A stretch of 64,000 bases of DNA from Phycisphaeraceae bacterium (GTDB lineage: Bacteria; Planctomycetota; Phycisphaerae; Phycisphaerales; UBA1924), in assembly GCA_019636495.1 (NCBI GenBank), contig JAHBXL010000010.1:62001-126000 (forward strand), read 5' to 3'. A program made the position numbers and the translations under genes. Below are positions 1 to 64,000 of this stretch, one piece after another. Numbering within the stretch: the stretch's first letter is position 1; every line of letters starts with the position of its first letter. The notes under the pieces were generated by a model. It had not been told where the DNA came from. It ran no database searches and worked only from the letters and a program-made list of their open reading frames with translations.

Positions 1-664
1 CGACCAGGTAGGAAACGCCGTATTGGTTGTCCTTACCCGTCGGGCCGATGTCCAGTTGCGAGGCCCGCGCCTTGACGGCGTTCATCCACACCTGCTCGGC
101 CGCCGTGCGGACGGCGTACTCGGGCGAATCGGCCAGCGGCGGCGCGACGGCGACCGTGTACTTGCCCTTCTCGTCCTGCGAGCGGATCGCCAGCGCCACC
201 TTCGCCTGCGCCGAGGTGTCTTCGACCTTCTTCTTCTCGCCGAAGATGGTCTCCGCGTTGAAACGGATGTGGTATTTCTCCGGCACACGCTCGTCCTTGT
301 TCGCCGACATCGCGTAGGCCGCGAGGTCGGCAACGAGCACCACGAGCATCGCACCCAGCCCCGCCCAGAACGCGCCCTCGTTCTCACCGATCACCAGCCC
401 CAGACCCACCGCCAATGCAAGCGCGAGCCCGCCGAGGCACATGTGCAGCAGGTTCCATTTCCGCCGCGGCAGAAAGAACTGGGCCGCGTGCTTGTCGTAG
501 ACCTTGGCGATGAGCCACGCCCACCCGACCATCGGCAAAAGCACCAAGATGGGCTTCCAGAGCGATAGCAGGATCATCTTTGACGCGCCCTCGGCGAGAA
601 CAAATGCCGGGCCGGGGAGGTCGATCAGCAGGGTCGCGTGTTCGGGCAGTGGGGGAGTCGTCAT
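1..664 (-). CDS. Membrane-anchored T2SS/type IV pilus ATPase (GspE/PilB-like), N-terminal part
   Basis: Open frame from an ATG at 664 that runs off the left edge of the window, so only about 221 N-terminal residues are seen. Three hydrophobic stretches (about residues 27-50, 64-83 and 88-106) are followed by a soluble segment. That segment ends in ASQLDIGP and YGVSYLV, which resembles the ASDIHIEP...RVDG region that precedes the ATPase core of GspE/PilB proteins. The Walker A and B motifs would lie beyond the edge and cannot be checked. An N-terminal membrane domain is unusual for classical GspE, but I recall it from planctomycete members of the family. The gene could power pilus assembly or type II secretion. 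It is not part of the T2SS operon at the other end of the window as seen here. The identification rests on a short motif region. Confidence 0.65.
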   Translation of the reverse strand, partial: MTTPPLPEHATLLIDLPGPAFVLAEGASKMILLSLWKPILVLLPMVGWAWLIAKVYDKHAAQFFLPRRKWNLLHMCLGGLALALAVGLGLVIGENEGAFWAGLGAMLVVLVADLAAYAMSANKDERVPEKYHIRFNAETIFGEKKKVEDTSAQAKVALAIRSQDEKGKYTVAVAPPLADSPEYAVRTAAEQVWMNAVKARASQLDIGPTGKDNQYGVSYLV

Positions 665-1025
665 GGTGGTGCGCAAGCGTTGGAGCGAGTCGAAAGTGGC
701 AAGGCGTCGCCGCGGTGGCCCGGCCGCCTGTTGCCGGGCTGCGGAGCATGATCGGGCGGCACACAGAACGTCGCACAAACAACCGGCGGCGGCAAGACGC
801 GAATCAGTCGCCGGGGCCAAGAGTCTAGCCGAACGGGAGGCGACGTACACACGCCGCCCCCGTTCGATATGGCGAAAGCCGGGCCGGGGTTCCGGCGCAT
901 CCGGCGGAAGTTGTGGGACCGGGGCCGGGACTGGTGCATTCCGTGCCGGTCCGCCGCGACGGTTGCCCCGAATCCGCGGCGCCCCTTCCATCATCCAACC
1001 TTCGACCCGCGCAATGGAGCACAAC
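665..1025. other. Divergent intergenic region, 361 bases
   Basis: Lies between the leftward ATPase gene and the rightward debranching enzyme gene, so it should hold both promoters. I see no convincing -35/-10 pair. A GATATG near 865-870 could be a rightward -10. Open frames that cross this stretch have atypical Arg-rich composition and look non-coding. Confidence 0.4.
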
Positions 1026-3212
1026 ATGCCACCCACCATGACCCCCGCCGCACCCGCCGGGCGCGCACGAATCGCCGATGCCGCGGCGGGCCCTGCGGCG
1101 AAGTTTGCGTTTTCCGGCACCGCAGGGCTCGCGGCGCTGCGGGGCCAGGAGTGGGTCCTCTCCAACGGTCTGGGTGGGTTTGCAATGGGCACCGCGGCGG
1201 GCGTGCCGACGCGCCGTTACCACGCGCTCCTGACCGCCTCGCGCAGGCCGCCGGTGGCGCGGGTCTCCGCGCTCAACGCGCTGGTCGAGCGGGCCGAGGT
1301 CGAGGGATTCGGCGCGGTCGAGTTCTCCTCTTTCGAGTTCAACGCGGGCACGCCGGTTGTCCATCCGGATGGTTGCTCGCGGCTCATGACGTTTGAGTGC
1401 GACGAATCGTGCCGCTGGCGTTGGGCCGATGAACGCGCGGGCATCGAGTTGTCTCGGGAGTTGGTGATGTTCCGCGGCGTGAATGCCGTCGGCGTGCGTT
1501 ACACCCTGCGGCGGAGCGCCATCTCACGCGGTCGCGCCGTCCGCCTGACGGTTCGGCCTCTCGTGTCCCTTCGCGACTTCCACAGCCTGATCCGTCGTGC
1601 CTGGGCCGACTCGTTCCTGATTCGCGCGGGCGCGTCGGGCGTCGAGGTTGCGCGCGAAGGCGTGCGCCTGTCGATCGAACTTGCGGCGGGCGCGGCTCGA
1701 TTCGCCGAGGATGCGCAATGGTGGTATGACTTCTCATACGCGCAAGATGCCGATCGCGGGCAGGACTGCGTCGAGGACCTCTTTTCTCCGGGCGCGTTCG
1801 AGATCGAACTGGCCCTCGGCGTCGGCGAGGCGCACGCGGACCTGGTGGCATGGGTCGATGACCCCGACAGCGGGCACGGCGGACGGCCGCATCACTCGAT
1901 CGACGAAGAACTCGCCGAGCAGCGCCGGCGCGGCGCATCGCTGGCGGCAGCCGTCGCGGCCGGGTGCGAGCCGGGGGATGCGGGCACGCTGGGCGTGCTG
2001 GCCCGCGCGGCCGATGCGTTCATCGTCGCACGGACCGATGCCGCGGGTGCACGGTCGGGCGTCTCGACGATCGCGGGGTATCCGTGGTTCTCCGATTGGG
2101 GTCGGGACGCGTTTGTCTCCCTGCCCGGGCTGCTCTTGTCGGCGGGCCGGCACGAGGAGGCGCTGCGCCAACTCGCCGCGTTCGCCCGGGCGCGCCGGCG
2201 CGGCATCATTCCCAACGTCTTCGACGACCGCACCGGGGAGCCGGAGTACAACACCGTCGACGCATCGCTGTGGTTCGTGCACGCGGCGTGCGCGTGGCTG
2301 GCCATGACCGACGATTGCACCGCCTTCGACCGCGAACTCCGCGACGCATGCGCCGATGTCGTGAAGTGGTACAAACAGGGCACCGACCACAACATCGCGA
2401 TGGACCCCATCGACCGCCTGATCGCCGCGGGCACCTCGGCCACGCAGTTGACCTGGATGGATGCGCGGCGCGATGGCGTGACCTTTACCCCGCGCTTCGG
2501 CAAGGCGGTCGAGATCAACGCGTTGTGGTACAACGCGCTGCGGTCGCTCGCCGCGGCGGTCGCGCCGGATGACGCGGCGGAGGCCGCGAATCTCAACGAC
2601 CTCGCGGACGCCGTGCGCAAGTCGTTTGTCGCCGCGTTCTGGAACGAGCGGGCCGGCGCGCTGCACGACTGCCTGGTGCCCGACGACAACGGGAAGTGGA
2701 CGCCCGATCCGACGATCCGGCCGAACCAGATTTTCGCGGCCGGCCTGCCGCACTGCATGCTCGATGCGCGCCGGCGCCGGGCGATCATCGATACGGTGAA
2801 GGCGCGGCTGCTCACGCCCATGGGCGTGCGCACGCTCGACCCCGCGGACCCGCGCTACCGCGGACGGTACCGCGGCACGCTGTTCGATCGCGATGCTGCG
2901 TATCACCAGGGCACGGCGTGGCCGTGGCTGCTGGGCCCGCTCGCCGAGGCCGTCCTGCGAGATGGAGAGTTCGGCGCGGCGGCGCGACGCGAGGCGCGGC
3001 AGATACTCGGGCCGGTGCTGCGGACGCTGGATCCGGTCGATGCTCAACCGCGCGAGGGGACGTGCCCCGGACAAATCGCCGAGGTCTACGACGGTGACGA
3101 TGTGCCCGATGCGCCTCAGCGCGCCGGAGGCTGCCCCGCGCAGGCGTGGTCGGTCGCCGAGACGCTCCGTGTGCTGGCGATGATCAGCAGGCCTTCTTCT
3201 GGCCGCAGTTGA
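1026..3212 (+). CDS. Glycogen debranching enzyme (amylo-alpha-1,6-glucosidase, GH133-like)
   Basis: A 728-residue protein expected to hydrolyse alpha-1,6 branch stubs of glycogen in the cytoplasm. The N-terminal domain starts with EWVLSNGLGGFAMGT and TRRYHALL near residues 40-65, typical of the archaeal/bacterial GDE_N domain. The alpha/alpha-barrel domain has GYPWFSDWGRDAF (about 351-363), NTVDASLWF (about 409), TWMDAR and GKAVEINALWYNAL (about 475-505), and AYHQGTAWPW (about 622). All are hallmark motifs of this family. The ATG at 1026 is chosen because GGAG at 1016-1019 lies six bases upstream. An in-frame ATG at 1014 is possible. The 3' end overlaps the convergent small gene by 29 bases. 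It fits with the alpha-glucan phosphorylase at 42572-45205, which acts on the same polymer. Confidence 0.9.
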   Translation: MPPTMTPAAPAGRARIADAAAGPAAKFAFSGTAGLAALRGQEWVLSNGLGGFAMGTAAGVPTRRYHALLTASRRPPVARVSALNALVERAEVEGFGAVEFSSFEFNAGTPVVHPDGCSRLMTFECDESCRWRWADERAGIELSRELVMFRGVNAVGVRYTLRRSAISRGRAVRLTVRPLVSLRDFHSLIRRAWADSFLIRAGASGVEVAREGVRLSIELAAGAARFAEDAQWWYDFSYAQDADRGQDCVEDLFSPGAFEIELALGVGEAHADLVAWVDDPDSGHGGRPHHSIDEELAEQRRRGASLAAAVAAGCEPGDAGTLGVLARAADAFIVARTDAAGARSGVSTIAGYPWFSDWGRDAFVSLPGLLLSAGRHEEALRQLAAFARARRRGIIPNVFDDRTGEPEYNTVDASLWFVHAACAWLAMTDDCTAFDRELRDACADVVKWYKQGTDHNIAMDPIDRLIAAGTSATQLTWMDARRDGVTFTPRFGKAVEINALWYNALRSLAAAVAPDDAAEAANLNDLADAVRKSFVAAFWNERAGALHDCLVPDDNGKWTPDPTIRPNQIFAAGLPHCMLDARRRRAIIDTVKARLLTPMGVRTLDPADPRYRGRYRGTLFDRDAAYHQGTAWPWLLGPLAEAVLRDGEFGAAARREARQILGPVLRTLDPVDAQPREGTCPGQIAEVYDGDDVPDAPQRAGGCPAQAWSVAETLRVLAMISRPSSGRS

Positions 3213-3459
3213 AGTCGGCCGTCGCGACAGCACGGGCCGAACGGCCGGCATTCATGATCGCCGCGGCATCCTGCGCCGACATCGAACCCTCGGCAACATA
3301 CGCCGCGAGTTCGCGCCGGGTCGCTTCCTTCTCTTTGGCTTTCACTGTGGAGTCGATCGTCGCCATGATGATCCAAGTGACGGTGATCACTCCGCCGACA
3401 GTGATGGCCGCGATCGGGATGAGTCGCTCGAGATCGGTTGCGAGGGTGAGGATTTCCAC
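3184..3459 (-). CDS. Small single-pass membrane protein with C-terminal SHOCT-like helix
   Basis: A 91-residue protein. An N-terminal segment (about residues 11-33, LIPIAAITVGGVITVTWIIM) should cross the membrane. It is followed by a Lys/Glu-rich linker and the motif RRELAAYVAEGSMSAQDAAAIM, where a short amphipathic helix pair ends in a hydrophobic residue before NAG. The same architecture recurs in the next gene upstream (3503-3733), so the two are paralogues, probably co-transcribed with a 43-base gap. The motif resembles SHOCT-type oligomerisation helices of stress and sigma-regulated membrane proteins, but the match is by eye. The C-terminus FNCGQKKAC has two Cys. Function unknown. The tail overlaps the end of the debranching enzyme gene. 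Confidence 0.7.
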   Translation of the reverse strand: MEILTLATDLERLIPIAAITVGGVITVTWIIMATIDSTVKAKEKEATRRELAAYVAEGSMSAQDAAAIMNAGRSARAVATADFNCGQKKAC

Positions 3460-3502
3460 GGGTATCTCCTGAACAGGTCGCCGGCACGGCGGCGCTTGGC
3501 TG

Positions 3503-3733
3503 TCACGAGTTCTCGTTCTTGCCGGCCTTCATCAGTCGTTCGCCCTGCTCGGGAGTCATGGAGCCCTCGGCGATGTAGGCCGCGATCTCGCGTCGCGTGC
3601 GCTCTCGCGCGACCGAGGAAACCATCGAGACCACTGATCGGAAGAGCACGATCAGGACCACCGACCCGGCGATGATCACGGGGATCAGCACGTCGTCCCG
3701 CAGCACCTTGTCTAGCACCTGTGACCACTCCAT
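3503..3733 (-). CDS. Small single-pass membrane protein, paralogue of the adjacent gene
   Basis: A 76-residue protein with one strong membrane segment (about residues 15-40, VLIPVIIAGSVVLIVLFRSV). It is followed by RERTRREIAAYIAEGSMTPEQGERLMKAG, closely matching the second half of the neighbouring gene product (RRELAAYVAEGSM). The ATG at 3733 has GGAGG six bases upstream. A CATAAT at about 3766-3771 on this strand could be its -10. It is divergent from aat. The role is unknown. By analogy with phage-shock-like small proteins the cytoplasmic helix may bind a partner, but no partner gene is visible. Confidence 0.72.
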   Translation of the reverse strand: MEWSQVLDKVLRDDVLIPVIIAGSVVLIVLFRSVVSMVSSVARERTRREIAAYIAEGSMTPEQGERLMKAGKNENS

Positions 3734-3841
3734 GCCCGGCCTCCGTTCTGGTTGCTTTGGGGATTATGTCCGCGCGGTTTCGCGCCGGCGAGCACGAATC
3801 GCTCGAATCGGCGCCGCTCGCGGCCGGATCTACGCTTTCGC

Positions 3842-4501
3842 GTGCCGCCACGCGACCCGCTCACACCCCAAATACTGCTGGAGTTGTACCGGCACGGGTA
3901 CTTCGTCATGGCCGACCCGCCCGGCCGCGGACAGCAGGCCCTCCGGGTGTATCGACCCGACCCGCGGGCCGTGCTCCCGCTCATCCCCGGCGGTCTGCAC
4001 GTGCCGCGGACCGTGGATCGCTTGGTGCGCCGGGGGCGGTTCCGGCTGACCAGTGACCGCGCATTCCGCGAGGTGATGGCCGCGTGCGCCGAGATTCGGC
4101 CCGATCGCGGCGGCGCGGAAGCGAGTTGGATCAGCGACGAAATGATCGATGCGTACACCGCCCTGCACGAGGCCGGGCACGCTCATTCGATCGAGGCCTG
4201 GCTTGCCGGAGAGGACGGGCGCGAGGCCCTGATGGGGGGGATTTACGGTGTGAGCATCGGCGCGGCGTTCTTTGCCGAGAGCATGTTCTGTCGACCGATT
4301 GCGGGCGGCTCCGGCGCTTCCTCGGTCTGTCTGGTGGTGCTCGTGGAGCATCTTCGGCGGTGCGGCTACCAGATATTGGATGTCCAGATCGTCAATCCGC
4401 ACACCCGCCGGTTCGGCGCAGTCGAGTTCTCGGGGCGGCGGTTCGCAGTCCTTTTGGATAGGGCGGTTCGCTCTGCCGACCGCTGGCGACCGTTGGCGTG
4501 A
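3842..4501 (+). CDS. aat: Leucyl/phenylalanyl-tRNA--protein transferase
   Basis: The enzyme transfers Leu or Phe from aminoacyl-tRNA to N-terminal Arg/Lys of proteins, marking them for the ClpS/ClpAP N-degron route in the cytoplasm. Family motifs are in order: PLTPQILLELYRHGYFVMAD near the N-terminus, then ISDEMIDAYTALHEAGHAHSIE (the conserved Y..LH..GHAHSVE block), LMGGIYGVSIGAAFFAESMF, and GASSVCLVVLVEHLRRCGY followed by LDVQIVNPHTRRFGAVE. No ATG lies at a sensible place. The GTG at 3842 gives 219 residues, close to the usual size. A TTG at 3752 would add a 30-residue Arg-rich leader that looks non-coding. Confidence 0.9.
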   Translation: MPPRDPLTPQILLELYRHGYFVMADPPGRGQQALRVYRPDPRAVLPLIPGGLHVPRTVDRLVRRGRFRLTSDRAFREVMAACAEIRPDRGGAEASWISDEMIDAYTALHEAGHAHSIEAWLAGEDGREALMGGIYGVSIGAAFFAESMFCRPIAGGSGASSVCLVVLVEHLRRCGYQILDVQIVNPHTRRFGAVEFSGRRFAVLLDRAVRSADRWRPLA

Positions 4502-4530
4502 GGGTGACCCGCCCAGGCCAACCAAAAGAC

Positions 4531-4559
4531 TTGGCGCGGGACGATTCTTGTGGTACTCA
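4531..4559 (+). promoter_or_regulatory. Candidate extended -10 promoter of the first P-domain gene
   Basis: TTGGCG (4531-4536) is followed after 17 bases by TACTCA, preceded by TGG (4551-4553), which resembles an extended -10. It lies about 100 bases before the GTG at 4661. The same TGGTAC core recurs about 110-121 bases before the next two dockerin-tagged genes. Confidence 0.4.
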
Positions 4560-4660
4560 TATTGGCAACTGCGCTTTGAAAGCGTGGCCGAGCGGGCGGA
4601 GGAGCCTGCCGGCCGGCAGCGCAGAACGCCGGGCATTCGTCCCGGAAAGGAAGGTGGAAA

Positions 4661-7279
4661 GTGATTGCGAAGATGATCGGTGGAATCGCCGCGTCGGCGA
4701 TGTGCGCGATGGCTCTGGGCGCGACCACGCCGCCGCGACAGGCGGAGTTCGCGCCGGATGTCAGCGCGGATGTTCTGGCCAAGTTGCGCCAGCAGGAGTT
4801 GGAGGCGAACCTGCCCGCGCCGCAGGTGCCGAGCGGGCCGCAGATGCGCGGGCCATGCCTGTACTCGGTCACGCGGACGCCCGCGTTGGCCATCGTGGAC
4901 AACACGACAGTTTCCGACACCATGACAACCGGCGGCGACCCGATCTCCAACCTGCGCGTGCAGTTGAACATCTTGCACACCTGGCAGGGCGATGTTTCCG
5001 TGCGCCTGCGCCACGATGCCTCGGGAACAGAGATCACGCTGATCGACCGTCCCGGCTCACCCCAGTCGAGCGCCTTGGGCTTCAGCAACGACAACTTCGG
5101 CAACAACACGACGAACGTGCCGTTTGTGCTGACGGATTCTGCCGCGACTACCTATGACTTTCCGCAGGTGGCTGCGCCGGGGATCACCAATGTCACCGGC
5201 GACTGGCTGCCGGATGATCCGTTCGCGCAGCAGTTGTCGATCTTCAACGGCCTGACCGCGACCACGACATGGACGCTGTTTGTTCAGGACAGCGCGGGCG
5301 GCGATACGGGCACGGTCGTTCGCTGGACGTTGTGCACGGACAGCCTGCTCGGCCAGGCCGTGCCGACCGGCACCGGCTCGGCCAGCCCGTCGAGCGTTCC
5401 TTCGGGCCAGAACACGACGATCAGTGTGCAGGCATCGCCGGCGGTGAATCCAACGAGCACCGGCATCATGGTTGTGGCCGATCTCAGCCAGATCGGCGGC
5501 TCGGCCAGTCAGTCGCTGTCGGACATGGGCGGCAACCTCTTCCAGCACACGCAACTGGTCACCGCGCCCAACGGCACGTATGTCATCCCCTTCACCGTCA
5601 GCGATGCGCAGGCGCGTTCGAGCAACGGCACGCTCAACGTGACGGTCATCCCGCCGGGCGATGTCTGCACCGCGGCGTTGAACCTGCCCATCGGCGGCTC
5701 GATCATCGCCAACAACACGGGCGCGACCAACGAGACAGGTCTGCCCACATGCAACGGACTCGTGACGTGGAACCTGGGCCTGTGGTTCACCGCCGTCGGC
5801 AACGGCAACCGCTGGAACGTAACCACGTGCAGCCCGAACACCGTGCTGAACACACGCTTGTACGTGTTCCGAGGCTCGTGCGCGGGGTTGACCTGCGTCG
5901 ATGCCCAGACGGCCACGCTCCCGGCGTGTTCGCCCTCCTCGGCCGCCTCGGCTCGCATGTGCTCCGAGTTGGGCGTGACCTACTACTTCCTCGTCACCAA
6001 CGACACCTCCGGCACCGGTCAGTTCGAGATCGCGCTGATCGATGAAGGCGCGTGTGTGAGCAACGACCTGTGCCAGAACGCCGCGCCGCTGAGCGTGCCA
6101 TCGGTCACGGTCGTCAACACCACCAACTCCACGATCGATCTTGGCCCGCCGACGTGCACGACGACGATCGTTCGCGGCGGCGTGTGGTACACGGTCATCG
6201 GCAACGGCAACCGGTATGTCGCCGATACCTGCGATTCGAGCAGCGGGAACTTTGATACTCGGTTGAGCGTGTTCTGCCCCGGTCAGGCCGGCGGCGGGTG
6301 CGGCAATCTCGCTGGCATGGTCTGCATCACCGGCATTGACAACGCAACGCTCGCACCGCCGAACGGGTGCGGCACGGGCAGCCAGCAGTCGCGCGTCGAT
6401 TGGTGCACGCAGGCCGGCGCGACCTACTACATCCTCGTGCACGGCGGCACCGGCACGCAGGGCGCGTTCGGCACGACCACGCTTACGCTTGGGGACTTGG
6501 GCTCGTGCAGCGGCGCCATCGGCTGCCTGCCACTGGGCGGCTGCTGCATCGGCGGCGTGTGCTCGCTTCAGACCCAGCCGGGCTGTGCCGCGCTCAATGG
6601 CTCGTACTTCGGCGACAACACCAACTGCGGCGACGGCGTCGGGCCGACCTATGAGTACACCAGCAACAACCCGCTGGCCATCCCCGACAACACCTGCACC
6701 ACGACCGGCTTCGTTTCCGATTCCCAGGTCGTGTCCGACAGTTTCGTTGTCGGTGATGCAAACGTGCGCGTGCAACTCACGCACACATTCATCGGCGACC
6801 TGCGCATCCATCTCACCAACGGGACCGTGACGGTGGCCGTGTGGGAGCGTCAGTGCGCCGGCAACGACAACATGGATGTCACCTTCGATGATGAAGGCGT
6901 CACCGTGGTGTGCGCCACGCCGACGGTCGGCACATACCGCCCCGCGGGCGTGGGTGCCGGCCCGCTCAGCCTGTTCGATGGCCAGCCCTCGGCCGGCACA
7001 TGGACGCTGCGCGTCTGCGATGGCGCAGGTGCCGACGTGGGCACGGTCAGCAGTTGGACCCTCATTCTGCGCGAGCAGGACGGCTCCCTCTGTGGCGCAC
7101 CGACCTGCCCGGCGGACTGGGACGGCAACAACACCGTCGAGGTCAACGACATCTTCGCGTTCCTCGGTGACTGGTTTGCGGGCATCCCCGCCGCGACGAA
7201 CTTCGGCGGCACGCCCGGTGTCCCGGCGATCTTCGCCTACCTGACCGCCTGGTTCGCTCACGGCATCGGCCCCTGCTGA
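4661..7279 (+). CDS. Secreted two-P-domain protein with GC-type dockerin-like C-terminus
   Basis: An 872-residue secreted protein starting at GTG, with AAGGAAGGTGG just upstream. A signal peptide (about 1-21, ending ALGA) is followed by a proprotein-convertase P domain (about 72-228: LNILHTWQGDVSVRL, DSAGGDTGTVVRW). Then come an Ig-like 'choice-of-anchor X' domain (about 230-335), two PPC-like beta domains (about 336-465 and 466-625), a Cys-rich GGCCIGGVCS insert (626-656) and a second P domain (about 660-810: LTHTFIGDLRIHL). The C-terminus (816-872) has DWDGNNTVEVNDIFAFLGDW and ends HGIGPC. No protease catalytic domain is seen, so the P domains are probably adhesion or stability modules. The next gene is a shorter paralogue. 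Confidence 0.85.
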   Translation: MIAKMIGGIAASAMCAMALGATTPPRQAEFAPDVSADVLAKLRQQELEANLPAPQVPSGPQMRGPCLYSVTRTPALAIVDNTTVSDTMTTGGDPISNLRVQLNILHTWQGDVSVRLRHDASGTEITLIDRPGSPQSSALGFSNDNFGNNTTNVPFVLTDSAATTYDFPQVAAPGITNVTGDWLPDDPFAQQLSIFNGLTATTTWTLFVQDSAGGDTGTVVRWTLCTDSLLGQAVPTGTGSASPSSVPSGQNTTISVQASPAVNPTSTGIMVVADLSQIGGSASQSLSDMGGNLFQHTQLVTAPNGTYVIPFTVSDAQARSSNGTLNVTVIPPGDVCTAALNLPIGGSIIANNTGATNETGLPTCNGLVTWNLGLWFTAVGNGNRWNVTTCSPNTVLNTRLYVFRGSCAGLTCVDAQTATLPACSPSSAASARMCSELGVTYYFLVTNDTSGTGQFEIALIDEGACVSNDLCQNAAPLSVPSVTVVNTTNSTIDLGPPTCTTTIVRGGVWYTVIGNGNRYVADTCDSSSGNFDTRLSVFCPGQAGGGCGNLAGMVCITGIDNATLAPPNGCGTGSQQSRVDWCTQAGATYYILVHGGTGTQGAFGTTTLTLGDLGSCSGAIGCLPLGGCCIGGVCSLQTQPGCAALNGSYFGDNTNCGDGVGPTYEYTSNNPLAIPDNTCTTTGFVSDSQVVSDSFVVGDANVRVQLTHTFIGDLRIHLTNGTVTVAVWERQCAGNDNMDVTFDDEGVTVVCATPTVGTYRPAGVGAGPLSLFDGQPSAGTWTLRVCDGAGADVGTVSSWTLILREQDGSLCGAPTCPADWDGNNTVEVNDIFAFLGDWFAGIPAATNFGGTPGVPAIFAYLTAWFAHGIGPC

Positions 7280-7370
7280 TCGCCGGTTCTTCAAAGGAGC
7301 CCCGGGGCTGACCCTGCGGCACTTTGTCCACCTATTCAGGGCCCCTGTCCATTGCGGACGGGGGCCCTTT
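7103..7370 (+). repeat. Tail repeat copy A (dockerin-like coding end plus terminator)
   Basis: This 3' coding end, stop codon, 42-base trailer and terminator region match copy B at 9562-9830. From 7103 to 7321 the two copies differ at only a handful of bases by eye. The terminator hairpins that follow are similar in sequence and loop. It indicates recent duplication or gene conversion between the two paralogues. Confidence 0.85.
7338..7370 (+). terminator. Rho-independent-like terminator after the first P-domain gene
   Basis: AGGGCCCCTGTCC pairs with GGACGGGGGCCCT around the loop ATTGC, followed by a short T run (TTT). Confidence 0.7.
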
Positions 7371-7442
7371 GCCTTTCGGGCGAGCGGCGGATTGGCCATG
7401 CGTATTTTGTTAGGATTTTTCTGGCGAAATGCGCAAGTTCCG

Positions 7443-7472
7443 CTGGCAATGAGGGGAAGGCCGTGGTACTTT
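7443..7472 (+). promoter_or_regulatory. Candidate extended -10 promoter of the second P-domain gene
   Basis: TGG-TACTTT at 7464-7472 resembles an extended -10. A CTGGCA 18 bases earlier (7443-7448) is a weak -35. It is 112 bases before the GTG start, the same placement as at the upstream paralogue. Confidence 0.35.
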
Positions 7473-7575
7473 GATGGGACGTGTACCGCCGCGCGCGCGA
7501 CTGGCGCGGCACCCGGGTTGAACTTGTCCGAAGCGAGTTCGGAGTAGGTTGTTCCATTTGAAAGGAAGGTGGATC

Positions 7576-9738
7576 GTGCAGATGAGGTATCTCGGTTGTG
7601 TTGCGCTCAGCGCAACGTGCATGCTGGCGATGACCGCCGGCGCCAAGCCGCCGCAGCAGGCCGAGCCGGTGACCGATGCCGCGACTCAGGCCAAGATGAA
7701 ACTGCAGCAGCAGTTGCTGGAGAAGGCGGGCCTGGTCGGCGATGAGGGCGCTGCCCCGGGCGGCTTTGCCCTTCGCGGCCCATGCCCCAACACCGCGGTG
7801 CGCACGCCGGCACTTGGGATCATTGACAACTCGACCGTGTTCGACACCATGTCGACCGCGGGCGATCCGCTCTCGAACGTCAAGGTGGAACTGAACATCC
7901 TCCACACCTGGCAGGGCGACGTCACGGTGTCGCTGCGCCACGAGGCGAGCGGCACCGAGGTCACGCTGATCAACCGGCCCGGCAACCCGCAATCGACCTT
8001 CGGCTTCAGCAACGACAACTATGGCGACAACGGCTCGGGGATCCCGTTCGTCCTCGACGACTCCGCGGCGACGACCTACGACGTTCCCCAGGTCGCTGCG
8101 CCGGGGATCACCAACGTGACAGGTTCGTGGCTTCCCGACGATCCGTTCTTCCAGACGCTTGCGGCGTTCAACGGCCTGACGGCGAACACAACGTGGACGC
8201 TGAGCGTGACCGACAGCGCGGGCGGCGACATCGGAACGGTGGTGCGCTGGGCCATCTGCTCGGACAACGCGCTGGGTACATCGCAACTGAGCGCGACAGG
8301 CACCGCCGCGCCGCCCGCCGTGGTGTCGGGCGACAACGTCGTCCTCAACGTTCAAGTGACTCCTGCCGTTGCACCGCCCAGCACGGGGATCACGGTCGTC
8401 GCCGACCTGAGCCAGATCGGCGGCTCGGCTTCGCAGTCGTTCACCGACATGGGCGGCAACCTCTTCAGCCACACGCAGATGGTCTCGGCCCCCTTCGGCG
8501 CGTACTCCTTGCCCTTCACCGCGACCGATGCGGAGGCGCGCTTCGTCGCCGGCAACATTGCCGTTACGGTCGTGCCGTCGAACGACAACTGCCCCGGCGA
8601 AGTCGTGACGGCCCCAAGCAACACCTTTGGAACCACGAACGGCACCACGCCCTCCGGCAACGTCCTCTGCGGCGTGAACAGCCGCGACGTGTTCTACAAC
8701 TTCACGCCGACCGTCAGCGGCGAGTACACCATCGACACCTGCGGCACGACCTGGGACACCCGCCTGTCAGTCTTCACCGACTGCCCGGCTGCGTCGATGG
8801 TCGGCTGCAACGACGATGCTTGCGGTCTGCAGTCGCGCCTCATCCTCAACCTCGATGCGAACACGACGTACTACATCCGCGTCTCGGCGTTCGCGCTGGC
8901 CGGCGGCGGCGACTTCGTGCTCAACATCTCCGCCCCACCGATCCCGACGGGCGGCTGCTGCATCGCGGGCGTCTGCTCGGTTTCGACCGAGGCCGATTGC
9001 AACAACGCCGGCGGCGACTACCTCGGTGATAACACGGGCTGCCCGAGCGCCAACTTCACCGCGAGCAGTTCGCCGAATCTGCCGATTCTTGACAACAGCA
9101 CGGCGACCACGGACATCGTGATCGCCGCGGGCGAGACGATCACCGACCTCGATGTCGGCCTGTTCATCACCCACACCTTCCAGGGCGATGTCAGCGTGGC
9201 GCTCGAGCATGTCGACACCGGCACGTTCGTCACGCTCATCTCGCGTCCGGGCCAGCCTCAGACCACCTTCGGCTTCGGCAACGACAACTACGGCGACGCG
9301 GGCACGAACACCCCGTTCGTTCTCGACGACTCCGCGGCCATGGTCTACGACGTTCCCAACGTCGCCGCGCCTGGCATCAACAACGTCAGCGGCTCCTGGC
9401 TGCCCGATACCGGCCCGCTCTCGGCCTTTAACGGCCTGAACTCGGCCGGCACCTGGCGCCTGCACGTCTCCGACAGCGCGGCCGGCGACATCGGCACCCT
9501 GACGTTCTGGGGTCTGATCGTCAATGGCGGCGGCGGTTCCAACCCCTGCGACGATGTGGGCACCTGCCCGGCGGACTGGGACGGCAACAACACCGTCGAG
9601 GTCAACGACATCTTCGCGTTCCTCGGTGACTGGTTTGCGAGCATCCCCGCCGCGACGAACTTCGGCGGCACGCCCGGTGTCCCGGCGATCTTCGCCTACC
9701 TGACCGCCTGGTTCGCTCACGGCATCGGCCCCTGCTGA
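7576..9738 (+). CDS. Secreted two-P-domain protein with GC-type dockerin-like C-terminus (paralogue)
   Basis: A 720-residue paralogue of the preceding gene. The GTG at 7576 is chosen because the preceding AAAGGAAGGTGGA is the same leader as at 4661. An ATG six bases later is possible. Order of modules: signal peptide (ends about MTAGA), P domain (about 70-225: LNILHTWQGDVTVSL, DSAGGDIGTVVRW), Ig-like choice-of-anchor X (226-335), one PPC-like domain (336-455, against two in the paralogue), Cys-rich GGCCIAGVCSVSTEADC (459-490), second P domain (492-655: FITHTFQGDVSVALE), and the dockerin-like end (664-720). Its last 57 residues differ from the paralogue's by one visible substitution (Gly to Ser after DWFA). 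Cargo or ligand unknown. Confidence 0.85.
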   Translation: MQMRYLGCVALSATCMLAMTAGAKPPQQAEPVTDAATQAKMKLQQQLLEKAGLVGDEGAAPGGFALRGPCPNTAVRTPALGIIDNSTVFDTMSTAGDPLSNVKVELNILHTWQGDVTVSLRHEASGTEVTLINRPGNPQSTFGFSNDNYGDNGSGIPFVLDDSAATTYDVPQVAAPGITNVTGSWLPDDPFFQTLAAFNGLTANTTWTLSVTDSAGGDIGTVVRWAICSDNALGTSQLSATGTAAPPAVVSGDNVVLNVQVTPAVAPPSTGITVVADLSQIGGSASQSFTDMGGNLFSHTQMVSAPFGAYSLPFTATDAEARFVAGNIAVTVVPSNDNCPGEVVTAPSNTFGTTNGTTPSGNVLCGVNSRDVFYNFTPTVSGEYTIDTCGTTWDTRLSVFTDCPAASMVGCNDDACGLQSRLILNLDANTTYYIRVSAFALAGGGDFVLNISAPPIPTGGCCIAGVCSVSTEADCNNAGGDYLGDNTGCPSANFTASSSPNLPILDNSTATTDIVIAAGETITDLDVGLFITHTFQGDVSVALEHVDTGTFVTLISRPGQPQTTFGFGNDNYGDAGTNTPFVLDDSAAMVYDVPNVAAPGINNVSGSWLPDTGPLSAFNGLNSAGTWRLHVSDSAAGDIGTLTFWGLIVNGGGGSNPCDDVGTCPADWDGNNTVEVNDIFAFLGDWFASIPAATNFGGTPGVPAIFAYLTAWFAHGIGPC

Positions 9739-9830
9739 TCGCCGGTTCTTCCAAAGAGCCCCGGGGCTGACCCCGCGGCAATCTGATCGCACTCATCCAA
9801 GGCCCCCGTCCATCGCGGACGGGGGCCTTT
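9562..9830 (+). repeat. Tail repeat copy B (dockerin-like coding end plus terminator)
   Basis: Partner of the repeat at 7103-7370. Identity continues past the stop codon through the trailer GATCGCCGGTTCTTC and into the terminator. Confidence 0.85.
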
Positions 9831-9833
9831 TTC
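9799..9833 (+). terminator. Rho-independent terminator after the second P-domain gene
   Basis: AAGGCCCCCGTCC pairs perfectly with GGACGGGGGCCTT around ATCGC, followed by a T run. This is a textbook intrinsic terminator. Confidence 0.85.
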
Positions 9834-9919
9834 CAGTGGTTCTGCGGTCAATCCGATCGTTCTCGGGCCGCATCGCGGCGAGGATTCCGCGAAAACCCCT
9901 GTGTCGTGCGTCGAACCGG

Positions 9920-9928
9920 TGGTACATT
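9920..9928 (+). promoter_or_regulatory. Candidate extended -10 element upstream of the M1 peptidase gene
   Basis: TGG-TACATT, 121 bases before the ATG at 10041. It shares the TGGTAC core with the two upstream genes. No good -35 is seen. The gap from 9739 to 10040 holds only this and the terminator at 9799-9833. Confidence 0.33.
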
Positions 9929-10040
9929 GAATACGAACAGCAACCTGCACGCTCACCCGGCGGGGTCCGCCTCCGGCGTTCGGCCGGTCCATCGGGCGCG
10001 TGCGCACGGCGTGTCGATCGTTCCAACCCAGAGAGGTCCG

Positions 10041-12428
10041 ATGCTCGCGATTCTTCCCCCCCGCGCTCGCGTCGCGTGCGCCGCAGTCGTTGGCGCATTG
10101 TTGTTCGCTCCCTTTGCCGCTGGGCAGTCTGCCGCGGGCCAGGAGCGCGCCCGCCGCAGCCTGCTGGACTTTGACCAACTCGAGCACGCCGAGTACGACG
10201 AGCACGTCGGCTGCGGGAAGGCGTGCGTCTATCGCCAGGCGTGGGAGGCGCGCTTCGGCGAGGGACGCGGCGGCGAGGATGGCGAGGGCGCGGGCGATGC
10301 GTGGATGCGCGGGATTGTCGACACGACCGATCTCATCCACTGCGACCTGTCGCTGGAGATCTTCCCCAGCAACGAGAACATCAGCGGCACCAACGTGATG
10401 CTGATCGAGAGCCTCGTCGACGGGCTGTCGTCGTTCACCTTCCGGCTGCGCAGCCAGTTTGTCATCAGCAACTGCACGGTGACCGATTCGGTCGGCAGTT
10501 ACACCGTCACCCCGACCAGCCCGCCCGCCAACTCCTATGGGCGCACCATCACCTTGCAGCGCGCTGTGAACGCGGGGCAGCAGTTCACGGTGTCGATCAC
10601 GTACTCGGGCCTCGCCGTGTCGCGAGGGTTCGGGTCGATCACCTTCGGCACCCAGGGCGGGAATCCGATCGTCTCGACGCTCTCCGAGCCGTACTTCGCC
10701 GCGACGTGGTGGCCGTGCAAGGATGGGGACTTCCAGCAGCCGGGGAACAACGGCGACAAGTTCACGATGACGATGGCGATTACCGCGCCCGCCGCGCTGC
10801 GGGCCGTCTCCAACGGCCTGTTGCAGGGGATCGATGTCCTCCCCAGCAGTCGCCGCCGCCACCGCTGGGCGACGAACTACCCGATGTCGACGTATCTCGC
10901 GGCGTTCAGCGCGACCAACTACAACACGTGGACGGTCGACTACGTGCACCCCGAGGGGGTCATGCCGGTCGAGTTCAACATCTACCCCAACTCCGATACC
11001 CCGGCCAACCGTGCCGCGTGGGAACTGTGCGTGCCGATGCTGCACGCCTTCCGGCCGATCTTCGGCGAGTACCCGTTCATCGACGAGAAGTACGGCATCT
11101 ACCAGTTCCCGTTCGGCGGCGGCATGGAGCACCAGACCAACTCCGGGCAGGGCACCTTCAACGAGGGCGTGACGGCGCACGAACTCGGGCACCAGTGGTG
11201 GGGCGACATGATCACGTGCACGACGTGGCACGACATCTGGCTCAACGAGGGGTTCGCGACGTACTCTGAGGCGTTGTGGTTCGAGCGCAAGCCCGGAAGC
11301 AGCGGGCTGCCCGCGCTGCACGCGCACATGGCCTCGCGCCGTCCGGGGTCGGTCAACGGCACGGTCTACTGCTTCAACGTGTCGGACCCCAACCGCATCT
11401 TCTCTTCGGACTTCAGTTACCGCAAGGCCGGCTGGGTGCTGCACATGCTCCGCAAGGCCGTCGGCGACGACACGTTCTTCGCGATTCTTGCCGAGCACCG
11501 CGCCCGGCACGCCTATCGCGGGGCGACCACCGCGCAGTTCATCGACGCGGCGAGCGACGCCGCGGGGCAGGACCTGTCGTGGTTCTTCGATCCCTGGCTC
11601 TTCCAGCCGGGCGCGCCCGCGTACGAGTTCGGCTGGCAGAACGCGACCATCGGCGGCAGCCCGTACGTGCGCCTGCGCATCCGCCAGACCCAGAGCGCTT
11701 CGTACCCGATCTACACCATGCCCATCGATGTACGCGTGACCACCGGCGCGGGGGTGGAGACGTTCACGGTTCACAACTCCGCGGCCGAGCAGCACTACCT
11801 GTTGCCGGTCAGCGCCTCGGCCAGCGCGCTATCGCTCGACCCCGAGGACTGGATCCTGAACACGGGCAAGACCCAGACGACCTATGCCGCCGGTCCGCCG
11901 AAGATCGTGAGCATCTCGCCCGCGCCCGGGCAGGAGTTCGCGCACGACGCCGCGCCGACGCAGGTGACGCTGCTGTTCAGCGACGGCGTTCTGGCGGGCG
12001 CGAACGCGTTTGCCATGGATGGTCCCGGCGGCTCGGTGAGCATCAGTTTCGCGCAGGGCTCGGCCGTCTCGACGCGCACCGTGACAATCAACTCGCCGCT
12101 GACGCCCGGCACCTACACCGTTACCGCGGGCAACTCGATCTCGCTCCCCGCGGGCACGCTGCTCGATGGCGAGATCGATGACCCGATGTCCGGCCCGCTG
12201 CCCACCGGCGACGGGCTGGCCGGCGGAAACGCGGTGTGGTCGTTCGTCGTGCTCGGCGGTCCCTGCACGGTCGATCTCAACGACAGCGGCGATGCCGATG
12301 TGGAGGACCTGTTCCTCTTCCTTGCGCTTTGGTTCGCAGCAGACGAGGCCGCGGACTTTGATGGCGAGAACGGGGTCGGCGTTTCCGACATTTTCGCGTT
12401 CCTCGCGGCGTGGTTCGCGGGATGTTGA
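10041..12428 (+). CDS. Secreted M1-family zinc aminopeptidase with dockerin-like C-terminus
   Basis: A 795-residue secreted metallopeptidase. The ATG has GAGAGG four bases upstream, and a signal peptide ends near AAGQ. The M1 N-terminal beta domain starts around residue 95. GGGMEHQT (about 359-366) stands in for the GAMEN substrate motif, and HELGHQWWGD (380-389) gives zinc ligands His380 and His384. The third ligand is Glu403 in NEGFATY, at exact M1 spacing. A bacterial Ig-like domain (about 620-735) precedes the C-terminal module (742-795), which has two D-rich halves, VDLNDSGDADVEDLF and FDGENGVGVSDIFAFL, and ends WFAGC. The active site is intact, so it should cleave N-terminal residues from external peptides. 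It sits among four other proteins with the same C-terminal module. Confidence 0.92.
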   Translation: MLAILPPRARVACAAVVGALLFAPFAAGQSAAGQERARRSLLDFDQLEHAEYDEHVGCGKACVYRQAWEARFGEGRGGEDGEGAGDAWMRGIVDTTDLIHCDLSLEIFPSNENISGTNVMLIESLVDGLSSFTFRLRSQFVISNCTVTDSVGSYTVTPTSPPANSYGRTITLQRAVNAGQQFTVSITYSGLAVSRGFGSITFGTQGGNPIVSTLSEPYFAATWWPCKDGDFQQPGNNGDKFTMTMAITAPAALRAVSNGLLQGIDVLPSSRRRHRWATNYPMSTYLAAFSATNYNTWTVDYVHPEGVMPVEFNIYPNSDTPANRAAWELCVPMLHAFRPIFGEYPFIDEKYGIYQFPFGGGMEHQTNSGQGTFNEGVTAHELGHQWWGDMITCTTWHDIWLNEGFATYSEALWFERKPGSSGLPALHAHMASRRPGSVNGTVYCFNVSDPNRIFSSDFSYRKAGWVLHMLRKAVGDDTFFAILAEHRARHAYRGATTAQFIDAASDAAGQDLSWFFDPWLFQPGAPAYEFGWQNATIGGSPYVRLRIRQTQSASYPIYTMPIDVRVTTGAGVETFTVHNSAAEQHYLLPVSASASALSLDPEDWILNTGKTQTTYAAGPPKIVSISPAPGQEFAHDAAPTQVTLLFSDGVLAGANAFAMDGPGGSVSISFAQGSAVSTRTVTINSPLTPGTYTVTAGNSISLPAGTLLDGEIDDPMSGPLPTGDGLAGGNAVWSFVVLGGPCTVDLNDSGDADVEDLFLFLALWFAADEAADFDGENGVGVSDIFAFLAAWFAGC

Positions 12429-12622
12429 ACAACGTCGGGCATCGGCTGGTGGCGGCGCACATCGGGAGTTGGACGCGACGTGTCGAAGGGCCGGAACCCC
12501 GCGCGGCCAGGCGGTGACGGCGATGTTTGTGCGCATCAGAATCTCACGACCCCACGGCGTAGCCGCCGATGCTGAGCCCCGGACCGGGGCGGGTGCTGGC
12601 ACGCGCGTGCGAGGGCTGAGGC

Positions 12623-14149
12623 ATGAACTTGGTGAGGAACCGTGGTTGGAGCGGCCGCGCTGCGGCGTGCGTGGGGCTGCTGGCGACCGCCGCGGCGGTG
12701 CATGGGCAGGGGCGTGTCCTGCATGTTGACGACGATGCGCCCGCCGGTGGCGATGGGCAGTCGTGGAGCAGCGCGTTCCGATCTCTTGCCGAGGCTCTGC
12801 AACTGGCCCAAGCCTGGCAGGCGCAGCACGGCGGCGGCGTGTGCCTGAAAGTCGCGCAGGGGACCTATGTGCCGGGGCATCCGGATTCCGATCGGCACTC
12901 GACGTTCCTGTTGCTCAGCGGGTTGACGCTCCGCGGCGGGTTTGCAGGCATCAACGCCGCGAATCCCGACGAGAACGATCCCGGCCGGTTCGCCACCGTG
13001 CTCTCGGGCGATCGTTTCGGGGACGATCAGCCGGGCTTCCTGAACCGCGCGGACAACGTTCTGCATGTCGTGACCATCGGCGAGCCCGTGCTCGAGCCCG
13101 CGCTCACCGGGTTCACGATCCGTGGCGGGCACGCCGATGGGGAGGGCGATCATGGGCGCGGGGCGGGGATCCGGGCCGCGCATCCGCATGCTTCCTGCGC
13201 GGTGGTGAACTGCGTGATCACCGACAACTACGCCGTGATGGGCGGGGGGTTTGCAACGTCGCCGGTCGCCAGCGGGCTGACCGCGTTCATCGGCTCATCG
13301 TTTGTCGCGAACCGCGCCGAGATGTCCGGCGGGGCCGCGTGGTTCGGGCAAGCGTACTTCGAGAACTGCACGATGGTCTCGAATGAGGCCGACCATGGGG
13401 GCGGCGCATACTCGCACGGCCGGGCGATGCTCGCCGGTTGCGCCGTGTGGGGCAACACGGCCGCACGGGGCGCGGGCGTCTACGCCGCGGGCGGTTTCGT
13501 GGAACTGACGGCCTGCACGATGGTCAACGCCGCGGCGCAGCACGGCAATGACCTGCTGCTCGCCGGCGGGGCCGCGGCGGTTGTCCGCGGGACAATCCTC
13601 GCGGGTCGCGCTCCGCACGTGCACGTCGGCGACTCGTGCGCCATGGAGTCGTGGTTCAATCTCGCGGCCGATTCGCTCGGCCCCACATTGACGTCGGCGA
13701 CTTCGGTATTCGTTGACGTTGGCAGCCTTGTCGGATCGCCGCGCTTCGCGGACCCGCTGGGGCTTGACGGCGTCGCCGGCACGCCGGACGACGACCTTCG
13801 TCTCCTGCCCAACTCTCCGGCGATCGACGCCGGAGTGTTCGTCTCGCCGTGGTTCGAGGAGCAACTGAACCTGGATGCCGCGGGCGCGCCGCGCGTCGTG
13901 GACGACCCCGGCATGCCGAACATCGGCGTGGGCGCTGGCGGCGCGATGGACATCGGCGCCTACGAGTTCCAGGGCGTGAGTTGTCGGGCTGACCACAACG
14001 GCGATGGGCAGGTTGGTGTGTCCGACATCTTCGCCTTCCTCATCGACTGGTTCGCGCAGCGCGCGGATGCCGACTTCGACCGCGACCGACAGACGGGTGT
14101 CGCCGACATCTACGGCTTCCTCACGGCGTGGTTTGCCGGGTGTCCGTAG
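12623..14149 (+). CDS. Secreted right-handed beta-helix protein with dockerin-like C-terminus
   Basis: A 508-residue protein with a signal peptide (about 1-29, ending VHGQ). Then comes VDDDAPAGGDGQSWSSAFRSL, the usual start of planctomycete choice-of-anchor-Q/beta-helix proteins. The body (about 35-395) has short strand repeats such as NCVITDNYAVMGGGF, SSFVANRAEMSGGAAW and CTMVSNEADHGGGAY, typical of a parallel beta-helix. LLPNSPAIDAG and MDIGAYEFQG (about 394-450) are the family's characteristic end. The last 58 residues hold two DxDxDGxxxxxDIxxFL half-sites and end WFAGCP. No catalytic residues for polysaccharide lyase activity are identifiable, so substrate binding or surface structure is as likely as enzymatic action. 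Confidence 0.82.
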   Translation: MNLVRNRGWSGRAAACVGLLATAAAVHGQGRVLHVDDDAPAGGDGQSWSSAFRSLAEALQLAQAWQAQHGGGVCLKVAQGTYVPGHPDSDRHSTFLLLSGLTLRGGFAGINAANPDENDPGRFATVLSGDRFGDDQPGFLNRADNVLHVVTIGEPVLEPALTGFTIRGGHADGEGDHGRGAGIRAAHPHASCAVVNCVITDNYAVMGGGFATSPVASGLTAFIGSSFVANRAEMSGGAAWFGQAYFENCTMVSNEADHGGGAYSHGRAMLAGCAVWGNTAARGAGVYAAGGFVELTACTMVNAAAQHGNDLLLAGGAAAVVRGTILAGRAPHVHVGDSCAMESWFNLAADSLGPTLTSATSVFVDVGSLVGSPRFADPLGLDGVAGTPDDDLRLLPNSPAIDAGVFVSPWFEEQLNLDAAGAPRVVDDPGMPNIGVGAGGAMDIGAYEFQGVSCRADHNGDGQVGVSDIFAFLIDWFAQRADADFDRDRQTGVADIYGFLTAWFAGCP

Positions 14150-14238
14150 CGTCTTTGCGATTCCTTTGCGCTGTCTTGTCGTCATCTTGACTTTGTCAAG
14201 AGGGTTCGTGTGCGGCCGAATGGGTATGTTTCGTCCCC

Positions 14239-15249
14239 ATGCAGGACTGCGCGCCACGACGACCCATCGACGACCGCCGCGACGCACAACGCCGCGCAGG
14301 GCCGGGGGCGTTCACGCTCATCGAACTGCTCGTCGTCATCGCGATTATCGCGATCCTCGTGTCGCTGCTGCTGCCCGCGCTGAGCGGCGCGCGCGAGGCC
14401 GCGCGGCAGACTCAGTGTGTTTCCAACGTCCGCCAACTCGCGCTCGCGGCGACCATCCACGCCTCCGACAAGCGCGGACAGTTCTCCACCGGCCCGTTCG
14501 AGGACCGGCCCAACCGCGGGTACGGCCGGATGGAGGAGGTCGGCTGGGTCGCGGACTACGTCATCGGCGGGTACGCGATTCCCGGTCGCATTCTGTGTCC
14601 GAGCAGCCCCTCGCGCGCCAGCCAGGCGCTGTCGCTGCTGCGGCTGGGCAGTTGGCCCGACCGGCCAAGCGGCCCGCAGTTCGTGACCGACATGATCGCC
14701 CAGGGCTTCAACACCAACTACTGCCAGTCGTGGTACATGGCGTACACCGCGCCGAGGGACTACGCCGCGACCAGCGCCGACATGAAGAACCCGGCAAACG
14801 TGATCGGCCCTTTGAACGAGCGATTCCTCGGGGCGCAGGCGCAGCCGGAGAAGGTGCCGCTGTTCGGCGATGGCTCGACGCAGTTCAGCCAGTCCGACGA
14901 CGTGGTGATGACGACGACCGGCACGATGCAGGGCAGCAAAACCGTGACCGATGGTCCGACCATCGCGTTCATCCCCGGGCAGGGCGCGCGCTTCGGCCGG
15001 CAGAACTACACCGATTTCGGCCCTGCGCACGGCAAGGGGACGTTCATCGGCGGCCTGGCGGGTCATAACCGGATCTACGGCACCCTGGGCTTTGCCGATG
15101 GGCACGCGGAAGTGATCGCCGAGCGGCGGGTGGACAAGGAGTGGGGGCACCAGAACGCAACGATCAACGGCATCAGCACGATCCGCTATGACGAACTGGA
15201 GGGCAAGGTCTTCGGCGGCTGGCTGAACAAGCCGGGCCTGGCCTTCTGA
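14239..15249 (+). CDS. DUF1559-type pseudopilin-like protein
   Basis: A 336-residue protein with a prepilin-type N-terminus. A 24-residue basic leader is followed by [24 protein letters not shown], with Phe25 as the mature first residue and Glu29 as the conserved +5 Glu. The residue before the cut is Ala, not the usual Gly. The next segment [21 protein letters not shown] and the late FADGHAEVI motif are those of the large planctomycete H-X9-DG family. It should be processed by prepilin peptidase and sit in the inner membrane or a pseudopilus. It lies between two dockerin-tagged genes on the same strand, 89 bases after the beta-helix gene. A second, unlinked member is at 40359-41201. Function unknown. 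Confidence 0.85.
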
Positions 15250-15363
15250 GGCGCATGCTTCGCGCGATCTTCACGCCCGCGGCGAGAGTTGCGATGTAAG
15301 TTTATGTTCATGAGCCGCGGTCCGCGCGGCCGGTCAACGACCCGACACGAGGAGGATGTCAAG

Positions 15364-18093
15364 ATGCTCGGACGGATGAACCAGTGTGTCTGCGCGATCG
15401 GCGCGGCGATGGCCCTTGCCGCCCTCGCTCCGGCCCAGACCGTCATTACCCAGTGGACCTTCAACTCCAACCCGCCCGATGGGAACACCGCCACGGGCAC
15501 GTTCTCGCCCGCAGTGGGGCTGGGAACTGCCGCGTGCTACAACGTGCTGCCCGCGATCCCGCTGGTCGAGTGCATCTTCGCCAACGGGGCGGGCTCGACC
15601 GACCCCGGGGCCGACAACTCCGGCTGGCAGACCCGCGGCTACCAGAACCAGGGCGAAAACCCCGGCCTGGTCGGCGTCGAGTTCGCCGCCGATACCAGCA
15701 ACTTCACCGGCATCGTCATCTCGTGGGACCACCGGCACTCCAACACGTCGAGCCGGTGGGTCAACCTGTTCTACTCGGTCGACGGCGTGAACTTCGTCGA
15801 AGCGCCGAGCGCGCCCTTCGAGGGCAACGCGGGCGACACCTGGTTCAACGACCGCACGGTGGACCTGTCAGCCATTTCCGCTGCGAACAACAACCCGAAC
15901 TTCAAGTTCCGCATCTCGCCGGTGTTCGCGCCCAGCACCTCGCAGTACGTTGCCGCGAACGGGGCCTCGACCTACGCCTCCACCGGCACGCACCGGTTCG
16001 ACATGGTCACGGTCCGCGGCACCGCAACCGGCTCAATCCCGCCGTCGGTTGTCGCGACGGCGGCACCCGGCGCGGTGTGCGCGGCGGGCGGGCTGATCAC
16101 GCTGTCGGCCGTCGTGGTCCCCGGCTTGCTCCCCGATTCAACCGGCCTGGCCGTCACGGCGAACCTGACCGACGTGGGCGGTGGCGCGGCGGTCGCGCTG
16201 CTCGATGACGGCCTGAACGGCGACGAGTTCGCGGGGGACAACATCTTCACGCTCCGGTACACCGTGCCCGCGGGAGTGAGCATCGGCGCCAAGACGATTC
16301 CCATCACTGTCAGCGATGCGCAGTCGCGGTCCGGGTCGACCAATGTCTCCTTCGCGGTCGCCGACTGCTCGGTGAACTCCTCCTCGCGCGTCGTCATCAG
16401 CCAGGTCTATGGCGGCGGCGGGAATCTCGGCCCGCCGGCGGGCGTCTTCAACGCCGACTTCGTCGAGATTCACAACCGCTCCGCGATGCCTGTGGATCTG
16501 ACCGGCTGGAGCGTGCAGTACGCAAGCCAGGCCTCGCTCAACGGGTTCGATAACCCCGCCGACCGTGTCGAACTCTTCGGCGCAATCCAGCCAGGGCAGT
16601 ACATGCTCGTGCAGTTCTCCGCCATCGGCGCGGCGGGCGCGCCGCTGCCCACGCCCGACTTCGTCGGCACCGGCGGCATGGGCAACAACGGCGGGCGGGT
16701 CGCGCTGGTCCGCGGCACCGCGCTCATCGGCTCGAACTGCAATGACCCGAACATCGAGGACTTCGCGGGGTACGGCGCCGCGATCTGCTTCGAGGGCGCA
16801 GCGCCCGCGGGACGCACCGAGAACAACACCGGCGCGGTGCGCAAACTCGCCGGCGCGCAGGATACGGACCAGAACTTCCATGACTTCGAGATCGCCGCTC
16901 CTTCGCCGCGGAACCGGTCGTTCGGCGGGTTCCTCGCCGGTTACCCGTCCATCGCGCCCGAGGCGGTGTCCGCGGGGGAGAGTGTGTCCTTCACCGTCAA
17001 CGTGTCCGCCGCGACCACGCCCCCGAGCACGGGCGTCCAGGTCCGCGCGAATCTGTCGTCGATCGGCGGCACGGCGAACCAGTTGCTCACCGACAACGGC
17101 GGCGGCGTGTGGACGCTCAACTATGCGATTCCCGCAAGCGTGACCCAGGGTGTCAAGTTGGTGCCCATTACGGTGACGGATGCGCAGTCGCGCTCCGATT
17201 CGTCAGCGGTGTCGCTCCGCGTGGCGACCTGCATCGACTCGGCCGCGCGGATCGTCGTCAGCGGGTTCTTCGGCGGCGGCGGGAACGCCGGTGCGCCGTT
17301 CGACTCGGATCACATCGAGATCTTCAACCGTTCGCAGTCCGCCGTTGATGTGAACGGCTGGAGCGTGCAGTACTCCGATGGCTCCAACGCCACGGGTTTC
17401 ATTGCTTCGCGCGTGGTGCCGCTCTCGGGCGTCATGGGCCCGGGCGAGTACCGGCTGATCCGCACCAACCTGCCGGGCAGCAACGGTGTGCCGATCCCGA
17501 CGCCGGACTTCCTCCCCGCCGCGCCCTTCGGCATGGACAACGCGAACGGCCGCATCGCGGTGGCACGCACAACCGATGCGCTGGGCGCGGATTGCGGCAG
17601 CGCGCTGATCGAAGACCTCGTCGGCTACGGCGCGGCCCTCTGCCAGGAGGGCATCGGCACCACGCCGGCGATCAGCAACATCTCGGGCGGCTACCGCCTG
17701 CTCGAGGGTTGCCGCGACACAGACCAGAACCTGCTCGACTTTGTGATCGCCGAGCCGCTGTTCTTCCCGCGGAACAGCGCAAGCCCCGCGAACTTGTGCC
17801 CCGCGCCCAGCACCGGCGCGTGCTGCACGGGGAGCATCTGCACGATCACCACTGCCGCGGCGTGCAGCGGGACGTTCTACGCGGGCGCGGCGTGCAACGC
17901 GCCGGGCAACAACACGACTCCGTGCTGCCTGGCGGACTACGACCAGAGCGGGACGGTGAACGTGCCGGACATCTTCGCGTTCCTGGCGGGCTGGTTCGCG
18001 GGAGATGCTCGAGCCGACTTCAACAACTCCGGCGGGTCGGATGTGCCGGACATCTTCGCGTTCCTTGCCGCGTGGTTCGCCGGATGCCCGTAA
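15364..18093 (+). CDS. Secreted lamin-tail-domain protein with dockerin-like C-terminus
   Basis: A 909-residue secreted protein. The ATG at 15364 is chosen because AGGAGG at 15350-15355 lies eight bases upstream. An in-frame ATG at 15304 lacks this. Signal peptide (ends LAPAQ), N-terminal beta domain (about 30-215), then an alternating pair: Ig-like domain (220-335), lamin-tail domain (340-500, VVISQVYGGGG...FVEIHNRS...GWSVQYAS), Ig-like (520-622), second lamin-tail (628-795, IVVSGFFGGGG...IEIFNRS). A Cys-rich insert GACCTGSICTITTAAAC (817-855) leads to the C-terminal module DYDQSGTVNVPDIFAFLAGW, repeated as FNNSGGSDVPDIFAFLAAW and ending FAGCP. Lamin-tail domains in secreted bacterial proteins often accompany nucleases, but none is fused here. 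Confidence 0.87.
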   Translation: MLGRMNQCVCAIGAAMALAALAPAQTVITQWTFNSNPPDGNTATGTFSPAVGLGTAACYNVLPAIPLVECIFANGAGSTDPGADNSGWQTRGYQNQGENPGLVGVEFAADTSNFTGIVISWDHRHSNTSSRWVNLFYSVDGVNFVEAPSAPFEGNAGDTWFNDRTVDLSAISAANNNPNFKFRISPVFAPSTSQYVAANGASTYASTGTHRFDMVTVRGTATGSIPPSVVATAAPGAVCAAGGLITLSAVVVPGLLPDSTGLAVTANLTDVGGGAAVALLDDGLNGDEFAGDNIFTLRYTVPAGVSIGAKTIPITVSDAQSRSGSTNVSFAVADCSVNSSSRVVISQVYGGGGNLGPPAGVFNADFVEIHNRSAMPVDLTGWSVQYASQASLNGFDNPADRVELFGAIQPGQYMLVQFSAIGAAGAPLPTPDFVGTGGMGNNGGRVALVRGTALIGSNCNDPNIEDFAGYGAAICFEGAAPAGRTENNTGAVRKLAGAQDTDQNFHDFEIAAPSPRNRSFGGFLAGYPSIAPEAVSAGESVSFTVNVSAATTPPSTGVQVRANLSSIGGTANQLLTDNGGGVWTLNYAIPASVTQGVKLVPITVTDAQSRSDSSAVSLRVATCIDSAARIVVSGFFGGGGNAGAPFDSDHIEIFNRSQSAVDVNGWSVQYSDGSNATGFIASRVVPLSGVMGPGEYRLIRTNLPGSNGVPIPTPDFLPAAPFGMDNANGRIAVARTTDALGADCGSALIEDLVGYGAALCQEGIGTTPAISNISGGYRLLEGCRDTDQNLLDFVIAEPLFFPRNSASPANLCPAPSTGACCTGSICTITTAAACSGTFYAGAACNAPGNNTTPCCLADYDQSGTVNVPDIFAFLAGWFAGDARADFNNSGGSDVPDIFAFLAAWFAGCP

Positions 18094-18123
18094 CGCTCCG
18101 GTCACCCGACCATGACTGAACGA

Positions 18124-18152
18124 ACCCCCGCCCTTGGGCGGGGGTCTTTTTT
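18124..18152 (+). terminator. Terminator after the lamin-tail gene
   Basis: ACCCCCGCCC pairs with GGGCGGGGGT around TT, followed by TCTTTTTT. It may also stop the convergent gene that ends at 18176, although the T run favours the plus strand. Confidence 0.85.
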
Positions 18153-18175
18153 GCGCGGCGAGCGCACGTGGGGCG

Positions 18176-19096
18176 TCAGGCTCGCTTGCGCCACGCGAAG
18201 AAGCACTGCGCGCACAGGCCCGCGGCGGCGGCGATGCCCCACACCGTCAGCCACTGCATGGGCGTACGGTCGAGCGGTCCGCCCGCTCCGGCCCACGATG
18301 CGCCCAGCGAGCCGCTCAGCCACACGCCGCCCGCGAGCCACAGCGCCGAGCCGAGCATCGCGGCGCACGCGCCCGCGGCCCACGCGGGCGCAGCAAGCCC
18401 CAGCACGATCCCCAGGGCCAACCCGCCGAGCGCGCTCAGCGCCAGCACCGCGCGGTGCTGGGTCGGCACCGCTTCCCATCGGGTCGTGAGTTCCTTGCGT
18501 GTGTGATCGATCGCTTCGCGCGCGGCCCCTGCGGCGGGCGCGAGCCGCTCGCGCAGGCGCAGCGCATCTTCCCAGTCAAACGGCAGGCTCTCGGGCAGCG
18601 GCGCGTTGACCATCGGTTCATCGAACGCGACCAGCGCCGCTCGCTCGGCAATCATCGGCCTTGCATCGCGCGCGCTCAGCACCTGGCCGGTCGGCAGGAC
18701 GTGCAGGTGCAGCAGGCCGGCGGCGCAGAGGGGCGCGGCCGCGCCCAGCGCAAGGCCGAGCGCGACGGCCGTCGCGGAGCGGTAGAGCACCACGCCAACC
18801 AGCGCGCCCACCGGAAGCCCGATGAGCAGCCCGTACGCTCCGGCCGTGGAATGCGGGGTGGTCGCCGCGGCGGTTTCGGCCGAGCCGGCAAACGCCGGGC
18901 CGATGACAAAGCCGACACCCGCAAACACGAGGGCGCCGAGCACGATCATCATCGGTCGCAGGACCCGCGCGCCGGCGAGCCAGAGCACCAGCCCGCAGAC
19001 CGTCGCGAGGCTGACCAGGGCGTGAACAGCCCACGGGGCACCGGCGACCGCGCGGGCCGCCGCGTCCAGACGCACAAACACATCGTCGATGGACAA
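18176..19096 (-). CDS. Multi-pass membrane protein of unknown function
   Basis: A 306-residue protein that I do not recognise with confidence. About four or five hydrophobic segments fall in residues 20-140 (for example ALVSLATVCGLVLWLAGARV and MMIVLGALVFAGVGFVIGP). A soluble stretch with many charged residues (about 145-225, ERAALVAFDEPMVNAPLPES to ELTTRWEAVPTQH) follows, then three more segments at the C-terminus. The N-terminal membrane block resembles DUF4203-like proteins in pattern only. A TTG at 19096 is chosen as start because a perfect AGGAGG lies five bases upstream; further in-frame sequence reads through the divergent pheA gene and is not coding. Confidence 0.72.
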   Translation of the reverse strand: MSIDDVFVRLDAAARAVAGAPWAVHALVSLATVCGLVLWLAGARVLRPMMIVLGALVFAGVGFVIGPAFAGSAETAAATTPHSTAGAYGLLIGLPVGALVGVVLYRSATAVALGLALGAAAPLCAAGLLHLHVLPTGQVLSARDARPMIAERAALVAFDEPMVNAPLPESLPFDWEDALRLRERLAPAAGAAREAIDHTRKELTTRWEAVPTQHRAVLALSALGGLALGIVLGLAAPAWAAGACAAMLGSALWLAGGVWLSGSLGASWAGAGGPLDRTPMQWLTVWGIAAAAGLCAQCFFAWRKRA

Positions 19097-19101
19097 GGCC
19101 G

Positions 19102-19107
19102 CCTCCT
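19102..19107 (-). promoter_or_regulatory. Shine-Dalgarno AGGAGG deciding a TTG start
   Basis: A perfect AGGAGG on the minus strand, five bases before TTG at 19096. It outweighs the absence of an ATG and fixes the start of the membrane protein gene. Confidence 0.65.
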
Positions 19108-19333
19108 CCCCCGATCCCCGTCTCAAGGATCGGCCATCGGGCAAGGGGCGGGCGGTCGCGATGAGAAGTTGATCCCCCGTTGCTGCGGCCTGAATCGATG
19201 GGGCAGGGTCCGGGCCGGCGGATCGGACGTTGCCAGCCGGCTCCCGAGTCCGATATCCGGGTGCCGGTCGCGGGCACGCACGATCGCGGGCGCAATGGCC
19301 GATAGCCTTGGGCCACAAGGGAGAGTGACCGCG

Positions 19334-20581
19334 ATGCCCAGGCGAACCGCTTCGAAGACCAGAGCCGGGACGGAGAACGGCGCAGCGCGCGCTTCGCGTA
19401 CGGCGAAGAAGGGCCGTGCCGCTCGGGAATCCGCGGGCGCAAGTGCGCAGATTGACCCGCGCGCACTGGATGACCTTCGCGTGAAGATCGACGAGGTCGA
19501 CCGCGGCCTGATCGGCCTGCTGAACAAACGCGCAGAACTTGTGGTTGAGGTCGGGCGCATCAAGCGCGAGGCGGGCCTGCCCATCTATGTGCCCAACCGC
19601 GAAGCGCAGGTGCTGAACAAGGTGCTGGCGATGAACCCCGGCCCGCTCCCGCCGCGGGCCATCGAGGGTGTGTACCGCGAACTGATGAGCGGCTCGTTCC
19701 GGCTCGAACTGCCGCTGCGCATCGGGTATCTCGGCCCCGCGGGTTCGTACTCGCATCTTGCGGCCGTGAAGCACTTCGGCTCATCGGTCGAGTTCGACGA
19801 CCTGCGCGCGATTGGCGGCGTGTTCACGGAGGTGGCGCGCGGGCACGTCGACTACGGCCTGGTGCCGATCGAGAACTCGACGTTCGGCGCGATCCACGAG
19901 ACGCTCGAGGCGTTCCAGAACTTCCATAACGACCTGTGCGTCTACGCCGAGGTGCAACTCGAGGTGCACCACGCGCTGCTGGCCAACTGCGCGCCCGGCC
20001 AGGTCGGCAAGATCTACTCCAAGCCCGAGGTCTTCGGCCAGTGCCGAACATGGCTGGCAACGCAGTATCCCCACGCGCAACTCATCCCCGAGGCCAGCAG
20101 TTCCGCCGCGGTCATGCGCGCCGCCCGCGCCAAGCCCGCCCGCGGCAAGGGGCGCACCGGCGTCGCGGCGATCGGCTCGACGCTCGCCGGCGAGTTGTAC
20201 GATGTGAGCGTGCTGTTCGAGAACATCGAGGACAACCCGCACAACATCACGCGGTTCTATGTGCTCTCCAAGCACGCGGCCAAGCCCGTGGGCAAGGACG
20301 ACAAAGGCCGGCCCGGCGACAAGACCGCGATCATGTTCACCGCGGCGAACGAACCCGGCGCGCTCGTCAACGTGCTGTCGGTCTTCCACAGGGCGGGCAT
20401 CAACCTCACGCACATCGACAAGCGACCCAGCGGCCGCAGCAACTGGCAGTACACCTTCTTCATCGATGCCGAGGGGCACGTTGACGAAGCGTGGTTCGCC
20501 GCGGCGATCGCACAGGTCCGCGGCATGTGCCGCGAGATGCACGTGCTGGGCAGTTTCCCGCGGAGCAAGCGGATTCTGTGA
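19334..20581 (+). CDS. pheA: Bifunctional chorismate mutase/prephenate dehydratase (P-protein)
   Basis: A 415-residue cytoplasmic enzyme of phenylalanine synthesis: chorismate to prephenate, then to phenylpyruvate. A basic, disordered N-tail (1-38) precedes the AroQ chorismate mutase helices (40-123: LRVKIDEVDRGLIGLLNKRAEL). The dehydratase domain (126-315) has RIGYLGPAGSYSHLAA, VPIENSTFGAIHETL and NITRFYVLSK, including the conserved Thr before Arg-Phe. The ACT domain (about 329-410) has EPGALVNVLSVFHRAGINLTHIDKRPS. The usual ESRP Phe-binding motif reads DKRP here. GGGAGAG about nine bases upstream supports the ATG at 19334; ATG 19295 is an alternative. Confidence 0.95.
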   Translation: MPRRTASKTRAGTENGAARASRTAKKGRAARESAGASAQIDPRALDDLRVKIDEVDRGLIGLLNKRAELVVEVGRIKREAGLPIYVPNREAQVLNKVLAMNPGPLPPRAIEGVYRELMSGSFRLELPLRIGYLGPAGSYSHLAAVKHFGSSVEFDDLRAIGGVFTEVARGHVDYGLVPIENSTFGAIHETLEAFQNFHNDLCVYAEVQLEVHHALLANCAPGQVGKIYSKPEVFGQCRTWLATQYPHAQLIPEASSSAAVMRAARAKPARGKGRTGVAAIGSTLAGELYDVSVLFENIEDNPHNITRFYVLSKHAAKPVGKDDKGRPGDKTAIMFTAANEPGALVNVLSVFHRAGINLTHIDKRPSGRSNWQYTFFIDAEGHVDEAWFAAAIAQVRGMCREMHVLGSFPRSKRIL

Positions 20582-20590
20582 ACGCGATGA

Positions 20591-21493
20591 TCAGGCGGGG
20601 GAGGAGGAGTTGGGATCAAACTCCAGCGCGTAGTTGAACGCGCCGGGCAGGCCCAGCACGTAGTGCGTGACCTGCACGTAGTACGTGCCCGGCGCGAGGT
20701 CGGCGAGACTCAGCGAGGTCTGGCCCATGTAGCCCGCCGCGAAGCCGATCGATTCGCGGTCGGCGGTGAAGAGCGACAGGTTGAACGGCGTGTCGGAGTA
20801 GATCCGCACGGCGGCGGCCGCGCCGGGGGCGGAGGCGATCGTGAAGCGGAAGATGTCGTAGGTGTCGTCGAGCGTTTGAAGGATCGAGAACGGAGCAGCG
20901 AGGGCGCCGAGATTCGGCGAGCCCGCCGCGCCGGGCGTCGCGGCATCTACACCTGCGAACGTGTCGTTGGCCTCGCCGGGGGTCTGTGTGTCGCCGCCAT
21001 CGGGCGTTCCGCCGGTCGGCGCCGAGATGGTCAGGCGGTAGTTGGGATTTGTCGCGCCATCCCGCCCGGTGATGCTGACCATGTACCACCCCCGCGCCAG
21101 GCCGTTCAGGCTGATGGCCTCGGTCGGGGAGTTGGTCTGGCTGGAATCGATCAGCACCCGGCCGCGGCCGTTGTAGAGGTTCAGGTCGAGATTCCCGGCC
21201 TTGTTTCGGAAGGTGATGGCAACCTCGTCGCCGGGGCCACCCTGCCGGGGCAGTCGGAAACGGAACCAATCCGCCGAGTCGGCCAACACAAGGCGGCGAA
21301 GGTCAACGTCTGCATGAAGATCCCCAAGATTGGGGCTATTCGGACCGTTGCCGGCGTTCAGGACCTGCCGCGGGACATCGTTCTGTTCGTAAACATCGTC
21401 CAGCAAAACAGTTGCATCAAGTAGCCGTCTGGGTTCAAGGGCTTCGAGCAGGTGCTGAGCGCACATTCCGCGGGTCGAGTTGAGCAGTTTCAA
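20591..21493 (-). CDS. LEPRRLL-motif surface protein with two PPC-like domains
   Basis: A 300-residue secreted protein. The N-terminus carries LEALEPRRLLDA at residues 16-27, the planctomycete LEPxRRLL export/anchor motif, in place of a classical signal peptide. Two beta-sandwich repeats follow, of the PPC (pre-peptidase C-terminal) type, about 35-155 and 185-295. The first has DSADWFRFRLPRQGG...VAITFRNKAGNLDLNLYN and the second DTYDIFRFTIASAPG...PFNLSLFT with LADLAPGTYYVQVTHYV. The domains are joined by a Gly/Thr/Pro linker. No enzyme domain is present. It ends nine bases from the convergent pheA stop. It is divergent from the giant LEERRLL protein at 22131. Confidence 0.85.
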   Translation of the reverse strand: MKLLNSTRGMCAQHLLEALEPRRLLDATVLLDDVYEQNDVPRQVLNAGNGPNSPNLGDLHADVDLRRLVLADSADWFRFRLPRQGGPGDEVAITFRNKAGNLDLNLYNGRGRVLIDSSQTNSPTEAISLNGLARGWYMVSITGRDGATNPNYRLTISAPTGGTPDGGDTQTPGEANDTFAGVDAATPGAAGSPNLGALAAPFSILQTLDDTYDIFRFTIASAPGAAAAVRIYSDTPFNLSLFTADRESIGFAAGYMGQTSLSLADLAPGTYYVQVTHYVLGLPGAFNYALEFDPNSSSPA

Positions 21494-22130
21494 TGGTTGC
21501 CTCCCGATCAGTTTGACCGGGCCTTGGGATCGGGCAGTGGGGCACGGCTCGCCAACTGCCCATCGGAGTGGCCAATGTCAGGCGATAGAGGTTGCCGGTG
21601 GTGTGGGCTGGCCGCGGAATACGGGTCCGGATAACTCCGCAGTGGCCGAGCGGGCGAGCATTTGACAACCAGAAGGCAATCCGCCGATCGGGTGAAACCG
21701 GGATGGCGCAGGGTCCGTATCGCGCACGACCCGGGATTCCATCCGACGCGATCGGGCGGATTCCCGGGCTGGAAACGGAGAGCCGGCATCGACTTGCGGG
21801 CGTGCAGCGCATCCGTTAGTCTGCCGGTTCGCGGGCCGCTGGAGCGCTCCGATGGACACCGGGGTTCGGCAGCGCATCGGCAACGGCCCACCCGGCCCGC
21901 GACAGGCGGGCGCCGCCCGCGAGGCACGACGCTTTGGCTGACACGAACTGTCGGCCCTATCGTCCCGGCCAATTGCGGGCGAAGGACACGCGGCTCGCGG
22001 GAGCCGCCGCCCCACCAGAAGTCCCCGCGTCCGGCACGAACGCCGGTCGCCGCAGCCGTCCAGAGGACATCCCGTCCGCCGCATGCGCAAAGTCGCCGCG
22101 GCGGGCCCCGCAGCCAAGGCAGGAGTCGCC
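21494..22130. other. 637-base intergenic region between two divergent surface-protein genes
   Basis: No convincing gene, RNA or repeat was found. A GTGGCCGAGCGGGC near 21643 looks like the D-arm of a Ser/Leu tRNA, but no acceptor stem or T-arm follows. A TTGACA at 21662 has no AT-rich partner at -10 spacing. The region should hold the two divergent promoters, and a long leader for the 3147-residue gene is possible. Confidence 0.4.
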
Positions 22131-25100
22131 ATGATGAAGTTCCGTCGCGCGGGATCTTCGATGCTCAGCAAGTTCGCTGGTTTGTTCACACCTGCTCGCC
22201 GCACAAGCGCGACGCAGAGGCTGGCGCGGCGCGCCGGCGCGGCGGAGATGCACGGGCTCGAGCAACTGGAAGAGCGTCGGCTGCTCTTCACGCTGACGAT
22301 CGGGCCCGATGCCGTTGACCCGACGACCGGCCTGGGCACCGCGACCGCGCAGTTTGGGTATGTCCTGCCCTACCTCTTTGCACCGATTCCCGACCCGGTC
22401 GATCCGGACGTGGTCGTGGAGGAGTTCGCCGACGAGATGGCGCCCTGGACGATGGGCGTTCCGGCCATCCCGCCCAGCGGCACATTCTTCGAGGGCTCGG
22501 ACATCCGCATCTCCTACGCCACACAGGCGGCGGGCGCGGTGCGGCTGGTGCCCGGTCCGGACCCCGGGATGGCGGGCGCGAACGACCTGGACCTGCGCAT
22601 TCAGATGCAGGTGAATGACCAGGTCACCTTCTCGTTCTTCGACGGCGTGCAAGAAGGCAACGCGACCGCTCGACTGTCGACGTTCGCGGCGTTCACGATC
22701 CGCGCGGCGACGCTGGCGACGGAACTTCCCGGCGACGGCGACGGCCTGCGCACGACCAACGACGGGACGCGCGTGTCGCTGCTGCGCAACGGGCAGGTCG
22801 TGGCGACGTTCATCGGCGCCCAACTTGCCGCGCTGGGGACGGCGGTGATCGGCGGGGGTGTGCGGTATGACTTCAACTTCGCCGCGGGCTTTGACGCCGT
22901 GCGGTTCTCCAGCGCGCAGACGACACCCGACAACGCGCTGTATCAGGACATCTTTGTTCTCGACGACATCACGGTCGTCTTCCCCGGCGGGCGGTTCACG
23001 GACTTCATCAGCAACCGCATCTTCGCCGTGAGTGTGGTGTTCACAGGTCCGGTGGGGTCGAGCGTGCAGTTCCTCGATCTGTACGGGCGCGACATTCAGC
23101 GTCGGCTGGACCTGGGCGCGCCCGAGGGGGTCGAGGTTCCCAACGTGGACCCCAACGACGACGGCGTGCCCGACTTCAACGACGGCATCGGCCGCGTCAT
23201 CATCACCGGCTCGAACGCGCTGACGAACCTGACGATGATCGGCGGGACGATCACGGACGACTTCGGCTTCGTCATTCCCGACGACATTCTGGGGTTGTAC
23301 GACGCATTTGAAGATGCCGGATTCGGATACGGCCTGACGAACACGATGCCGCCCGCGGTCATCGGCCTTCCGCCGGGCCCGGGTTCGCTCGTCATCGGCT
23401 CGCCGTTCGTTCGCAACAACGCCACGCCCGGTCAGTATCTGGCTCCACCGGCCTTCCCGGCCAACGGCTTCATTCGTGGTGACCAGGGTATTTTCGTCAA
23501 CGGCGGCGCGAGCATGGGCTCGGTGCTGGTGCACGGCATCGTGCACGGGGCCAGCCAGTTCACCGGCGCGCTGGATCGCTACAACTCCGGCCTGCAACTC
23601 GGCTCGGTCAGCGTCGCGGGCGACCTGGGCTCGTTTGTCGTCGGCGGCGATGCCGCGATCTGGGTACGCGATGATAACTTCGCCATCACCCCCACGACGG
23701 CGCAACTGGTCATTGGTCGCGCAGCGCGGGAGATCGCCATCGGCGGTCGGTCGGCGCTGGATATCACCGTGCTGGCGGACATCAACAACCCCGCCCTTCC
23801 GCGGCTGGACTTCCTGAACTACTTCGAGCGCGAGGTGATGTACCGGATCGGCGGCCAGGAAATCGACACCTTCACCGCCACTCTGAACAACAACGCAAAC
23901 CGCGCCAACCAGGCGATGTTCTTCGGTACCGGGTACTTCCGCAACGACTCGCTGCTCTCGGCCGAGTTCATCGGATACAACGGCACGGCCGCGCGCGTGC
24001 GCGGCTCGCTCGGCGGCGGCGACCCTGTGAACACGGGCTTCGACTCCTCCGACGTCTTCGCCTTCCCGGCCGACCCGACTCGCGAGGTCGTGATCCAGGG
24101 CGATGGCGCAAGATACTTCCGTATCGTCGATCGCGACGGTCGGCCGCTGGCCGCATCCGATCTGGGCGCGCCCGGCCGCGGGCCCAACGGCAACAACCTC
24201 GGGTTGAGCATCATCCGTTTCCGGCCCGACCACGCGGACGTGTACTACCTCGTCGTCAACGCCCCCGGCGGCGACGTGGGCACCGCCACACCGTACGACC
24301 TGACCATCGTCGGCATGGCGCCGGTGACGCTCGGCGCATTGCGAGTCGCGGCGGGCGCGGGCGGGTTCAACGACCCGTTCTTCCTCAGCCTGGGCGCGGG
24401 TTCGATGGGTTCGGTGCGCATCGGCACCGGCTTCATCGACGGCTCGCAGATGGACAACGACACGACCGAGATCCTCAACAACAACCAGGGTGTCGACGAC
24501 CTGTTCAACTTCACGGCCAGCACGATCAGCGTGCCGGTCGATCTCTACAACATCACGACCGGTTCCGACATCAACGGGGCGCAGATTCTCGTCGGCCGCG
24601 ACCTGGGCGTGCTGATCACCGGCCAGTCGCCTTCGGTGGGCATCGGTGTGACGCAGGGCGACCTGACCAATGGCGACATCCGCGCGGGCCGCCGCATCGG
24701 CATTCTCGACATCCGCGGCGCGCTCGCCTCCGACCAGGACCCCGACCCCGACTCGCGCGCGGGCATCGTGAACATCCGCTCGGGCGCTTCGGGCGCACCG
24801 GGCCACATCGGGCAGATTCTCGTCGGTGCCTATGTCAACGGCCTGGGGCTGACGGTCACAACGTCGAACTTCTCGATCATCGATCAGTTCATCGTCGGCG
24901 CCAACAACGGCGGCGCGGGGTCGGAGTTCCCCGGCGGCCAGATCATCAACGGCACGCCCGTGTTCCGCATGGGCACCGGGTCCGACCTGCGCTTTGCCGA
25001 CTTCAACCTCATCCAGCGCGGCGCGGACACCGATGTGGTCACCCCGCTGGTGTACAACGTGCCCATCACGTTCGTTGATGACGGCGGCGCGACGTTCACC

Positions 25101-28100
25101 GTGCGCATCCGCGGCGGCGGGCCGAACGCGTTCCTCTCGACGGCCACCATCCGCGTGCTGCCGATCGACGGGTCGCAGGGTGTCGCGTTCGCTCGCATCA
25201 ACGCCGACCTGCAGGACGGCGCCGAACTCGTCTTCACGGGCACCACGCCGGGCGTGGTCAGCCTTGGCCGGTTGAACATCACCTCGACGTCGAACCTCCC
25301 CAGCATCATCTTCAACGGTGTGGCGGAGATGGACGTGTGGCGGATCGATGTCGTCGGAACGCCGCTGGGCGTGATCCGAAACGAGACGGCGCGCGGCGAT
25401 ATCGTGGCCATCGACGCCGCGGCACTGCGCGAAGTGCGAATCGGCACCGGCAGCCTTGGGCGGACGCAGACCTCGGGCGCGGGCCCGTCGCGCATCGGCC
25501 CGTGGCTGGGGCTGGCGCAGGGCCGTCAGGGCGGGGTCGGCGGGCCGCTGGGTGTCAACGGCACGGCCATCGACGGCGTCGCGACCGAGGGCGCCGACTG
25601 GGACGGCGACATCTTCGTCGACATCACCAATCCCGACTACGACCCGCCCTCGCCGCTTGAAGACCTCGGCTCGCCCATCGACGGGTGGCTGGACGGCGTG
25701 GTCGTTCGCGGCGGCGATCTGCGCAACGTCGACGTCGGCGGAACGGTCGGCGACGTGATCGTCGAGGCTGGGCACCTGCTGCGGCTGGTGGCCAATGCCG
25801 ACGGCGTGGCCGCGCCGGGCGTCTTCGAGGGCATCGAGGGCAATGTCTACGCGGTGGCGATCAACGTCATCAACGTCGGCATGGGGCTGCGTGGTTCGGG
25901 CTCGTCGCCGTTCGCCGCGGCGGGAATCTTCGCCGACGACGACATCATCCTGGTCACCGGCACCAACGCGGTGATCAGCGGGGTGATCATCGCGGCGAAC
26001 ATCGTCGCCGCCCCGCGCGACACCATCGGCACGGAAGAGCCCGTCGGGCTGCCGAACCTGGTCTTCGGATTGAACAACATCACGTTGACCAACGGCCGCT
26101 TCCAGGAGGCCTACATCCAGGCCGGGCCGCTCGACGACTTCTGGCTCTCGGACCGCGTCCGCGATGTAAGTTACTACGGCGGCAACGTGCGATTGGTCCG
26201 CGCGATCAACAGCGACCTGTTCGGTACATGGGTCCGCGGCACGTCGATCACCGAGATCAACATCACCGGCGGCGCGTTCGACGCATCCTTCCTCTCAACC
26301 AGCGGGAGCATCGGCACGGTCAACGCGGACTCGTTCCGCAACTCCACGCGTCTGGGCCGGCCAGAAGAGATCCGCGTCTCGCGGATCGAGGCATCGCTCA
26401 ACGCGCAGAACATCCAGACCAACGGCCAGAACGGCGACATGTCCGACCTGGACATCGACCTGGGCGGCCGGCTGTTCGGAGCCATCTCCGCGAACAACAT
26501 CATCCGCGTCAGCATCGCGGTGAACAACGAGATCTTCAACGTCCTGGCGCGCAACGATCTGCGAGCCTCGACGATCGTCGCGGGCAGCCTGCGGAACCTG
26601 ACGGTCGGCGGCGATATCCGGTCGTCATCGTTCTCGATCGCCGGTCCCATCCTGCAGATCATCGCCGCGGGCGAGATCACGCTCACCGAGGTTCTTTCGA
26701 CCGGCCCGGACGGCCGGATCGACCTGATCCGTTCGCAGGGCCGCATGCAGGGCGTGGTGGAGTCGTCGGGCCCGATCGGCACGATCGAGTCGATCGCCAA
26801 CGACGTCGACATGTCCATCTCGACGTCCGATGCGAGCGACGGCACGCTGAACCTGCTGCGCGCGGGGCGCGACCTTCTGGTCGACCTGACGATCCTGCGC
26901 GATGCGAACACCATCCTCGCGGGACGCAACATCGGCCGACGCACCGACGGGCGCGACCGCGCGATCGACATCCGCGGCACGCTGGGCAACATCACCGCGA
27001 CGACCGGTCAGATCTACAACGACATCCTCGTCGGCCAGAGCATTACCGGCACCGTCCGGGCGGCTCGTGTCAGCGCGGTTCCGACCAACGACCTCGTGTC
27101 GGTCGGCAACATCATCGCCTTCGGCCGCATCAACGCGGTGCAGATCGATGGCGACTGGGCCGGCGACATCATCTCCTACTCCGGCGGCATCGGCTCGATC
27201 CTCATCACCAACGGGTCGTTCCGCAAGGGACACCGCATCTTCGCCGGCGACGGCAACATCACCAGCATCACCATCCGCGGCGGGCACCTGCTGGGCAACG
27301 TCGAAGCCGACGGCTCGATCGGTTCGATCCAGGTTCTTCGCGGCGATGACGGCTTTGTCGGGCACATCGGCATCGCCAATGCGCTGCGTCCCAGCCGGCC
27401 GTTCGGCCCCTCGGGCGGCCAGCGCAACCAACTGCCGCCGGGCACCATCCGCACGACGGCGATCGACGGGCCGCAGATCCGGGCCCGCACGACCATCGGC
27501 ACCATCCATACCGATGGTCGCGTGTGGGAGACCGGCATCTTCGCCGGCGAGAGCATTGGGACGGTTTCCGCGCTGCGTTTCGGCAACGACGGCCTGACCA
27601 AGGGCCAGAACACGTTCATCGCCGCGGGCGACTTCATCCAGTCGGTTGTCGGCGTGAACGCGGGCGGGCTGATCGTCATCGCGGGCGTGGTCGATCTGGG
27701 CGCGGACAACCGCATCGGCGGACAGCGCAACACCGACAACTACGACATCGTCCGCTCGGGCGACATCGGCTCGGTCGTGTTCACGGGCAAGGTCGCGAAC
27801 ACGCGGATCGTGGCGGGCATCTCCGCCGCGCCGGGCGGGCGCTACGGCAACGCCAACAACCAGACCGGCCCGGGCGTCTCGAGCATTTCCAGCGTCTCGG
27901 TCGGCCCCGGCTCGGTGGGCGTGAAGGCCTTCGCCGATGGGTTCATCGGGACCACGACGGGCAACATCCAGCGAAACAGCGGGGGCAACCTCGCTTCCTC
28001 CACGCCGACGCTTGTCGCATCGCCGACGATTTCGGCGGTGGCGATCCCCGGCGGCGTCGCGTTCAACATCACGCTGCCCGGCACGGGCGAGCGTGCCGCG

Positions 28101-31100
28101 GTGCTGTTCAATGGGCCGGGCGAGGTCTTCTGGGACGCATCGGTGCGCCGCATCGTGTTCCGTAACACGACCTCGGCGAGCAACATCACGGTCACCGCGC
28201 TGGATGGCACGCTCACCAGCCTCAACATCCTGGGCGCGAACAACGCGGTGCTGGGCGCGGTGACGGTCAACGGCACGCTGCAGGGCGACTCGAGCGTGTA
28301 CGTCGATGGCGCGCTGGGCAACGCGACCTTCGGCGTGCTCAACACCACCGGCACGGTCGGTTCCGGCGGCGACATCCAGACCTTCACCGCGGGTTCGTTC
28401 CCGGCGGGCCACCTTCTGGCCCGCGACCTGCGGTCGTTCCGCGTGAACGGCGCGCTGGGTACGACGACCTCGGAGACCGAGCAGACGGTCATCGCGCTCA
28501 ACATCGGCACCATCAACATCCTGGGCGTGTTTGCGGGCAACATCAGTTCCGACCGTGAAGTCACGTCCTTCGATGCGGGCTCGATGAACCGGGCCGGGCT
28601 GCGGGCGGGCAAGATCATCCGCGCCTTCCGCGCGGGCACGATGACCGACTCGCGCGTCTCGGCTCGCGACGAGATCTCAACCATCAACGTCACCGGCGAC
28701 GTGGACGGCTCGGCCTTCCTCGCGGGTGTCGACCTGGGCATTGATGCGAAGTTCGGCAACACCCTGAATCAGCGCCGCGCGGCGGACGTCGTGACCGACG
28801 GCGTCATCGGCCAGGTGCTCATCGGCGGCAACTTCCGCCGCTCCGACATCTCCGCGGGCGTGCTCCGCGGCGTGGACGGGTTCCTCGGAACCAGCGACGA
28901 CCGCGCCGACGATGGCCGCTCCTCCATCGGGAGCGTGACGATCACCGGCACGCAGACCGGCTCGCAGTTCAACTCGCAGCAGTACCGCATCATCTCGACC
29001 GGCACGATCGGGCAGGTGCGCGTCGGCGGGGCGAACTTCGAGTCCGCCGGCAACTTCCGCGTCACGCGGCTGACCGCCGGCCCGGTGCCGGTGCAGGTCA
29101 CCGATCTGCAGGTCAACGAAGTCGGCCGCGTCTACATCGGCCGCATCACGTTCAACCAGAGCATCGACTCGAGCACGCTCTCGCCGGCGCTGTCGATCTT
29201 CGAAGTCCGCTCGAGCGGCGGCGTGCTGATCGGCCTTGCCGAGGGCGTCGACTACTTCCTCAACTACGATCCGCTCACGCTGCAGGCGCTGATCACCTTC
29301 TCGGCGACGATCACGAACCGCAACCTGCCCGTCGCACCGGGAGTCCCCGGCCCGGGCGTGTACCGCTTCGTGCTCGATGCCAACGTGCTCCGCGGCGCAT
29401 CGCAGTCGCTGCGACTCGATGGCAACGGCGACGGCGTCACCGGCGACGACTTCTCGCAAGACGACATCGTCGGGGACGCCGGCGACAAGATCAACCCGGC
29501 GAACCCCGCGTCGGATCCATCGATCGACTTCTACGGCGCGATCGACCTCAACGTCGTTCTTGACAACAACTACACATCCGACGGTCTGCCCGACACCAAC
29601 CGCGTGTACACCATTCGCGGCAGCATCGGCGACCACCCCGATGCCAACGCCACCACCTTCCGCGCCGGCGCGGATGTGGATGTCTATCGCATCACCCTCC
29701 GCGCGGGGCAGATTCTCCGCCTCGGCGGCATGCAGGGCGTGGCGCAGCGTGCCTCCCGCGGCATCTACGACTCGATGGGAACGCTACTGGCCGGCAACGC
29801 GGGCCTTGGCGCGTTCGACCCCAACGATCCGTTCGGCGGCCTGTTCGGCAACCAATTCGGCGGTCAGACCGGACCCATTCTCGCGCTGCCAAACGACCCG
29901 CTGCAACAGGGAGAACTTTCCAACGACGACAACTTCCTCGTGACCGTCACCGGCACCTACTACATCGTCATCGCCAGCAACCTGGCGCAGGTGAACATCG
30001 CCGACGGCAATGCCATCAACGCCGGGCTGCCCGCGCCCGGCTCGATCGGCAACTACCGCTTTGACATCGAGGTCTTCGACGACGGCGATACCGGCTTCCG
30101 CGGCGACACCGACGCGGGCGACGGCGTCAATCTCGTGAACGCCCCGATCCCGCGGGCGTTCGCCGGCACGGACAACGTCTTTGGCACGGCCGACGACCTG
30201 ACATCGATCGTCATCGGCCGCTACACCTTCACGCTCAACTTCGGCCCCGACGGCATCCCCAACACGCGCGACGACATCGTCCGCGGCGAGAGCGCCGACG
30301 GCATCGTGTCCATTCGCCGTGCGGGGGCCGACGGCCTCTGGAACACGCGCGACGATGTCATCCGCCAGACCGTTGAATCGGCCATCGGCACGCCGGGCGC
30401 CGCGGGCAACCCGACCACCGTGCAGCCCGACATCGACGTCTACCACCTCAACAACGGCCTGCCGATCGCCCCGGGCACGCGCATCCGGATCACGCTCCGA
30501 CTTACCGAGACCGGCTCGAACATCGGTCTTGCGCCGGTGATCGCCGGCCGGGATCGCCAGGGCCTCACCTTCGGCAGCATCGATCTGCTCGGCGATGCGA
30601 TCCTGGGCGTCTTCGAAGTTCCGCAGGGCACCGGCTTTGGCGATGCCCGGCTGGTCGCCGCGCCATCGGAGTTCCTGCCCATCGGCGGGCAGGACCCGGT
30701 CATGTTCAAGACCCCGCAGAACAAGTACGGGTACGACGATCAGGGCGACTTCTTCATGGAGTTCATCGTCCCCGGTGCGCAGGGGTTCGGCAGCCCCGTT
30801 CCCGCGGCCTACGCCATCTACCTCCAGGGCGCGATCCGCTCTGACTACACACTGGATGTCATCACGCGCGGCCGCGGTGCGATCAACACTTCGTCGCAGA
30901 ACATCCTGCTCGAAACAATGGGCGGCGTCATCGATTGGCTCGAGGCCGGCACCGGCATTACGACGAACATCGAGCGATTCAGCGCATCGGTGCTCGGGTT
31001 CTCCGGTCAGATCGACGGCATCGGCGTCGACGACTACGTCATCCAGCGTCTGGTCTCGGGCCTGAACGACATGTTCCTGGCCGCGAACCTCGACGTCCGG

Positions 31101-31574
31101 GTCTCGACGAGCCCTGCGGCGTTCGAGGGTCAACAGTTCTCGACGGTCTTCCTCGCCGGGAACGCCGAGCCGAGCCAGTTCTTCAACAACGACACGTTCG
31201 GCGCATCGCAGCGATCGGACTCGTTCAACATCAACAAGGACGACGAGGCGGTCGTGTTCGTGTCGTCCCTGGGCGTTCTGGGCATCGAGCCCAGCCAGGC
31301 GGGCGTCGACAACCTCATCAGCCAACTGACCGCGGCGGTCGCCCGCCGCATCGGCGAAATGGTGGGCCTGCGACTGGAGACGACGGTGCCGGTGCCGATC
31401 GCACCGACTCCGATCCTGGCGAGCAACTCCGTCAACGCCCCGAGCGTGTTCCGCTTTGTCGATGCCCTCCGCCCGCTGTCGGGCCAGTTCGATTCGACCT
31501 TTAACACCAACTTCTATATGGGCTTCCAGAACTCGCTGGCGCGGGCGCAGCAGATCATCTCCCCGCGGTTCTGA
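22131..31574 (+). CDS. Giant LEERRLL surface protein with beta-helix-like repeats and a degenerate metzincin domain
   Basis: A 3147-residue protein. ATG 22131 has AGGAG six bases upstream. Residues 43-52 read LEQLEERRLL, the planctomycete export motif. Most of the length is irregular beta-rich repeats with Gly-Asn/Asp turns (such as GSVSVAGDLGSFVVGGD and GSILITNGSFRKGHRI), suggestive of a beta-helix or beta-solenoid. PPC-like regions occur near 690-750 and 2480-2670. Four Asp-rich loops of the type GxDGxxxTxDD lie between 28867 and 30357 and may bind calcium. The C-terminal 130 residues look like a matrixin-type metalloprotease domain, but the HExxHxxGxxH zinc motif reads RRIGEMVGLRL (3072-3082), so it should not bind zinc. 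Likely adhesin, stalk or S-layer-like protein. Confidence 0.85.
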   Translation: MMKFRRAGSSMLSKFAGLFTPARRTSATQRLARRAGAAEMHGLEQLEERRLLFTLTIGPDAVDPTTGLGTATAQFGYVLPYLFAPIPDPVDPDVVVEEFADEMAPWTMGVPAIPPSGTFFEGSDIRISYATQAAGAVRLVPGPDPGMAGANDLDLRIQMQVNDQVTFSFFDGVQEGNATARLSTFAAFTIRAATLATELPGDGDGLRTTNDGTRVSLLRNGQVVATFIGAQLAALGTAVIGGGVRYDFNFAAGFDAVRFSSAQTTPDNALYQDIFVLDDITVVFPGGRFTDFISNRIFAVSVVFTGPVGSSVQFLDLYGRDIQRRLDLGAPEGVEVPNVDPNDDGVPDFNDGIGRVIITGSNALTNLTMIGGTITDDFGFVIPDDILGLYDAFEDAGFGYGLTNTMPPAVIGLPPGPGSLVIGSPFVRNNATPGQYLAPPAFPANGFIRGDQGIFVNGGASMGSVLVHGIVHGASQFTGALDRYNSGLQLGSVSVAGDLGSFVVGGDAAIWVRDDNFAITPTTAQLVIGRAAREIAIGGRSALDITVLADINNPALPRLDFLNYFEREVMYRIGGQEIDTFTATLNNNANRANQAMFFGTGYFRNDSLLSAEFIGYNGTAARVRGSLGGGDPVNTGFDSSDVFAFPADPTREVVIQGDGARYFRIVDRDGRPLAASDLGAPGRGPNGNNLGLSIIRFRPDHADVYYLVVNAPGGDVGTATPYDLTIVGMAPVTLGALRVAAGAGGFNDPFFLSLGAGSMGSVRIGTGFIDGSQMDNDTTEILNNNQGVDDLFNFTASTISVPVDLYNITTGSDINGAQILVGRDLGVLITGQSPSVGIGVTQGDLTNGDIRAGRRIGILDIRGALASDQDPDPDSRAGIVNIRSGASGAPGHIGQILVGAYVNGLGLTVTTSNFSIIDQFIVGANNGGAGSEFPGGQIINGTPVFRMGTGSDLRFADFNLIQRGADTDVVTPLVYNVPITFVDDGGATFTVRIRGGGPNAFLSTATIRVLPIDGSQGVAFARINADLQDGAELVFTGTTPGVVSLGRLNITSTSNLPSIIFNGVAEMDVWRIDVVGTPLGVIRNETARGDIVAIDAAALREVRIGTGSLGRTQTSGAGPSRIGPWLGLAQGRQGGVGGPLGVNGTAIDGVATEGADWDGDIFVDITNPDYDPPSPLEDLGSPIDGWLDGVVVRGGDLRNVDVGGTVGDVIVEAGHLLRLVANADGVAAPGVFEGIEGNVYAVAINVINVGMGLRGSGSSPFAAAGIFADDDIILVTGTNAVISGVIIAANIVAAPRDTIGTEEPVGLPNLVFGLNNITLTNGRFQEAYIQAGPLDDFWLSDRVRDVSYYGGNVRLVRAINSDLFGTWVRGTSITEINITGGAFDASFLSTSGSIGTVNADSFRNSTRLGRPEEIRVSRIEASLNAQNIQTNGQNGDMSDLDIDLGGRLFGAISANNIIRVSIAVNNEIFNVLARNDLRASTIVAGSLRNLTVGGDIRSSSFSIAGPILQIIAAGEITLTEVLSTGPDGRIDLIRSQGRMQGVVESSGPIGTIESIANDVDMSISTSDASDGTLNLLRAGRDLLVDLTILRDANTILAGRNIGRRTDGRDRAIDIRGTLGNITATTGQIYNDILVGQSITGTVRAARVSAVPTNDLVSVGNIIAFGRINAVQIDGDWAGDIISYSGGIGSILITNGSFRKGHRIFAGDGNITSITIRGGHLLGNVEADGSIGSIQVLRGDDGFVGHIGIANALRPSRPFGPSGGQRNQLPPGTIRTTAIDGPQIRARTTIGTIHTDGRVWETGIFAGESIGTVSALRFGNDGLTKGQNTFIAAGDFIQSVVGVNAGGLIVIAGVVDLGADNRIGGQRNTDNYDIVRSGDIGSVVFTGKVANTRIVAGISAAPGGRYGNANNQTGPGVSSISSVSVGPGSVGVKAFADGFIGTTTGNIQRNSGGNLASSTPTLVASPTISAVAIPGGVAFNITLPGTGERAAVLFNGPGEVFWDASVRRIVFRNTTSASNITVTALDGTLTSLNILGANNAVLGAVTVNGTLQGDSSVYVDGALGNATFGVLNTTGTVGSGGDIQTFTAGSFPAGHLLARDLRSFRVNGALGTTTSETEQTVIALNIGTINILGVFAGNISSDREVTSFDAGSMNRAGLRAGKIIRAFRAGTMTDSRVSARDEISTINVTGDVDGSAFLAGVDLGIDAKFGNTLNQRRAADVVTDGVIGQVLIGGNFRRSDISAGVLRGVDGFLGTSDDRADDGRSSIGSVTITGTQTGSQFNSQQYRIISTGTIGQVRVGGANFESAGNFRVTRLTAGPVPVQVTDLQVNEVGRVYIGRITFNQSIDSSTLSPALSIFEVRSSGGVLIGLAEGVDYFLNYDPLTLQALITFSATITNRNLPVAPGVPGPGVYRFVLDANVLRGASQSLRLDGNGDGVTGDDFSQDDIVGDAGDKINPANPASDPSIDFYGAIDLNVVLDNNYTSDGLPDTNRVYTIRGSIGDHPDANATTFRAGADVDVYRITLRAGQILRLGGMQGVAQRASRGIYDSMGTLLAGNAGLGAFDPNDPFGGLFGNQFGGQTGPILALPNDPLQQGELSNDDNFLVTVTGTYYIVIASNLAQVNIADGNAINAGLPAPGSIGNYRFDIEVFDDGDTGFRGDTDAGDGVNLVNAPIPRAFAGTDNVFGTADDLTSIVIGRYTFTLNFGPDGIPNTRDDIVRGESADGIVSIRRAGADGLWNTRDDVIRQTVESAIGTPGAAGNPTTVQPDIDVYHLNNGLPIAPGTRIRITLRLTETGSNIGLAPVIAGRDRQGLTFGSIDLLGDAILGVFEVPQGTGFGDARLVAAPSEFLPIGGQDPVMFKTPQNKYGYDDQGDFFMEFIVPGAQGFGSPVPAAYAIYLQGAIRSDYTLDVITRGRGAINTSSQNILLETMGGVIDWLEAGTGITTNIERFSASVLGFSGQIDGIGVDDYVIQRLVSGLNDMFLAANLDVRVSTSPAAFEGQQFSTVFLAGNAEPSQFFNNDTFGASQRSDSFNINKDDEAVVFVSSLGVLGIEPSQAGVDNLISQLTAAVARRIGEMVGLRLETTVPVPIAPTPILASNSVNAPSVFRFVDALRPLSGQFDSTFNTNFYMGFQNSLARAQQIISPRF

Positions 31575-31601
31575 TTTCCAGAGGCCCCTTCAACCCTCCG
31601 A

Positions 31602-31626
31602 GCCCCCGGCCATGCCGGGGGCTTTT
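31602..31626 (+). terminator. Terminator after the giant surface-protein gene
   Basis: GCCCCCGGC pairs with GCCGGGGGC around CAT, followed by TTTT. Confidence 0.8.
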
Positions 31627-31651
31627 CGTTTTCCGGCGCATACCATTCGTT

Positions 31652-32638
31652 GTGCAACAGGCCACGCGTCATCGATACGCCGTCCGGCTCCAACGCGCCA
31701 TGGCGGATGCGGGAGTCGCATCGCGCCGTGATTGCGAGGCCCTCATCGAAGCCGGACGCGTACAGGTCAACGGTCGGCCCGTCCGAACTCTCCCCGTGTT
31801 CATCAACCCGCGCGCCGACCGCGTGCGCGTCGACGGCCGCGAGGTGTCGCTCGAGTCGTCGCCGCGGGCGGTGCGAGAATCGCGCGTGTACATCGCGGTG
31901 CACAAGCCCGATAACACGCTGTCAACAACGAGCGATGTTGAGAGCGACAGCGGCGAGCGAAGGGCCGGCGATGAGGCTGCGGGCCGTGGAGCCCGACGCA
32001 CCGTGCTGGACCTTGTCAAGGCCAAGGGCCTGCCGCGGCTGTTTCCCGTGGGCCGTCTGGGCTTCCACGACACAGGGCTGGTCCTGCTGACCAACGATGG
32101 CGAACTGGCCAACCGCCTGACGCACGCCCGCTACGGCGTGCCGCGGACCTACCGCGTCGTCGTCCGCGGACGTGTGCCGGCCGATGTGCTCGGACGCATC
32201 GCCCGCAAGGTGGCCGCATCGCTGGGAACAGACGCCGACCCGGCCGCGCCGGCGCTTCGACCGGTGCCGTCCGAGAGCCCGGATACAACCCTGCACGTCA
32301 CCCTCCGCGAGTCGCCCAAACTCCGCATCGATTCGCTGCTCTTTGATGCAGGATTGAAGGTCAAGCGGCTGGTGCGACTGGCCATCGGTCCTGTTTCGCT
32401 CCGCGGCATTGTCAGCGGCAACTGGCGGAAACTGAGCCGCCACGAAGTCGAAGTACTGCTTGTCTCGGCGGGGATGTCGGCCAGCGCGCCGGCGCGACCG
32501 ACGGCGACAGGGGGGGCGGGGCGAGGCTCCGGCCATCGGGCCGGGCGTGGCTCCCCGCAAGCAGCACGCCGGCGCGGCGGGCCCGCAAACACGCCGTCCC
32601 AACGCATGCAGCGCGGCCGGAAGACCGATCAACGCTGA
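31652..32638 (+). CDS. RsuA/RluB-family pseudouridine synthase-like protein lacking the catalytic Asp
   Basis: A 328-residue protein with an N-terminal S4 RNA-binding domain (about 12-60, RLQRAMADAGVASRRDCEAL). The catalytic fold is of the RsuA/RluB/E/F type (about 78-275). The key block normally reads GRLDxxTxGLLLLTNDG with Asp as the nucleophile. Here it is GRLGFHDTGLVLLTNDG, so residue 137 is Gly and the family Thr is shifted. The rest of the fold (ANRLTHARYGVPRTYRV, LRIDSLLFDAGLKVKRLVRLAIGP) is well conserved. The C-terminus (about 285-328) is Arg/Gly-rich and disordered, possibly RNA-binding. The GTG start has almost no leader after an AT-rich TACCAT, so the transcript may be leaderless; ATG at 31700 would cut the S4 domain. 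It may bind rRNA without modifying it. Confidence 0.85.
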   Translation: MQQATRHRYAVRLQRAMADAGVASRRDCEALIEAGRVQVNGRPVRTLPVFINPRADRVRVDGREVSLESSPRAVRESRVYIAVHKPDNTLSTTSDVESDSGERRAGDEAAGRGARRTVLDLVKAKGLPRLFPVGRLGFHDTGLVLLTNDGELANRLTHARYGVPRTYRVVVRGRVPADVLGRIARKVAASLGTDADPAAPALRPVPSESPDTTLHVTLRESPKLRIDSLLFDAGLKVKRLVRLAIGPVSLRGIVSGNWRKLSRHEVEVLLVSAGMSASAPARPTATGGAGRGSGHRAGRGSPQAARRRGGPANTPSQRMQRGRKTDQR

Positions 32639-32649
32639 ACGGGAGTCCC

Positions 32650-34257
32650 ATGCTCGGCAAGCCCCGTCACAACTCCGACCGCTCATCATCCGAACCAGCG
32701 CGACCGGCGGCCAGCGGCGCACTGACCGGCATCAGCACGAACCCGCCAAAGACACCCCGCCGCCCCGGCCTGTTCGGCAGGCCGACCGACACCAAGACCT
32801 CGACCCTGCGTTCCGCCGCGGCCGATGCGCAGCGCTCGCGTCTGCCGCAGATGGCCGCAGCGCTGGCGTATCGCACGATCTTCGGGCTTCTGCCGGTCCT
32901 GATCGTCGCGCTGGTGGCGGTGAAGTACTTCGCCTCGGAGGAGCATGTTCGCACGGTGGTGGAGCGTGCGTTGTCGTATACGGGCCTGTCGAGCATCGCG
33001 GTCAGCGAGGGGGCCGCGGCGGGGGGCGGGTGGCTCGATGACATGATGGGCCCGCCGCCTCCGCCGACCGTTGCGCCCGCGCCGGAAGCCGTGGCCGATG
33101 CCGCGACCGAGGGTGCGCCGCCCCCGCCACCGCCAGGCATCGACAAGTGGATCACCGGATTGATCGAGCGTGTCAACACGGTCTCGTTCAAGGCCATCGG
33201 GTTCATCGGCGTGGTCACGCTGATTTATGCGGCGATCGCGATGCTGGTGGAAATCGAGCGCGCGTTCAACCAGATCTACCGGGTGCCGCGCGGGCGGAGT
33301 TGGATCCGCCGCATCATGCAGTACTGGACGCTGCTGACGCTCGGCCCGCTCGCGCTTCTGTCGACGTTCTATGTGGGGCAGCAGTTCGCGGGGCGCGTCG
33401 AGAAGATGGCCAGCGATCACGGCTACAGCCTCGGCTCGGGCGCGCTGACGATCTCCGCGACCGGGTATGCCGTGACGGTGCTGATCAGCACCGGGTTCTT
33501 TCTCCTGGCGTACATCTGCGTGCCCAATACCAAGGTGAAGTTCCGCCCCGCGCTGGTTGGTGCGCTGGCCAGCGCGCTGCTGTGGGAGGCGGGCAAGTGG
33601 GGCTTCACGCAGTACCTGGCGTACTCCACCTTCAATGCGCAGATTTACGGCGCGCTCGCGCTCATCCCGCTGTTCCTGCTGTGGGTGTATTTTACGTGGC
33701 TGATCGTGCTATTCGGTCTGCAGATCGCCTATCAACTCCAGCACGGCCGGGCCAACACCCGCGCCCAGCCGTTCCTGGACATCGGCCCGACGCTGGTGGA
33801 CCCCGCCGCGGCCCTGGTCGTGCTCTCGGGGATCGCCCGCGGGTTTGATTCGGGCCGCGCCGAAGACGCCGCGGCCCTGACCAAGGCGACACGCCTGCCC
33901 GAACCGGTCGTGCGGTTGGTGCTGGCCAAACTGAGTGAGCGCGGCCTGCTGCACCGGCTTGAGAATGAACGGGAGGACGCCGAACCGACCTTCGTGCTGG
34001 CCCGTTCTCCATCGAGCATCCGCGTGGCTGAGATCCTCGAACTTGGCTATGAACTTGCCGGCTCCGCCGAGCCCGATGAGGCCGTGGACCGTTTGCACCG
34101 CGTGCAGGTTGAAGCCGTCGGCGACCAGACCCTTGCGTCCCTTGTCGCTCAAGGCGGCCAGCCCCGATTCGTCGGGGGAGCGGCGACAGGTGGCGTGGGT
34201 CGCGGCACGGCCACGCCCCCCTCGCAAGAGGGCTCGCCCGCGGCTACCCTTGCCTGA
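32650..34257 (+). CDS. YihY/BrkB-family inner-membrane protein with C-terminal winged-helix-like region
   Basis: A 535-residue protein. A disordered N-terminus (1-60) precedes the YihY/virulence-factor BrkB core: AAALAYRTIFGLLPVLIVAL, later TLIYAAIAMLVEIERAFNQIYRVPRGR, GPLALLSTFYVG, LISTGFFLLAYICVPNTKVKF and GALASALLWEAGKWGFTQYL, with six membrane segments. A Pro/Ala-rich insert (about 138-172, PPPPP runs) sits in the first loop. The C-terminal part (about 390-500, AAALTKATRLPEPVVRLVLAKLSERGLL) looks like a winged helix, as in the RNase-BN-like members of the family, which are not RNases. Substrate unknown. It starts 11 bases after the pseudouridine-synthase-like gene, so the two are probably co-transcribed. 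Confidence 0.88.
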   Translation: MLGKPRHNSDRSSSEPARPAASGALTGISTNPPKTPRRPGLFGRPTDTKTSTLRSAAADAQRSRLPQMAAALAYRTIFGLLPVLIVALVAVKYFASEEHVRTVVERALSYTGLSSIAVSEGAAAGGGWLDDMMGPPPPPTVAPAPEAVADAATEGAPPPPPPGIDKWITGLIERVNTVSFKAIGFIGVVTLIYAAIAMLVEIERAFNQIYRVPRGRSWIRRIMQYWTLLTLGPLALLSTFYVGQQFAGRVEKMASDHGYSLGSGALTISATGYAVTVLISTGFFLLAYICVPNTKVKFRPALVGALASALLWEAGKWGFTQYLAYSTFNAQIYGALALIPLFLLWVYFTWLIVLFGLQIAYQLQHGRANTRAQPFLDIGPTLVDPAAALVVLSGIARGFDSGRAEDAAALTKATRLPEPVVRLVLAKLSERGLLHRLENEREDAEPTFVLARSPSSIRVAEILELGYELAGSAEPDEAVDRLHRVQVEAVGDQTLASLVAQGGQPRFVGGAATGGVGRGTATPPSQEGSPAATLA

Positions 34258-34280
34258 GAGGCATTGACAGGAGTCCGCCC

Positions 34281-34529
34281 ATGCCACAGACCGGCGCAGC
34301 CCCCATCAAGTCCCGTTCGATCGTGCCGCTCGCGATCGCGCTGTGCGCCGTCATGGCGTGCTGCGCCGGGTGCTACCAGCGCGTCACCCGGGCGACCGGC
34401 TTTGGCGCGGATCAATACTCGGTCTCGGAGCCGTATCAGGAGAGCGGCAAAATCGACGACTGGTTCTGGGGCAAGCCGCCGAGCAGTCGTTCGGGCTCGC
34501 GCCTTCCGCCCGCGCCGAAGCGGAACTGA
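34281..34529 (+). CDS. Small lipoprotein
   Basis: An 82-residue protein. ATG with AGGAG upstream. A basic start (KSRS) leads into a hydrophobic segment and a Cys-rich lipobox region CAVMACCAGC, so lipidation at the last Cys is likely. The short mature part is polar (YSVSEPYQES, DDWFWGKPP, Pro/Ser/Arg-rich tail). No known domain. It lies between the BrkB-family gene and nuoB, with 23- and 25-base gaps, so may be co-transcribed. Confidence 0.72.
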   Translation: MPQTGAAPIKSRSIVPLAIALCAVMACCAGCYQRVTRATGFGADQYSVSEPYQESGKIDDWFWGKPPSSRSGSRLPPAPKRN

Positions 34530-34554
34530 TCGCACTTTGAGGACCTGACGCACC

Positions 34555-35127
34555 ATGGGCATCGAAGCAGCACTGCCTGTTGACGGTTTCATGACGACGC
34601 AACTCCAGCGCGTCATCAATTGGGCGCGTCGCAGTTCGCTCTGGCCGATGCCCTTTGCCACGGCGTGCTGCGGCATCGAACTCATGGCTGTCGCCTCCAG
34701 CCGTTACGACCTGGCCCGGTTCGGCATGGAACGCATGAGTTTCTCGCCGCGTCAGGCCGACCTGCTGATCGTTGCCGGGCGCATCGCGGTGAAGATGATG
34801 CCTGTTCTGCAGCGCATCTACGAGCAGATGACCGAGCCCAAGTGGGTGATCTCGATGGGCGCGTGCGCCAGCACCGGTGGCGTGTTCGATACCTACGCCG
34901 TCGTGCAGGGGTGCGACCAGTACCTTCCGGTCGATGTGTACATTCCCGGGTGCCCGCCGCGGCCCGAACAGTTGCTCGAGGGAATCATGGCCATCCAGCG
35001 GCACATCGATCAGTCGGGCATCCCGCCGATGCCGCCGGGTGGCCGTCGTGTGCCTCTTGGCCTCGTGATCGAGCCGACGCACCGCGTCCGCCCGCAGCCT
35101 GTCGGAATTACCGTCGGCGGGGCGTAG
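34555..35127 (+). CDS. nuoB: NADH-quinone oxidoreductase subunit B
   Basis: A 190-residue protein, subunit B of complex I, which holds the terminal [4Fe-4S] cluster N2 at the quinone site on the inner membrane. All ligands are visible: the CC pair at 38-39 (PFATACCGIELM), Cys in ISMGACASTGG (about 103) and Cys in IPGCPPRPEQ (about 133). RYDLARFGMERMSFSPRQAD and the Pro-rich C-terminus also match. No other nuo gene (nuoA, C, D) is adjacent. The flanks are a small lipoprotein and the trehalose genes, so this subunit is outside a complex I operon. It may be a second copy, since complex I operons usually carry their own B subunit. Confidence 0.93.
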   Translation: MGIEAALPVDGFMTTQLQRVINWARRSSLWPMPFATACCGIELMAVASSRYDLARFGMERMSFSPRQADLLIVAGRIAVKMMPVLQRIYEQMTEPKWVISMGACASTGGVFDTYAVVQGCDQYLPVDVYIPGCPPRPEQLLEGIMAIQRHIDQSGIPPMPPGGRRVPLGLVIEPTHRVRPQPVGITVGGA

Positions 35128-35200
35128 GCGCGACCGATCTCCGGCGCGTCGCGGCCGAACGGCCCGCGGCGGGTCACACAGCCTGATGCGTTGCAACCGT

Positions 35201-35225
35201 GCCGCCATTGCGGCGCGCATTTTTC
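35201..35225 (+). terminator. Weak possible terminator after nuoB
   Basis: A GCCGC/GCGGC stem around CATT, then GCGCATTTTT. The stem is only five pairs, so this is a weak call. Confidence 0.3.
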
Positions 35226-35257
35226 GTTCGCCACTGGGAAGGAACAGTCGCTCCGGC

Positions 35258-36640
35258 ATGCCCAAACGCCAATCGCTCATTGTCGTGGCCAACCGCCTGC
35301 CCATCCGCCGCGTAGGTTCGGGGGCGAGCGCGCGGTGGGAGCGCTCGCCGGGCGGGCTGGTCTCGGCGATGGAGCCGGTGCTCGAGCGTTTTGGCGGCAC
35401 ATGGGTGGGTTGGTCGGGGATGACGGGCCGCGTGCCGCGTCCGTTCTCCGCCGACAACGTGCGCATGGTGCCGGTTCCCATCTCGCGTCCGGAGGAGGAG
35501 CACTTCTACAACGGCATGAGCAACCGGACGTTCTGGCCGCTCTATCACGATGCGGTGCGGACGCCGGAGTTCAACCGGGAGTGGTGGGGGGCGTACGTGG
35601 AGGTCAACAAGCGCTTTGCGCGTGCCGCGGCCCGCGCCGCGCGCCGCAGAGATGTTGTGTGGATCCACGATTACCAACTGCAACTCGTACCGATGATGCT
35701 GCGAGAACTCAAGCCCGATCTGCGGATCGGCTTCTTCATGCACGTGCCGTTCCCGCCGGAGGAACTGTTCGCGTGGCTGCCGTGGCGGAGCGACATTCTC
35801 CGCGGGCTGCTCGGGGCGGACTTGGTGGGCTTTCAGACCCAGGCGGCGATGCAGAACTTCTCGCGGCTTGCGCGGCGCTACACCACCGCGACCGGCACCG
35901 ACAGCGCACTGGAGTTCGAGGGACGAACGGTGCGCAGTGGGTCGTTCCCGATCTCGATCGATTTCGACGCCTTCGACGAGATGGCGCGCGACCCAGAGGT
36001 TGTGCGCGATTCGGAGTCGATCCGGCAACGGCTCGGCCCGCAGCGCAAGGTCGTGCTGAGCGTCGACCGGCTCGACTACACCAAGGGCATCGAACATCGC
36101 CTGGCGGCGTACGCGGACCTGCTGAACAGGAGGCAGATCGCGGCGGAGAAGTGCGTGTTGGTGCAGATCGCCGTGCCCACCCGCGACCCGTTGCCGGACT
36201 ACACGCGCATCCGCGCATCCGTCGAGCACGCCGTCGGCAGGATCAACGGCGAGCACGCTTCGCCGGGGCGAGTCGCCGTGCATTACTTCCGGCGCACGCT
36301 CAGCCGGCGCGACCTGGTCGCGTGGTACCTCGCCGCCGACGTCATGCTCGTCACGCCGCTGCGCGACGGGATGAACCTGGTCGCCAAGGAGTATGTCGCG
36401 TGCCGGACCGATCACTCCGGCGTGCTGGTGCTCAGCGAGTTCGCGGGTGCGGCGCGGGAACTGCGCCGCGCAGTGCTGGTCAACCCGCGCGACCTCGATG
36501 GCATGGTCGCGGCGATCAACGTCGCACTGAAGATGGACCCCGACGAGGCCGCGCAGAGCATGTCGCTGCTCCGATCCATGGTGCGGCGGCATGATGTCCG
36601 CTTCTGGGCCGAGAGTTTCCTCGGAGCACTGACCGAATGA
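35258..36640 (+). CDS. otsA: Trehalose-6-phosphate synthase
   Basis: A 460-residue GT20 enzyme that joins glucose from UDP- or ADP-glucose to glucose-6-phosphate, giving trehalose-6-phosphate in the cytoplasm. Motifs: VVANRLPIRR at the start, GGLVSAMEPVLERFGGTWVGWSG, WIHDYQLQLVPMMLRE, HVPFPPEELF, LSVDRLDYTKGIEHRLAAY, and VTPLRDGMNLVAKEYV near the end. It starts at ATG 35258; an in-frame ATG at 35186 gives a 24-residue Arg-rich extension unlike the family. The stop overlaps the start of the phosphatase-GH15 gene by four bases (ATGA), so translation of the two is probably coupled. Confidence 0.95.
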   Translation: MPKRQSLIVVANRLPIRRVGSGASARWERSPGGLVSAMEPVLERFGGTWVGWSGMTGRVPRPFSADNVRMVPVPISRPEEEHFYNGMSNRTFWPLYHDAVRTPEFNREWWGAYVEVNKRFARAAARAARRRDVVWIHDYQLQLVPMMLRELKPDLRIGFFMHVPFPPEELFAWLPWRSDILRGLLGADLVGFQTQAAMQNFSRLARRYTTATGTDSALEFEGRTVRSGSFPISIDFDAFDEMARDPEVVRDSESIRQRLGPQRKVVLSVDRLDYTKGIEHRLAAYADLLNRRQIAAEKCVLVQIAVPTRDPLPDYTRIRASVEHAVGRINGEHASPGRVAVHYFRRTLSRRDLVAWYLAADVMLVTPLRDGMNLVAKEYVACRTDHSGVLVLSEFAGAARELRRAVLVNPRDLDGMVAAINVALKMDPDEAAQSMSLLRSMVRRHDVRFWAESFLGALTE

Positions 36641-39180
36641 CCGATGCGCACCCCATGCTCGCCGCGGCGGCACGTTCGCCCGTGCTGCTGGTCGGGGCGG
36701 ACTTTGACGGCACGCTCTCGTCGCTGGTCGACGAGCCGGGCGGGGCGGTGCCGTTGCCGGGCGCGGTCGAGGCGTTGGGCGCGCTGGCCGCGCTCCCGCA
36801 CACGCACGTTGCGGTGGTCTCCGGGCGCGGGCTGGCCGATCTGCGAGCGCGGCTTGGTCGGGTTCCGCGGCACGTGTGGCTCGTCGGCAGCCATGGCGCG
36901 GAAGGCGATGATGGTGCCGATACCGTGCTCTCGGCGACGGGCAAGGAGTTGCTCGACCGTGTCGCCGCGGAGTTGCAGGGCGTGGCCGCGACCATTTCGG
37001 GCACGCTCGTGGAGCGCAAGCCGGTGGCCATCGCGCTGCACTACCGGCGCGCCGGCGACGACGGCGCACGACGGGCCGTCGAAGCGGTCGAGCGGTTGGC
37101 CGCGAGCGAGCCTTCGTTGCACCTTCGCCGAGGCAGCATGGTGGCCGAGTTGGTCGTGACGCACTCCGACAAGGGCGTTGCGATTCGTCGGCTGGCGCAC
37201 CGTGCCGGGGCCACGGCGACGGTCTTCTTCGGCGACGATCTGACCGATGAGGATGCGTTCGTTGCGCTGCATCAGGGTGATGTGGGCGTCAAGGTTGGGG
37301 CGGGAGAGTCGGTCGCGCCGGTGCGCGTAGATTCGCCGGCGGAAGTGGTGTCGCAACTTTCCGCGTTGGCCGAAGCGCGCGCACGGTACCTGGAGTCACG
37401 CCGGCCGACGCCGATCGAGCGGCACAGTGTCCTTTCCGACCAGCGCACCGTCGCGGTGGTTTCGCCCGATGCGCGGCTGGTCTGGCTGTGCCTTCCGCGG
37501 ATCGACTCGGGCGCGATGTTCGCCGACCTGCTCGACAGCGGGGGCGGGTGCGAGTACGGCGCGGGCTCGTTCGACATCGGCCCGGCCGATGGCGCCCCGC
37601 CGCGCGGGCAGGAGTACCTCGGCGACTCGTTTGTCCTGCGCACGTCCTGGGACGGTTTCCATGTGACGGACTACTTCGATGTCTCCGGGGGTCGCGCGTG
37701 GCAGCGACCCGGCCGGAGTGATCTGATCCGCGTGATCGAGGGTCGCGGGCGCGTGAGCGTGCGATTCGCGCCGCGGATGGACTTCGGACGCATGGGCACG
37801 CGTCTGCTGGCGCGCGAGGGCGGCCTGGAGGTCGAGGGTTCGCCCGATCCGGTTGTCCTCTTTGCTCCCGGGGTGGATTGGCACCTCGCCGAAGCCGGCC
37901 CGCACCATACCGCCGAGGCCCAGTTCGACCTTGGCGACAAGCCCGTGGTGCTCGAGTTGCGATACGGCACCGCCAGTCTCCGGCCGCCGGTGCTCGGCGA
38001 ACTGGAGCGACAGACCAGTTCGCTCAGGGCCTGGACCGGCTGGGCAGGGGCGCTGTCGCTCCCACGCGTGCATGCGGATCTGGTTCGGCGATCCGCCCTT
38101 GTACTCAAGGCCCTCTGCCACGGGCCGACCGGCGCCATCGCCGCCGCGGCGACCACCAGCCTCCCCGAACAACTCGGCGGAGTTCGCAACTGGGACTACC
38201 GGTTCTGCTGGCCGCGGGACGGCGCGCTCGCCGCGGCCGCGCTCGTGCGCCTGGGCAACACGGGACATGCGCTCAAGTTCCTGGACTGGGTGCTGGCAGT
38301 GGTGGACAAGTGCGAGTCGCCTGATCGGCTGCGACCGATCTACACCGTCGGGGGCGGGCACCTGGGGCCGGAGGGGGATATCAGCAACCTCTCGGGCTAT
38401 GGCCAGAGCCGTCCGGTGCGCGTTGGCAACGCCGCGGCCAACCAGGTGCAACTCGACGTCTTCGCGCCGATCGTGGACCTGGTGGCGATGCTGGCGGAGC
38501 GCGGCGCGCCGATCTCGCCGGAGCACTGGCGGCTGGTGCGGGCGATGGTGCAGGGCGTCGAAGCACGGTGGCACGAGCCCGATCACGGCATCTGGGAAAT
38601 TCGCGGGCCGCGGCGGCACCACGTGCACTCGCGGGTCATGTGCTGGCATGCCGTGCACCGTGCGCTGCTGGTCGAGGAGACCGCCACCGGCCGGCACAAC
38701 GCCGACTGGCAAAGGCTGGCCGACACCATCGCGGCCGATGTTCTCGAGCATGGTTGGAACGAACAACTCGGTGCATTCTCGATTGCCTATGGCGAGCCTC
38801 ACCTTGATGCCGCGGCGTTGTGGGTCGGTCTGTCGGGCCTCGTGCCTCCGGACGACCCGCGCTTTGTCGGCACGGTGGACCGGGTGATCGCGGACCTGCT
38901 CGACGGTCCGGTGGTGTACCGGTACCAGTGCGACGACGGATTGCCGGGGCGCGAGGGCGGATTCCTGCTGTGCACCGCGTGGCTGATCGAGTCGCTCGTG
39001 TTGATCGGCCGGCGCGACCAGGCCCGCGATTTGCTCGATCGTTACGCCGCGCTCGCGGGTCCGACAGGATTGTTCACCGAGGAGTTCGACCCGCGCTACG
39101 GCCTGGCGCTGGGCAACTTTGCGCAGGCGTACTCGCACCTGGGGTTCATCAACGCCGCGCTGGCGGTGTGCGCGGCATGA
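36637..39180 (+). CDS. Trehalose-6-phosphate phosphatase fused to a GH15 glycoside hydrolase
   Basis: An 847-residue fusion. Residues 1-245 are an OtsB-type HAD phosphatase: ADFDGTLSS (about 22-30) with the nucleophile Asp, then VVSGRGLADLR and FFGDDLTDEDAF (about 197-208) with the metal-binding Asp pair. It would release trehalose from trehalose-6-phosphate. Residues about 255-845 are a GH15 domain: RNWDYRFCWPRDGAL (about 517-531), EPDHGIWEIR (about 647-656) with the likely general acid Glu, and TEEFDP (about 815-820) with the likely base Glu. GH15 members include glucoamylases and trehalases. Since OtsA is coupled upstream, the enzyme may also hydrolyse trehalose, but glucoamylase-type substrates are possible. 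The linker is short, so the fusion looks real. Confidence 0.9.
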   Translation: MTDAHPMLAAAARSPVLLVGADFDGTLSSLVDEPGGAVPLPGAVEALGALAALPHTHVAVVSGRGLADLRARLGRVPRHVWLVGSHGAEGDDGADTVLSATGKELLDRVAAELQGVAATISGTLVERKPVAIALHYRRAGDDGARRAVEAVERLAASEPSLHLRRGSMVAELVVTHSDKGVAIRRLAHRAGATATVFFGDDLTDEDAFVALHQGDVGVKVGAGESVAPVRVDSPAEVVSQLSALAEARARYLESRRPTPIERHSVLSDQRTVAVVSPDARLVWLCLPRIDSGAMFADLLDSGGGCEYGAGSFDIGPADGAPPRGQEYLGDSFVLRTSWDGFHVTDYFDVSGGRAWQRPGRSDLIRVIEGRGRVSVRFAPRMDFGRMGTRLLAREGGLEVEGSPDPVVLFAPGVDWHLAEAGPHHTAEAQFDLGDKPVVLELRYGTASLRPPVLGELERQTSSLRAWTGWAGALSLPRVHADLVRRSALVLKALCHGPTGAIAAAATTSLPEQLGGVRNWDYRFCWPRDGALAAAALVRLGNTGHALKFLDWVLAVVDKCESPDRLRPIYTVGGGHLGPEGDISNLSGYGQSRPVRVGNAAANQVQLDVFAPIVDLVAMLAERGAPISPEHWRLVRAMVQGVEARWHEPDHGIWEIRGPRRHHVHSRVMCWHAVHRALLVEETATGRHNADWQRLADTIAADVLEHGWNEQLGAFSIAYGEPHLDAAALWVGLSGLVPPDDPRFVGTVDRVIADLLDGPVVYRYQCDDGLPGREGGFLLCTAWLIESLVLIGRRDQARDLLDRYAALAGPTGLFTEEFDPRYGLALGNFAQAYSHLGFINAALAVCAA

Positions 39181-39195
39181 GCGCCGCCACGCCGA

Positions 39196-40248
39196 TCAGG
39201 GACGCGTTTCGGGCTCCCGCAGTCTGGCCAGCGCGGCATCGAGCGCGCCGGGATCGATGCCCTTGCCGTGCTTGAACAGCATGGCGCGCAGCGCGCCGCG
39301 GCGGTCGGGTTCGAGCGGCGATTCAACCGATGCGTCCGGCCCGGCCACCTTGCCATCGCCGCCGACGATTCCGATCCACGGCGTCGCCAGCCCGTTTCTG
39401 CCGGTGACGCGGTCCATCACCCGCCGGCCGTTGGTCATGCGCTGCGGATCGATCTTGGCCACCACGAACGACCCGGCGAGCAGCGGCGACACCGCCGCGT
39501 CGTCCAGCCAGGCGCCGAGCGCTGCACACGCCGCGCACCCGGGCTCGCCGAACCAGACCAGCGCGACTTTGTCGGCTCGCGCCGCCGCGGCGAGGGTCTC
39601 GCTCAGCGCGGCCGTCGCGAGCACGGGGTCTGGGCGGTTGTCGGCCAGGAATGTCAGCAGTTTCTGCTCGTCGTAGACGCGCTGCATCGTCATCGGCTTC
39701 GCCAGCGCATCGTTTCCTGCCAGCACCGCCACCGTGCGGCCGCTCGCCGGGTCGATGATGTTCATCGATGGGGCACCCATGGCCTTGATCTCCGGCGTGC
39801 CGCGGCGCGGGTCCGCCGCCCTGGGAACCAGGTGTACGCCGTGGCTCTCGGCCAGGGCGAGGTGTTTTTCGAACTTGCCGATGTCGATCTTCACGAACAC
39901 GTACTCGGCGTTGAGCATGTCGCGCAGTCGCACATCCTCCCACGTGAGCAGGTCGTGCATCTCGGAGCAGAACCCGCACCGGTTCTCGCCCCACATCACC
40001 AACACGCGCCGATTGTCGCGCTTGGCGCGCTCGATTCCCTCGCGGATCTGCGCCGCTCCATCTGCGGATTCGTCGTAGAGGTCGAGCGGGAAAGCGACCT
40101 TCTTGCCCTTGGGGCCGGGGTAAATGGTCTTGCCGTCCGGCGTCCTCTCGGGCTCTCTCGTCGGCTGCGCAGGAGCCTGAGCCGCGGCGGTCATCGGCAA
40201 CTGGCAGGCGAGCAGAACGGCGGCTGCGAATCGAAAACGGGTGTTCAT
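39196..40248 (-). CDS. Secreted tandem thioredoxin-like protein
   Basis: A 350-residue protein with a signal peptide (about 1-23, ending TAAA) and two thioredoxin-like domains. The first (about 60-190) has NRCGFCSEMH with CXXC at 91-94 and GAPSMNIID with the cis-Pro at 160. The second (about 205-345) has EPGCAACAALG with CXXC at 238-241 and LATPWIGIVG as the cis-Pro segment. Likely a periplasmic thiol-disulfide protein. The ATG at 40248 has GAGGAGG upstream. The stop lies 15 bases from the convergent GH15 gene. A terminator separates it from the pseudopilin gene upstream, so it probably has its own promoter, or relies on read-through. Confidence 0.82.
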   Translation of the reverse strand: MNTRFRFAAAVLLACQLPMTAAAQAPAQPTREPERTPDGKTIYPGPKGKKVAFPLDLYDESADGAAQIREGIERAKRDNRRVLVMWGENRCGFCSEMHDLLTWEDVRLRDMLNAEYVFVKIDIGKFEKHLALAESHGVHLVPRAADPRRGTPEIKAMGAPSMNIIDPASGRTVAVLAGNDALAKPMTMQRVYDEQKLLTFLADNRPDPVLATAALSETLAAAARADKVALVWFGEPGCAACAALGAWLDDAAVSPLLAGSFVVAKIDPQRMTNGRRVMDRVTGRNGLATPWIGIVGGDGKVAGPDASVESPLEPDRRGALRAMLFKHGKGIDPGALDAALARLREPETRP

Positions 40249-40263
40249 GCGAGCCTCCTCGGG

Positions 40264-40302
40264 TGACAAAAACAAAGCGGGCCGAACGCGGTTCGGCCCG
40301 CC
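40264..40302 (-). terminator. Terminator after the pseudopilin gene
   Basis: On the minus strand GCGGGCCGAAC pairs with GTTCGGCCCGC around CGC, followed by TTTGTTTTTG. A strong hairpin plus T run. Confidence 0.85.
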
Positions 40303-40358
40303 TGGCGTTCAGATTGTTGTACCGGTGCGGAGCGGCGTCCGCCGCGGGAGAGCGCGAA

Positions 40359-41201
40359 TCAGTGCATGCGGCGGCCGTAGTCGCGGTCGTCCCAGATGCT
40401 TCCCTGCGGCGGGAGCGACAGGAGTTTCTCTGCACGGACGGTCGCGGCGTGGCCATCCATGAACGCGGCGTTTCCACCCGAACCGTGCCGGCGCGCGCTG
40501 ATTCGGTACTCCTGATGGCCCTCGGTCAGGTGCCAGGGAGACCAGATGTCGTACAACTGCGCCTGACCTGCATCCGTCTGCGCCTGGGTGAGCAGCCAGT
40601 TGGCGCCGAACTCCAGCGGGTCATCGCCGAACTCGGTGATGTAGAGCGTCTGCTCGGGGAAGCCGATGCGTGTGAGTTTGGTCGGCCCGCGGCGGAAGCG
40701 GAAGTCGCTGATGCCCATCAGATCGATCGCGGGCGTCATGCCGCCCATGCCGTTGGATTGCAGCAGGAACGGGATCGCGTTGGCCACGTAGTGGATGTTG
40801 TGGCGGTCCCTTGGACGGGAGGGGTCTTTGTAATACGGCGCGTTGACGTACAGATCGTCGGCGTGCTCGTCACTGGCAACCTGCGCATCGAGGTACGGCC
40901 GGCCGCCCAGCGCCCAACTGATCTTCTGATCCCACGGCGGCGGGCGATCGGTGCCCTCGCGCAGGAGGAAGTCGCGGTTGTGGTTCGCGTAGTTGATGTT
41001 GGCCAGCACGATCTGCTGCTGGTTTGCCAGGCAGACAGTCGTGCGCGCGGCCTCCCGCGCGCCGCGCAAGCCGACGAGCAGCAGGCCGACGAGGATGGCG
41101 ATGATCGCCATCACCACCAGCAACTCGATCAGGGTGAAACCCAGCCGAGCCGCCCAGACCCTCTTCCCCTCACAAACGGTCTGACCGGTGTGTGTACACA
41201 T
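40359..41201 (-). CDS. DUF1559-type pseudopilin-like protein
   Basis: A 280-residue protein with a 21-residue basic leader ending in Gly, then [21 protein letters not shown], so the class III prepilin cut and the +5 Glu are standard. [21 protein letters not shown] and the late [13 protein letters not shown] motif mark it as a member of the planctomycete H-X9-DG family. The ATG at 41201 lies only six bases after TATGCT on the same strand, so the transcript is probably leaderless. A palindrome TGTGTACACA (41191-41200) overlaps the start. It is not linked to the T2SS operon. Role unknown. Confidence 0.83.
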
Positions 41202-41207
41202 GGCGTA

Positions 41208-41216
41208 AGCATACCA
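41208..41216 (-). promoter_or_regulatory. Extended -10 giving a leaderless pseudopilin transcript
   Basis: TGG-TATGCT on the minus strand, six bases before the ATG at 41201. It places the transcription start at or near the start codon. No Shine-Dalgarno is present. No clear -35 is seen. Confidence 0.42.
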
Positions 41217-41225
41217 CGCCGGCGG

Positions 41226-41264
41226 TGCAAAACGAATATCTCTCGGTTGTCCACCGGTTTTGCA
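41226..41264. repeat. Inverted repeat TGCAAAAC...GTTTTGCA upstream of the pseudopilin gene
   Basis: Perfect 8-base arms at 41226-41233 and 41257-41264 lie about three helical turns apart, in an AT-rich island just upstream of the leaderless start. It could be an operator for a dimeric regulator. No regulator is identified. Confidence 0.4.
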
Positions 41265-41281
41265 TGAATAATTGACACCAT

Positions 41282-41310
41282 TTGACAGGCATTCTGTTCG
41301 GGTCGATAAC
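41282..41310 (+). promoter_or_regulatory. Orphan sigma70-like promoter pointing rightward
   Basis: TTGACA (41282-41287), 17 bases, then GATAAC. This is the best -35/-10 match seen in the window. No rightward coding gene starts until 42030, and the leftward lipoprotein gene starting at 41867 lies in between, so it would make an antisense or small RNA, or a long leader for ispF. Confidence 0.38.
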
Positions 41311-41402
41311 CTGCGAATCAACGCCGAACGGGCCGGGATCAATCGCTCATATGTGCCGAAATTTCAGGAACTTGGATCGTTGCGCGGCAATTGCGCTTCC
41401 GA

Positions 41403-41867
41403 TCATCGGACCTGAACAGGAGGCGCTGCGACAGCGCGTCCTGTCATTTCCGGAGGCAGTTCCGGAGCCGCTCGGAGCGTCGGTTCGAGCCGACGGACAT
41501 CGCGCGCGGGGACCGGCAACGAGTTCGTCAGGTTGCCGTATCCATCGCCTTCATCCATCAGTCCCCATTGCATCAGGTCGGGCGTGAACTTGTTCTCCGA
41601 CCCCTGCCCCTCAAGGAACTGCACCACCAGTTTCTTGCCCACGGGCACATCCACCGACCAGAATGCCTGGCCCGTGCGGGTGTCCCGCACCGTCACCGTC
41701 CACGGCTGGTGCGAGCGGCTCACGTACACGTGCTTGTCCTCGGACATCCCGAGCCCGCCCTCGTTGTAGAAACAGCCTCCCACGCCTGCCGCGGCCGTCA
41801 GTGCGGCGCACGCCGCGAGCGCGCGGGGCAGGCGATCGAATCGGGCGGGATGGGTGCGGTTCTGCAT
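41403..41867 (-). CDS. Probable lipoprotein of unknown function
   Basis: A 154-residue protein. ATG at 41867 with GGAG nine bases upstream. The N-terminus MQNRTHPARFDRLPRALAAC leads into a hydrophobic stretch and AAGVGGC, a plausible lipobox (Cys32). The mature part (SEDKHVYVSRSHQPWTVTV, GQAFWSVDVPVGKKLVVQF) looks like a small beta domain. The Pro-rich C-terminus (LPPEMTGRAVAAPPVQVR) seems disordered. I do not recognise a named family. A possible antisense promoter faces its 3' end. Confidence 0.72.
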   Translation of the reverse strand: MQNRTHPARFDRLPRALAACAALTAAAGVGGCFYNEGGLGMSEDKHVYVSRSHQPWTVTVRDTRTGQAFWSVDVPVGKKLVVQFLEGQGSENKFTPDLMQWGLMDEGDGYGNLTNSLPVPARDVRRLEPTLRAAPELPPEMTGRAVAAPPVQVR

Positions 41868-42029
41868 GGCGAGTTTCTCCGGTCCGGCGGTCGATGGGTG
41901 CTGTGCTCAGACGATCACCGCGTGCGGGCGGTTCGCGCGCAGCAACCCCGGCGTGTGTATCGTCCAACCGTCCCCGGTTTCCTGACTGAACCTGCCGCAA
42001 TCGCGCGGCCGCGCCCCGGACCCGCCACC

Positions 42030-42536
42030 ATGCCCACCGACCTGCGAATCGGCCACGGATACGACCTCCACCGGCTTGAGGACCGGCCACCGTCCGGCCG
42101 CGGCCGCCCGTTGATCGTGGGGGGGGTTCGCCTCGAGTGGGACAAGGGCCCTGTCTCGCATTCGGACGGCGACGTGCTGTACCACGCGCTGGTCGATGCG
42201 CTGATGGGCGCGCTGGGCTTTCCCGACATCGGCCAGATGTTCCCCGACAACGCCCCGGAGAACGATGGACGCGACTCGCGGGAGTTCGTGCAGGAAGCGG
42301 CCCGGCGCGTGGGAGCGGCGGGTTGGACGGTCGAGAACATCGACGCGACGGTGATCCTCGAGCGGCCGCGGATCGGCCCGCACAAGGAGTCGATGCGCGG
42401 GAACATTGCCGGCCTCGTGGGGGTCGAGGTGTCGCGCGTGAACGTCAAGGGCAAGAGCCACGAGCGCGTCGATGCGGTGGGGGAGGGCCGCGCGATCGAG
42501 GCCCACGTTGTGGCGCTGCTGCGGCGTGCCGGATGA
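42030..42536 (+). CDS. ispF: 2-C-methyl-D-erythritol 2,4-cyclodiphosphate synthase
   Basis: A 168-residue enzyme of the MEP isoprenoid route; it cyclises CDP-ME-2-phosphate with release of CMP. RIGHGYDLHRL gives metal ligands Asp12 and His14, and SDGDVLYHALVDALMGA gives His52. PDIGQMFPDN, ENIDATVILERPRIGPH and KGKSHERVDAVGEGRAIEA are also diagnostic. Length matches the family. The ATG at 42030 removes a long non-homologous extension. It ends 35 bases before the phosphorylase gene. Confidence 0.96.
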   Translation: MPTDLRIGHGYDLHRLEDRPPSGRGRPLIVGGVRLEWDKGPVSHSDGDVLYHALVDALMGALGFPDIGQMFPDNAPENDGRDSREFVQEAARRVGAAGWTVENIDATVILERPRIGPHKESMRGNIAGLVGVEVSRVNVKGKSHERVDAVGEGRAIEAHVVALLRRAG

Positions 42537-42571
42537 CGGGCGCGGCGGACCGTCGCTACCCTCAACGCTGC

Positions 42572-45205
42572 ATGAACTCGACCCCGACGCTCACGCTGTC
42601 CGCGCCCGAGGCGAATCTCCCGCCGGCGCTCTCGCCCCTGGCCGAACTGGCGTACAACCTGTACTGGTCGTGGCGGCCCGCCGTACGCGACCTGTTCGCG
42701 CGCATCGACCCCGACGAGTGGGAAGCGGGCGGTCACAACCCCGTGCGCGTGCTCGCGCACGCCTCGCCGCAGCGGCTGGCCGCGCTCGCGGGCGACCCGG
42801 AGTTCGTTGCCGAAGCGGCCCGCGCGGCGGAGGACCTGCGCCGCGAACTGGCCGGCCCTTGCTGGTTCGACAACGCGCGCAAGGACATCGGCAACCCGGG
42901 CACGCCGTTGCTCGCGGCGTACTTCTGCGCCGAGTTCGGCTTGACCGAGTGCTTCCAGATCTACTCGGGCGGTCTGGGGCTTCTGGCGGGGGACCACCTC
43001 AAGTCCGCATCGCAACTCGGCCTGCCGCTGATCGGCGTCGGTCTGTTGTATCGGAACGGGTACTTTCATCAGCACCTCGACGCCGACGGCATGCAGCAGG
43101 AGAACTTCCCGCCGCTGGGCGCGCCGCGCCAGCCGGTCCGTCGCGTGCTCGATGCTTCGACGCGAGAGCAGATCACCGTCGGCGTGCACCTGCCGGGGCG
43201 CGAGTTGCGTTGCGCGGTGTGGAGGTGCGACGTCGGACGTGTGCGGCTCTACCTGCTCGACACCAACATCGAGGCCAACTCTCCCGAGGACCGCGAGATC
43301 ACGGCGAACCTGTACCTGGGCGATCAGAACCGGCGCATCCTGCAGGAACTGGTCCTGGGCATCGGCGGCGTGCGGGCGCTGGCGGCCTGCCGCGAGCACG
43401 CCACGGTCTTCCACATGAACGAGGGACACGCGGCGTTCCTCGCGCTGGAGCGCATCCGCGCTGTGCGCCAGCACCACGCGCACCTGAACATCACCTTTGA
43501 TCAGGCCCGCGAGGCCGCCGCGGCGGGGCATGTGTTCACAACACATACGCCGGTACCTGCGGGGATCGACCGTTTTCCGCCGGGCCTTGTGTCGCATTAC
43601 TTCGAGCACTACGTCTCATCGCTCGGGCTCGACATGGAGGGCCTGATGGCGCTGGGGCGCGAGGACGTTGCCAACCGCAACGAGGCGTTCTCGATGGCGG
43701 TGCTGGCGCTCCGATGCTCGCGCTGGGCCAACGGCGTGTCGCGTCTGCACGGGCAGGTGTCGCGCCGCATGTGGCGCGAGATCTGGCCCGAGACGCCCGA
43801 GGGCGACGTGCCCATCGGCCATGTGACCAACGGCATTCATACCGACTCCTGGGTCTCGCCGCACAACGTGCCGCTGTTTGACCGAGCAATGGGCCGTGCG
43901 TGGCGAGAGGCCGCGGGCGAGCCGGCTTCGTGGAACGGCGCGGGGTCGATCGCCGATGCCGACCTATGGGCAGCGCGGAACGCCGCGCGGCGCGATCTGC
44001 TCACGTTTGTCAACCAGCGGGCCGCGGCGGGCCGCACGGGCGGCATCGCGCCCGCGCTCGATCCCGAGGCGCTCACCATCGGCTTTGCGCGCCGGTTCGC
44101 CGGCTACAAGCGGGCCACGCTGCTGTTCCGCGATGAGACACGATTGAAGAAACTGCTCGATGGCGCGGGCGGCCGACCCGTCCAGTTTGTCTTCTCCGGA
44201 AAGGCCCACCCCGGCGACACCTGGGGCAAGCACCTCATCCGCGACATCGTGCACTTTGCCCGCAGCCTCGATGGCAAGGCCCGCGGCCGGATCGTCTTCC
44301 TCGATGACTACGCCATCGATGTCGCCCGCCAACTCGTGCAGGGGTGCGATGTCTGGCTCAACAACCCCATCCGCGGCCTGGAAGCCTCGGGCACCAGCGG
44401 CATGAAGGCCGCGCTCAACGGCGTGCTCAACTGCTCCATCCTCGATGGATGGTGGGACGAAGGATTTGATGGCTCGCTCGGTTTCCGCATCCCCGAGCGC
44501 GGCACCTATCCCAGCGATGCACCCGATGAGGAGCGCGAGGCCTTCGAGGCCGAAGCGCTCTACCGCACCATCGAGAGCGAGGTCGTTCCCGCCTTCTATC
44601 AACGCGACAGCGCCCGCTTGCCGCGGAAGTGGTTGGCGATGATGAAGGCGTGCATCGCGCGGCTGGGGCCGGAGTTCAGCACGCACCGGATGGTCGCCGA
44701 GTATGCCCGCAAGTACTACTTCCCGGCGCACGACGCCGCGGCCCGGCTCGCGGGCGACGAGCCGGCCAGCGACATCCGCCCCGCGCGCGACCTGGCCGAC
44801 CACATCGATCGGTACCGGAAACTCTGGCCGCAGGTGCGAGTGCGTGGGATCGACTGCGCGCCCACGCCCGCGGGCGATGCGCTGCAGGTCGGCGCGGTCG
44901 TCCGGCTGGGCCAACTCCGACCCGACGAGGTGCGCATCGAGGTCTACCACGGCCCTGTTGAGCGTGCCACGGGCCGGATCGAGCATGGCCACGCCGCGCC
45001 GATGGTCTGCAAGCACCCGGTCGGCGATGGCACGTATCAGTTCGCTGTGTCGGTTCCTGCGCCCGAGGGGCTCGCCGCGGCCCACCATGGGCTGCTGGTG
45101 CGCATCCTGCCGGGCGACCCGTTGCTGGTGACGCCGTTTGTGCCGGGGCTCATCTGCAACAGCCCGATTGTCGCCGCGGAGCCGGGGCCGGGCGGACACC
45201 TCTGA
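42572..45205 (+). CDS. glgP: Alpha-glucan (glycogen) phosphorylase, DUF3417 type
   Basis: An 877-residue GT35 enzyme releasing glucose-1-phosphate from glycogen or maltodextrin. The N-terminal DUF3417-like part has PLAELAYNLYWSWRPAVRDLF. The core has YFCAEFGLTECFQIYSGGLGLLAGDHLKSA (two adjoining blocks), VFHMNEGHAAFLALERIR, THTPVPAGIDRFP, HVTNGIHTDSWVSP, RRFAGYKRATLL, FSGKAHPGD and the pyridoxal-phosphate region ASGTSGMKAALNGVLNCSILDGWWDE, where the Lys after GM should carry the cofactor. Length fits the short bacterial/archaeal type. ATG at 42572. Together with the debranching enzyme it provides full glycogen breakdown. Confidence 0.95.
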   Translation: MNSTPTLTLSAPEANLPPALSPLAELAYNLYWSWRPAVRDLFARIDPDEWEAGGHNPVRVLAHASPQRLAALAGDPEFVAEAARAAEDLRRELAGPCWFDNARKDIGNPGTPLLAAYFCAEFGLTECFQIYSGGLGLLAGDHLKSASQLGLPLIGVGLLYRNGYFHQHLDADGMQQENFPPLGAPRQPVRRVLDASTREQITVGVHLPGRELRCAVWRCDVGRVRLYLLDTNIEANSPEDREITANLYLGDQNRRILQELVLGIGGVRALAACREHATVFHMNEGHAAFLALERIRAVRQHHAHLNITFDQAREAAAAGHVFTTHTPVPAGIDRFPPGLVSHYFEHYVSSLGLDMEGLMALGREDVANRNEAFSMAVLALRCSRWANGVSRLHGQVSRRMWREIWPETPEGDVPIGHVTNGIHTDSWVSPHNVPLFDRAMGRAWREAAGEPASWNGAGSIADADLWAARNAARRDLLTFVNQRAAAGRTGGIAPALDPEALTIGFARRFAGYKRATLLFRDETRLKKLLDGAGGRPVQFVFSGKAHPGDTWGKHLIRDIVHFARSLDGKARGRIVFLDDYAIDVARQLVQGCDVWLNNPIRGLEASGTSGMKAALNGVLNCSILDGWWDEGFDGSLGFRIPERGTYPSDAPDEEREAFEAEALYRTIESEVVPAFYQRDSARLPRKWLAMMKACIARLGPEFSTHRMVAEYARKYYFPAHDAAARLAGDEPASDIRPARDLADHIDRYRKLWPQVRVRGIDCAPTPAGDALQVGAVVRLGQLRPDEVRIEVYHGPVERATGRIEHGHAAPMVCKHPVGDGTYQFAVSVPAPEGLAAAHHGLLVRILPGDPLLVTPFVPGLICNSPIVAAEPGPGGHL

Positions 45206-45231
45206 TTGCGCCGAACTCATCGAGGAACAAC

Positions 45232-45726
45232 ATGCCCGCGATCCTGCTCGCCGTTGCCGCCGGTCTGTGCTGGGGGATCGGCGAACTGTTCACCAAGAGC
45301 GTCCTGCACACGCACAAGGTCGGGCCGATCACCGCGATCACCATCCGCTCGACGGTCGCGCTGCCGGTGCTCTGGCTGGCGTACGTGCTGGCGGTGTATG
45401 TGCTGAGGTCCCCACGCGAGAACGCGGCGTGGTTCCGCGGCGTGGAGGCGGGCGGCGCAGATGCCGCGACAATCCTGAAACTGGTGTGCGGCTCGGGGCT
45501 CATCGCCGGTGCCGCGGCGATGATCTGCTTCTACGCCGCGCTCTCGCTCGGCGAGGTCTCGCGCGTCAAGCCGATCGCCTTCGCCCTCGCGCCGGCCACC
45601 GCAGTCGTCCTCGGCTGGCTCGTGCTCAAGGAAGGGATGACTGTGCAGAAGGCGCTCGGTGTCGCGCTGATCCTCGGCGGGGTGCTGCTGCTCACCGGCG
45701 GCAAGGCCGTGGCCAAGGTTCCTTGA
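45232..45726 (+). CDS. Half-size EamA-family transporter
   Basis: A 164-residue protein with about five membrane segments, equal to one EamA domain; classical family members have two. MPAILLAVAAGLCWGIGELFTK opens it, then ITIRSTVALPVLWLAYVLAV, a short charged loop, LIAGAAAMICFYAALSLGEVSRVKPI, and LAPATAVVLGWLVLKEGMT with KALGVALILGGVLLLTG closing the domain. It must form a dimer. Substrate unknown. It lies 26 bases after glgP on the same strand, so may be co-transcribed. Confidence 0.85.
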   Translation: MPAILLAVAAGLCWGIGELFTKSVLHTHKVGPITAITIRSTVALPVLWLAYVLAVYVLRSPRENAAWFRGVEAGGADAATILKLVCGSGLIAGAAAMICFYAALSLGEVSRVKPIAFALAPATAVVLGWLVLKEGMTVQKALGVALILGGVLLLTGGKAVAKVP

Positions 45727-45762
45727 TGCGGCGCTGGAAGGTCTGCTGGCCCACCGCTCACC

Positions 45763-45799
45763 AGAAAGAAACCGGGCCCGGCGTTGTAGCCGGGCCCGT
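45763..45799 (-). terminator. Terminator downstream of rplU
   Basis: On the minus strand CGGGCCCGGC pairs with GCCGGGCCCG around TACAAC, then GTTTCTTTCT. The T run reads leftward, in the direction of rplU. Confidence 0.75.
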
Positions 45800-45858
45800 G
45801 ACATGGTTCCGAGATGCTTGACTCCCAAGAGACCGGCACAGAGTGCCGGTCCACCCGG

Positions 45859-46185
45859 TCAACCCTTGATGCCCGTGATCTTCACCGCGGTGTACTTCTG
45901 GCGGTGGCCGGTGCGCTGCCGCGAACCCTTCTTGGGCTGGAAGTACTGGATGCGGAGTTTCTCGCCCTTGACGAGCGGCTCCAGAACTTCGGCGGTGACG
46001 GTTGCGCCGGTGATGTAGGGCGTTCCGACCTTCGTGGCCTGGCCCTCGCCGCCGATCAGCAGCACCTTGTCAAACTTCACGCTCTTGCCCGGCTTGGCCT
46101 CGCCCCCATCGACAAGGTCAATGTTGAGTTCGAGGCCCTCGGTGACTTTGAGTTGGCCGCCGGACGCTTCGATGATCGCGTACAT
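45859..46185 (-). CDS. rplU: 50S ribosomal protein L21
   Basis: A 108-residue protein of the large ribosomal subunit. MYAIIEASGGQLKVTEG, VLLIGGEG, VGTPYITGATVTAEVLE and the basic C-terminal KKGSRQRTGHRQKYTAVKI match L21 along the full length. The ATG at 46185 is the family start; the upstream in-frame ATG adds nine residues. The usual partner rpmA (L27) is not downstream, where a terminator follows instead. It lies 168 bases after typA on the same strand. Confidence 0.95.
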   Translation of the reverse strand: MYAIIEASGGQLKVTEGLELNIDLVDGGEAKPGKSVKFDKVLLIGGEGQATKVGTPYITGATVTAEVLEPLVKGEKLRIQYFQPKKGSRQRTGHRQKYTAVKITGIKG

Positions 46186-46353
46186 GTGAACACCCTTCTG
46201 GGTCGTCCGCACTAGACGGGGGGGCCGGCGGTGTGCCTCAACTCGAGGCGTCGCCTACCCGGCTTGAAGCCCGGTTCGTTGCGGGGGCAAAGGCTAGCCG
46301 CGGTTTGTTGGGTCCTCAACTCTCAGAACAACGACCCAAACGAACACCCGACG

Positions 46354-48318
46354 TCATACGCCCGCCTCTTCGCGGTCGCGGGCCTGCCGCTCCGCCCGGC
46401 GCCGCATGCCCTCATCCAGGATCCGCTTGCGCATCCGAACCGCCTCGGGCGTGATCTCGACCAGTTCATCATCCTCGATGTACTCAAGCGCGGCCTCAAG
46501 CCCCACCTTCCGCGGCGTCTTGAGCACGACCGTCTTGTCCTTGCTCGCCGCACGCATGTTGTCGAGGTGCTTGAGCCGCGTGATGTTCACGACCAGGTCG
46601 TTGTCGCGGCAGTGCTCGCCGATGATCTGCCCCGCGTAGACCTTGTCGCCCGGCGAAACGAACAGCACGCCGCGGTCGGCCAGCAGTTCGCACGCGTGCG
46701 TCGTCACCGCGCCGGTCTCGTTGGCAATGAGCACGCCCTGGCTGCGCCGCGGGGGTGGCGGCCCGGCAGGTGCGAAGCGTTCGAAGGTATGGTGCATGAT
46801 GCCCTCGCCCTCGGTGGCGGTGAGCATGCGCGAGCGCAGGCCGATCAGCCCGCGCGCCGGAATCTCAAACTCCAGGTGGGTCAGCGCATCCCCGCGCGGC
46901 TCCATGCTCTTGATCTCGCCCTTGCGTGCGCCCGTCAACTCCATCACCGGGCCCACGTGCGCGTTGGGCACATCCACCACCAGCCACTCGATGGGCTCGT
47001 GCTCGACGCCGTCGATCTGCTTGATGACCACCTGCGGCTTGCCCACGGCCAGTTCGAAGCCCTCGCGCCGCATGGTCTCCAGCAAAATGCCCAGGTGCAG
47101 CAGGCCGCGCCCCGAGACGATGAACTCGTCGGCCGCGCCGGTGTTGAAGTTCACGCGGAGCGCGACGTTGTGCTGCAGTTCGCGCTCCAGCCGCTCGCGC
47201 ACTTGCCGGCTGGTGACAAACGAGCCCGACTGCCCGGCGAACGGCGAGGTGTTCACCTTGAAGACCATCGTCAGCGTCGGCTCATCGACCTTCACCGGCG
47301 GCAGGCCCACCGGGTTCTCCGCATCGGCAATGGTCTCGCCGATGTCGATGCTCTCAAGGCCGACGATCGCGCAGATGTCTCCCGCGTGCACGCTGTCCGT
47401 CTCGGCGCGCCCAAGCCCCGCGAACTTCAGGATCTTGCCCACCTTGTCCTGACGGACCGTGTCCCCCGCGCTCACGATCGCCACCGGCTGGCCCGTGCGG
47501 ATCGTCCCCGCGAACACACGGCCGATCCCGATCCGACCCACGTACTCGGAGTAGTCAATCGTCGTGATCAGCATCTGCAGCGGCGCATCCAGAACGTCCT
47601 GGGGCGCGGGCACGTGCTCCACGATCGCCTCGAACACCGGCCGCATGTTTCCCGGCGTGCCGTCTGCGTTCTTCGGGATGACACCGCTGTGCCCCGCCGC
47701 GGCACGCGCCGCATCCTGATCGATCGTGCTCCACCCCGCGCGGCCGGAGGCGTACACCACGGGGAAATCCAGCGCGTGGTCATCTGCGCCCAGTTCGACC
47801 AGCAGGTCGAACACCTCGTTGATCACCTCGTGCGCGCGGGCATCGGGCCGGTCGCACTTGTTCACCACCACGATCGGTTTCAGCCCCGCCTCGATCGCCT
47901 TGCTGAGCACGAACCGCGTCTGCGGCATCGGCCCCTCGAACGCGTCCACCAGCAGCAGGCACCCATCGGCCATGCGCATCACCCGCTCTACCTCGCCCCC
48001 GAAGTCGGCGTGGCCCGGCGTGTCGATGATGTTGATGTGGTAGTCGCCCGCCGTCGCCTTCGCGCTGGGATCGGCCTTGTGATACATCACCGCGCAGTTC
48101 TTCGACAGGATGGTGATGCCCCGCTCGCGTTCGAGCGGGTTGGAGTCCATGATCAAATCGTGTTGGCCGCCGGCGAGTTTCTCGAGTTCGCCGGCGCGGA
48201 ACATGCCCGACTGTTTGAGCAACTGGTCCACCAGCGTCGTCTTGCCGTGGTCGACGTGGGCGATGATCGCGACGTTGCGAAGGCGGTCGGTGACGGTCTG
48301 GGTCGAGGCGGTGGTCAT
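46354..48318 (-). CDS. typA: Ribosome-associated GTPase TypA/BipA
   Basis: A 654-residue translational GTPase that binds the ribosome and supports growth and 50S assembly under stress. The G motifs are AHVDHGKTT (G1), RERGITI (G2), DTPGHADFGGE (G3) and NKCDRPDARAHEV (G4). Domain 2 and the TypA-specific C-terminal region follow: EPTLTMVFKVNTSPFAGQSG, SGRGLLHLGILLETMRREGFEL and FEIPARGLIGLRSR. The loop that usually reads PYKGxxPGRxNG is PAGPPPPRRSQG here. About 40 residues longer than typical. ATG at 48318 with GGAG just upstream. Confidence 0.95.
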   Translation of the reverse strand: MTTASTQTVTDRLRNVAIIAHVDHGKTTLVDQLLKQSGMFRAGELEKLAGGQHDLIMDSNPLERERGITILSKNCAVMYHKADPSAKATAGDYHINIIDTPGHADFGGEVERVMRMADGCLLLVDAFEGPMPQTRFVLSKAIEAGLKPIVVVNKCDRPDARAHEVINEVFDLLVELGADDHALDFPVVYASGRAGWSTIDQDAARAAAGHSGVIPKNADGTPGNMRPVFEAIVEHVPAPQDVLDAPLQMLITTIDYSEYVGRIGIGRVFAGTIRTGQPVAIVSAGDTVRQDKVGKILKFAGLGRAETDSVHAGDICAIVGLESIDIGETIADAENPVGLPPVKVDEPTLTMVFKVNTSPFAGQSGSFVTSRQVRERLERELQHNVALRVNFNTGAADEFIVSGRGLLHLGILLETMRREGFELAVGKPQVVIKQIDGVEHEPIEWLVVDVPNAHVGPVMELTGARKGEIKSMEPRGDALTHLEFEIPARGLIGLRSRMLTATEGEGIMHHTFERFAPAGPPPPRRSQGVLIANETGAVTTHACELLADRGVLFVSPGDKVYAGQIIGEHCRDNDLVVNITRLKHLDNMRAASKDKTVVLKTPRKVGLEAALEYIEDDELVEITPEAVRMRKRILDEGMRRRAERQARDREEAGV

Positions 48319-48555
48319 GTCGCTCCAACTCGGCTGCTCGCACAACAGGCGGCTGTCAATGACCGGCGCGCCGGGCCCGTGCGGGCGTTGATCGGGTATT
48401 GGGGGGAGGGAAGGCGAATCGTCCAGGCCGGCCCTTCGCAGCCGCGCAGGGCCGACAGGGCTCAGAACATCGTAGCGCGCTTGCGCAAGGAACCCTCTTG
48501 GCCGCGCCGCAATCGCGCCAACTTTTCGTTCAGTCGGGCGGCTCTCCGGCCGCGC

Positions 48556-50217
48556 TCACGGCTCGGCCGGCTTATCCGGCCCTGGCGCGGCAAGCCTGAG
48601 AACAAACTCACCCTCGATGTCTCCTTCGGGGGTGATCGAAAGTCGGCATACGACATCATCGAGTCGCTGCATCGCCGACCGGACGCCGCGGTAGTCCGGC
48701 AACGCGGGCGGGAGCACCGCGTCGAGATCGCGCGGGCGCGCGGCCATCAGCCAGACCCACTTGCGCCGCTGCCCGGCGGTCTCTCCGGCAACCAATGCCG
48801 CGGCGGCATCGCGGGTGGCGGTCGCGGCCAGACCTTCGACCTTGCCTTGGGCGGCCAGGGAGAGCGCCCACCATCCATCCGCGTGATCGGGGGCCGCGGC
48901 GAACTGCCACGCGGCCGTCAGGCCCTGCCCGGAAACGCCCGCCAATGGGCTTCCGGGAGCGAGGTCGATGGACATGATGCGCATTGCGCGCGGCACCATG
49001 CCGCCGAACTGCGGAACGATGGGCGGGGGCGCCTGCGCCGTCGCGCCCGCATCGCCCGACTGCCGCTCGATTACTGAAAGGAAGCCGGCGATCTGGTCGT
49101 CGAGCGCGCGGGCCAACTGACCGATGTGCGTGGTTTGCATCGCCAGTGTGAACGCCAAGCCGCCATCGGCCGCGCTGTGTACGCGGATCGCTTGCGCACC
49201 GGTGAAGAGTTCGCGGGCACGCTCGGGCCACGGCAGTTGGCTCAGGGGGTCGTCGATGGGCAGCGATGCGCCCAGGATCGACTCGAGCGGTGCGCGCTGC
49301 ACGAGGGTGAGCAGTGAGCCGGAACGCAGGGCCTCGAAGGCGCCATCGGTCGATTCGGCCGCGGCCCGGTGTGCTGTGCGGCGGCTCCGCTCGCGGAGGG
49401 CGACGCGGGCCTCCCATCCTGCGCCGGCCAGTTCGGTGCGTCGCGCCGAGATGGAGACGAAGTCCGCCCATTGTGCGCGGGCCGATCGTGCCTGGTTCTC
49501 GGCGGGCCGGCCGCCGAGCCGCGCGAGCAGGAGAATCTCGGCCTCGCCCATCGCCGCGGCGCGGGTCATGACGTCTTGACCGGCGAGCGTGGGAGTCTGG
49601 GCCCCGGCCAGCACGCCGAGCACCTCGTCAAACAGTTCGCTCCGCCCAGTCGGCGCGAGAATCAGCGTGACCGAACGGTCATCGGCGCGGGTGAAGCGGC
49701 GTGCCGAAGGCGTGAACAGCGTCAGTTCGTAACGGCCCTGCTCGAGCGCGAAGATCTGCTGGCCCTTGCCGATCACACGCGGCGAAATCTCCAGCCGCTC
49801 GCGGATGCGGCGGGACGTCTCCGCCGAGACGCGGCTCACCAGCGCCCATCGCGCCGTGTCGGGATCGGCAATGCCGCGCGCGACGAGCACAACCCGGTGC
49901 CCGAGCAGCCGGTCGAACGCGTCGAACTCCTCGTAGCCGAGTTGCTTCGCCAGGCCGCGCCACGGAGTGCCCGCGCCCTCCATGGCCCCGCCGATCCCGA
50001 ACATGCCGCGCAGTGCGCCGCCCAGCGCGGTCTGCCGTAACTCGCGACCGTTCTCGATGACCAGCACCAGGTCGCAGTTGGCGGGCATCGCCGCCGCGGC
50101 GTCGGCGATGGTGTCTTGCGCCGCCCTTGCCGCGACCGGCTGGGCCCGGACGGTTGCCGCGGCAAGCACGAGCGTTGTCAGGGCCGCGAGCAGAATTGGA
50201 ATGGGCGTGTTCGGCAT
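48556..50217 (-). CDS. Secreted protein of unknown function
   Basis: A 553-residue protein with a signal peptide (about 1-26, ending VRA). No domain recognised. The sequence is regular and Ala/Arg-rich, with segments such as CDLVLVIENGRELRQTALGGAL, FDAFDRLLGHRVVLVARGI and EILLLARLGGRPAENQ. It reads as a planctomycete-specific secreted protein: the start resembles the DUF3352-type opening where a 'protein of interest' residue run is followed by a hydrophobic strand. It is downstream of the anti-sigma/sigma pair on the same strand (136-base gap), so could be their target or a coregulated gene. Confidence 0.6.
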   Translation of the reverse strand: MPNTPIPILLAALTTLVLAAATVRAQPVAARAAQDTIADAAAAMPANCDLVLVIENGRELRQTALGGALRGMFGIGGAMEGAGTPWRGLAKQLGYEEFDAFDRLLGHRVVLVARGIADPDTARWALVSRVSAETSRRIRERLEISPRVIGKGQQIFALEQGRYELTLFTPSARRFTRADDRSVTLILAPTGRSELFDEVLGVLAGAQTPTLAGQDVMTRAAAMGEAEILLLARLGGRPAENQARSARAQWADFVSISARRTELAGAGWEARVALRERSRRTAHRAAAESTDGAFEALRSGSLLTLVQRAPLESILGASLPIDDPLSQLPWPERARELFTGAQAIRVHSAADGGLAFTLAMQTTHIGQLARALDDQIAGFLSVIERQSGDAGATAQAPPPIVPQFGGMVPRAMRIMSIDLAPGSPLAGVSGQGLTAAWQFAAAPDHADGWWALSLAAQGKVEGLAATATRDAAAALVAGETAGQRRKWVWLMAARPRDLDAVLPPALPDYRGVRSAMQRLDDVVCRLSITPEGDIEGEFVLRLAAPGPDKPAEP

Positions 50218-50353
50218 GGGCCAGTTTCGATGCCGTCGGGCGCACGATGCGATCGGTATCTCCTCGGAGATACATCGTACCGGCGAGCGCGCGAGATGAT
50301 TCCCCCAACGGTGCGGGACACTCGAACAACCAACTTCCTCATCGAAACACGCC

Positions 50354-51010
50354 TCAGCGCGGCGCGAGTGGCGAGGACCCGTCCTGGTTCATCAGGAAGT
50401 CCCCATCGTCGTCGATCCACGAAGCGGGCCGGATCTCGACACGCTCGGCCCGCGGCCAAGGCGACTGCGGAGCCGCACTGGCCAGGAGGCTGTTGAAAAG
50501 GGCCGACTCGCCAAAGTCACCCGAACGGCGCGCGGTGGCAACCTGTGGCAGCGTGGACGGCACGGGCGGGCCGATGAACGTCGTCGCCTGCACGGCCAGG
50601 CCGATGGGCTCGGCGAGGCTGCCGATGGGGGCAACGCCGACAATGACGGCCGACAGTTCGTGTGCGCCCCGCGCGGGCTCGACCGCGCCGCGGATCTGCA
50701 CGAACTGTGCCGCGGCACGGGCGGAGACGGAGTCGATCACGTCCGATGCGGGCGTTGCACGGGTCGCGAGGTCAAGCGAACCGGGGTTGGCTCGATAGGC
50801 CAGCGCAAGCCCGAGCGCGACCAGCGCGACGGTCGCCGCGGCGCCGGCCCGACCCGCCCACACCAGCGCGCGGCCGCGCCGGCAGACGAAGCCGCGCTCG
50901 GCATCGACGCGAGCAAGGATCGATGCGGAGAGATCGGGCGAGGGCGCGGCCGATCGCAACGCATCGTTGATGCGGTGCAGATCGTTCAGCCTGTCGCGCC
51001 GGTTGTTCAT
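50354..51010 (-). CDS. Probable anti-sigma factor (single-pass membrane protein)
   Basis: A 218-residue protein. A short cytoplasmic N-terminus with helical, charged sequence (residues 1-46, LNDLHRINDALRSAAPSPDL) precedes one membrane segment (about 47-72) and an extracytoplasmic part with no recognised domain. The ATG overlaps the sigma factor stop by four bases (ATGA), the typical arrangement of an ECF sigma with its regulator. No HxxxCxxC zinc motif is present, so it would not be a ZAS-type anti-sigma. The identification rests on context and topology. Confidence 0.6.
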   Translation of the reverse strand: MNNRRDRLNDLHRINDALRSAAPSPDLSASILARVDAERGFVCRRGRALVWAGRAGAAATVALVALGLALAYRANPGSLDLATRATPASDVIDSVSARAAAQFVQIRGAVEPARGAHELSAVIVGVAPIGSLAEPIGLAVQATTFIGPPVPSTLPQVATARRSGDFGESALFNSLLASAAPQSPWPRAERVEIRPASWIDDDGDFLMNQDGSSPLAPR

Positions 51011-51645
51011 GAGGCCCAGACCTCCTCGACGTGCGCACGGAAGGTGGCGTGCTGCTCCAGCGCGCTGCGCATCCGCATGCGGCCGCGGTGCAGGTGGCTC
51101 TTCACCGTGCCCTCGGGCATGTCCATGTATTCGGCGATCTGCGCGATCGGCCAATCCAGTTGGTGGAACAGCACGACGATCTCGCGCTGCTCGTCCGAAA
51201 GCGCTGCCAGCGCGTAGTCGATCGCTTCCTTGGCGTTGATGGTGACTTCGTCGTCGATGGTCGGCGCCTCGGGCCCGCGGCCGCGGCCGGCCCATGCACC
51301 CACCGTGTCGCTGTCGTAGGCGGGCTTGTGCTTCTGGCACGCGTTCACGTACAACCGCTTGGCGATCGTGAACAGCCAGGTCGAGAAGCGGAAACGGAAG
51401 TCGAAACGGTGCAGGTTGGTGAGGGCGCGGACGAAGGCGTCCTGCACCACGTCCTCGGCCACATCGGGCCGACCGGACATCCGGAGCATGTACGCGTAGA
51501 GCGAGGCCTGGTGCGCACGGATGAACTGCTCCGCCGCGTGGCGGTCACCCGCGATTGCTCGCTCCATGAGGTCTCGTTCCTCGGCGCGTGTCATTGCTCC
51601 AACTTTACCCTCTGCGGAGCCCCTGGTTTCGGACTTGCGGTGCAT
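51007..51645 (-). CDS. ECF-type RNA polymerase sigma factor
   Basis: A 212-residue sigma70-family protein with region 2 (about 40-110: YAYMLRMSGRPDVAEDVVQDAF, FDFRFRFSTWLFTIAKRLY) and region 4 (about 150-205: LSDEQREIVVLFHQLDWPI, AQIAEYMDMPEGTVKSHLHR). ATG 51645 is chosen because GGAGG lies six bases upstream; the alternative ATG at 51594 has a Shine-Dalgarno only two bases away. It directs transcription at promoters released when its anti-sigma is inactivated. The downstream partner overlaps by four bases. Confidence 0.9.
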   Translation of the reverse strand: MHRKSETRGSAEGKVGAMTRAEERDLMERAIAGDRHAAEQFIRAHQASLYAYMLRMSGRPDVAEDVVQDAFVRALTNLHRFDFRFRFSTWLFTIAKRLYVNACQKHKPAYDSDTVGAWAGRGRGPEAPTIDDEVTINAKEAIDYALAALSDEQREIVVLFHQLDWPIAQIAEYMDMPEGTVKSHLHRGRMRMRSALEQHATFRAHVEEVWAS

Positions 51646-51783
51646 GTTCGTCCTCCGTGGTCGTTCCGCCGGTCGAATCTCACGTACATCGACCCGATAA
51701 CCGCCGATCCACCATCCCCCTACAGGATGTCCATCCAGACGCGCCGGTCCACGGGGCCCGTCCCGTCTCCCCCTTGGACGCAC

Positions 51784-51814
51784 GAAAAAGCCCGGGGTTC
51801 GTCCCCCCGGGCTG
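51784..51814 (-). terminator. Terminator after the B12-fold gene
   Basis: On the minus strand AGCCCGGGG pairs with CCCCGGGCT, followed by TTTTT. It separates the B12-fold gene from the sigma factor gene. Confidence 0.85.
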
Positions 51815-51860
51815 TTCGCAGGCCATGAACTTTGGATGCAATCCGTTCAGAAGCCGAACA

Positions 51861-52568
51861 TCAGGCCGCTGCGCGCTTCTTGACGCGATTGCGGCCGACG
51901 GTGCGCTGCGCCAGGCCCGAACGCTCCTCGGCATCGTGAATCAGGATGTCCACCATTTCCAGCGGCGATGTGCCGTACACATCGGCGCCGATCTCCTCCG
52001 CCAGACCCTCGGCCCGGTTGAAGACACCGCCGCCGACGGCGATCTGCAGATTGGGGCACGCGCCGATCTCGTGCAGTTGATCGATCATCGCGCGGATGTT
52101 GGGCAGGTCCTGTGCCGCCGAGGAGAACATCAGCAGCACGTCGGGCGACTCCTCGTGGACGCGTCCCAGCACTTCGTCGTTCGCGATTCCGCCGCCCGCG
52201 AAGCAGATGTCAAAGCCCGCGGCCTCGATGAGATCGACGGCCATCTGCGCCCCGAGTTCCTCCGCCTCGCTGGGCCCGCACAGCGCGAACACCGAGCGTC
52301 CGCGAGAAGGCTGGATTGTCAGTTTCGCCGCCTCCTGATCCACCAGCACGCGAAGCAGTCGAGTCGCCATGTGGTGGTTCAGGCAGGGCAACTGGTCGGC
52401 CCGGTACAGTTTCTGGATCATCTCGTGGGCCGGCCAGAAAAGGTCGCTGATCACGGCCTCCGGCGACCGGAGCGCGGCTCCGGCCTGTTTCACGAACGCC
52501 CGCGTCGCGGGTCGGTTGCCCGAAATCAACGTTTCGAACAACCTCTCGATCATCGCTTCTTGGTTCAT
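51861..52568 (-). CDS. Cobalamin-binding-fold protein with degenerate ligand motifs
   Basis: A 235-residue protein with a helical N-domain (about 1-100) and a Rossmann-like C-domain (about 105-220), the layout of methionine-synthase/CarH type B12 modules. The cap motif that normally reads W-x9-EH is degenerate: Tyr in place of Trp and NHH in place of EEH (YRADQLPCLNHHMATRLLR). The DxHxxG segment, whose His is the lower axial ligand, reads EAEELG in FALCGPSEAEELGAQM. The later GGGVFNRAEGLAEEIGADVYG region is conserved. Cobalamin binding is therefore doubtful, or of another mode. No DNA-binding (MerR) domain is fused. It could be a light, redox or metabolite sensor or a scaffold. ATG at 52568. 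Confidence 0.72.
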   Translation of the reverse strand: MNQEAMIERLFETLISGNRPATRAFVKQAGAALRSPEAVISDLFWPAHEMIQKLYRADQLPCLNHHMATRLLRVLVDQEAAKLTIQPSRGRSVFALCGPSEAEELGAQMAVDLIEAAGFDICFAGGGIANDEVLGRVHEESPDVLLMFSSAAQDLPNIRAMIDQLHEIGACPNLQIAVGGGVFNRAEGLAEEIGADVYGTSPLEMVDILIHDAEERSGLAQRTVGRNRVKKRAAA

Positions 52569-52817
52569 GGTGCGTCTCTTCAACCTTCGCGCCCCGACTC
52601 GGCCTCCGGCCTTGCCGATCGCACAGCACAGCACCCCGAGCCTCCGCCCGGGCACGTGTCGAACCCGCTGTATCGACGGCACCGCCCACACCGAGGCGAT
52701 TTCAGGCCGGCATTTGAGCCGCGCAATCGACGACACCCCAAGACTGCGCTCTCGGTCCGGTAAGGCCGATCCTCGCCTCAAGAACACCCACTAGTGGGTG
52801 CATTTACGCCCGTCTTA

Positions 52818-53567
52818 CTACTTGGCAATCGCGACGGTACAGCCGCAAATCCCCAAAGTAAGGGGATTGAATCGAGTATCGGCGAATCCGGCCGACTCGA
52901 TCTTGCCGCGGAGTTGCTCCGGCGACAGAAAAGTCTCGACGGATCGCGGCAGGTATTTGTACGCACCGGAGCGGTCCCCGCTGATCCACGTCGCCGTTCG
53001 CGGCATGATCTGGCGGCAGTAGAAGTTGTTGAACCAGCGCACCAACGGGTTGCGCGGCTCGCAGAACTCCAACACGACAAGCCGTCCCCCGGCCCGCAGC
53101 ACGCGTCGAAACTCGCTCAGTGCTCTGTCAACATCCTGCACGTTGCGGATGCCGAAGGCGATGCTGACCACGTCGGCGCAGGCATCGGCCAGCGGCAGGC
53201 GCTGGGCATCGCCCTGAACATACGTGATCCGCGGATCGGCCTTGCGCTCGCGGGCCACGTGCAGCATCTCAAGCGTGAAGTCGATGCCGATCACGCGCCC
53301 CGCGCCCGCGCGGGCGAATGCCAACGACAGGTCCCCCGTCCCGCACGCTACGTCGATCACGGTTTCTCCCGGCTTCAGCCCCGACTTCCGCACGGCGAAC
53401 CGCCGCCACGCCTGGTCGCGCCACATCGAGTGCAGCCGGTTGTTCAGGTCATACGCAGGCGCGATCGCCGCGAACATGCTCCTGACGCGCTCGGGTTTAT
53501 CCGCCGCGGCATGCGGATCGCTGGCCAGTTGGGTCTGGCTCCAGGCTGGCTCGTTCGGGGTGCGCAT
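52818..53567 (-). CDS. ubiE: Demethylmenaquinone/2-polyprenyl methyltransferase
   Basis: A 249-residue SAM-dependent methyltransferase of quinone synthesis. AIAPAYDLNNRLHSMWRDQAW and VIDVACGTGDLSLAFA (SAM-binding GxGxG-type loop) near the start, then GIDFTLEMLHVAR, QGDAQRLPLAD, VSIAFGIRNVQD and GDRSGAYKYLPRSVETF, all typical of MenG/UbiE. The length matches. ATG at 53567. In anaerobe-like and planctomycete genomes the product is usually menaquinone. It is divergent from the M48 peptidase gene. Confidence 0.93.
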   Translation of the reverse strand: MRTPNEPAWSQTQLASDPHAAADKPERVRSMFAAIAPAYDLNNRLHSMWRDQAWRRFAVRKSGLKPGETVIDVACGTGDLSLAFARAGAGRVIGIDFTLEMLHVARERKADPRITYVQGDAQRLPLADACADVVSIAFGIRNVQDVDRALSEFRRVLRAGGRLVVLEFCEPRNPLVRWFNNFYCRQIMPRTATWISGDRSGAYKYLPRSVETFLSPEQLRGKIESAGFADTRFNPLTLGICGCTVAIAK

Positions 53568-53634
53568 CCGATTCGATCGTACTCGCGACGGCGCGGTGGC
53601 GGTAAACTCAGGCAGGCAGTTACGGAGAGCACCC

Positions 53635-54666
53635 ATGCACGATCGAATCGGGACGTTTGCGCGGCTCGCTTTCGTGGCAGTCATCGTGGCGACTTCCACG
53701 GCCTGCAGCACCAACCCGGCGACGGGGCGCTCTCAGGCGCTCATGTACAACAGGGGTGAGGAGATCCAGATCGGCGAGGAGCACAAGGGCCCGCTGACTG
53801 AGGAGTTCGGCGGGGCGATCACGCAGCCCGCGCTGCACAACTACGTCTCCGACATCGGCAAGCGTCTGGCGGCGGTGACGGAGTCCGACTTCCCCTCTTT
53901 GCCGTGGGAGTTCACGCTGCTGAACTCGAAGGTCATCAACGCGTTCGCACTGCCGGGCGGAAAGGTGTTCATTTCGCGCGGGCTGTGCGAGGAAATGACC
54001 AACGAGGCACAACTGGCCGCGGTACTCGGGCATGAGGTCGGTCACGTGACCGGCAGACACACGTCGGAGCGCATGAGCCAGGCGCTGGGTTCGACCATCG
54101 GGGGGGCGATCATCGGCGGGTTGATCGGCGCGGCGGCGGGGGGGAAGGAGGGTGCGGCGGCGGGCGTGGCCGGCGGCGCGACCATCGGCGGCATCGTGTC
54201 GCTGAGTTTCTCGCGCGAGCAGGAGATCGAGGCCGACCGGCTCGGGATGCGCTACATGGAGCGGCTGGGGTACGACCCGGTTGGCGCGATCGAGGTGCAG
54301 GAGATCCTGGGGCGCGCAGGCGGGGGCGGAACACCCGAGTTCCTTTCGACGCACCCTGCCAGCGCGACGCGCATCGCCGAACTCAACAAGCGGTACGACA
54401 AGTACTATGCGCACACGCGCGGCAATCCGAACTACCAGAAGCACGCTGAGAGGTTCCAGCCGTTCCTTGCCGGGCTGCGTGTGCTGCCCGCGCCGCGCGC
54501 CCATGCGGAGCCACGCCCGCGCACGCCGGAAGGCGCGCGGGCCTTGATGTTCGCCGCGGCGTTCCACGCCGGCCAATCGGGCGACCACAGCGCGTTCGGC
54601 CCTCTGGGCGACCCGGTGAACTGGTGCTGGCACTGCGCCGTCGCCGCGGCAGGCGAGGCGGACTGA
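53635..54666 (+). CDS. M48-family zinc peptidase, probably membrane-anchored
   Basis: A 343-residue peptidase. A hydrophobic N-segment ends TSTAC (Cys24), a weak lipobox. HEVGH (133-137) gives two His zinc ligands and Glu199 in EADR is the third, matching M48B/BepA-LoiP periplasmic proteases. STNPATGRSQALMYNRGEE just after the Cys is characteristic of the family. FLSTHPASATRIAEL near 245 is the usual 'THP' end of the fold. A Gly/Ala-rich helix pair (IGGAIIGGLIGAAAGG, about 152-190) lies between the zinc ligands. It should act in periplasmic protein quality control. ATG with GGAGAG upstream. A possible -10 (TAAACT) is near 53603. Confidence 0.88.
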   Translation: MHDRIGTFARLAFVAVIVATSTACSTNPATGRSQALMYNRGEEIQIGEEHKGPLTEEFGGAITQPALHNYVSDIGKRLAAVTESDFPSLPWEFTLLNSKVINAFALPGGKVFISRGLCEEMTNEAQLAAVLGHEVGHVTGRHTSERMSQALGSTIGGAIIGGLIGAAAGGKEGAAAGVAGGATIGGIVSLSFSREQEIEADRLGMRYMERLGYDPVGAIEVQEILGRAGGGGTPEFLSTHPASATRIAELNKRYDKYYAHTRGNPNYQKHAERFQPFLAGLRVLPAPRAHAEPRPRTPEGARALMFAAAFHAGQSGDHSAFGPLGDPVNWCWHCAVAAAGEAD

Positions 54667-54705
54667 ACGGGTTCACATGGCAGACCGCCGCGTGCCCGCG
54701 CGTAT

Positions 54706-57270
54706 TCAGGGCTCGTAGCCGTGCGTCGGGACTCGGCGCGGACGCTCGGCCGGGGCGGCGGAGGCGCCGGGCTCGGACGGGCGCACGGCGTCCTTTCGGA
54801 TGGGCTTGGGAGGCGTCAGGTCTTCGCGGAGTTCGTTGAGCCGCTCGCGCTCGCTTTCGGTCGCGGCGTCGGTTTCGCCGGGGTTCTCGATGACGATCGG
54901 CGTGATGAACGCGACGATCTCGGTTTGGGCCTTGATTCGCTCGGTCGACTGGAACAGCAGGCCGACAAGCGGGATGTCGCCGAGGATCGGGAACTTGCGG
55001 CGGACATCCGAGTCCTCGGAGCGCAGGATGCCCGAGACGACGACGGTCTGCCCGTCCTGCACGATCAGGTGCGTGGTCGATTCGCGCCGGTCGACGATGA
55101 ACCCGCCGAAGAGCGTCTGGTTGGGCTGGATGCTCGAGAGTTCGAGGTTGATGCGCAGGTCCACATCGCGCTTGGGCGTGATTCGGGGCCGAACGCGCAG
55201 CGACAGGCCCACGGCGCGGTAGTCGAAACTCTGCGTCAGCGTGCCGTTGTCGGTCGTCTGCGAGTCGGTGATGAACGGGATGTCCTGCCCGGCGAAGAAC
55301 TCGGCCTCCTGGTTGTCGCTGGTGAAGATGCGCGGCTCGGACAGGATGTTCACATTGGTCTTTTGCGACAGCGCCTGGAACAGGACGTTCAGATCGACGC
55401 CGACGTTGAGCACCGAGGTATCGAACAGCCCCGGCAGAAGGTCGTTCTTGGTGCCGGTGACCACGCCGCCCTGCTGGTTGCCGGTGCTGTTGGCGCCGGC
55501 GGAGATCACGTTGTCGCCGAAGGTCGGGTTGATCGGCGCGTTGGACCAGCGCAAGCCCATCGCGGTCGCGTCCTCCAGACTGATTTCGGCGATCACCGCC
55601 TTCAGCAGCACCTGCCGGCCCGGCTTGTCCAGTTCGCTGATGAGGTCCACGACGGACTGGGAATACTCCGGCGGTGACAGGACCATCAGCGCGTTCTGCC
55701 GCCACACCGGAACGATGCGCACCTTCGAAACCAGATTCGAAGAGCCGGCGGTCGCGGTCGGCGGGCGGGCCCGTTGCCACCAGAACGAAACCGTGCCGGG
55801 CGTGGTGCCCGTCTGGGCCTGCGCGGTGGTCGCGGCGTCGCTGGCGAAGGGCGATGCGCCCGTCGAGCCCTGCGAGAGGCCCGTCTCCTGCCGCGGAATC
55901 TGCGCCAGCGTGCCCTCTTGCGCGAGCAGCGCGTTGAGTTGCTCGGCCAGTTCCTCGGCCGAGGCGTGCTTGAGTTCGACGATCCGCGGCAGGCCGGTGG
56001 TCAGCGGCTGATCGATCTGCGCGATGAAGTCGTCGATCACGCGGAAGTTCGCCGCGGACTTGCTCAGCACCACCAGCCGCGACGATTCCGGGATCGCCTC
56101 AAAGGAGAACTGCCCGTACATTCGCCCGACGCCTGACTGAGTCGCCGCCGACCCCGCCCCCGGCTGGCCGAACAGTTCCCGCGCCGCATCGCGAACCTTG
56201 ATCGGGTCCGAGTTGACAAGCGTGTAGATCCGCGGCGTGAGCGTGTCGATGTCGACCTGCCGATCCCACGAATCGTTGATCTGCGTGCGGATCTGCTCGA
56301 GCACCTGCTTCTCGGCCAGCACAGTGACCGAGTTCTGCTGGGTGTTGGCGGTTACGCGGAGGTTGGCGCTGGTCGCGGCCGAATCCTGCTGCTGCCCGCC
56401 GCGGCCCTGCTGCTGCTGTTGGCCGCCGCGGCCCGGTTGCTGCTGTTGCCCGCCGCGCTGCCCGCCCTGGAAGAACTGCTGGAAGGGGTTCTGCTGCTGT
56501 CCGCCCTGGCCGGTTCGGGCGGTCTGCGAGAACAGGTCTCGGATGTTCGTCGCGACCTGCTCGGCATCGGCGTAGCGCAGGTGGAAGGTCTCGGTCACGA
56601 GGCTCGCGGCCGAGGGTTGGTCGAGATACTCGACCTTGCGCTCGATCTGCTGCAACAGGCCGATGTTGGCCATGACCGCGATCTGGTTCGACAGCGGGTC
56701 GATGGTCAGTTTGGCGAAACTCGGCAGGTTGGATTTGATGACTTCGCCGATGGTGTCGGCCGCGGAATACTCCAGCCGGAAGACCTTGTCCACGACTGTG
56801 CCATAGTCGGTGCGGCCTTCGAGTCGGACATCGGGTCCGAGCACGGGCACGTCCTGCCGATCCAGTTCGCCCAGGTCGCGGAGAATGATGAGGTCCTTGG
56901 TTTCGACGACGGCCACGCCGTTCTGCTGAAGCGCGAAGATGACCAGATCGAGGGCGAGTTCGCGAGAGATCGGCCGGTCGTTGACGACGGTGATGGGGCG
57001 GTTCAACACGTCCGGCTGCGGCAGCACGACCTTGCCGGTGGTCTCAACGAGGAACGGCAGGATGCGCTCGACGCGCTCGCTGCGGAAGCCGAGCGTGGTC
57101 GGCTCGCCGTAGACAACGCGCCGGCCGCGCAGATCGAACTGGTCGGCCGCGGGTTCTTCAGCCCGCGGCGCGCTCTGCGCGTGCGAAAGACCAATGACCG
57201 ACCCGACGCACACGAGCGCGGCGGCAACGGGCGACAGGTGGGCGAAGAGTGTGGTGCGGGTGCGAATCAT
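54706..57270 (-). CDS. gspD: Type II secretion system outer-membrane secretin GspD
   Basis: An 854-residue secretin. A signal peptide (ends LSHAQ) leads into N-terminal domains with two or three KH/N1-like repeats (for example KLTIDPLSNQIAVMANIGLLQQIER and AIPESSRLVVLSKSAANFRV). A low-complexity Gln/Gly insert at about 250-297 interrupts them. The secretin core (about 600-790) has VGVDLNVLFQALSQKTNVNI, LSEPRIFTSDNQEAEFFAGQ and GLSLRVRPRITPKRDVDL, and ends TEIVAFITPIVI. The last 65 residues are polar, probably the pilotin-binding tail. ATG overlaps the stop of the GspC-like gene (ATGA). It is the last gene of the operon seen here. Confidence 0.93.
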   Translation of the reverse strand: MIRTRTTLFAHLSPVAAALVCVGSVIGLSHAQSAPRAEEPAADQFDLRGRRVVYGEPTTLGFRSERVERILPFLVETTGKVVLPQPDVLNRPITVVNDRPISRELALDLVIFALQQNGVAVVETKDLIILRDLGELDRQDVPVLGPDVRLEGRTDYGTVVDKVFRLEYSAADTIGEVIKSNLPSFAKLTIDPLSNQIAVMANIGLLQQIERKVEYLDQPSAASLVTETFHLRYADAEQVATNIRDLFSQTARTGQGGQQQNPFQQFFQGGQRGGQQQQPGRGGQQQQQGRGGQQQDSAATSANLRVTANTQQNSVTVLAEKQVLEQIRTQINDSWDRQVDIDTLTPRIYTLVNSDPIKVRDAARELFGQPGAGSAATQSGVGRMYGQFSFEAIPESSRLVVLSKSAANFRVIDDFIAQIDQPLTTGLPRIVELKHASAEELAEQLNALLAQEGTLAQIPRQETGLSQGSTGASPFASDAATTAQAQTGTTPGTVSFWWQRARPPTATAGSSNLVSKVRIVPVWRQNALMVLSPPEYSQSVVDLISELDKPGRQVLLKAVIAEISLEDATAMGLRWSNAPINPTFGDNVISAGANSTGNQQGGVVTGTKNDLLPGLFDTSVLNVGVDLNVLFQALSQKTNVNILSEPRIFTSDNQEAEFFAGQDIPFITDSQTTDNGTLTQSFDYRAVGLSLRVRPRITPKRDVDLRINLELSSIQPNQTLFGGFIVDRRESTTHLIVQDGQTVVVSGILRSEDSDVRRKFPILGDIPLVGLLFQSTERIKAQTEIVAFITPIVIENPGETDAATESERERLNELREDLTPPKPIRKDAVRPSEPGASAAPAERPRRVPTHGYEP
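56395..56510 (-). repeat. Gln/Gly-rich coding repeat inside gspD
   Basis: Imperfect repeats of CAG/CAA and GGC codons encode GGQQQ-, GRGGQQQQ-type units (about residues 250-297 of GspD). Unlike the neighbouring sequence, this is low-complexity and may vary in length between strains. Confidence 0.7.
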
Positions 57271-58058
57271 GACGCCTCCGGTTCGGGGGCTGGGGGTGCT
57301 GCGGGATCGTTGTGCGGCTCGTCCGAAGGGTCGTCCGGCTCGGGGTCCGGGTCGGGGTCGTGTGCGGGATCGTCCGGTGGTGCGCCGGGATCGGCCGCGG
57401 GCGAGGCGGGGCCGCTCGGGGAGGCGGCGGGGGATGGCTGGGCCGGCGGCTCGCTCGAAGGAGGCTGCGCGGGCGATGAGGCCGGCGCGGCGTCCTGCGG
57501 GGCGAGCAGCGTCGAGCCCTGGCCGAGCACGGGGCGCGTCACAACGCTGTCGCGCTGGAACAGGTCCACATCGAACTCGACGCCCTGCCACTCGATCCGT
57601 GCCGACCACGGAGCGTTCATCGACACGATCTTCACGCCGCGGCCGGATTCGCCCAGGCGCACGCGCTGCCCATCGTTGAACCACACCTGGTTGTTCACCA
57701 TGGCGGTGATGGCGGGCCCGCCGTAGCGCGTGGGCTTGGGCGGTTCGCGCGGGGTGGTGTCGACGACGACATCCTGTCGCGGCGGGCGCGGCCGCGGCGG
57801 AACAAAGAACAGCGATCGGCCGTTGACCTGCGAGCCGTGTGCCGCGAGGGCCTCGGCGAAGCGCTGCAGGCGCGCCGCATCGTCGACCTGCTCGCGCTCG
57901 GTCGGCGCGGGAAGCACCGCGGCGCGAAGGAGGGGCGCGGCCTGCGCGCCCAGCCAGCCGAGCGTCAGCAGCACCACGACCAGAACCAGTGCGCCGAGCC
58001 AGCGCGGCCCGCCGCCCCGAGACCGAAGACCCAGCAGGAGCGATGTCATGCGGCTCAT
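57267..58058 (-). CDS. GspC-like inner-membrane protein of the T2SS
   Basis: A 263-residue protein. One membrane segment (about 19-41) lies near the N-terminus, followed by a linker and a small domain with VNNQVWFNDGQRVRLGES and MNAPWSARIEWQGVEFDVD, comparable to the homology region of GspC or a PilP-like protein. The C-terminal 75 residues are rich in Pro, Asp, Glu and Ser (for example PDPDPEPDDPSDEP). Position between M and D, together with 4-base overlaps on both sides, points to a link between inner membrane and secretin. Start ATG 58058 is fixed by the overlap with the stop of the upstream gene. Confidence 0.75.
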   Translation of the reverse strand: MSRMTSLLLGLRSRGGGPRWLGALVLVVVLLTLGWLGAQAAPLLRAAVLPAPTEREQVDDAARLQRFAEALAAHGSQVNGRSLFFVPPRPRPPRQDVVVDTTPREPPKPTRYGGPAITAMVNNQVWFNDGQRVRLGESGRGVKIVSMNAPWSARIEWQGVEFDVDLFQRDSVVTRPVLGQGSTLLAPQDAAPASSPAQPPSSEPPAQPSPAASPSGPASPAADPGAPPDDPAHDPDPDPEPDDPSDEPHNDPAAPPAPEPEAS

Positions 58059-58708
58059 GGGCGCACCCCCGCGCTGCCTGCGAGCGATGCGCCGGCCGAG
58101 TCCGGCGCGGCGATCCACGTTTCGACGGCGATCGAAGCGCGCACATCTCGCCCCGTACCGGTCTGGCCTGTTCGCGAGCGGCCCGCGCCGCTCTTGTCGA
58201 TCCGCACGCGCGAGACCGCAGTCACGTCGCGCGCGTTCTCAAGGTCCGACAGAATCGCCACCACCACCGCCGGCTCCGCGTCGAAGGAGACATCGAGCAC
58301 GTACCGGTCCAGTCGATTGCCGAGCCCGACGACGCCCGCGGCCTCGTCGGACCGGATCGCCGCGGAGCGCTCGCTGTACGTCGCGTTCGTCACGCCGTGC
58401 CGGATGAGCACGGCGTTGACAGTGCGCTGCAGCACCTCGGGCCGGGCGCCGGGCTCTGCCGGGTGACGCGGCAGGCCGAAGTTGTCCATGCCCAGTTCGA
58501 GCATCCGCCCTGTGTCGGACTCGGGTGCCAGCAGTCGCCGCTCGCGCTGCAGGGCCGATTCGAGGTTGTCGGCCCGCGTCCGTGCCGCGTTGGTCGCGTC
58601 CAGCACCGGTTCAACGACCAGCAGGTACGCGCCCACGAACAGCACGAACAGCACCAGCCATCGTCCCGCGCGCGGCATGCGGAGATATGCATCGAACAGC
58701 GCGTTCAC
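58055..58708 (-). CDS. gspM: GspM/PilO-like inner-membrane protein of the T2SS
   Basis: A 217-residue protein with one membrane segment (about 16-34: RWLVLFVLFVGAYLLVVEP), a coiled-coil-like region (about 40-65), and a ferredoxin-like domain. GTG at 58708 is fixed by the GTGA overlap with the upstream gene. Position after the GspL-like gene and topology match GspM/PilO. Sequence identity to enterobacterial GspM is not apparent, so the call rests on order and topology. C-terminus has charged, Gly-rich stretches. Confidence 0.75.
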   Translation of the reverse strand: MNALFDAYLRMPRAGRWLVLFVLFVGAYLLVVEPVLDATNAARTRADNLESALQRERRLLAPESDTGRMLELGMDNFGLPRHPAEPGARPEVLQRTVNAVLIRHGVTNATYSERSAAIRSDEAAGVVGLGNRLDRYVLDVSFDAEPAVVVAILSDLENARDVTAVSRVRIDKSGAGRSRTGQTGTGRDVRASIAVETWIAAPDSAGASLAGSAGVRP

Positions 58709-60483
58709 GTGTCACCCCCCGGCGGAGCCTCGCCCGCTTCCTGCATCCGTGCGCGTGCCTTCTCGGCCTCGGCCGTGAGCCGCGCCTTGGTCTCGGCGTC
58801 GAGACCCGGCTGCGTCGAGGCACGCCGGCGCACGCCCCATTCGCGCATCGCCGTCACGCGGTCCATCTTCGCGATGTCTTCGTCGCTCAACGGCGGGGGG
58901 ATGCTCGCGGGTGATGGCGCCGGCGCAGCGGCGCGGTCGTTGCCGCTGCGCGGCGGCGTCGAAGCGGTTGTCGGCGGGCGTGCCGGCTCGTCGCGCCGAG
59001 TGTCGCGCCCTGTCGCGCGGCGGTCGTTCGAGCGGGCGTCGCGGTCGTCGTCGCGGTCGAATCTCGCATCATTGCTCGCGCCCTCGCCGTACAAGCGCTG
59101 GGCGAGTGTCCTGGCCGCGAAATCGTCGAGCGGCTTGCTCGCCTGCAGCGCGAAGTTCTGCACGACCTTGGCCTGCAACTGGAAAGTCACGCCGTCGGCG
59201 GTCGTCTCGATCGTCGGCGTCGCGACGTTGTTGAACACGCGGGTGTCGGCGAGGTTCTTGCGGAAAGTCGAGACCAGTTCCGTCGACTCCGCCGTCGCGC
59301 GGATCGTCACCGTTTCGCCCTGCGGGAGTTCCACCGCGTCGATCGTCACGCCCACCGGCGCTGCGCCGGCGATCTGCCCGAGCAACTTGGTCATCGGCCA
59401 CCGCTTGTCGCTCAGCAGTTTGTAGAACCCCACCCGCCGTTCGGCCTCCGCCAGGCGGCTGTCGAGCGAATCGGCCGAGCCGGCACGGCTCGTCAGCACC
59501 GCGTGCCGGGCCTTCGACGAAGCCATCGGCGCGAGCAGCGCCACAGCCAGGCACGCCGCGCCCACCATCGCCGCGTGACGCGGCAGCGAGAGCCAGTCGA
59601 TCGTCCGCTGCGCCAGCGGCTGGCGGCTGCGCGGCTCGCGCTGCGCAAGCGCGACGAGCGCGCTGGTCGCGGCGTCCGCATCGGCGTACAACATCGCCGC
59701 GCCAAGCGCCAGGCCGAATCGGTTGATCCACTCGCGGTCGCGTGTCGCCCCGCCCAGACGCGCCCCGCCCTGCTGCACAAGCAACAGCCCCTGGGTTGCA
59801 GACATGGCTGTGCCTTCGGCTCCCGCCGCGATGGCGGTTTCCTCCCATGCCGTTCGCACCGCCGAGTCCCAGTTTCTGTCGCTTGCGAGCCGCAGAACCC
59901 GGGCGACGGCTTTCTTTCCGCCCGAGGCCAGCAGCGCGACCGATCCGGTGCGAGTATCCGCCAGACCGGCCATCGGGCCGCCGCCCATCGCCGCGGCCAG
60001 CGAAGCCAGAGCCGCGATCTCCGCGGTCCAAACTTCGGGAACCGGTGACAGTGTGGCGCCATCGGCAGAGGACTCCGGCCTCGTCCAGCCGGTGAGCATC
60101 GCGGCTTGTCCGCCGCCGACACGGACAACTCCCGCCGCGCGGCGGTACCACGGAAGCGAAGCGGGTAGTTCGGACTCCGCCATGAGCGACAACGCATCGG
60201 CCAGCGAAGTTCGGTCGGTCCCACCGCCCTCGGGCATCGGGACAAGTTTGCACACCGTTTCACTCGATGGGGCAAGCCGGATGACCAGTTCGACACGTTT
60301 GGCCTTGAAAATGTCCGCGACATCGCCGCGATCAGCGAGCACGGTTTCGACCACGGTGGCCGCTGACCCACCAGTTTCGGCGATCAAAATCGCCAAGTCT
60401 CCGCCGTGTCCCTCATGAACGGACGCAACTCGCCCTGTTCTGGCTACACGGCCATGTGATTGCTGAGGGTTTACCCGGTTCAT
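58705..60483 (-). CDS. gspL: GspL/PilM-PilN-like assembly protein of the T2SS
   Basis: A 592-residue protein. The cytoplasmic N-part (about 1-295) is actin-like in size and has LAILIAETGGSAATVVETVL, as in GspL/PilM but without obvious ATP-binding motifs. A membrane segment (about 298-322, MVGAACLAVALLAPM) is followed by a PilN-like domain (about 340-480, LDSRLAEAERRVGFYKLLSD, TIDAVELPQGETVTIRATA). The C-terminal tail (about 480-592) is Arg/Asp/Pro-rich and disordered. Overlap with gspK (ATGA) fixes the start. It recruits the secretion ATPase in known systems. Confidence 0.8.
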   Translation of the reverse strand: MNRVNPQQSHGRVARTGRVASVHEGHGGDLAILIAETGGSAATVVETVLADRGDVADIFKAKRVELVIRLAPSSETVCKLVPMPEGGGTDRTSLADALSLMAESELPASLPWYRRAAGVVRVGGGQAAMLTGWTRPESSADGATLSPVPEVWTAEIAALASLAAAMGGGPMAGLADTRTGSVALLASGGKKAVARVLRLASDRNWDSAVRTAWEETAIAAGAEGTAMSATQGLLLVQQGGARLGGATRDREWINRFGLALGAAMLYADADAATSALVALAQREPRSRQPLAQRTIDWLSLPRHAAMVGAACLAVALLAPMASSKARHAVLTSRAGSADSLDSRLAEAERRVGFYKLLSDKRWPMTKLLGQIAGAAPVGVTIDAVELPQGETVTIRATAESTELVSTFRKNLADTRVFNNVATPTIETTADGVTFQLQAKVVQNFALQASKPLDDFAARTLAQRLYGEGASNDARFDRDDDRDARSNDRRATGRDTRRDEPARPPTTASTPPRSGNDRAAAPAPSPASIPPPLSDEDIAKMDRVTAMREWGVRRRASTQPGLDAETKARLTAEAEKARARMQEAGEAPPGGDT

Positions 60484-61793
60484 CGTATCACAATTTCCCG
60501 AACAACGATCGGCAATGTGGATCGGTCGATGGTTGCCACAATCTCCACCTCGACACCCGTACCCTCGTCGCGGCCGCGGCTGGTCACCACGTAGACGTTG
60601 GAACGAACGTCGATGAGGTCATACAGGCTGGCGAGCACTTCGTTGGTAATTGCTGGAACGTTCAAGAGGTCGATCAGATTGCTGAATCCGCCTGCGCGGG
60701 CGTTGCGTTCCAGGATGAGCGCATCGGCCACTCCGGGCGATATCTCGGCCAGGTACTCGATCACCTCGTCGTCGCAGGTGTTGATGTTGAGTTTGCCGGA
60801 TCGCGGCGGTATGGGGTCGCCGAGCGTCGTTTCGTCGAGCAGCAGCGCGAGTTGGTCATTGGTCAGGTTCTGAAGGGTGCTGGTCCGGCGTCCAGAGAGC
60901 AGCGTTGCGCCCTGCGGCACCAGGTCCCGAAGCGGCGTTCGGATGAAGTCCGCCATGCTCGTCACGGTCAGCGCGGCATCGGCAATCGCCTGGGCCTGCT
61001 GTGCATCGACCTGCAGACGCTTCTGGATCTCTTCAACTTCAGCCAGGGTGAGGTCCAGCCGAGCCAGGCCCGACGCCGCGAGGCCACCGTCTTCGCTCAC
61101 GGCCGTCAGCAGACGCGACCACTCGCCGTCGAGTTTTCCATCCGGGTTGTCGGGCGGCCACGTGAGGTTGCCGTCGTCCTCGTTCGGATCGAGCAGGTTG
61201 TTCTGATTCCAGTCCTCGCCGCGGACGTACTCGGGCCGGACACCGAGCACCAGTTCGAGTTCCCCGAGCGATCTGAGCGGCGCGTTCCGCGGCATGTAGC
61301 CGTGCTTGAGCGAGAGATACTGTCCGAGTTCAGCGCCGAGGTCGTTGGGCTCGTCGTCGCCATCGATCCAGTCGAGGATCGAGTCGGCGATGGTCTCGTC
61401 CATGTAGGGCAGCAGCAGCATGCTGTCGCGCGAGAGGATGTTGATGTTGAGTTTGGCGTGGGCATCGGCCGCGCCCTCGACCCGACCGGTCCGGGTGTCG
61501 TGCGCGACGGTGAAAGTCGCGCCGCCGAGGCTGCCCGAAGCGGCGCGCGCCAGTTCATCGCGCACGGCGAATGCGGAGTTCGGATCGGGGTTGATCGTGC
61601 TGAACGTGAGCGCGGCGATCTGCGCCTCGACACCCGCGCGCGCCGCCCACTTGGCCCGCGAGCGTGCCACCGCTTCCCGTCCCGCGGCCGCGCCGCGCCA
61701 AGCCGCGCTCTGCAGCGCGGCGAGAATCACGGCCGAGACCGCGATGGTCCAAAGCACGATGAACGTCGTGACGGCGCGCCGGTGGGTGCTCAT
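60480..61793 (-). CDS. gspK: Minor pseudopilin GspK
   Basis: A 437-residue protein. The N-terminus RRAVTTFIVLWTIAVSAVILAAL is a class III prepilin start without +5 Glu, as is usual for GspK. The helical alpha domain typical of GspK follows: LNINILSRDSMLLLPYMDE, DWIDGDDEPNDLGAE and the DGD motif, and the late segment KLNINTCDDEVIEYLAEISP has a helix-hairpin-helix-like pattern, as in tip pseudopilins. Much longer than G-J. ATG at 61793 is set by the ATGA overlap with gspJ. Confidence 0.9.
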   Translation of the reverse strand: MSTHRRAVTTFIVLWTIAVSAVILAALQSAAWRGAAAGREAVARSRAKWAARAGVEAQIAALTFSTINPDPNSAFAVRDELARAASGSLGGATFTVAHDTRTGRVEGAADAHAKLNINILSRDSMLLLPYMDETIADSILDWIDGDDEPNDLGAELGQYLSLKHGYMPRNAPLRSLGELELVLGVRPEYVRGEDWNQNNLLDPNEDDGNLTWPPDNPDGKLDGEWSRLLTAVSEDGGLAASGLARLDLTLAEVEEIQKRLQVDAQQAQAIADAALTVTSMADFIRTPLRDLVPQGATLLSGRRTSTLQNLTNDQLALLLDETTLGDPIPPRSGKLNINTCDDEVIEYLAEISPGVADALILERNARAGGFSNLIDLLNVPAITNEVLASLYDLIDVRSNVYVVTSRGRDEGTGVEVEIVATIDRSTLPIVVREIVIR

Positions 61794-62647
61794 CGCGGGG
61801 CACCTCCTCCCCCGCCCCCGCCCCCGCCGCCGCGCCCGCCGGCCCCTCCTGTGCCGCCCGCGCCTCCAGTCCCGCCCGTGCCGCCGGTTGCGCCTGTACC
61901 GCCCGTGGTGCCGCCACCGCCGGTCGTCGGGTTGCCACCGGTTGCGTTGTCCTCGGCTTCTTCCTCCGGCGTGGGCGCGGGAGGCGGAACGCGGTCGATG
62001 GCGACAGTCCGCCGCGCCGCGGCCCTGTACCTGCCGGTGTTGTCCGCGGCCCACACGGTGATGCGCACGGCGTGCGGCAGGCCGTCGATGTCGGAATCCC
62101 ACCGGTCGAACCACTGCTCCGAGTCGGTGGCGAGCACGGAGAGCGCGACGACACCGTCGACCAGCGGCGCGGCGATGCCGCCGCCGTCGGGCGTCTCATC
62201 GGGCACGGGGTCGATGCGCCGCCAGAGCGCGGTCGCCGGGGCATCCGGGGCGACAAGCCCCGAGGGCATGATGCGGTAGTGCGACTCGCGCTCGACGCCC
62301 TCGGGCGTGCCGCTCCACGGCCGAAGCGGGCGCGGGTGCGACGTGAACACAAGCAGTTCGTCGCGTGGTTCGGCCGTTGAGCCGCCGCGGGTCACCTGCA
62401 CCTTGGCGAAGCGCAGGTCCGCATCCCGGAGTGCGGATTCAACGTCGCGGGCCATCAGTTCGGCGGCGAGCGCGGCTCGCGAGAACGCCTGCTGTCGCCC
62501 GGTTGCGCCATCGCGCCCGCGGATGACCTGAGAGAGCGCGGCATAGGTCGCGCCGATCACAAACGCGCCGATGATCGACGCGACCAGCAACTCGGCGAGC
62601 GTGAAGCCGCGCCGGCGATGCGGGGATGTTCGCGTGCGCGTCGTCAC
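61790..62647 (-). CDS. gspJ: Minor pseudopilin GspJ with Gly-rich tail
   Basis: A 285-residue protein. Leader ending RRG, then FTLAELLVASIIGAFVIGATYAAL, a standard pseudopilin start with +5 Glu. The middle part (about 30-210) is a GspJ-like beta domain (SHYRIMPSGLVAPD, HAVRITVWAADNTGRY). From about 240 it runs into an unusual Gly/Thr-rich tail (TGGTGATGGTGGTGG and a Gly decamer), which may be a flexible or surface segment. The GTG start overlaps the stop of gspI (GTGA). Confidence 0.87.
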   Translation of the reverse strand: MTTRTRTSPHRRRGFTLAELLVASIIGAFVIGATYAALSQVIRGRDGATGRQQAFSRAALAAELMARDVESALRDADLRFAKVQVTRGGSTAEPRDELLVFTSHPRPLRPWSGTPEGVERESHYRIMPSGLVAPDAPATALWRRIDPVPDETPDGGGIAAPLVDGVVALSVLATDSEQWFDRWDSDIDGLPHAVRITVWAADNTGRYRAAARRTVAIDRVPPPAPTPEEEAEDNATGGNPTTGGGGTTGGTGATGGTGGTGGAGGTGGAGGRGGGGGGGGGGAPR

Positions 62648-63099
62648 GGCAGCGCCCTCTGAACCGGCGCATCGGGCCGCCGGTCCGGGTCGGGGTCGGT
62701 GTCGCCCGTGCCCGTGCGCGAGGCGACGAGCGTGCGGATGGTCAGTTGCTGCGTGCCCCACGCGCGCGACCAGAGGATCGTCGCGGCGACAGTGTAAGGC
62801 TCCGCGCCGATGCCGCCGGAAAACTCCAGGCGATACCCGAAGCCCTCGAACGGCGCATCGCACGTTCCCTGCGTCTCGTACCGCTTGGCGTAGTCATCGG
62901 GGCCGCGCGCCAGCACGAGGTTCAACTGCTCATCGGCGAGCATCGCGGCCAGCGACAGGTCACGCCCCTTGCCTTGCGCCGTGACCGCCTGCCCGGCAAG
63001 GCCGACGATGACCGCCAGCGCAGCGCCGAGAATCACCGCGCCGACGATGACGTCCGCCAACGCAAAGCCGCGACGGTTTGTGCCGCATGCCCTTACCAC
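62644..63099 (-). CDS. gspI: Minor pseudopilin GspI
   Basis: A 151-residue protein. Leader ends in RRG, then FALADVIVGAVILGAALAVIVG. The +5 residue is Asp instead of the usual Glu. The rest is a small beta domain (LSLAAMLADEQLNLVLARG, RYETQGTCDAPFEGFGYRL). GTG 63099 is the likely start and overlaps the stop of gspH by seven bases. Length and position between gspH and gspJ match GspI. Confidence 0.85.
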   Translation of the reverse strand: MVRACGTNRRGFALADVIVGAVILGAALAVIVGLAGQAVTAQGKGRDLSLAAMLADEQLNLVLARGPDDYAKRYETQGTCDAPFEGFGYRLEFSGGIGAEPYTVAATILWSRAWGTQQLTIRTLVASRTGTGDTDPDPDRRPDAPVQRALP

Positions 63100-63734
63100 G
63101 GCACGTCTCCCCGTCCCGTCGCATCAAGGTCCACGGCGCGGTCCGGAAGGGTCCACGCGCCGGTGGGCGCGGCGGCCTCGGCCGCGCTCAGCGCTCGCCG
63201 TGTCGCGGCCATCGCTTCGGGCTGCAACTCAACGTGGTAGCCGATGCGTCCGCGATCCTCTCGCGGCGCAAGAGAAAGTCCGATCGAAGGGCGTGCCTCG
63301 GCTCCGCCCATCGCGATCAACCATCGCGCCGGATCGAGCCGCCGGCCATCGGCCATCGCGTGGCGCAGTTCGAGCCGCTCCAGAACCACGGGGTCGGCCA
63401 GCGGATCCAGCCGCCACGCCGTGCCGTCTCGCTGGACCATGGCGATCGTGCCCGCGGTCTCGCCGCGGACGAACTGGATGCCGACGTTCCGACCGCCGGT
63501 CATGGCGGCACGCTCGGCCGCCGCGCTCAGGAGTCTCTGCACGGCGGTGGCTTCGTTCTCGGCGGCGCGCTCAACCTGTCCGGAGAGCCTCGGCGCGATG
63601 AGCGCGGCGAGCACCGCGAGGATGACGATGACGACGATCAGTTCGATGAGCGTGAACGCGCTGTGCAACGGCCGGCTGGCGCGATGCACGCCGGACCGGT
63701 GGATGAACGCGGGATGGAACGCGGGTCGGTTCAT
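63093..63734 (-). CDS. gspH: Minor pseudopilin GspH
   Basis: A 213-residue protein. The leader is long (about 26 residues, HRSGVHRASRPLHSA), followed by FTLIELIVVIVILAVLAALIAPRLSGQ, with a standard +5 Glu but Ala at -1. The beta domain (about 55-200) has AVQRLLSAAAERAAMTGGRNVGIQF and VERDG-like segments typical of GspH/FimT. ATG at 63734 lies five bases after the gspG stop. Role: minor pseudopilin near the tip. Confidence 0.88.
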   Translation of the reverse strand: MNRPAFHPAFIHRSGVHRASRPLHSAFTLIELIVVIVILAVLAALIAPRLSGQVERAAENEATAVQRLLSAAAERAAMTGGRNVGIQFVRGETAGTIAMVQRDGTAWRLDPLADPVVLERLELRHAMADGRRLDPARWLIAMGGAEARPSIGLSLAPREDRGRIGYHVELQPEAMAATRRALSAAEAAAPTGAWTLPDRAVDLDATGRGDVPW

Positions 63735-63739
63735 GTCGT

Positions 63740-64000
63740 TCAGGGCTTGACGATGTCGGCGTCGTCGCCGTCGCCGCCGGGCTTCTTGTCCGCGCCGTAG
63801 GAAACGATGTCGAAGTCGATGTTCTTGCGGCCGGGCACGACGAGGATGAACATCTCGCCCCACGGGTCCTTGAGTTGCTCGCGCGAGTCCACGTAGGGGC
63901 CCTTCCACTGGCCCTCCTCGAGTCCGCCGGGCTTCTCCCACAGCGCGAGGATGGTCGCGCCCTCGGGCATGCGCCCGCCGCAGTCGGCGAGCATCAGTCG
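63740..64000 (-). CDS. gspG: Major pseudopilin GspG, C-terminal part
   Basis: The frame is open to the right edge; the N-terminal prepilin motif lies beyond it. The visible 86 residues have KGPYVDSREQLKDPWGEMF, followed by a strand with DFDIVSYGADKKPGGDGDDADI. This is the calcium-binding end typical of GspG (WGGPY...DPWGxxY...SYGADGxxGGEGxDADI). It is the most diagnostic gene of a type II secretion operon and starts the visible gene order G-H-I-J-K-L-M-C-D. Confidence 0.93.
   Translation of the reverse strand, partial: RLMLADCGGRMPEGATILALWEKPGGLEEGQWKGPYVDSREQLKDPWGEMFILVVPGRKNIDFDIVSYGADKKPGGDGDDADIVKP

Follow-up and report, generated by a model that had tools for sequence, protein, structure and literature searches.

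Five neighbouring genes in a 64,000-nucleotide stretch of DNA from a Phycisphaeraceae bacterium (the window) encode proteins that have dissimilar bodies and closely similar C-terminal ends, which raises the question of what this shared module is and what its cysteine, at or next to the last residue, is for. All five ORFs and their tags (P1 to P5) were confirmed at positions 4661-18093 on the plus strand (Table 1), where they form one of the two largest tag clusters in the genome. A sequence-only reading of the window had called the five proteins adjacent and otherwise unrelated. The genes are indeed clustered, but an untagged gene separates the fourth from the fifth; the bodies proved to be unrelated by domain matches (two P-domain proteins, an M1 peptidase, a choice-of-anchor Q protein and a double lamin-tail protein). 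The C-termini align over 54-57 residues with two invariant cysteines, Cys6 and Cys59 (numbered on the first row of the five-tag alignment), and the GC, GCP or PC endings reported earlier are present as GPC (P1 and P2), GC (P3) and GCP (P4 and P5). The claim that all five share paired DxDxxG half-sites stands for P3, P4 and P5, but not for P1 and P2, where the second half-site reads TNFGGTPGVPAIFAYL and only the first calcium loop is therefore left. All five tags also carry a cysteine just before the first loop that the earlier reading did not mention and that is key to understanding the terminal one. The original observation thus holds with corrections; with respect to its interpretation, the dockerin and sorting proposals appear largely right, while the view of the terminal cysteine as an attachment point is unsupported. 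The explanation that we favour, and consider reasonably probable, is that P1-P5 end in a dockerin-type double loop-helix that is likely clasped by a disulfide, and that this closed module docks the exported protein on one shared extracytoplasmic partner, probably not a cohesin.

Table 1. Genes and C-terminal tags of the P1-P5 cluster (window coordinates)
Feature	Coordinates	Strand	Description	Basis of tag assignment
P1	4661..7279	+	P-domain (PF01483, two stretches) protein; Sec-like N-terminus; type B tag	
P1 tag	7106..7276	+	CPAD loop-helix, then FGGTPGVPAIFAYL half without calcium ligands; ends WFAHGIGPC	sequence
P2	7549..9738	+	P-domain protein (three stretches) with GBD_T9SS_assoc domain; type B tag; likely start 7582	
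P2 tag	9565..9735	+	type B	sequence
P3	9906..12428	+	M1 aminopeptidase (PF01433, PF17900); likely start 10041	
P3 tag	12264..12425	+	two calcium loops, CTVD...FAGC	NF041540 match
P4	12623..14149	+	choice-of-anchor Q / beta-helix-type protein	
P4 tag	13982..14146	+	two calcium loops, CRAD...FAGCP	NF041540 match
Intervening gene	14239..15249	+	DUF1559/pseudopilin-like, untagged, between P4 and P5	
P5	15289..18093	+	double lamin-tail (PF00932) protein, choice-of-anchor X; likely start 15364	
P5 tag	17926..18090	+	two calcium loops, CLAD...FAGCP	NF041540 match and sequence

Two of ten database relatives of P4 match PF13229 (beta helix), and the nearest named relative of P5 (83% identity in the best segment) is from a Phycisphaerales bacterium. 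Near the cluster, a 3163-residue plus-strand ORF (window 22083-31574) is matched by no Pfam or NCBIfam model at E ≤ 0.01. A minus-strand gene at window 20591-21493 encodes a protein with a PPC domain and an LEPRxLL-type N-terminus; this protein also scores above the cut-off for the T9SS type A tail model, with a match in mid-protein that is probably a cross-hit.

By sequence, the tag belongs to the dockerin family. Two tandem calcium loop-helix repeats, the criterion for type I dockerins, are present (P1 and P2 keep the first loop only), and calcium binding is predicted from the ligand residues. The best match of a tag profile in the PDB was a dockerin (2y3n_B, E-value: 2.1e-10), most matches beyond the first few being calmodulin-type EF hands, and PF00404 (dockerin type I) was detected in 50 of 78 tags at E ≤ 0.01; the earlier identification of a dockerin-type module is therefore supported. 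The P5 tag alone had no Pfam match, and a single tag searched against the PDB with phmmer had none there. Comparison of structures returned no significant Foldseek match for the tag model, a Z score below 8 in a fold comparison of the tag, and no fold match for the first AlphaFold model, which was built from five rows.

The module has already been named by NCBI, where family NF041540 is the "GC-type dockerin domain-anchored protein" (a literature text search found the phrase "GC-type dockerin" in none of the papers covered); what is new here is the proposed role of its cysteines. P3, P4 and P5 score 31.9, 33.1 and 40.6 bits with this model, all above the curated cut-off of 29, while the P1 tag scores 19.6 bits, below the cut-off, and the P2 tag has no match at E ≤ 0.001. 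The window's tags and NF041540 thus have in common the C-terminal place and the GC end, with three of the five above cut-off, but P1 and P2, with their lost second loop and GPC end, fail. The NCBI name points only to the terminal GC, whereas the N-cap cysteine is its likely partner in these proteins.

At E ≤ 0.01, NF041540 has 125 matches to the window's own genome (35 contigs, 4.08 Mb in total) and none to 14 control genomes. These matches correspond to 123 frames, and in 114 of them no more than 30 residues separate the end of the match from the stop, in agreement with the C-terminal location described earlier; these 114 were kept as tags, while nine frames with internal dockerin-like repeats were dropped. 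Of these 114 tags, 50 occur in clusters of at least two with spacings of 5 kb or less. When at most the last 640 residues of each tagged protein were scanned, 63 Pfam families were found in 85 of the 114, including subtilases, M12B and M14 peptidases, P-domains, Ig, FG-GAP and propellers. A survey of 248 genomes from the class scored at most 23 matches per genome. Every one of the 16 sampled members of the window's family (f1) has at least 22-23, and 13 of 15 sampled genomes of a second family (f4) have tag matches, while the tag is nearly absent from families f2 (0/4), f3 (2/11) and f5 (0/2). Across the phylum, 15 of 294 genomes have matches at E ≤ 1e-4; two of the 15 lie outside this class. 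Two relatives used below, G106 and G125, have 72 and 56 matches, respectively.

Seven large frames of the own genome (on C31, C34, C2, C1 and C22, and including L049, L082, L083, L088, L090 and L092) carry an internal tag-like pair, VPFLLTPGDH..., followed by approximately 200-300 or more residues, several of these frames extending beyond the fetched stretch. We take the part after the pair to resemble an RHS-type core.

The tags are predicted to sit on exported proteins. According to a home-made rule, a Sec-like start is found in 94 of the 108 tagged frames whose 5' side is complete, compared with 12 of 108 interior starts from the same frames; interior starts served as the control because untagged frames were noisy (36/69 pass). 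For tagged proteins from the database the corresponding figures were 91/117 and, starting from residue 150, 7/117 (at least three of these proteins being the own genome's), and P1-P5 all pass. The proposed association of the tag with signal peptides is thus borne out. No tag was seen on a cytoplasmic protein, and several of the 14 frames (of 108) without a recognized signal may be explained by an open frame that runs past the true start, its first part looking non-coding.

Two observations place the tag where other lineages carry a sorting signal. At the Flavobacteria-type loci L251 and L253, relatives of the P5 N-terminal domain have a terminal T9SS type C sorting domain (38.1 bits, just below the cut-off of 40, and 44.8 bits, respectively), while the relatives L250 and L252 (the latter unscanned) have no recognized tail at the end. 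In addition, choice-of-anchor domains precede the tags: Q and X score above their cut-offs, as does R in one scanned protein. Like the T9SS CTD, PEP-CTERM and GlyGly-CTERM, the tag is found on dozens of unrelated exported proteins, and on P5-like proteins it takes the place of the T9SS tail. It differs from these sorting tags in being a folded calcium-loop module with no hydrophobic anchor, and in that no dedicated processing enzyme was found among the few families tested.

The T2SS genes at window 54706-64000 had been put forward as a candidate exporter. A GspD-like secretin, a PilN-like gene, GspK and GspG score above Pfam cut-offs there and a GspM-like gene scores below. Both secretin and exosortase occur in each of the 61 genomes sampled from the order, whether or not these carry tags, and are therefore uninformative; a T2SS as tag-specific exporter and an exosortase as tag enzyme were accordingly rejected or set aside. 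None of the genes tested (secretin, exosortase, VKOR, DsbB, cohesin) tracks the tags.

For analysis of the cysteines, 252 frames (114 from the own genome and 138 from relatives) were reduced by nine duplicates to 243 unique tags, of which 219 were parsed as full tags, 16 were called half-tags and eight were unparsed and dropped. Anchors of three misparsed full tags were set by hand. The full tags comprise 98 from the own genome, 49 from G125 (another family; nearly its whole set, 49 of 56 matches), 46 from G106 (another family of the class; partly sampled, 46 of 72 matches) and 26 from other genomes. Two of the own frames, C19:5 and C22:99, are one sequence at contig ends, and C1:306831 is doubtful. 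The last cysteine lies 0-3 residues from the stop in all 105 own tags with a cysteine after the helix (in two of which the helix end was misplaced by the script; nine of the 114 have none) and 0-2 residues from the stop in all 113 database tags where it was found. About as regular is the N-cap cysteine, three residues before the first loop aspartate (CxAD). The two mostly occur together: both are present in 179 of the 219 full tags, neither in 28, the C-terminal cysteine only in nine and the N-cap cysteine only in three, giving 12 discordant tags. Fisher p values, computed before the anchor corrections, were 1.6e-5 (own), 2.6e-11 (G125), 0.11 (G106) and 0.028 (mixed), G106 alone not reaching significance because only one of its tags is without both cysteines. 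Both cysteines were also found in 109 of 111 database tags, although this is not an independent test, as these tags (118 used of the 120 listed matches, from 221 found) were picked by similarity to the canonical tag and at least three are from the own genome.

To allow for relatedness, similar tags from the same genome were compared in pairs whose members differ at the N-cap. In 37 such pairs the C-terminal cysteine changes the same way in 27, the opposite way in none and not at all in ten, versus three, three and 31, respectively, when the same test is applied to the linker cysteine; a tree test limited to statistically supported branches left two independent pairs, which is too few. The total number of cysteines is even in 190 of 219 tags, compared with 142 on average and at most 168 in 5000 shuffles. 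Other cysteines also come in pairs. In the own genome, the pre-loop residue and the residue before the helix-2 tryptophan are both cysteine in eight tags, neither in 90 and one alone in none, and G125 has two linker cysteines in 37 tags, none in 12 and one in none. By the pseudo-twofold symmetry of dockerins, this linker pair would be the symmetry mate of the N-C pair. Outside G125, six tags had a single linker cysteine in the first parse (4/46 in G106 and 2/98 in the own genome, one being a misparse); L248 and L165 have a possible loop-2 partner, while L152 and L164 have none. A loop-1 cysteine is found in five of the nine tags with the C-terminal cysteine only, compared with six of 179 with both and four of 28 with neither, and it appears that some lost partners are replaced at another site.

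This paired gain and loss argues for an internal disulfide rather than a free attachment point, and we predict from the sequences that a disulfide likely joins the first and last cysteines as a clasp where head and tail of the fold meet. According to one study, Tyr-5 and Pro-66 of a C. thermocellum dockerin stack and so join head and tail (PMC4728124), and the cysteine pair of the tag lies near the same two ends. Type I dockerins of cellulosomes (PF00404) and the tag therefore share the duplicated calcium loop-helix and the position of a head-tail clasp, but differ in its nature (ring stacking there, likely a cysteine clasp here). No disulfide clasp is described for a dockerin in the accessible portions of PMC12484212 and PMC4728124. 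The clasp is not essential, as 28 of 219 tags are without both cysteines. Six of these are in the own genome (C12:235395, C23:58660, C13:66505, C35:137385, C22:99 and C32:98043), and four of the six have HPAD or HVAD in place of the usual CPAD and end directly after WFSA or WFGA. Among cysteine-less tags with a complete 5' side, four of six fail the Sec-like rule; the idea that such tags mark unexported proteins was dropped, since two have Sec-like starts and one has an LEPRxLL-type start. The prediction that a disulfide oxidase tracks the tags failed, and VKOR and DsbB were rejected as the tag's oxidant: VKOR is found in 1/16 f1 genomes (the own genome only) and 25/61 overall, 23 of these in f2, f3 and f5, and DsbB in 0/16 and 5/61. 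Family f1 is rich in paired-cysteine exported proteins, yet nearly devoid of these two oxidases, which speaks against the clasp.

The near-terminal position of the last cysteine would also suit a role in covalent attachment or processing (of a sortase-, lipid- or thioether-like kind), as the sequence-only reading proposed. We consider this quite improbable, because the terminal cysteine varies together with the N-cap cysteine at the opposite end of the module, the residues that precede it (GC, HGVGPC, PPPC, SPVC) vary in a way that a processing motif does not, and exosortase is as universal in untagged as in tagged genomes. Nor do the tails resemble anchoring signals: by inspection, none of the 114 own tails has a hydrophobic segment with a basic C-terminus of the LPXTG, PEP-CTERM or GlyGly-CTERM type. 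That the paired cysteines bind a metal or cofactor instead of each other agrees with their co-variation and with the lack of VKOR and DsbB in most tagged genomes tested, but it appears highly improbable, given that 140 of the 219 tags have two cysteines only, that no conserved extra ligand was seen, and that three separate cysteine pairs and the loop-1 compensation fit disulfides better.

Residues were compared in 53 own, 43 G125 and 41 G106 two-loop tags of less than 75% identity. Helix positions 14, 10 and 21 were the most strongly genome-specific in both repeats, with within-genome identities of 0.75, 0.64 and 0.85 and between-genome identities of 0.01, 0.05 and 0.27, respectively; in 300 label shuffles no position exceeded a difference of 0.05. 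The two repeats of a tag use the same residue at these positions in 0.80, 0.72 and 0.85 of tags. Within each genome, loop position 7 and helix position 15 are variable (0.15 and 0.26), so recent copying is not the full explanation. Positions 13, 16 and 20 are also genome-specific, and may reflect core packing rather than a binding face. Uniformity within and difference between genomes is what would be expected if all tags meet one partner, and from these patterns a partner shared by all tags is likely. The reported cohesin contacts of the C. thermocellum dockerin include S11-T12, K18-R19 and L54 (PMC4728124; by our own mapping its numbers are one above ours). Among the mapped contacts, positions 10 and 21 are genome-specific in the own genome, G125 and G106, a likeness to type I dockerins, while 11, 17 and 18 are not; position 11 also ranks high in a seven-genome set that includes top-scoring picks (the tags of G225, G046, G013 and G189, two of 40 being unparsed). 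The tag differs from type I dockerins in the hydrophobic face of its helix, in its many kinds of bodies where those of cellulosomes are cellulases, and in that no cohesin was found.

The partner is probably not a cohesin. The sequence-only reading had suggested testing for a cohesin-like partner, and none was found in the own genome (96% complete), either with PF00963 at E ≤ 1 or with a planctomycete cohesin profile of five rows (E ≤ 0.1). A classical cohesin-dockerin system with a very divergent cohesin would account for the dockerin family membership of the tag. It would also recall the "planctosome" hypothesized for freshwater Planctomycetes, in which, according to the paper, dockerins are carried by lamin-tail proteins, P-domain proteins and peptidases (PMC6461901), bodies resembling the lamin-tail and P-domain proteins and the M12B and M14 peptidases found here. 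Single cohesin-like matches in two of the 16 f1 genomes (G096 with PF00963, below cut-off, and G221 with the planctomycete profile) point the same way. However, the planctosome needs cohesin-bearing anchor and adaptor proteins, and the planctomycete profile that matched nothing in the own genome does match four of the 61 genomes sampled from the order (a row of the profile came from one of the four, G066); we therefore regard a divergent cohesin as unlikely. The tag might instead be a mere folded C-terminal cap that stabilizes exported proteins or aids T2SS export and has no binding partner, for which the lack of a detectable cohesin, the stabilizing nature of a clasp and calcium loops, and the presence of a T2SS all speak. 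This, too, is in our judgement unlikely. A mere cap need not be uniform, whereas several helix residues are largely fixed within genomes and differ between them, even as positions 7 and 15 vary inside each genome, and repeats that have lost their calcium ligands retain the helix residues nonetheless.

Such repeats are those of the type B tags, in which the second loop is replaced by FGGTPGVPAIFAFL or similar; 30 tags match the motif GVxAIF...W. By motif rule, the 114 own tags comprise 68 two-loop (or other) forms, 34 type B tags and 12 half-tags. Half-tags have a single loop-helix with both cysteines (CxAD...WFAGCP). Of the 16 tags called half, the 12 from the own genome and one in G125 (L213) are true by eye and three in G125 are misparses. 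The bodies of ten of the 12 own half-tag proteins were scanned with Pfam and of eight with NCBIfam: some have Ig or kelch domains, others have cadherin-like, HYR or choice-of-anchor R-like stretches (the last mostly below model cut-off), and several have no Pfam or NCBIfam match. With NF041540, the eight scanned score below cut-off or nil. In known dockerins each repeat begins opposite the end of its partner; if half-tags follow this arrangement, a lone one should be unable to close the usual clasp. Two half-tags could close their clasps by exchange and would then form disulfide-linked dimers, which we offer as a prediction only. The half-tag genes C30:9093 and C30:11491 lie within 2.5 kb of each other and are a possible natural pair for this dimer idea.

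Under the docking explanation that we favour, the tagged protein would be exported by Sec, oxidation would close the clasp at the head-to-tail contact of the fold, and the two similar helices would display residues 10, 14 and 21 to a lineage-specific partner. Type B tags would retain these residues in the half that lost calcium, while a half-tag would have a complete fold only together with another half-tag. A broader proposal, which we put forward tentatively and hold to be doubtful as a whole, is that of cohesin-free docking: more than 100 exported proteins per cell would use disulfide-locked dockerins to dock in one receptor that evolves together with the tag's helix face in every lineage, and half-tag pairs would give covalent dimers of surface proteins.

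As far as its name tells, the NCBI family gives the terminal Gly-Cys no role, and the data presented here suggest a testable one. For experimenters, a sortase-like step is not the first thing to look for. The search for a receptor is also better defined: it is probably a non-cohesin, lineage-specific protein used by about a hundred exported proteins in this bacterium and by dozens in its relatives. If the reading of the half-tags is true, they would provide a simple natural route to covalent protein dimers, and if the docking explanation is right, the dockerin would be a general surface plug that works without a cohesin.
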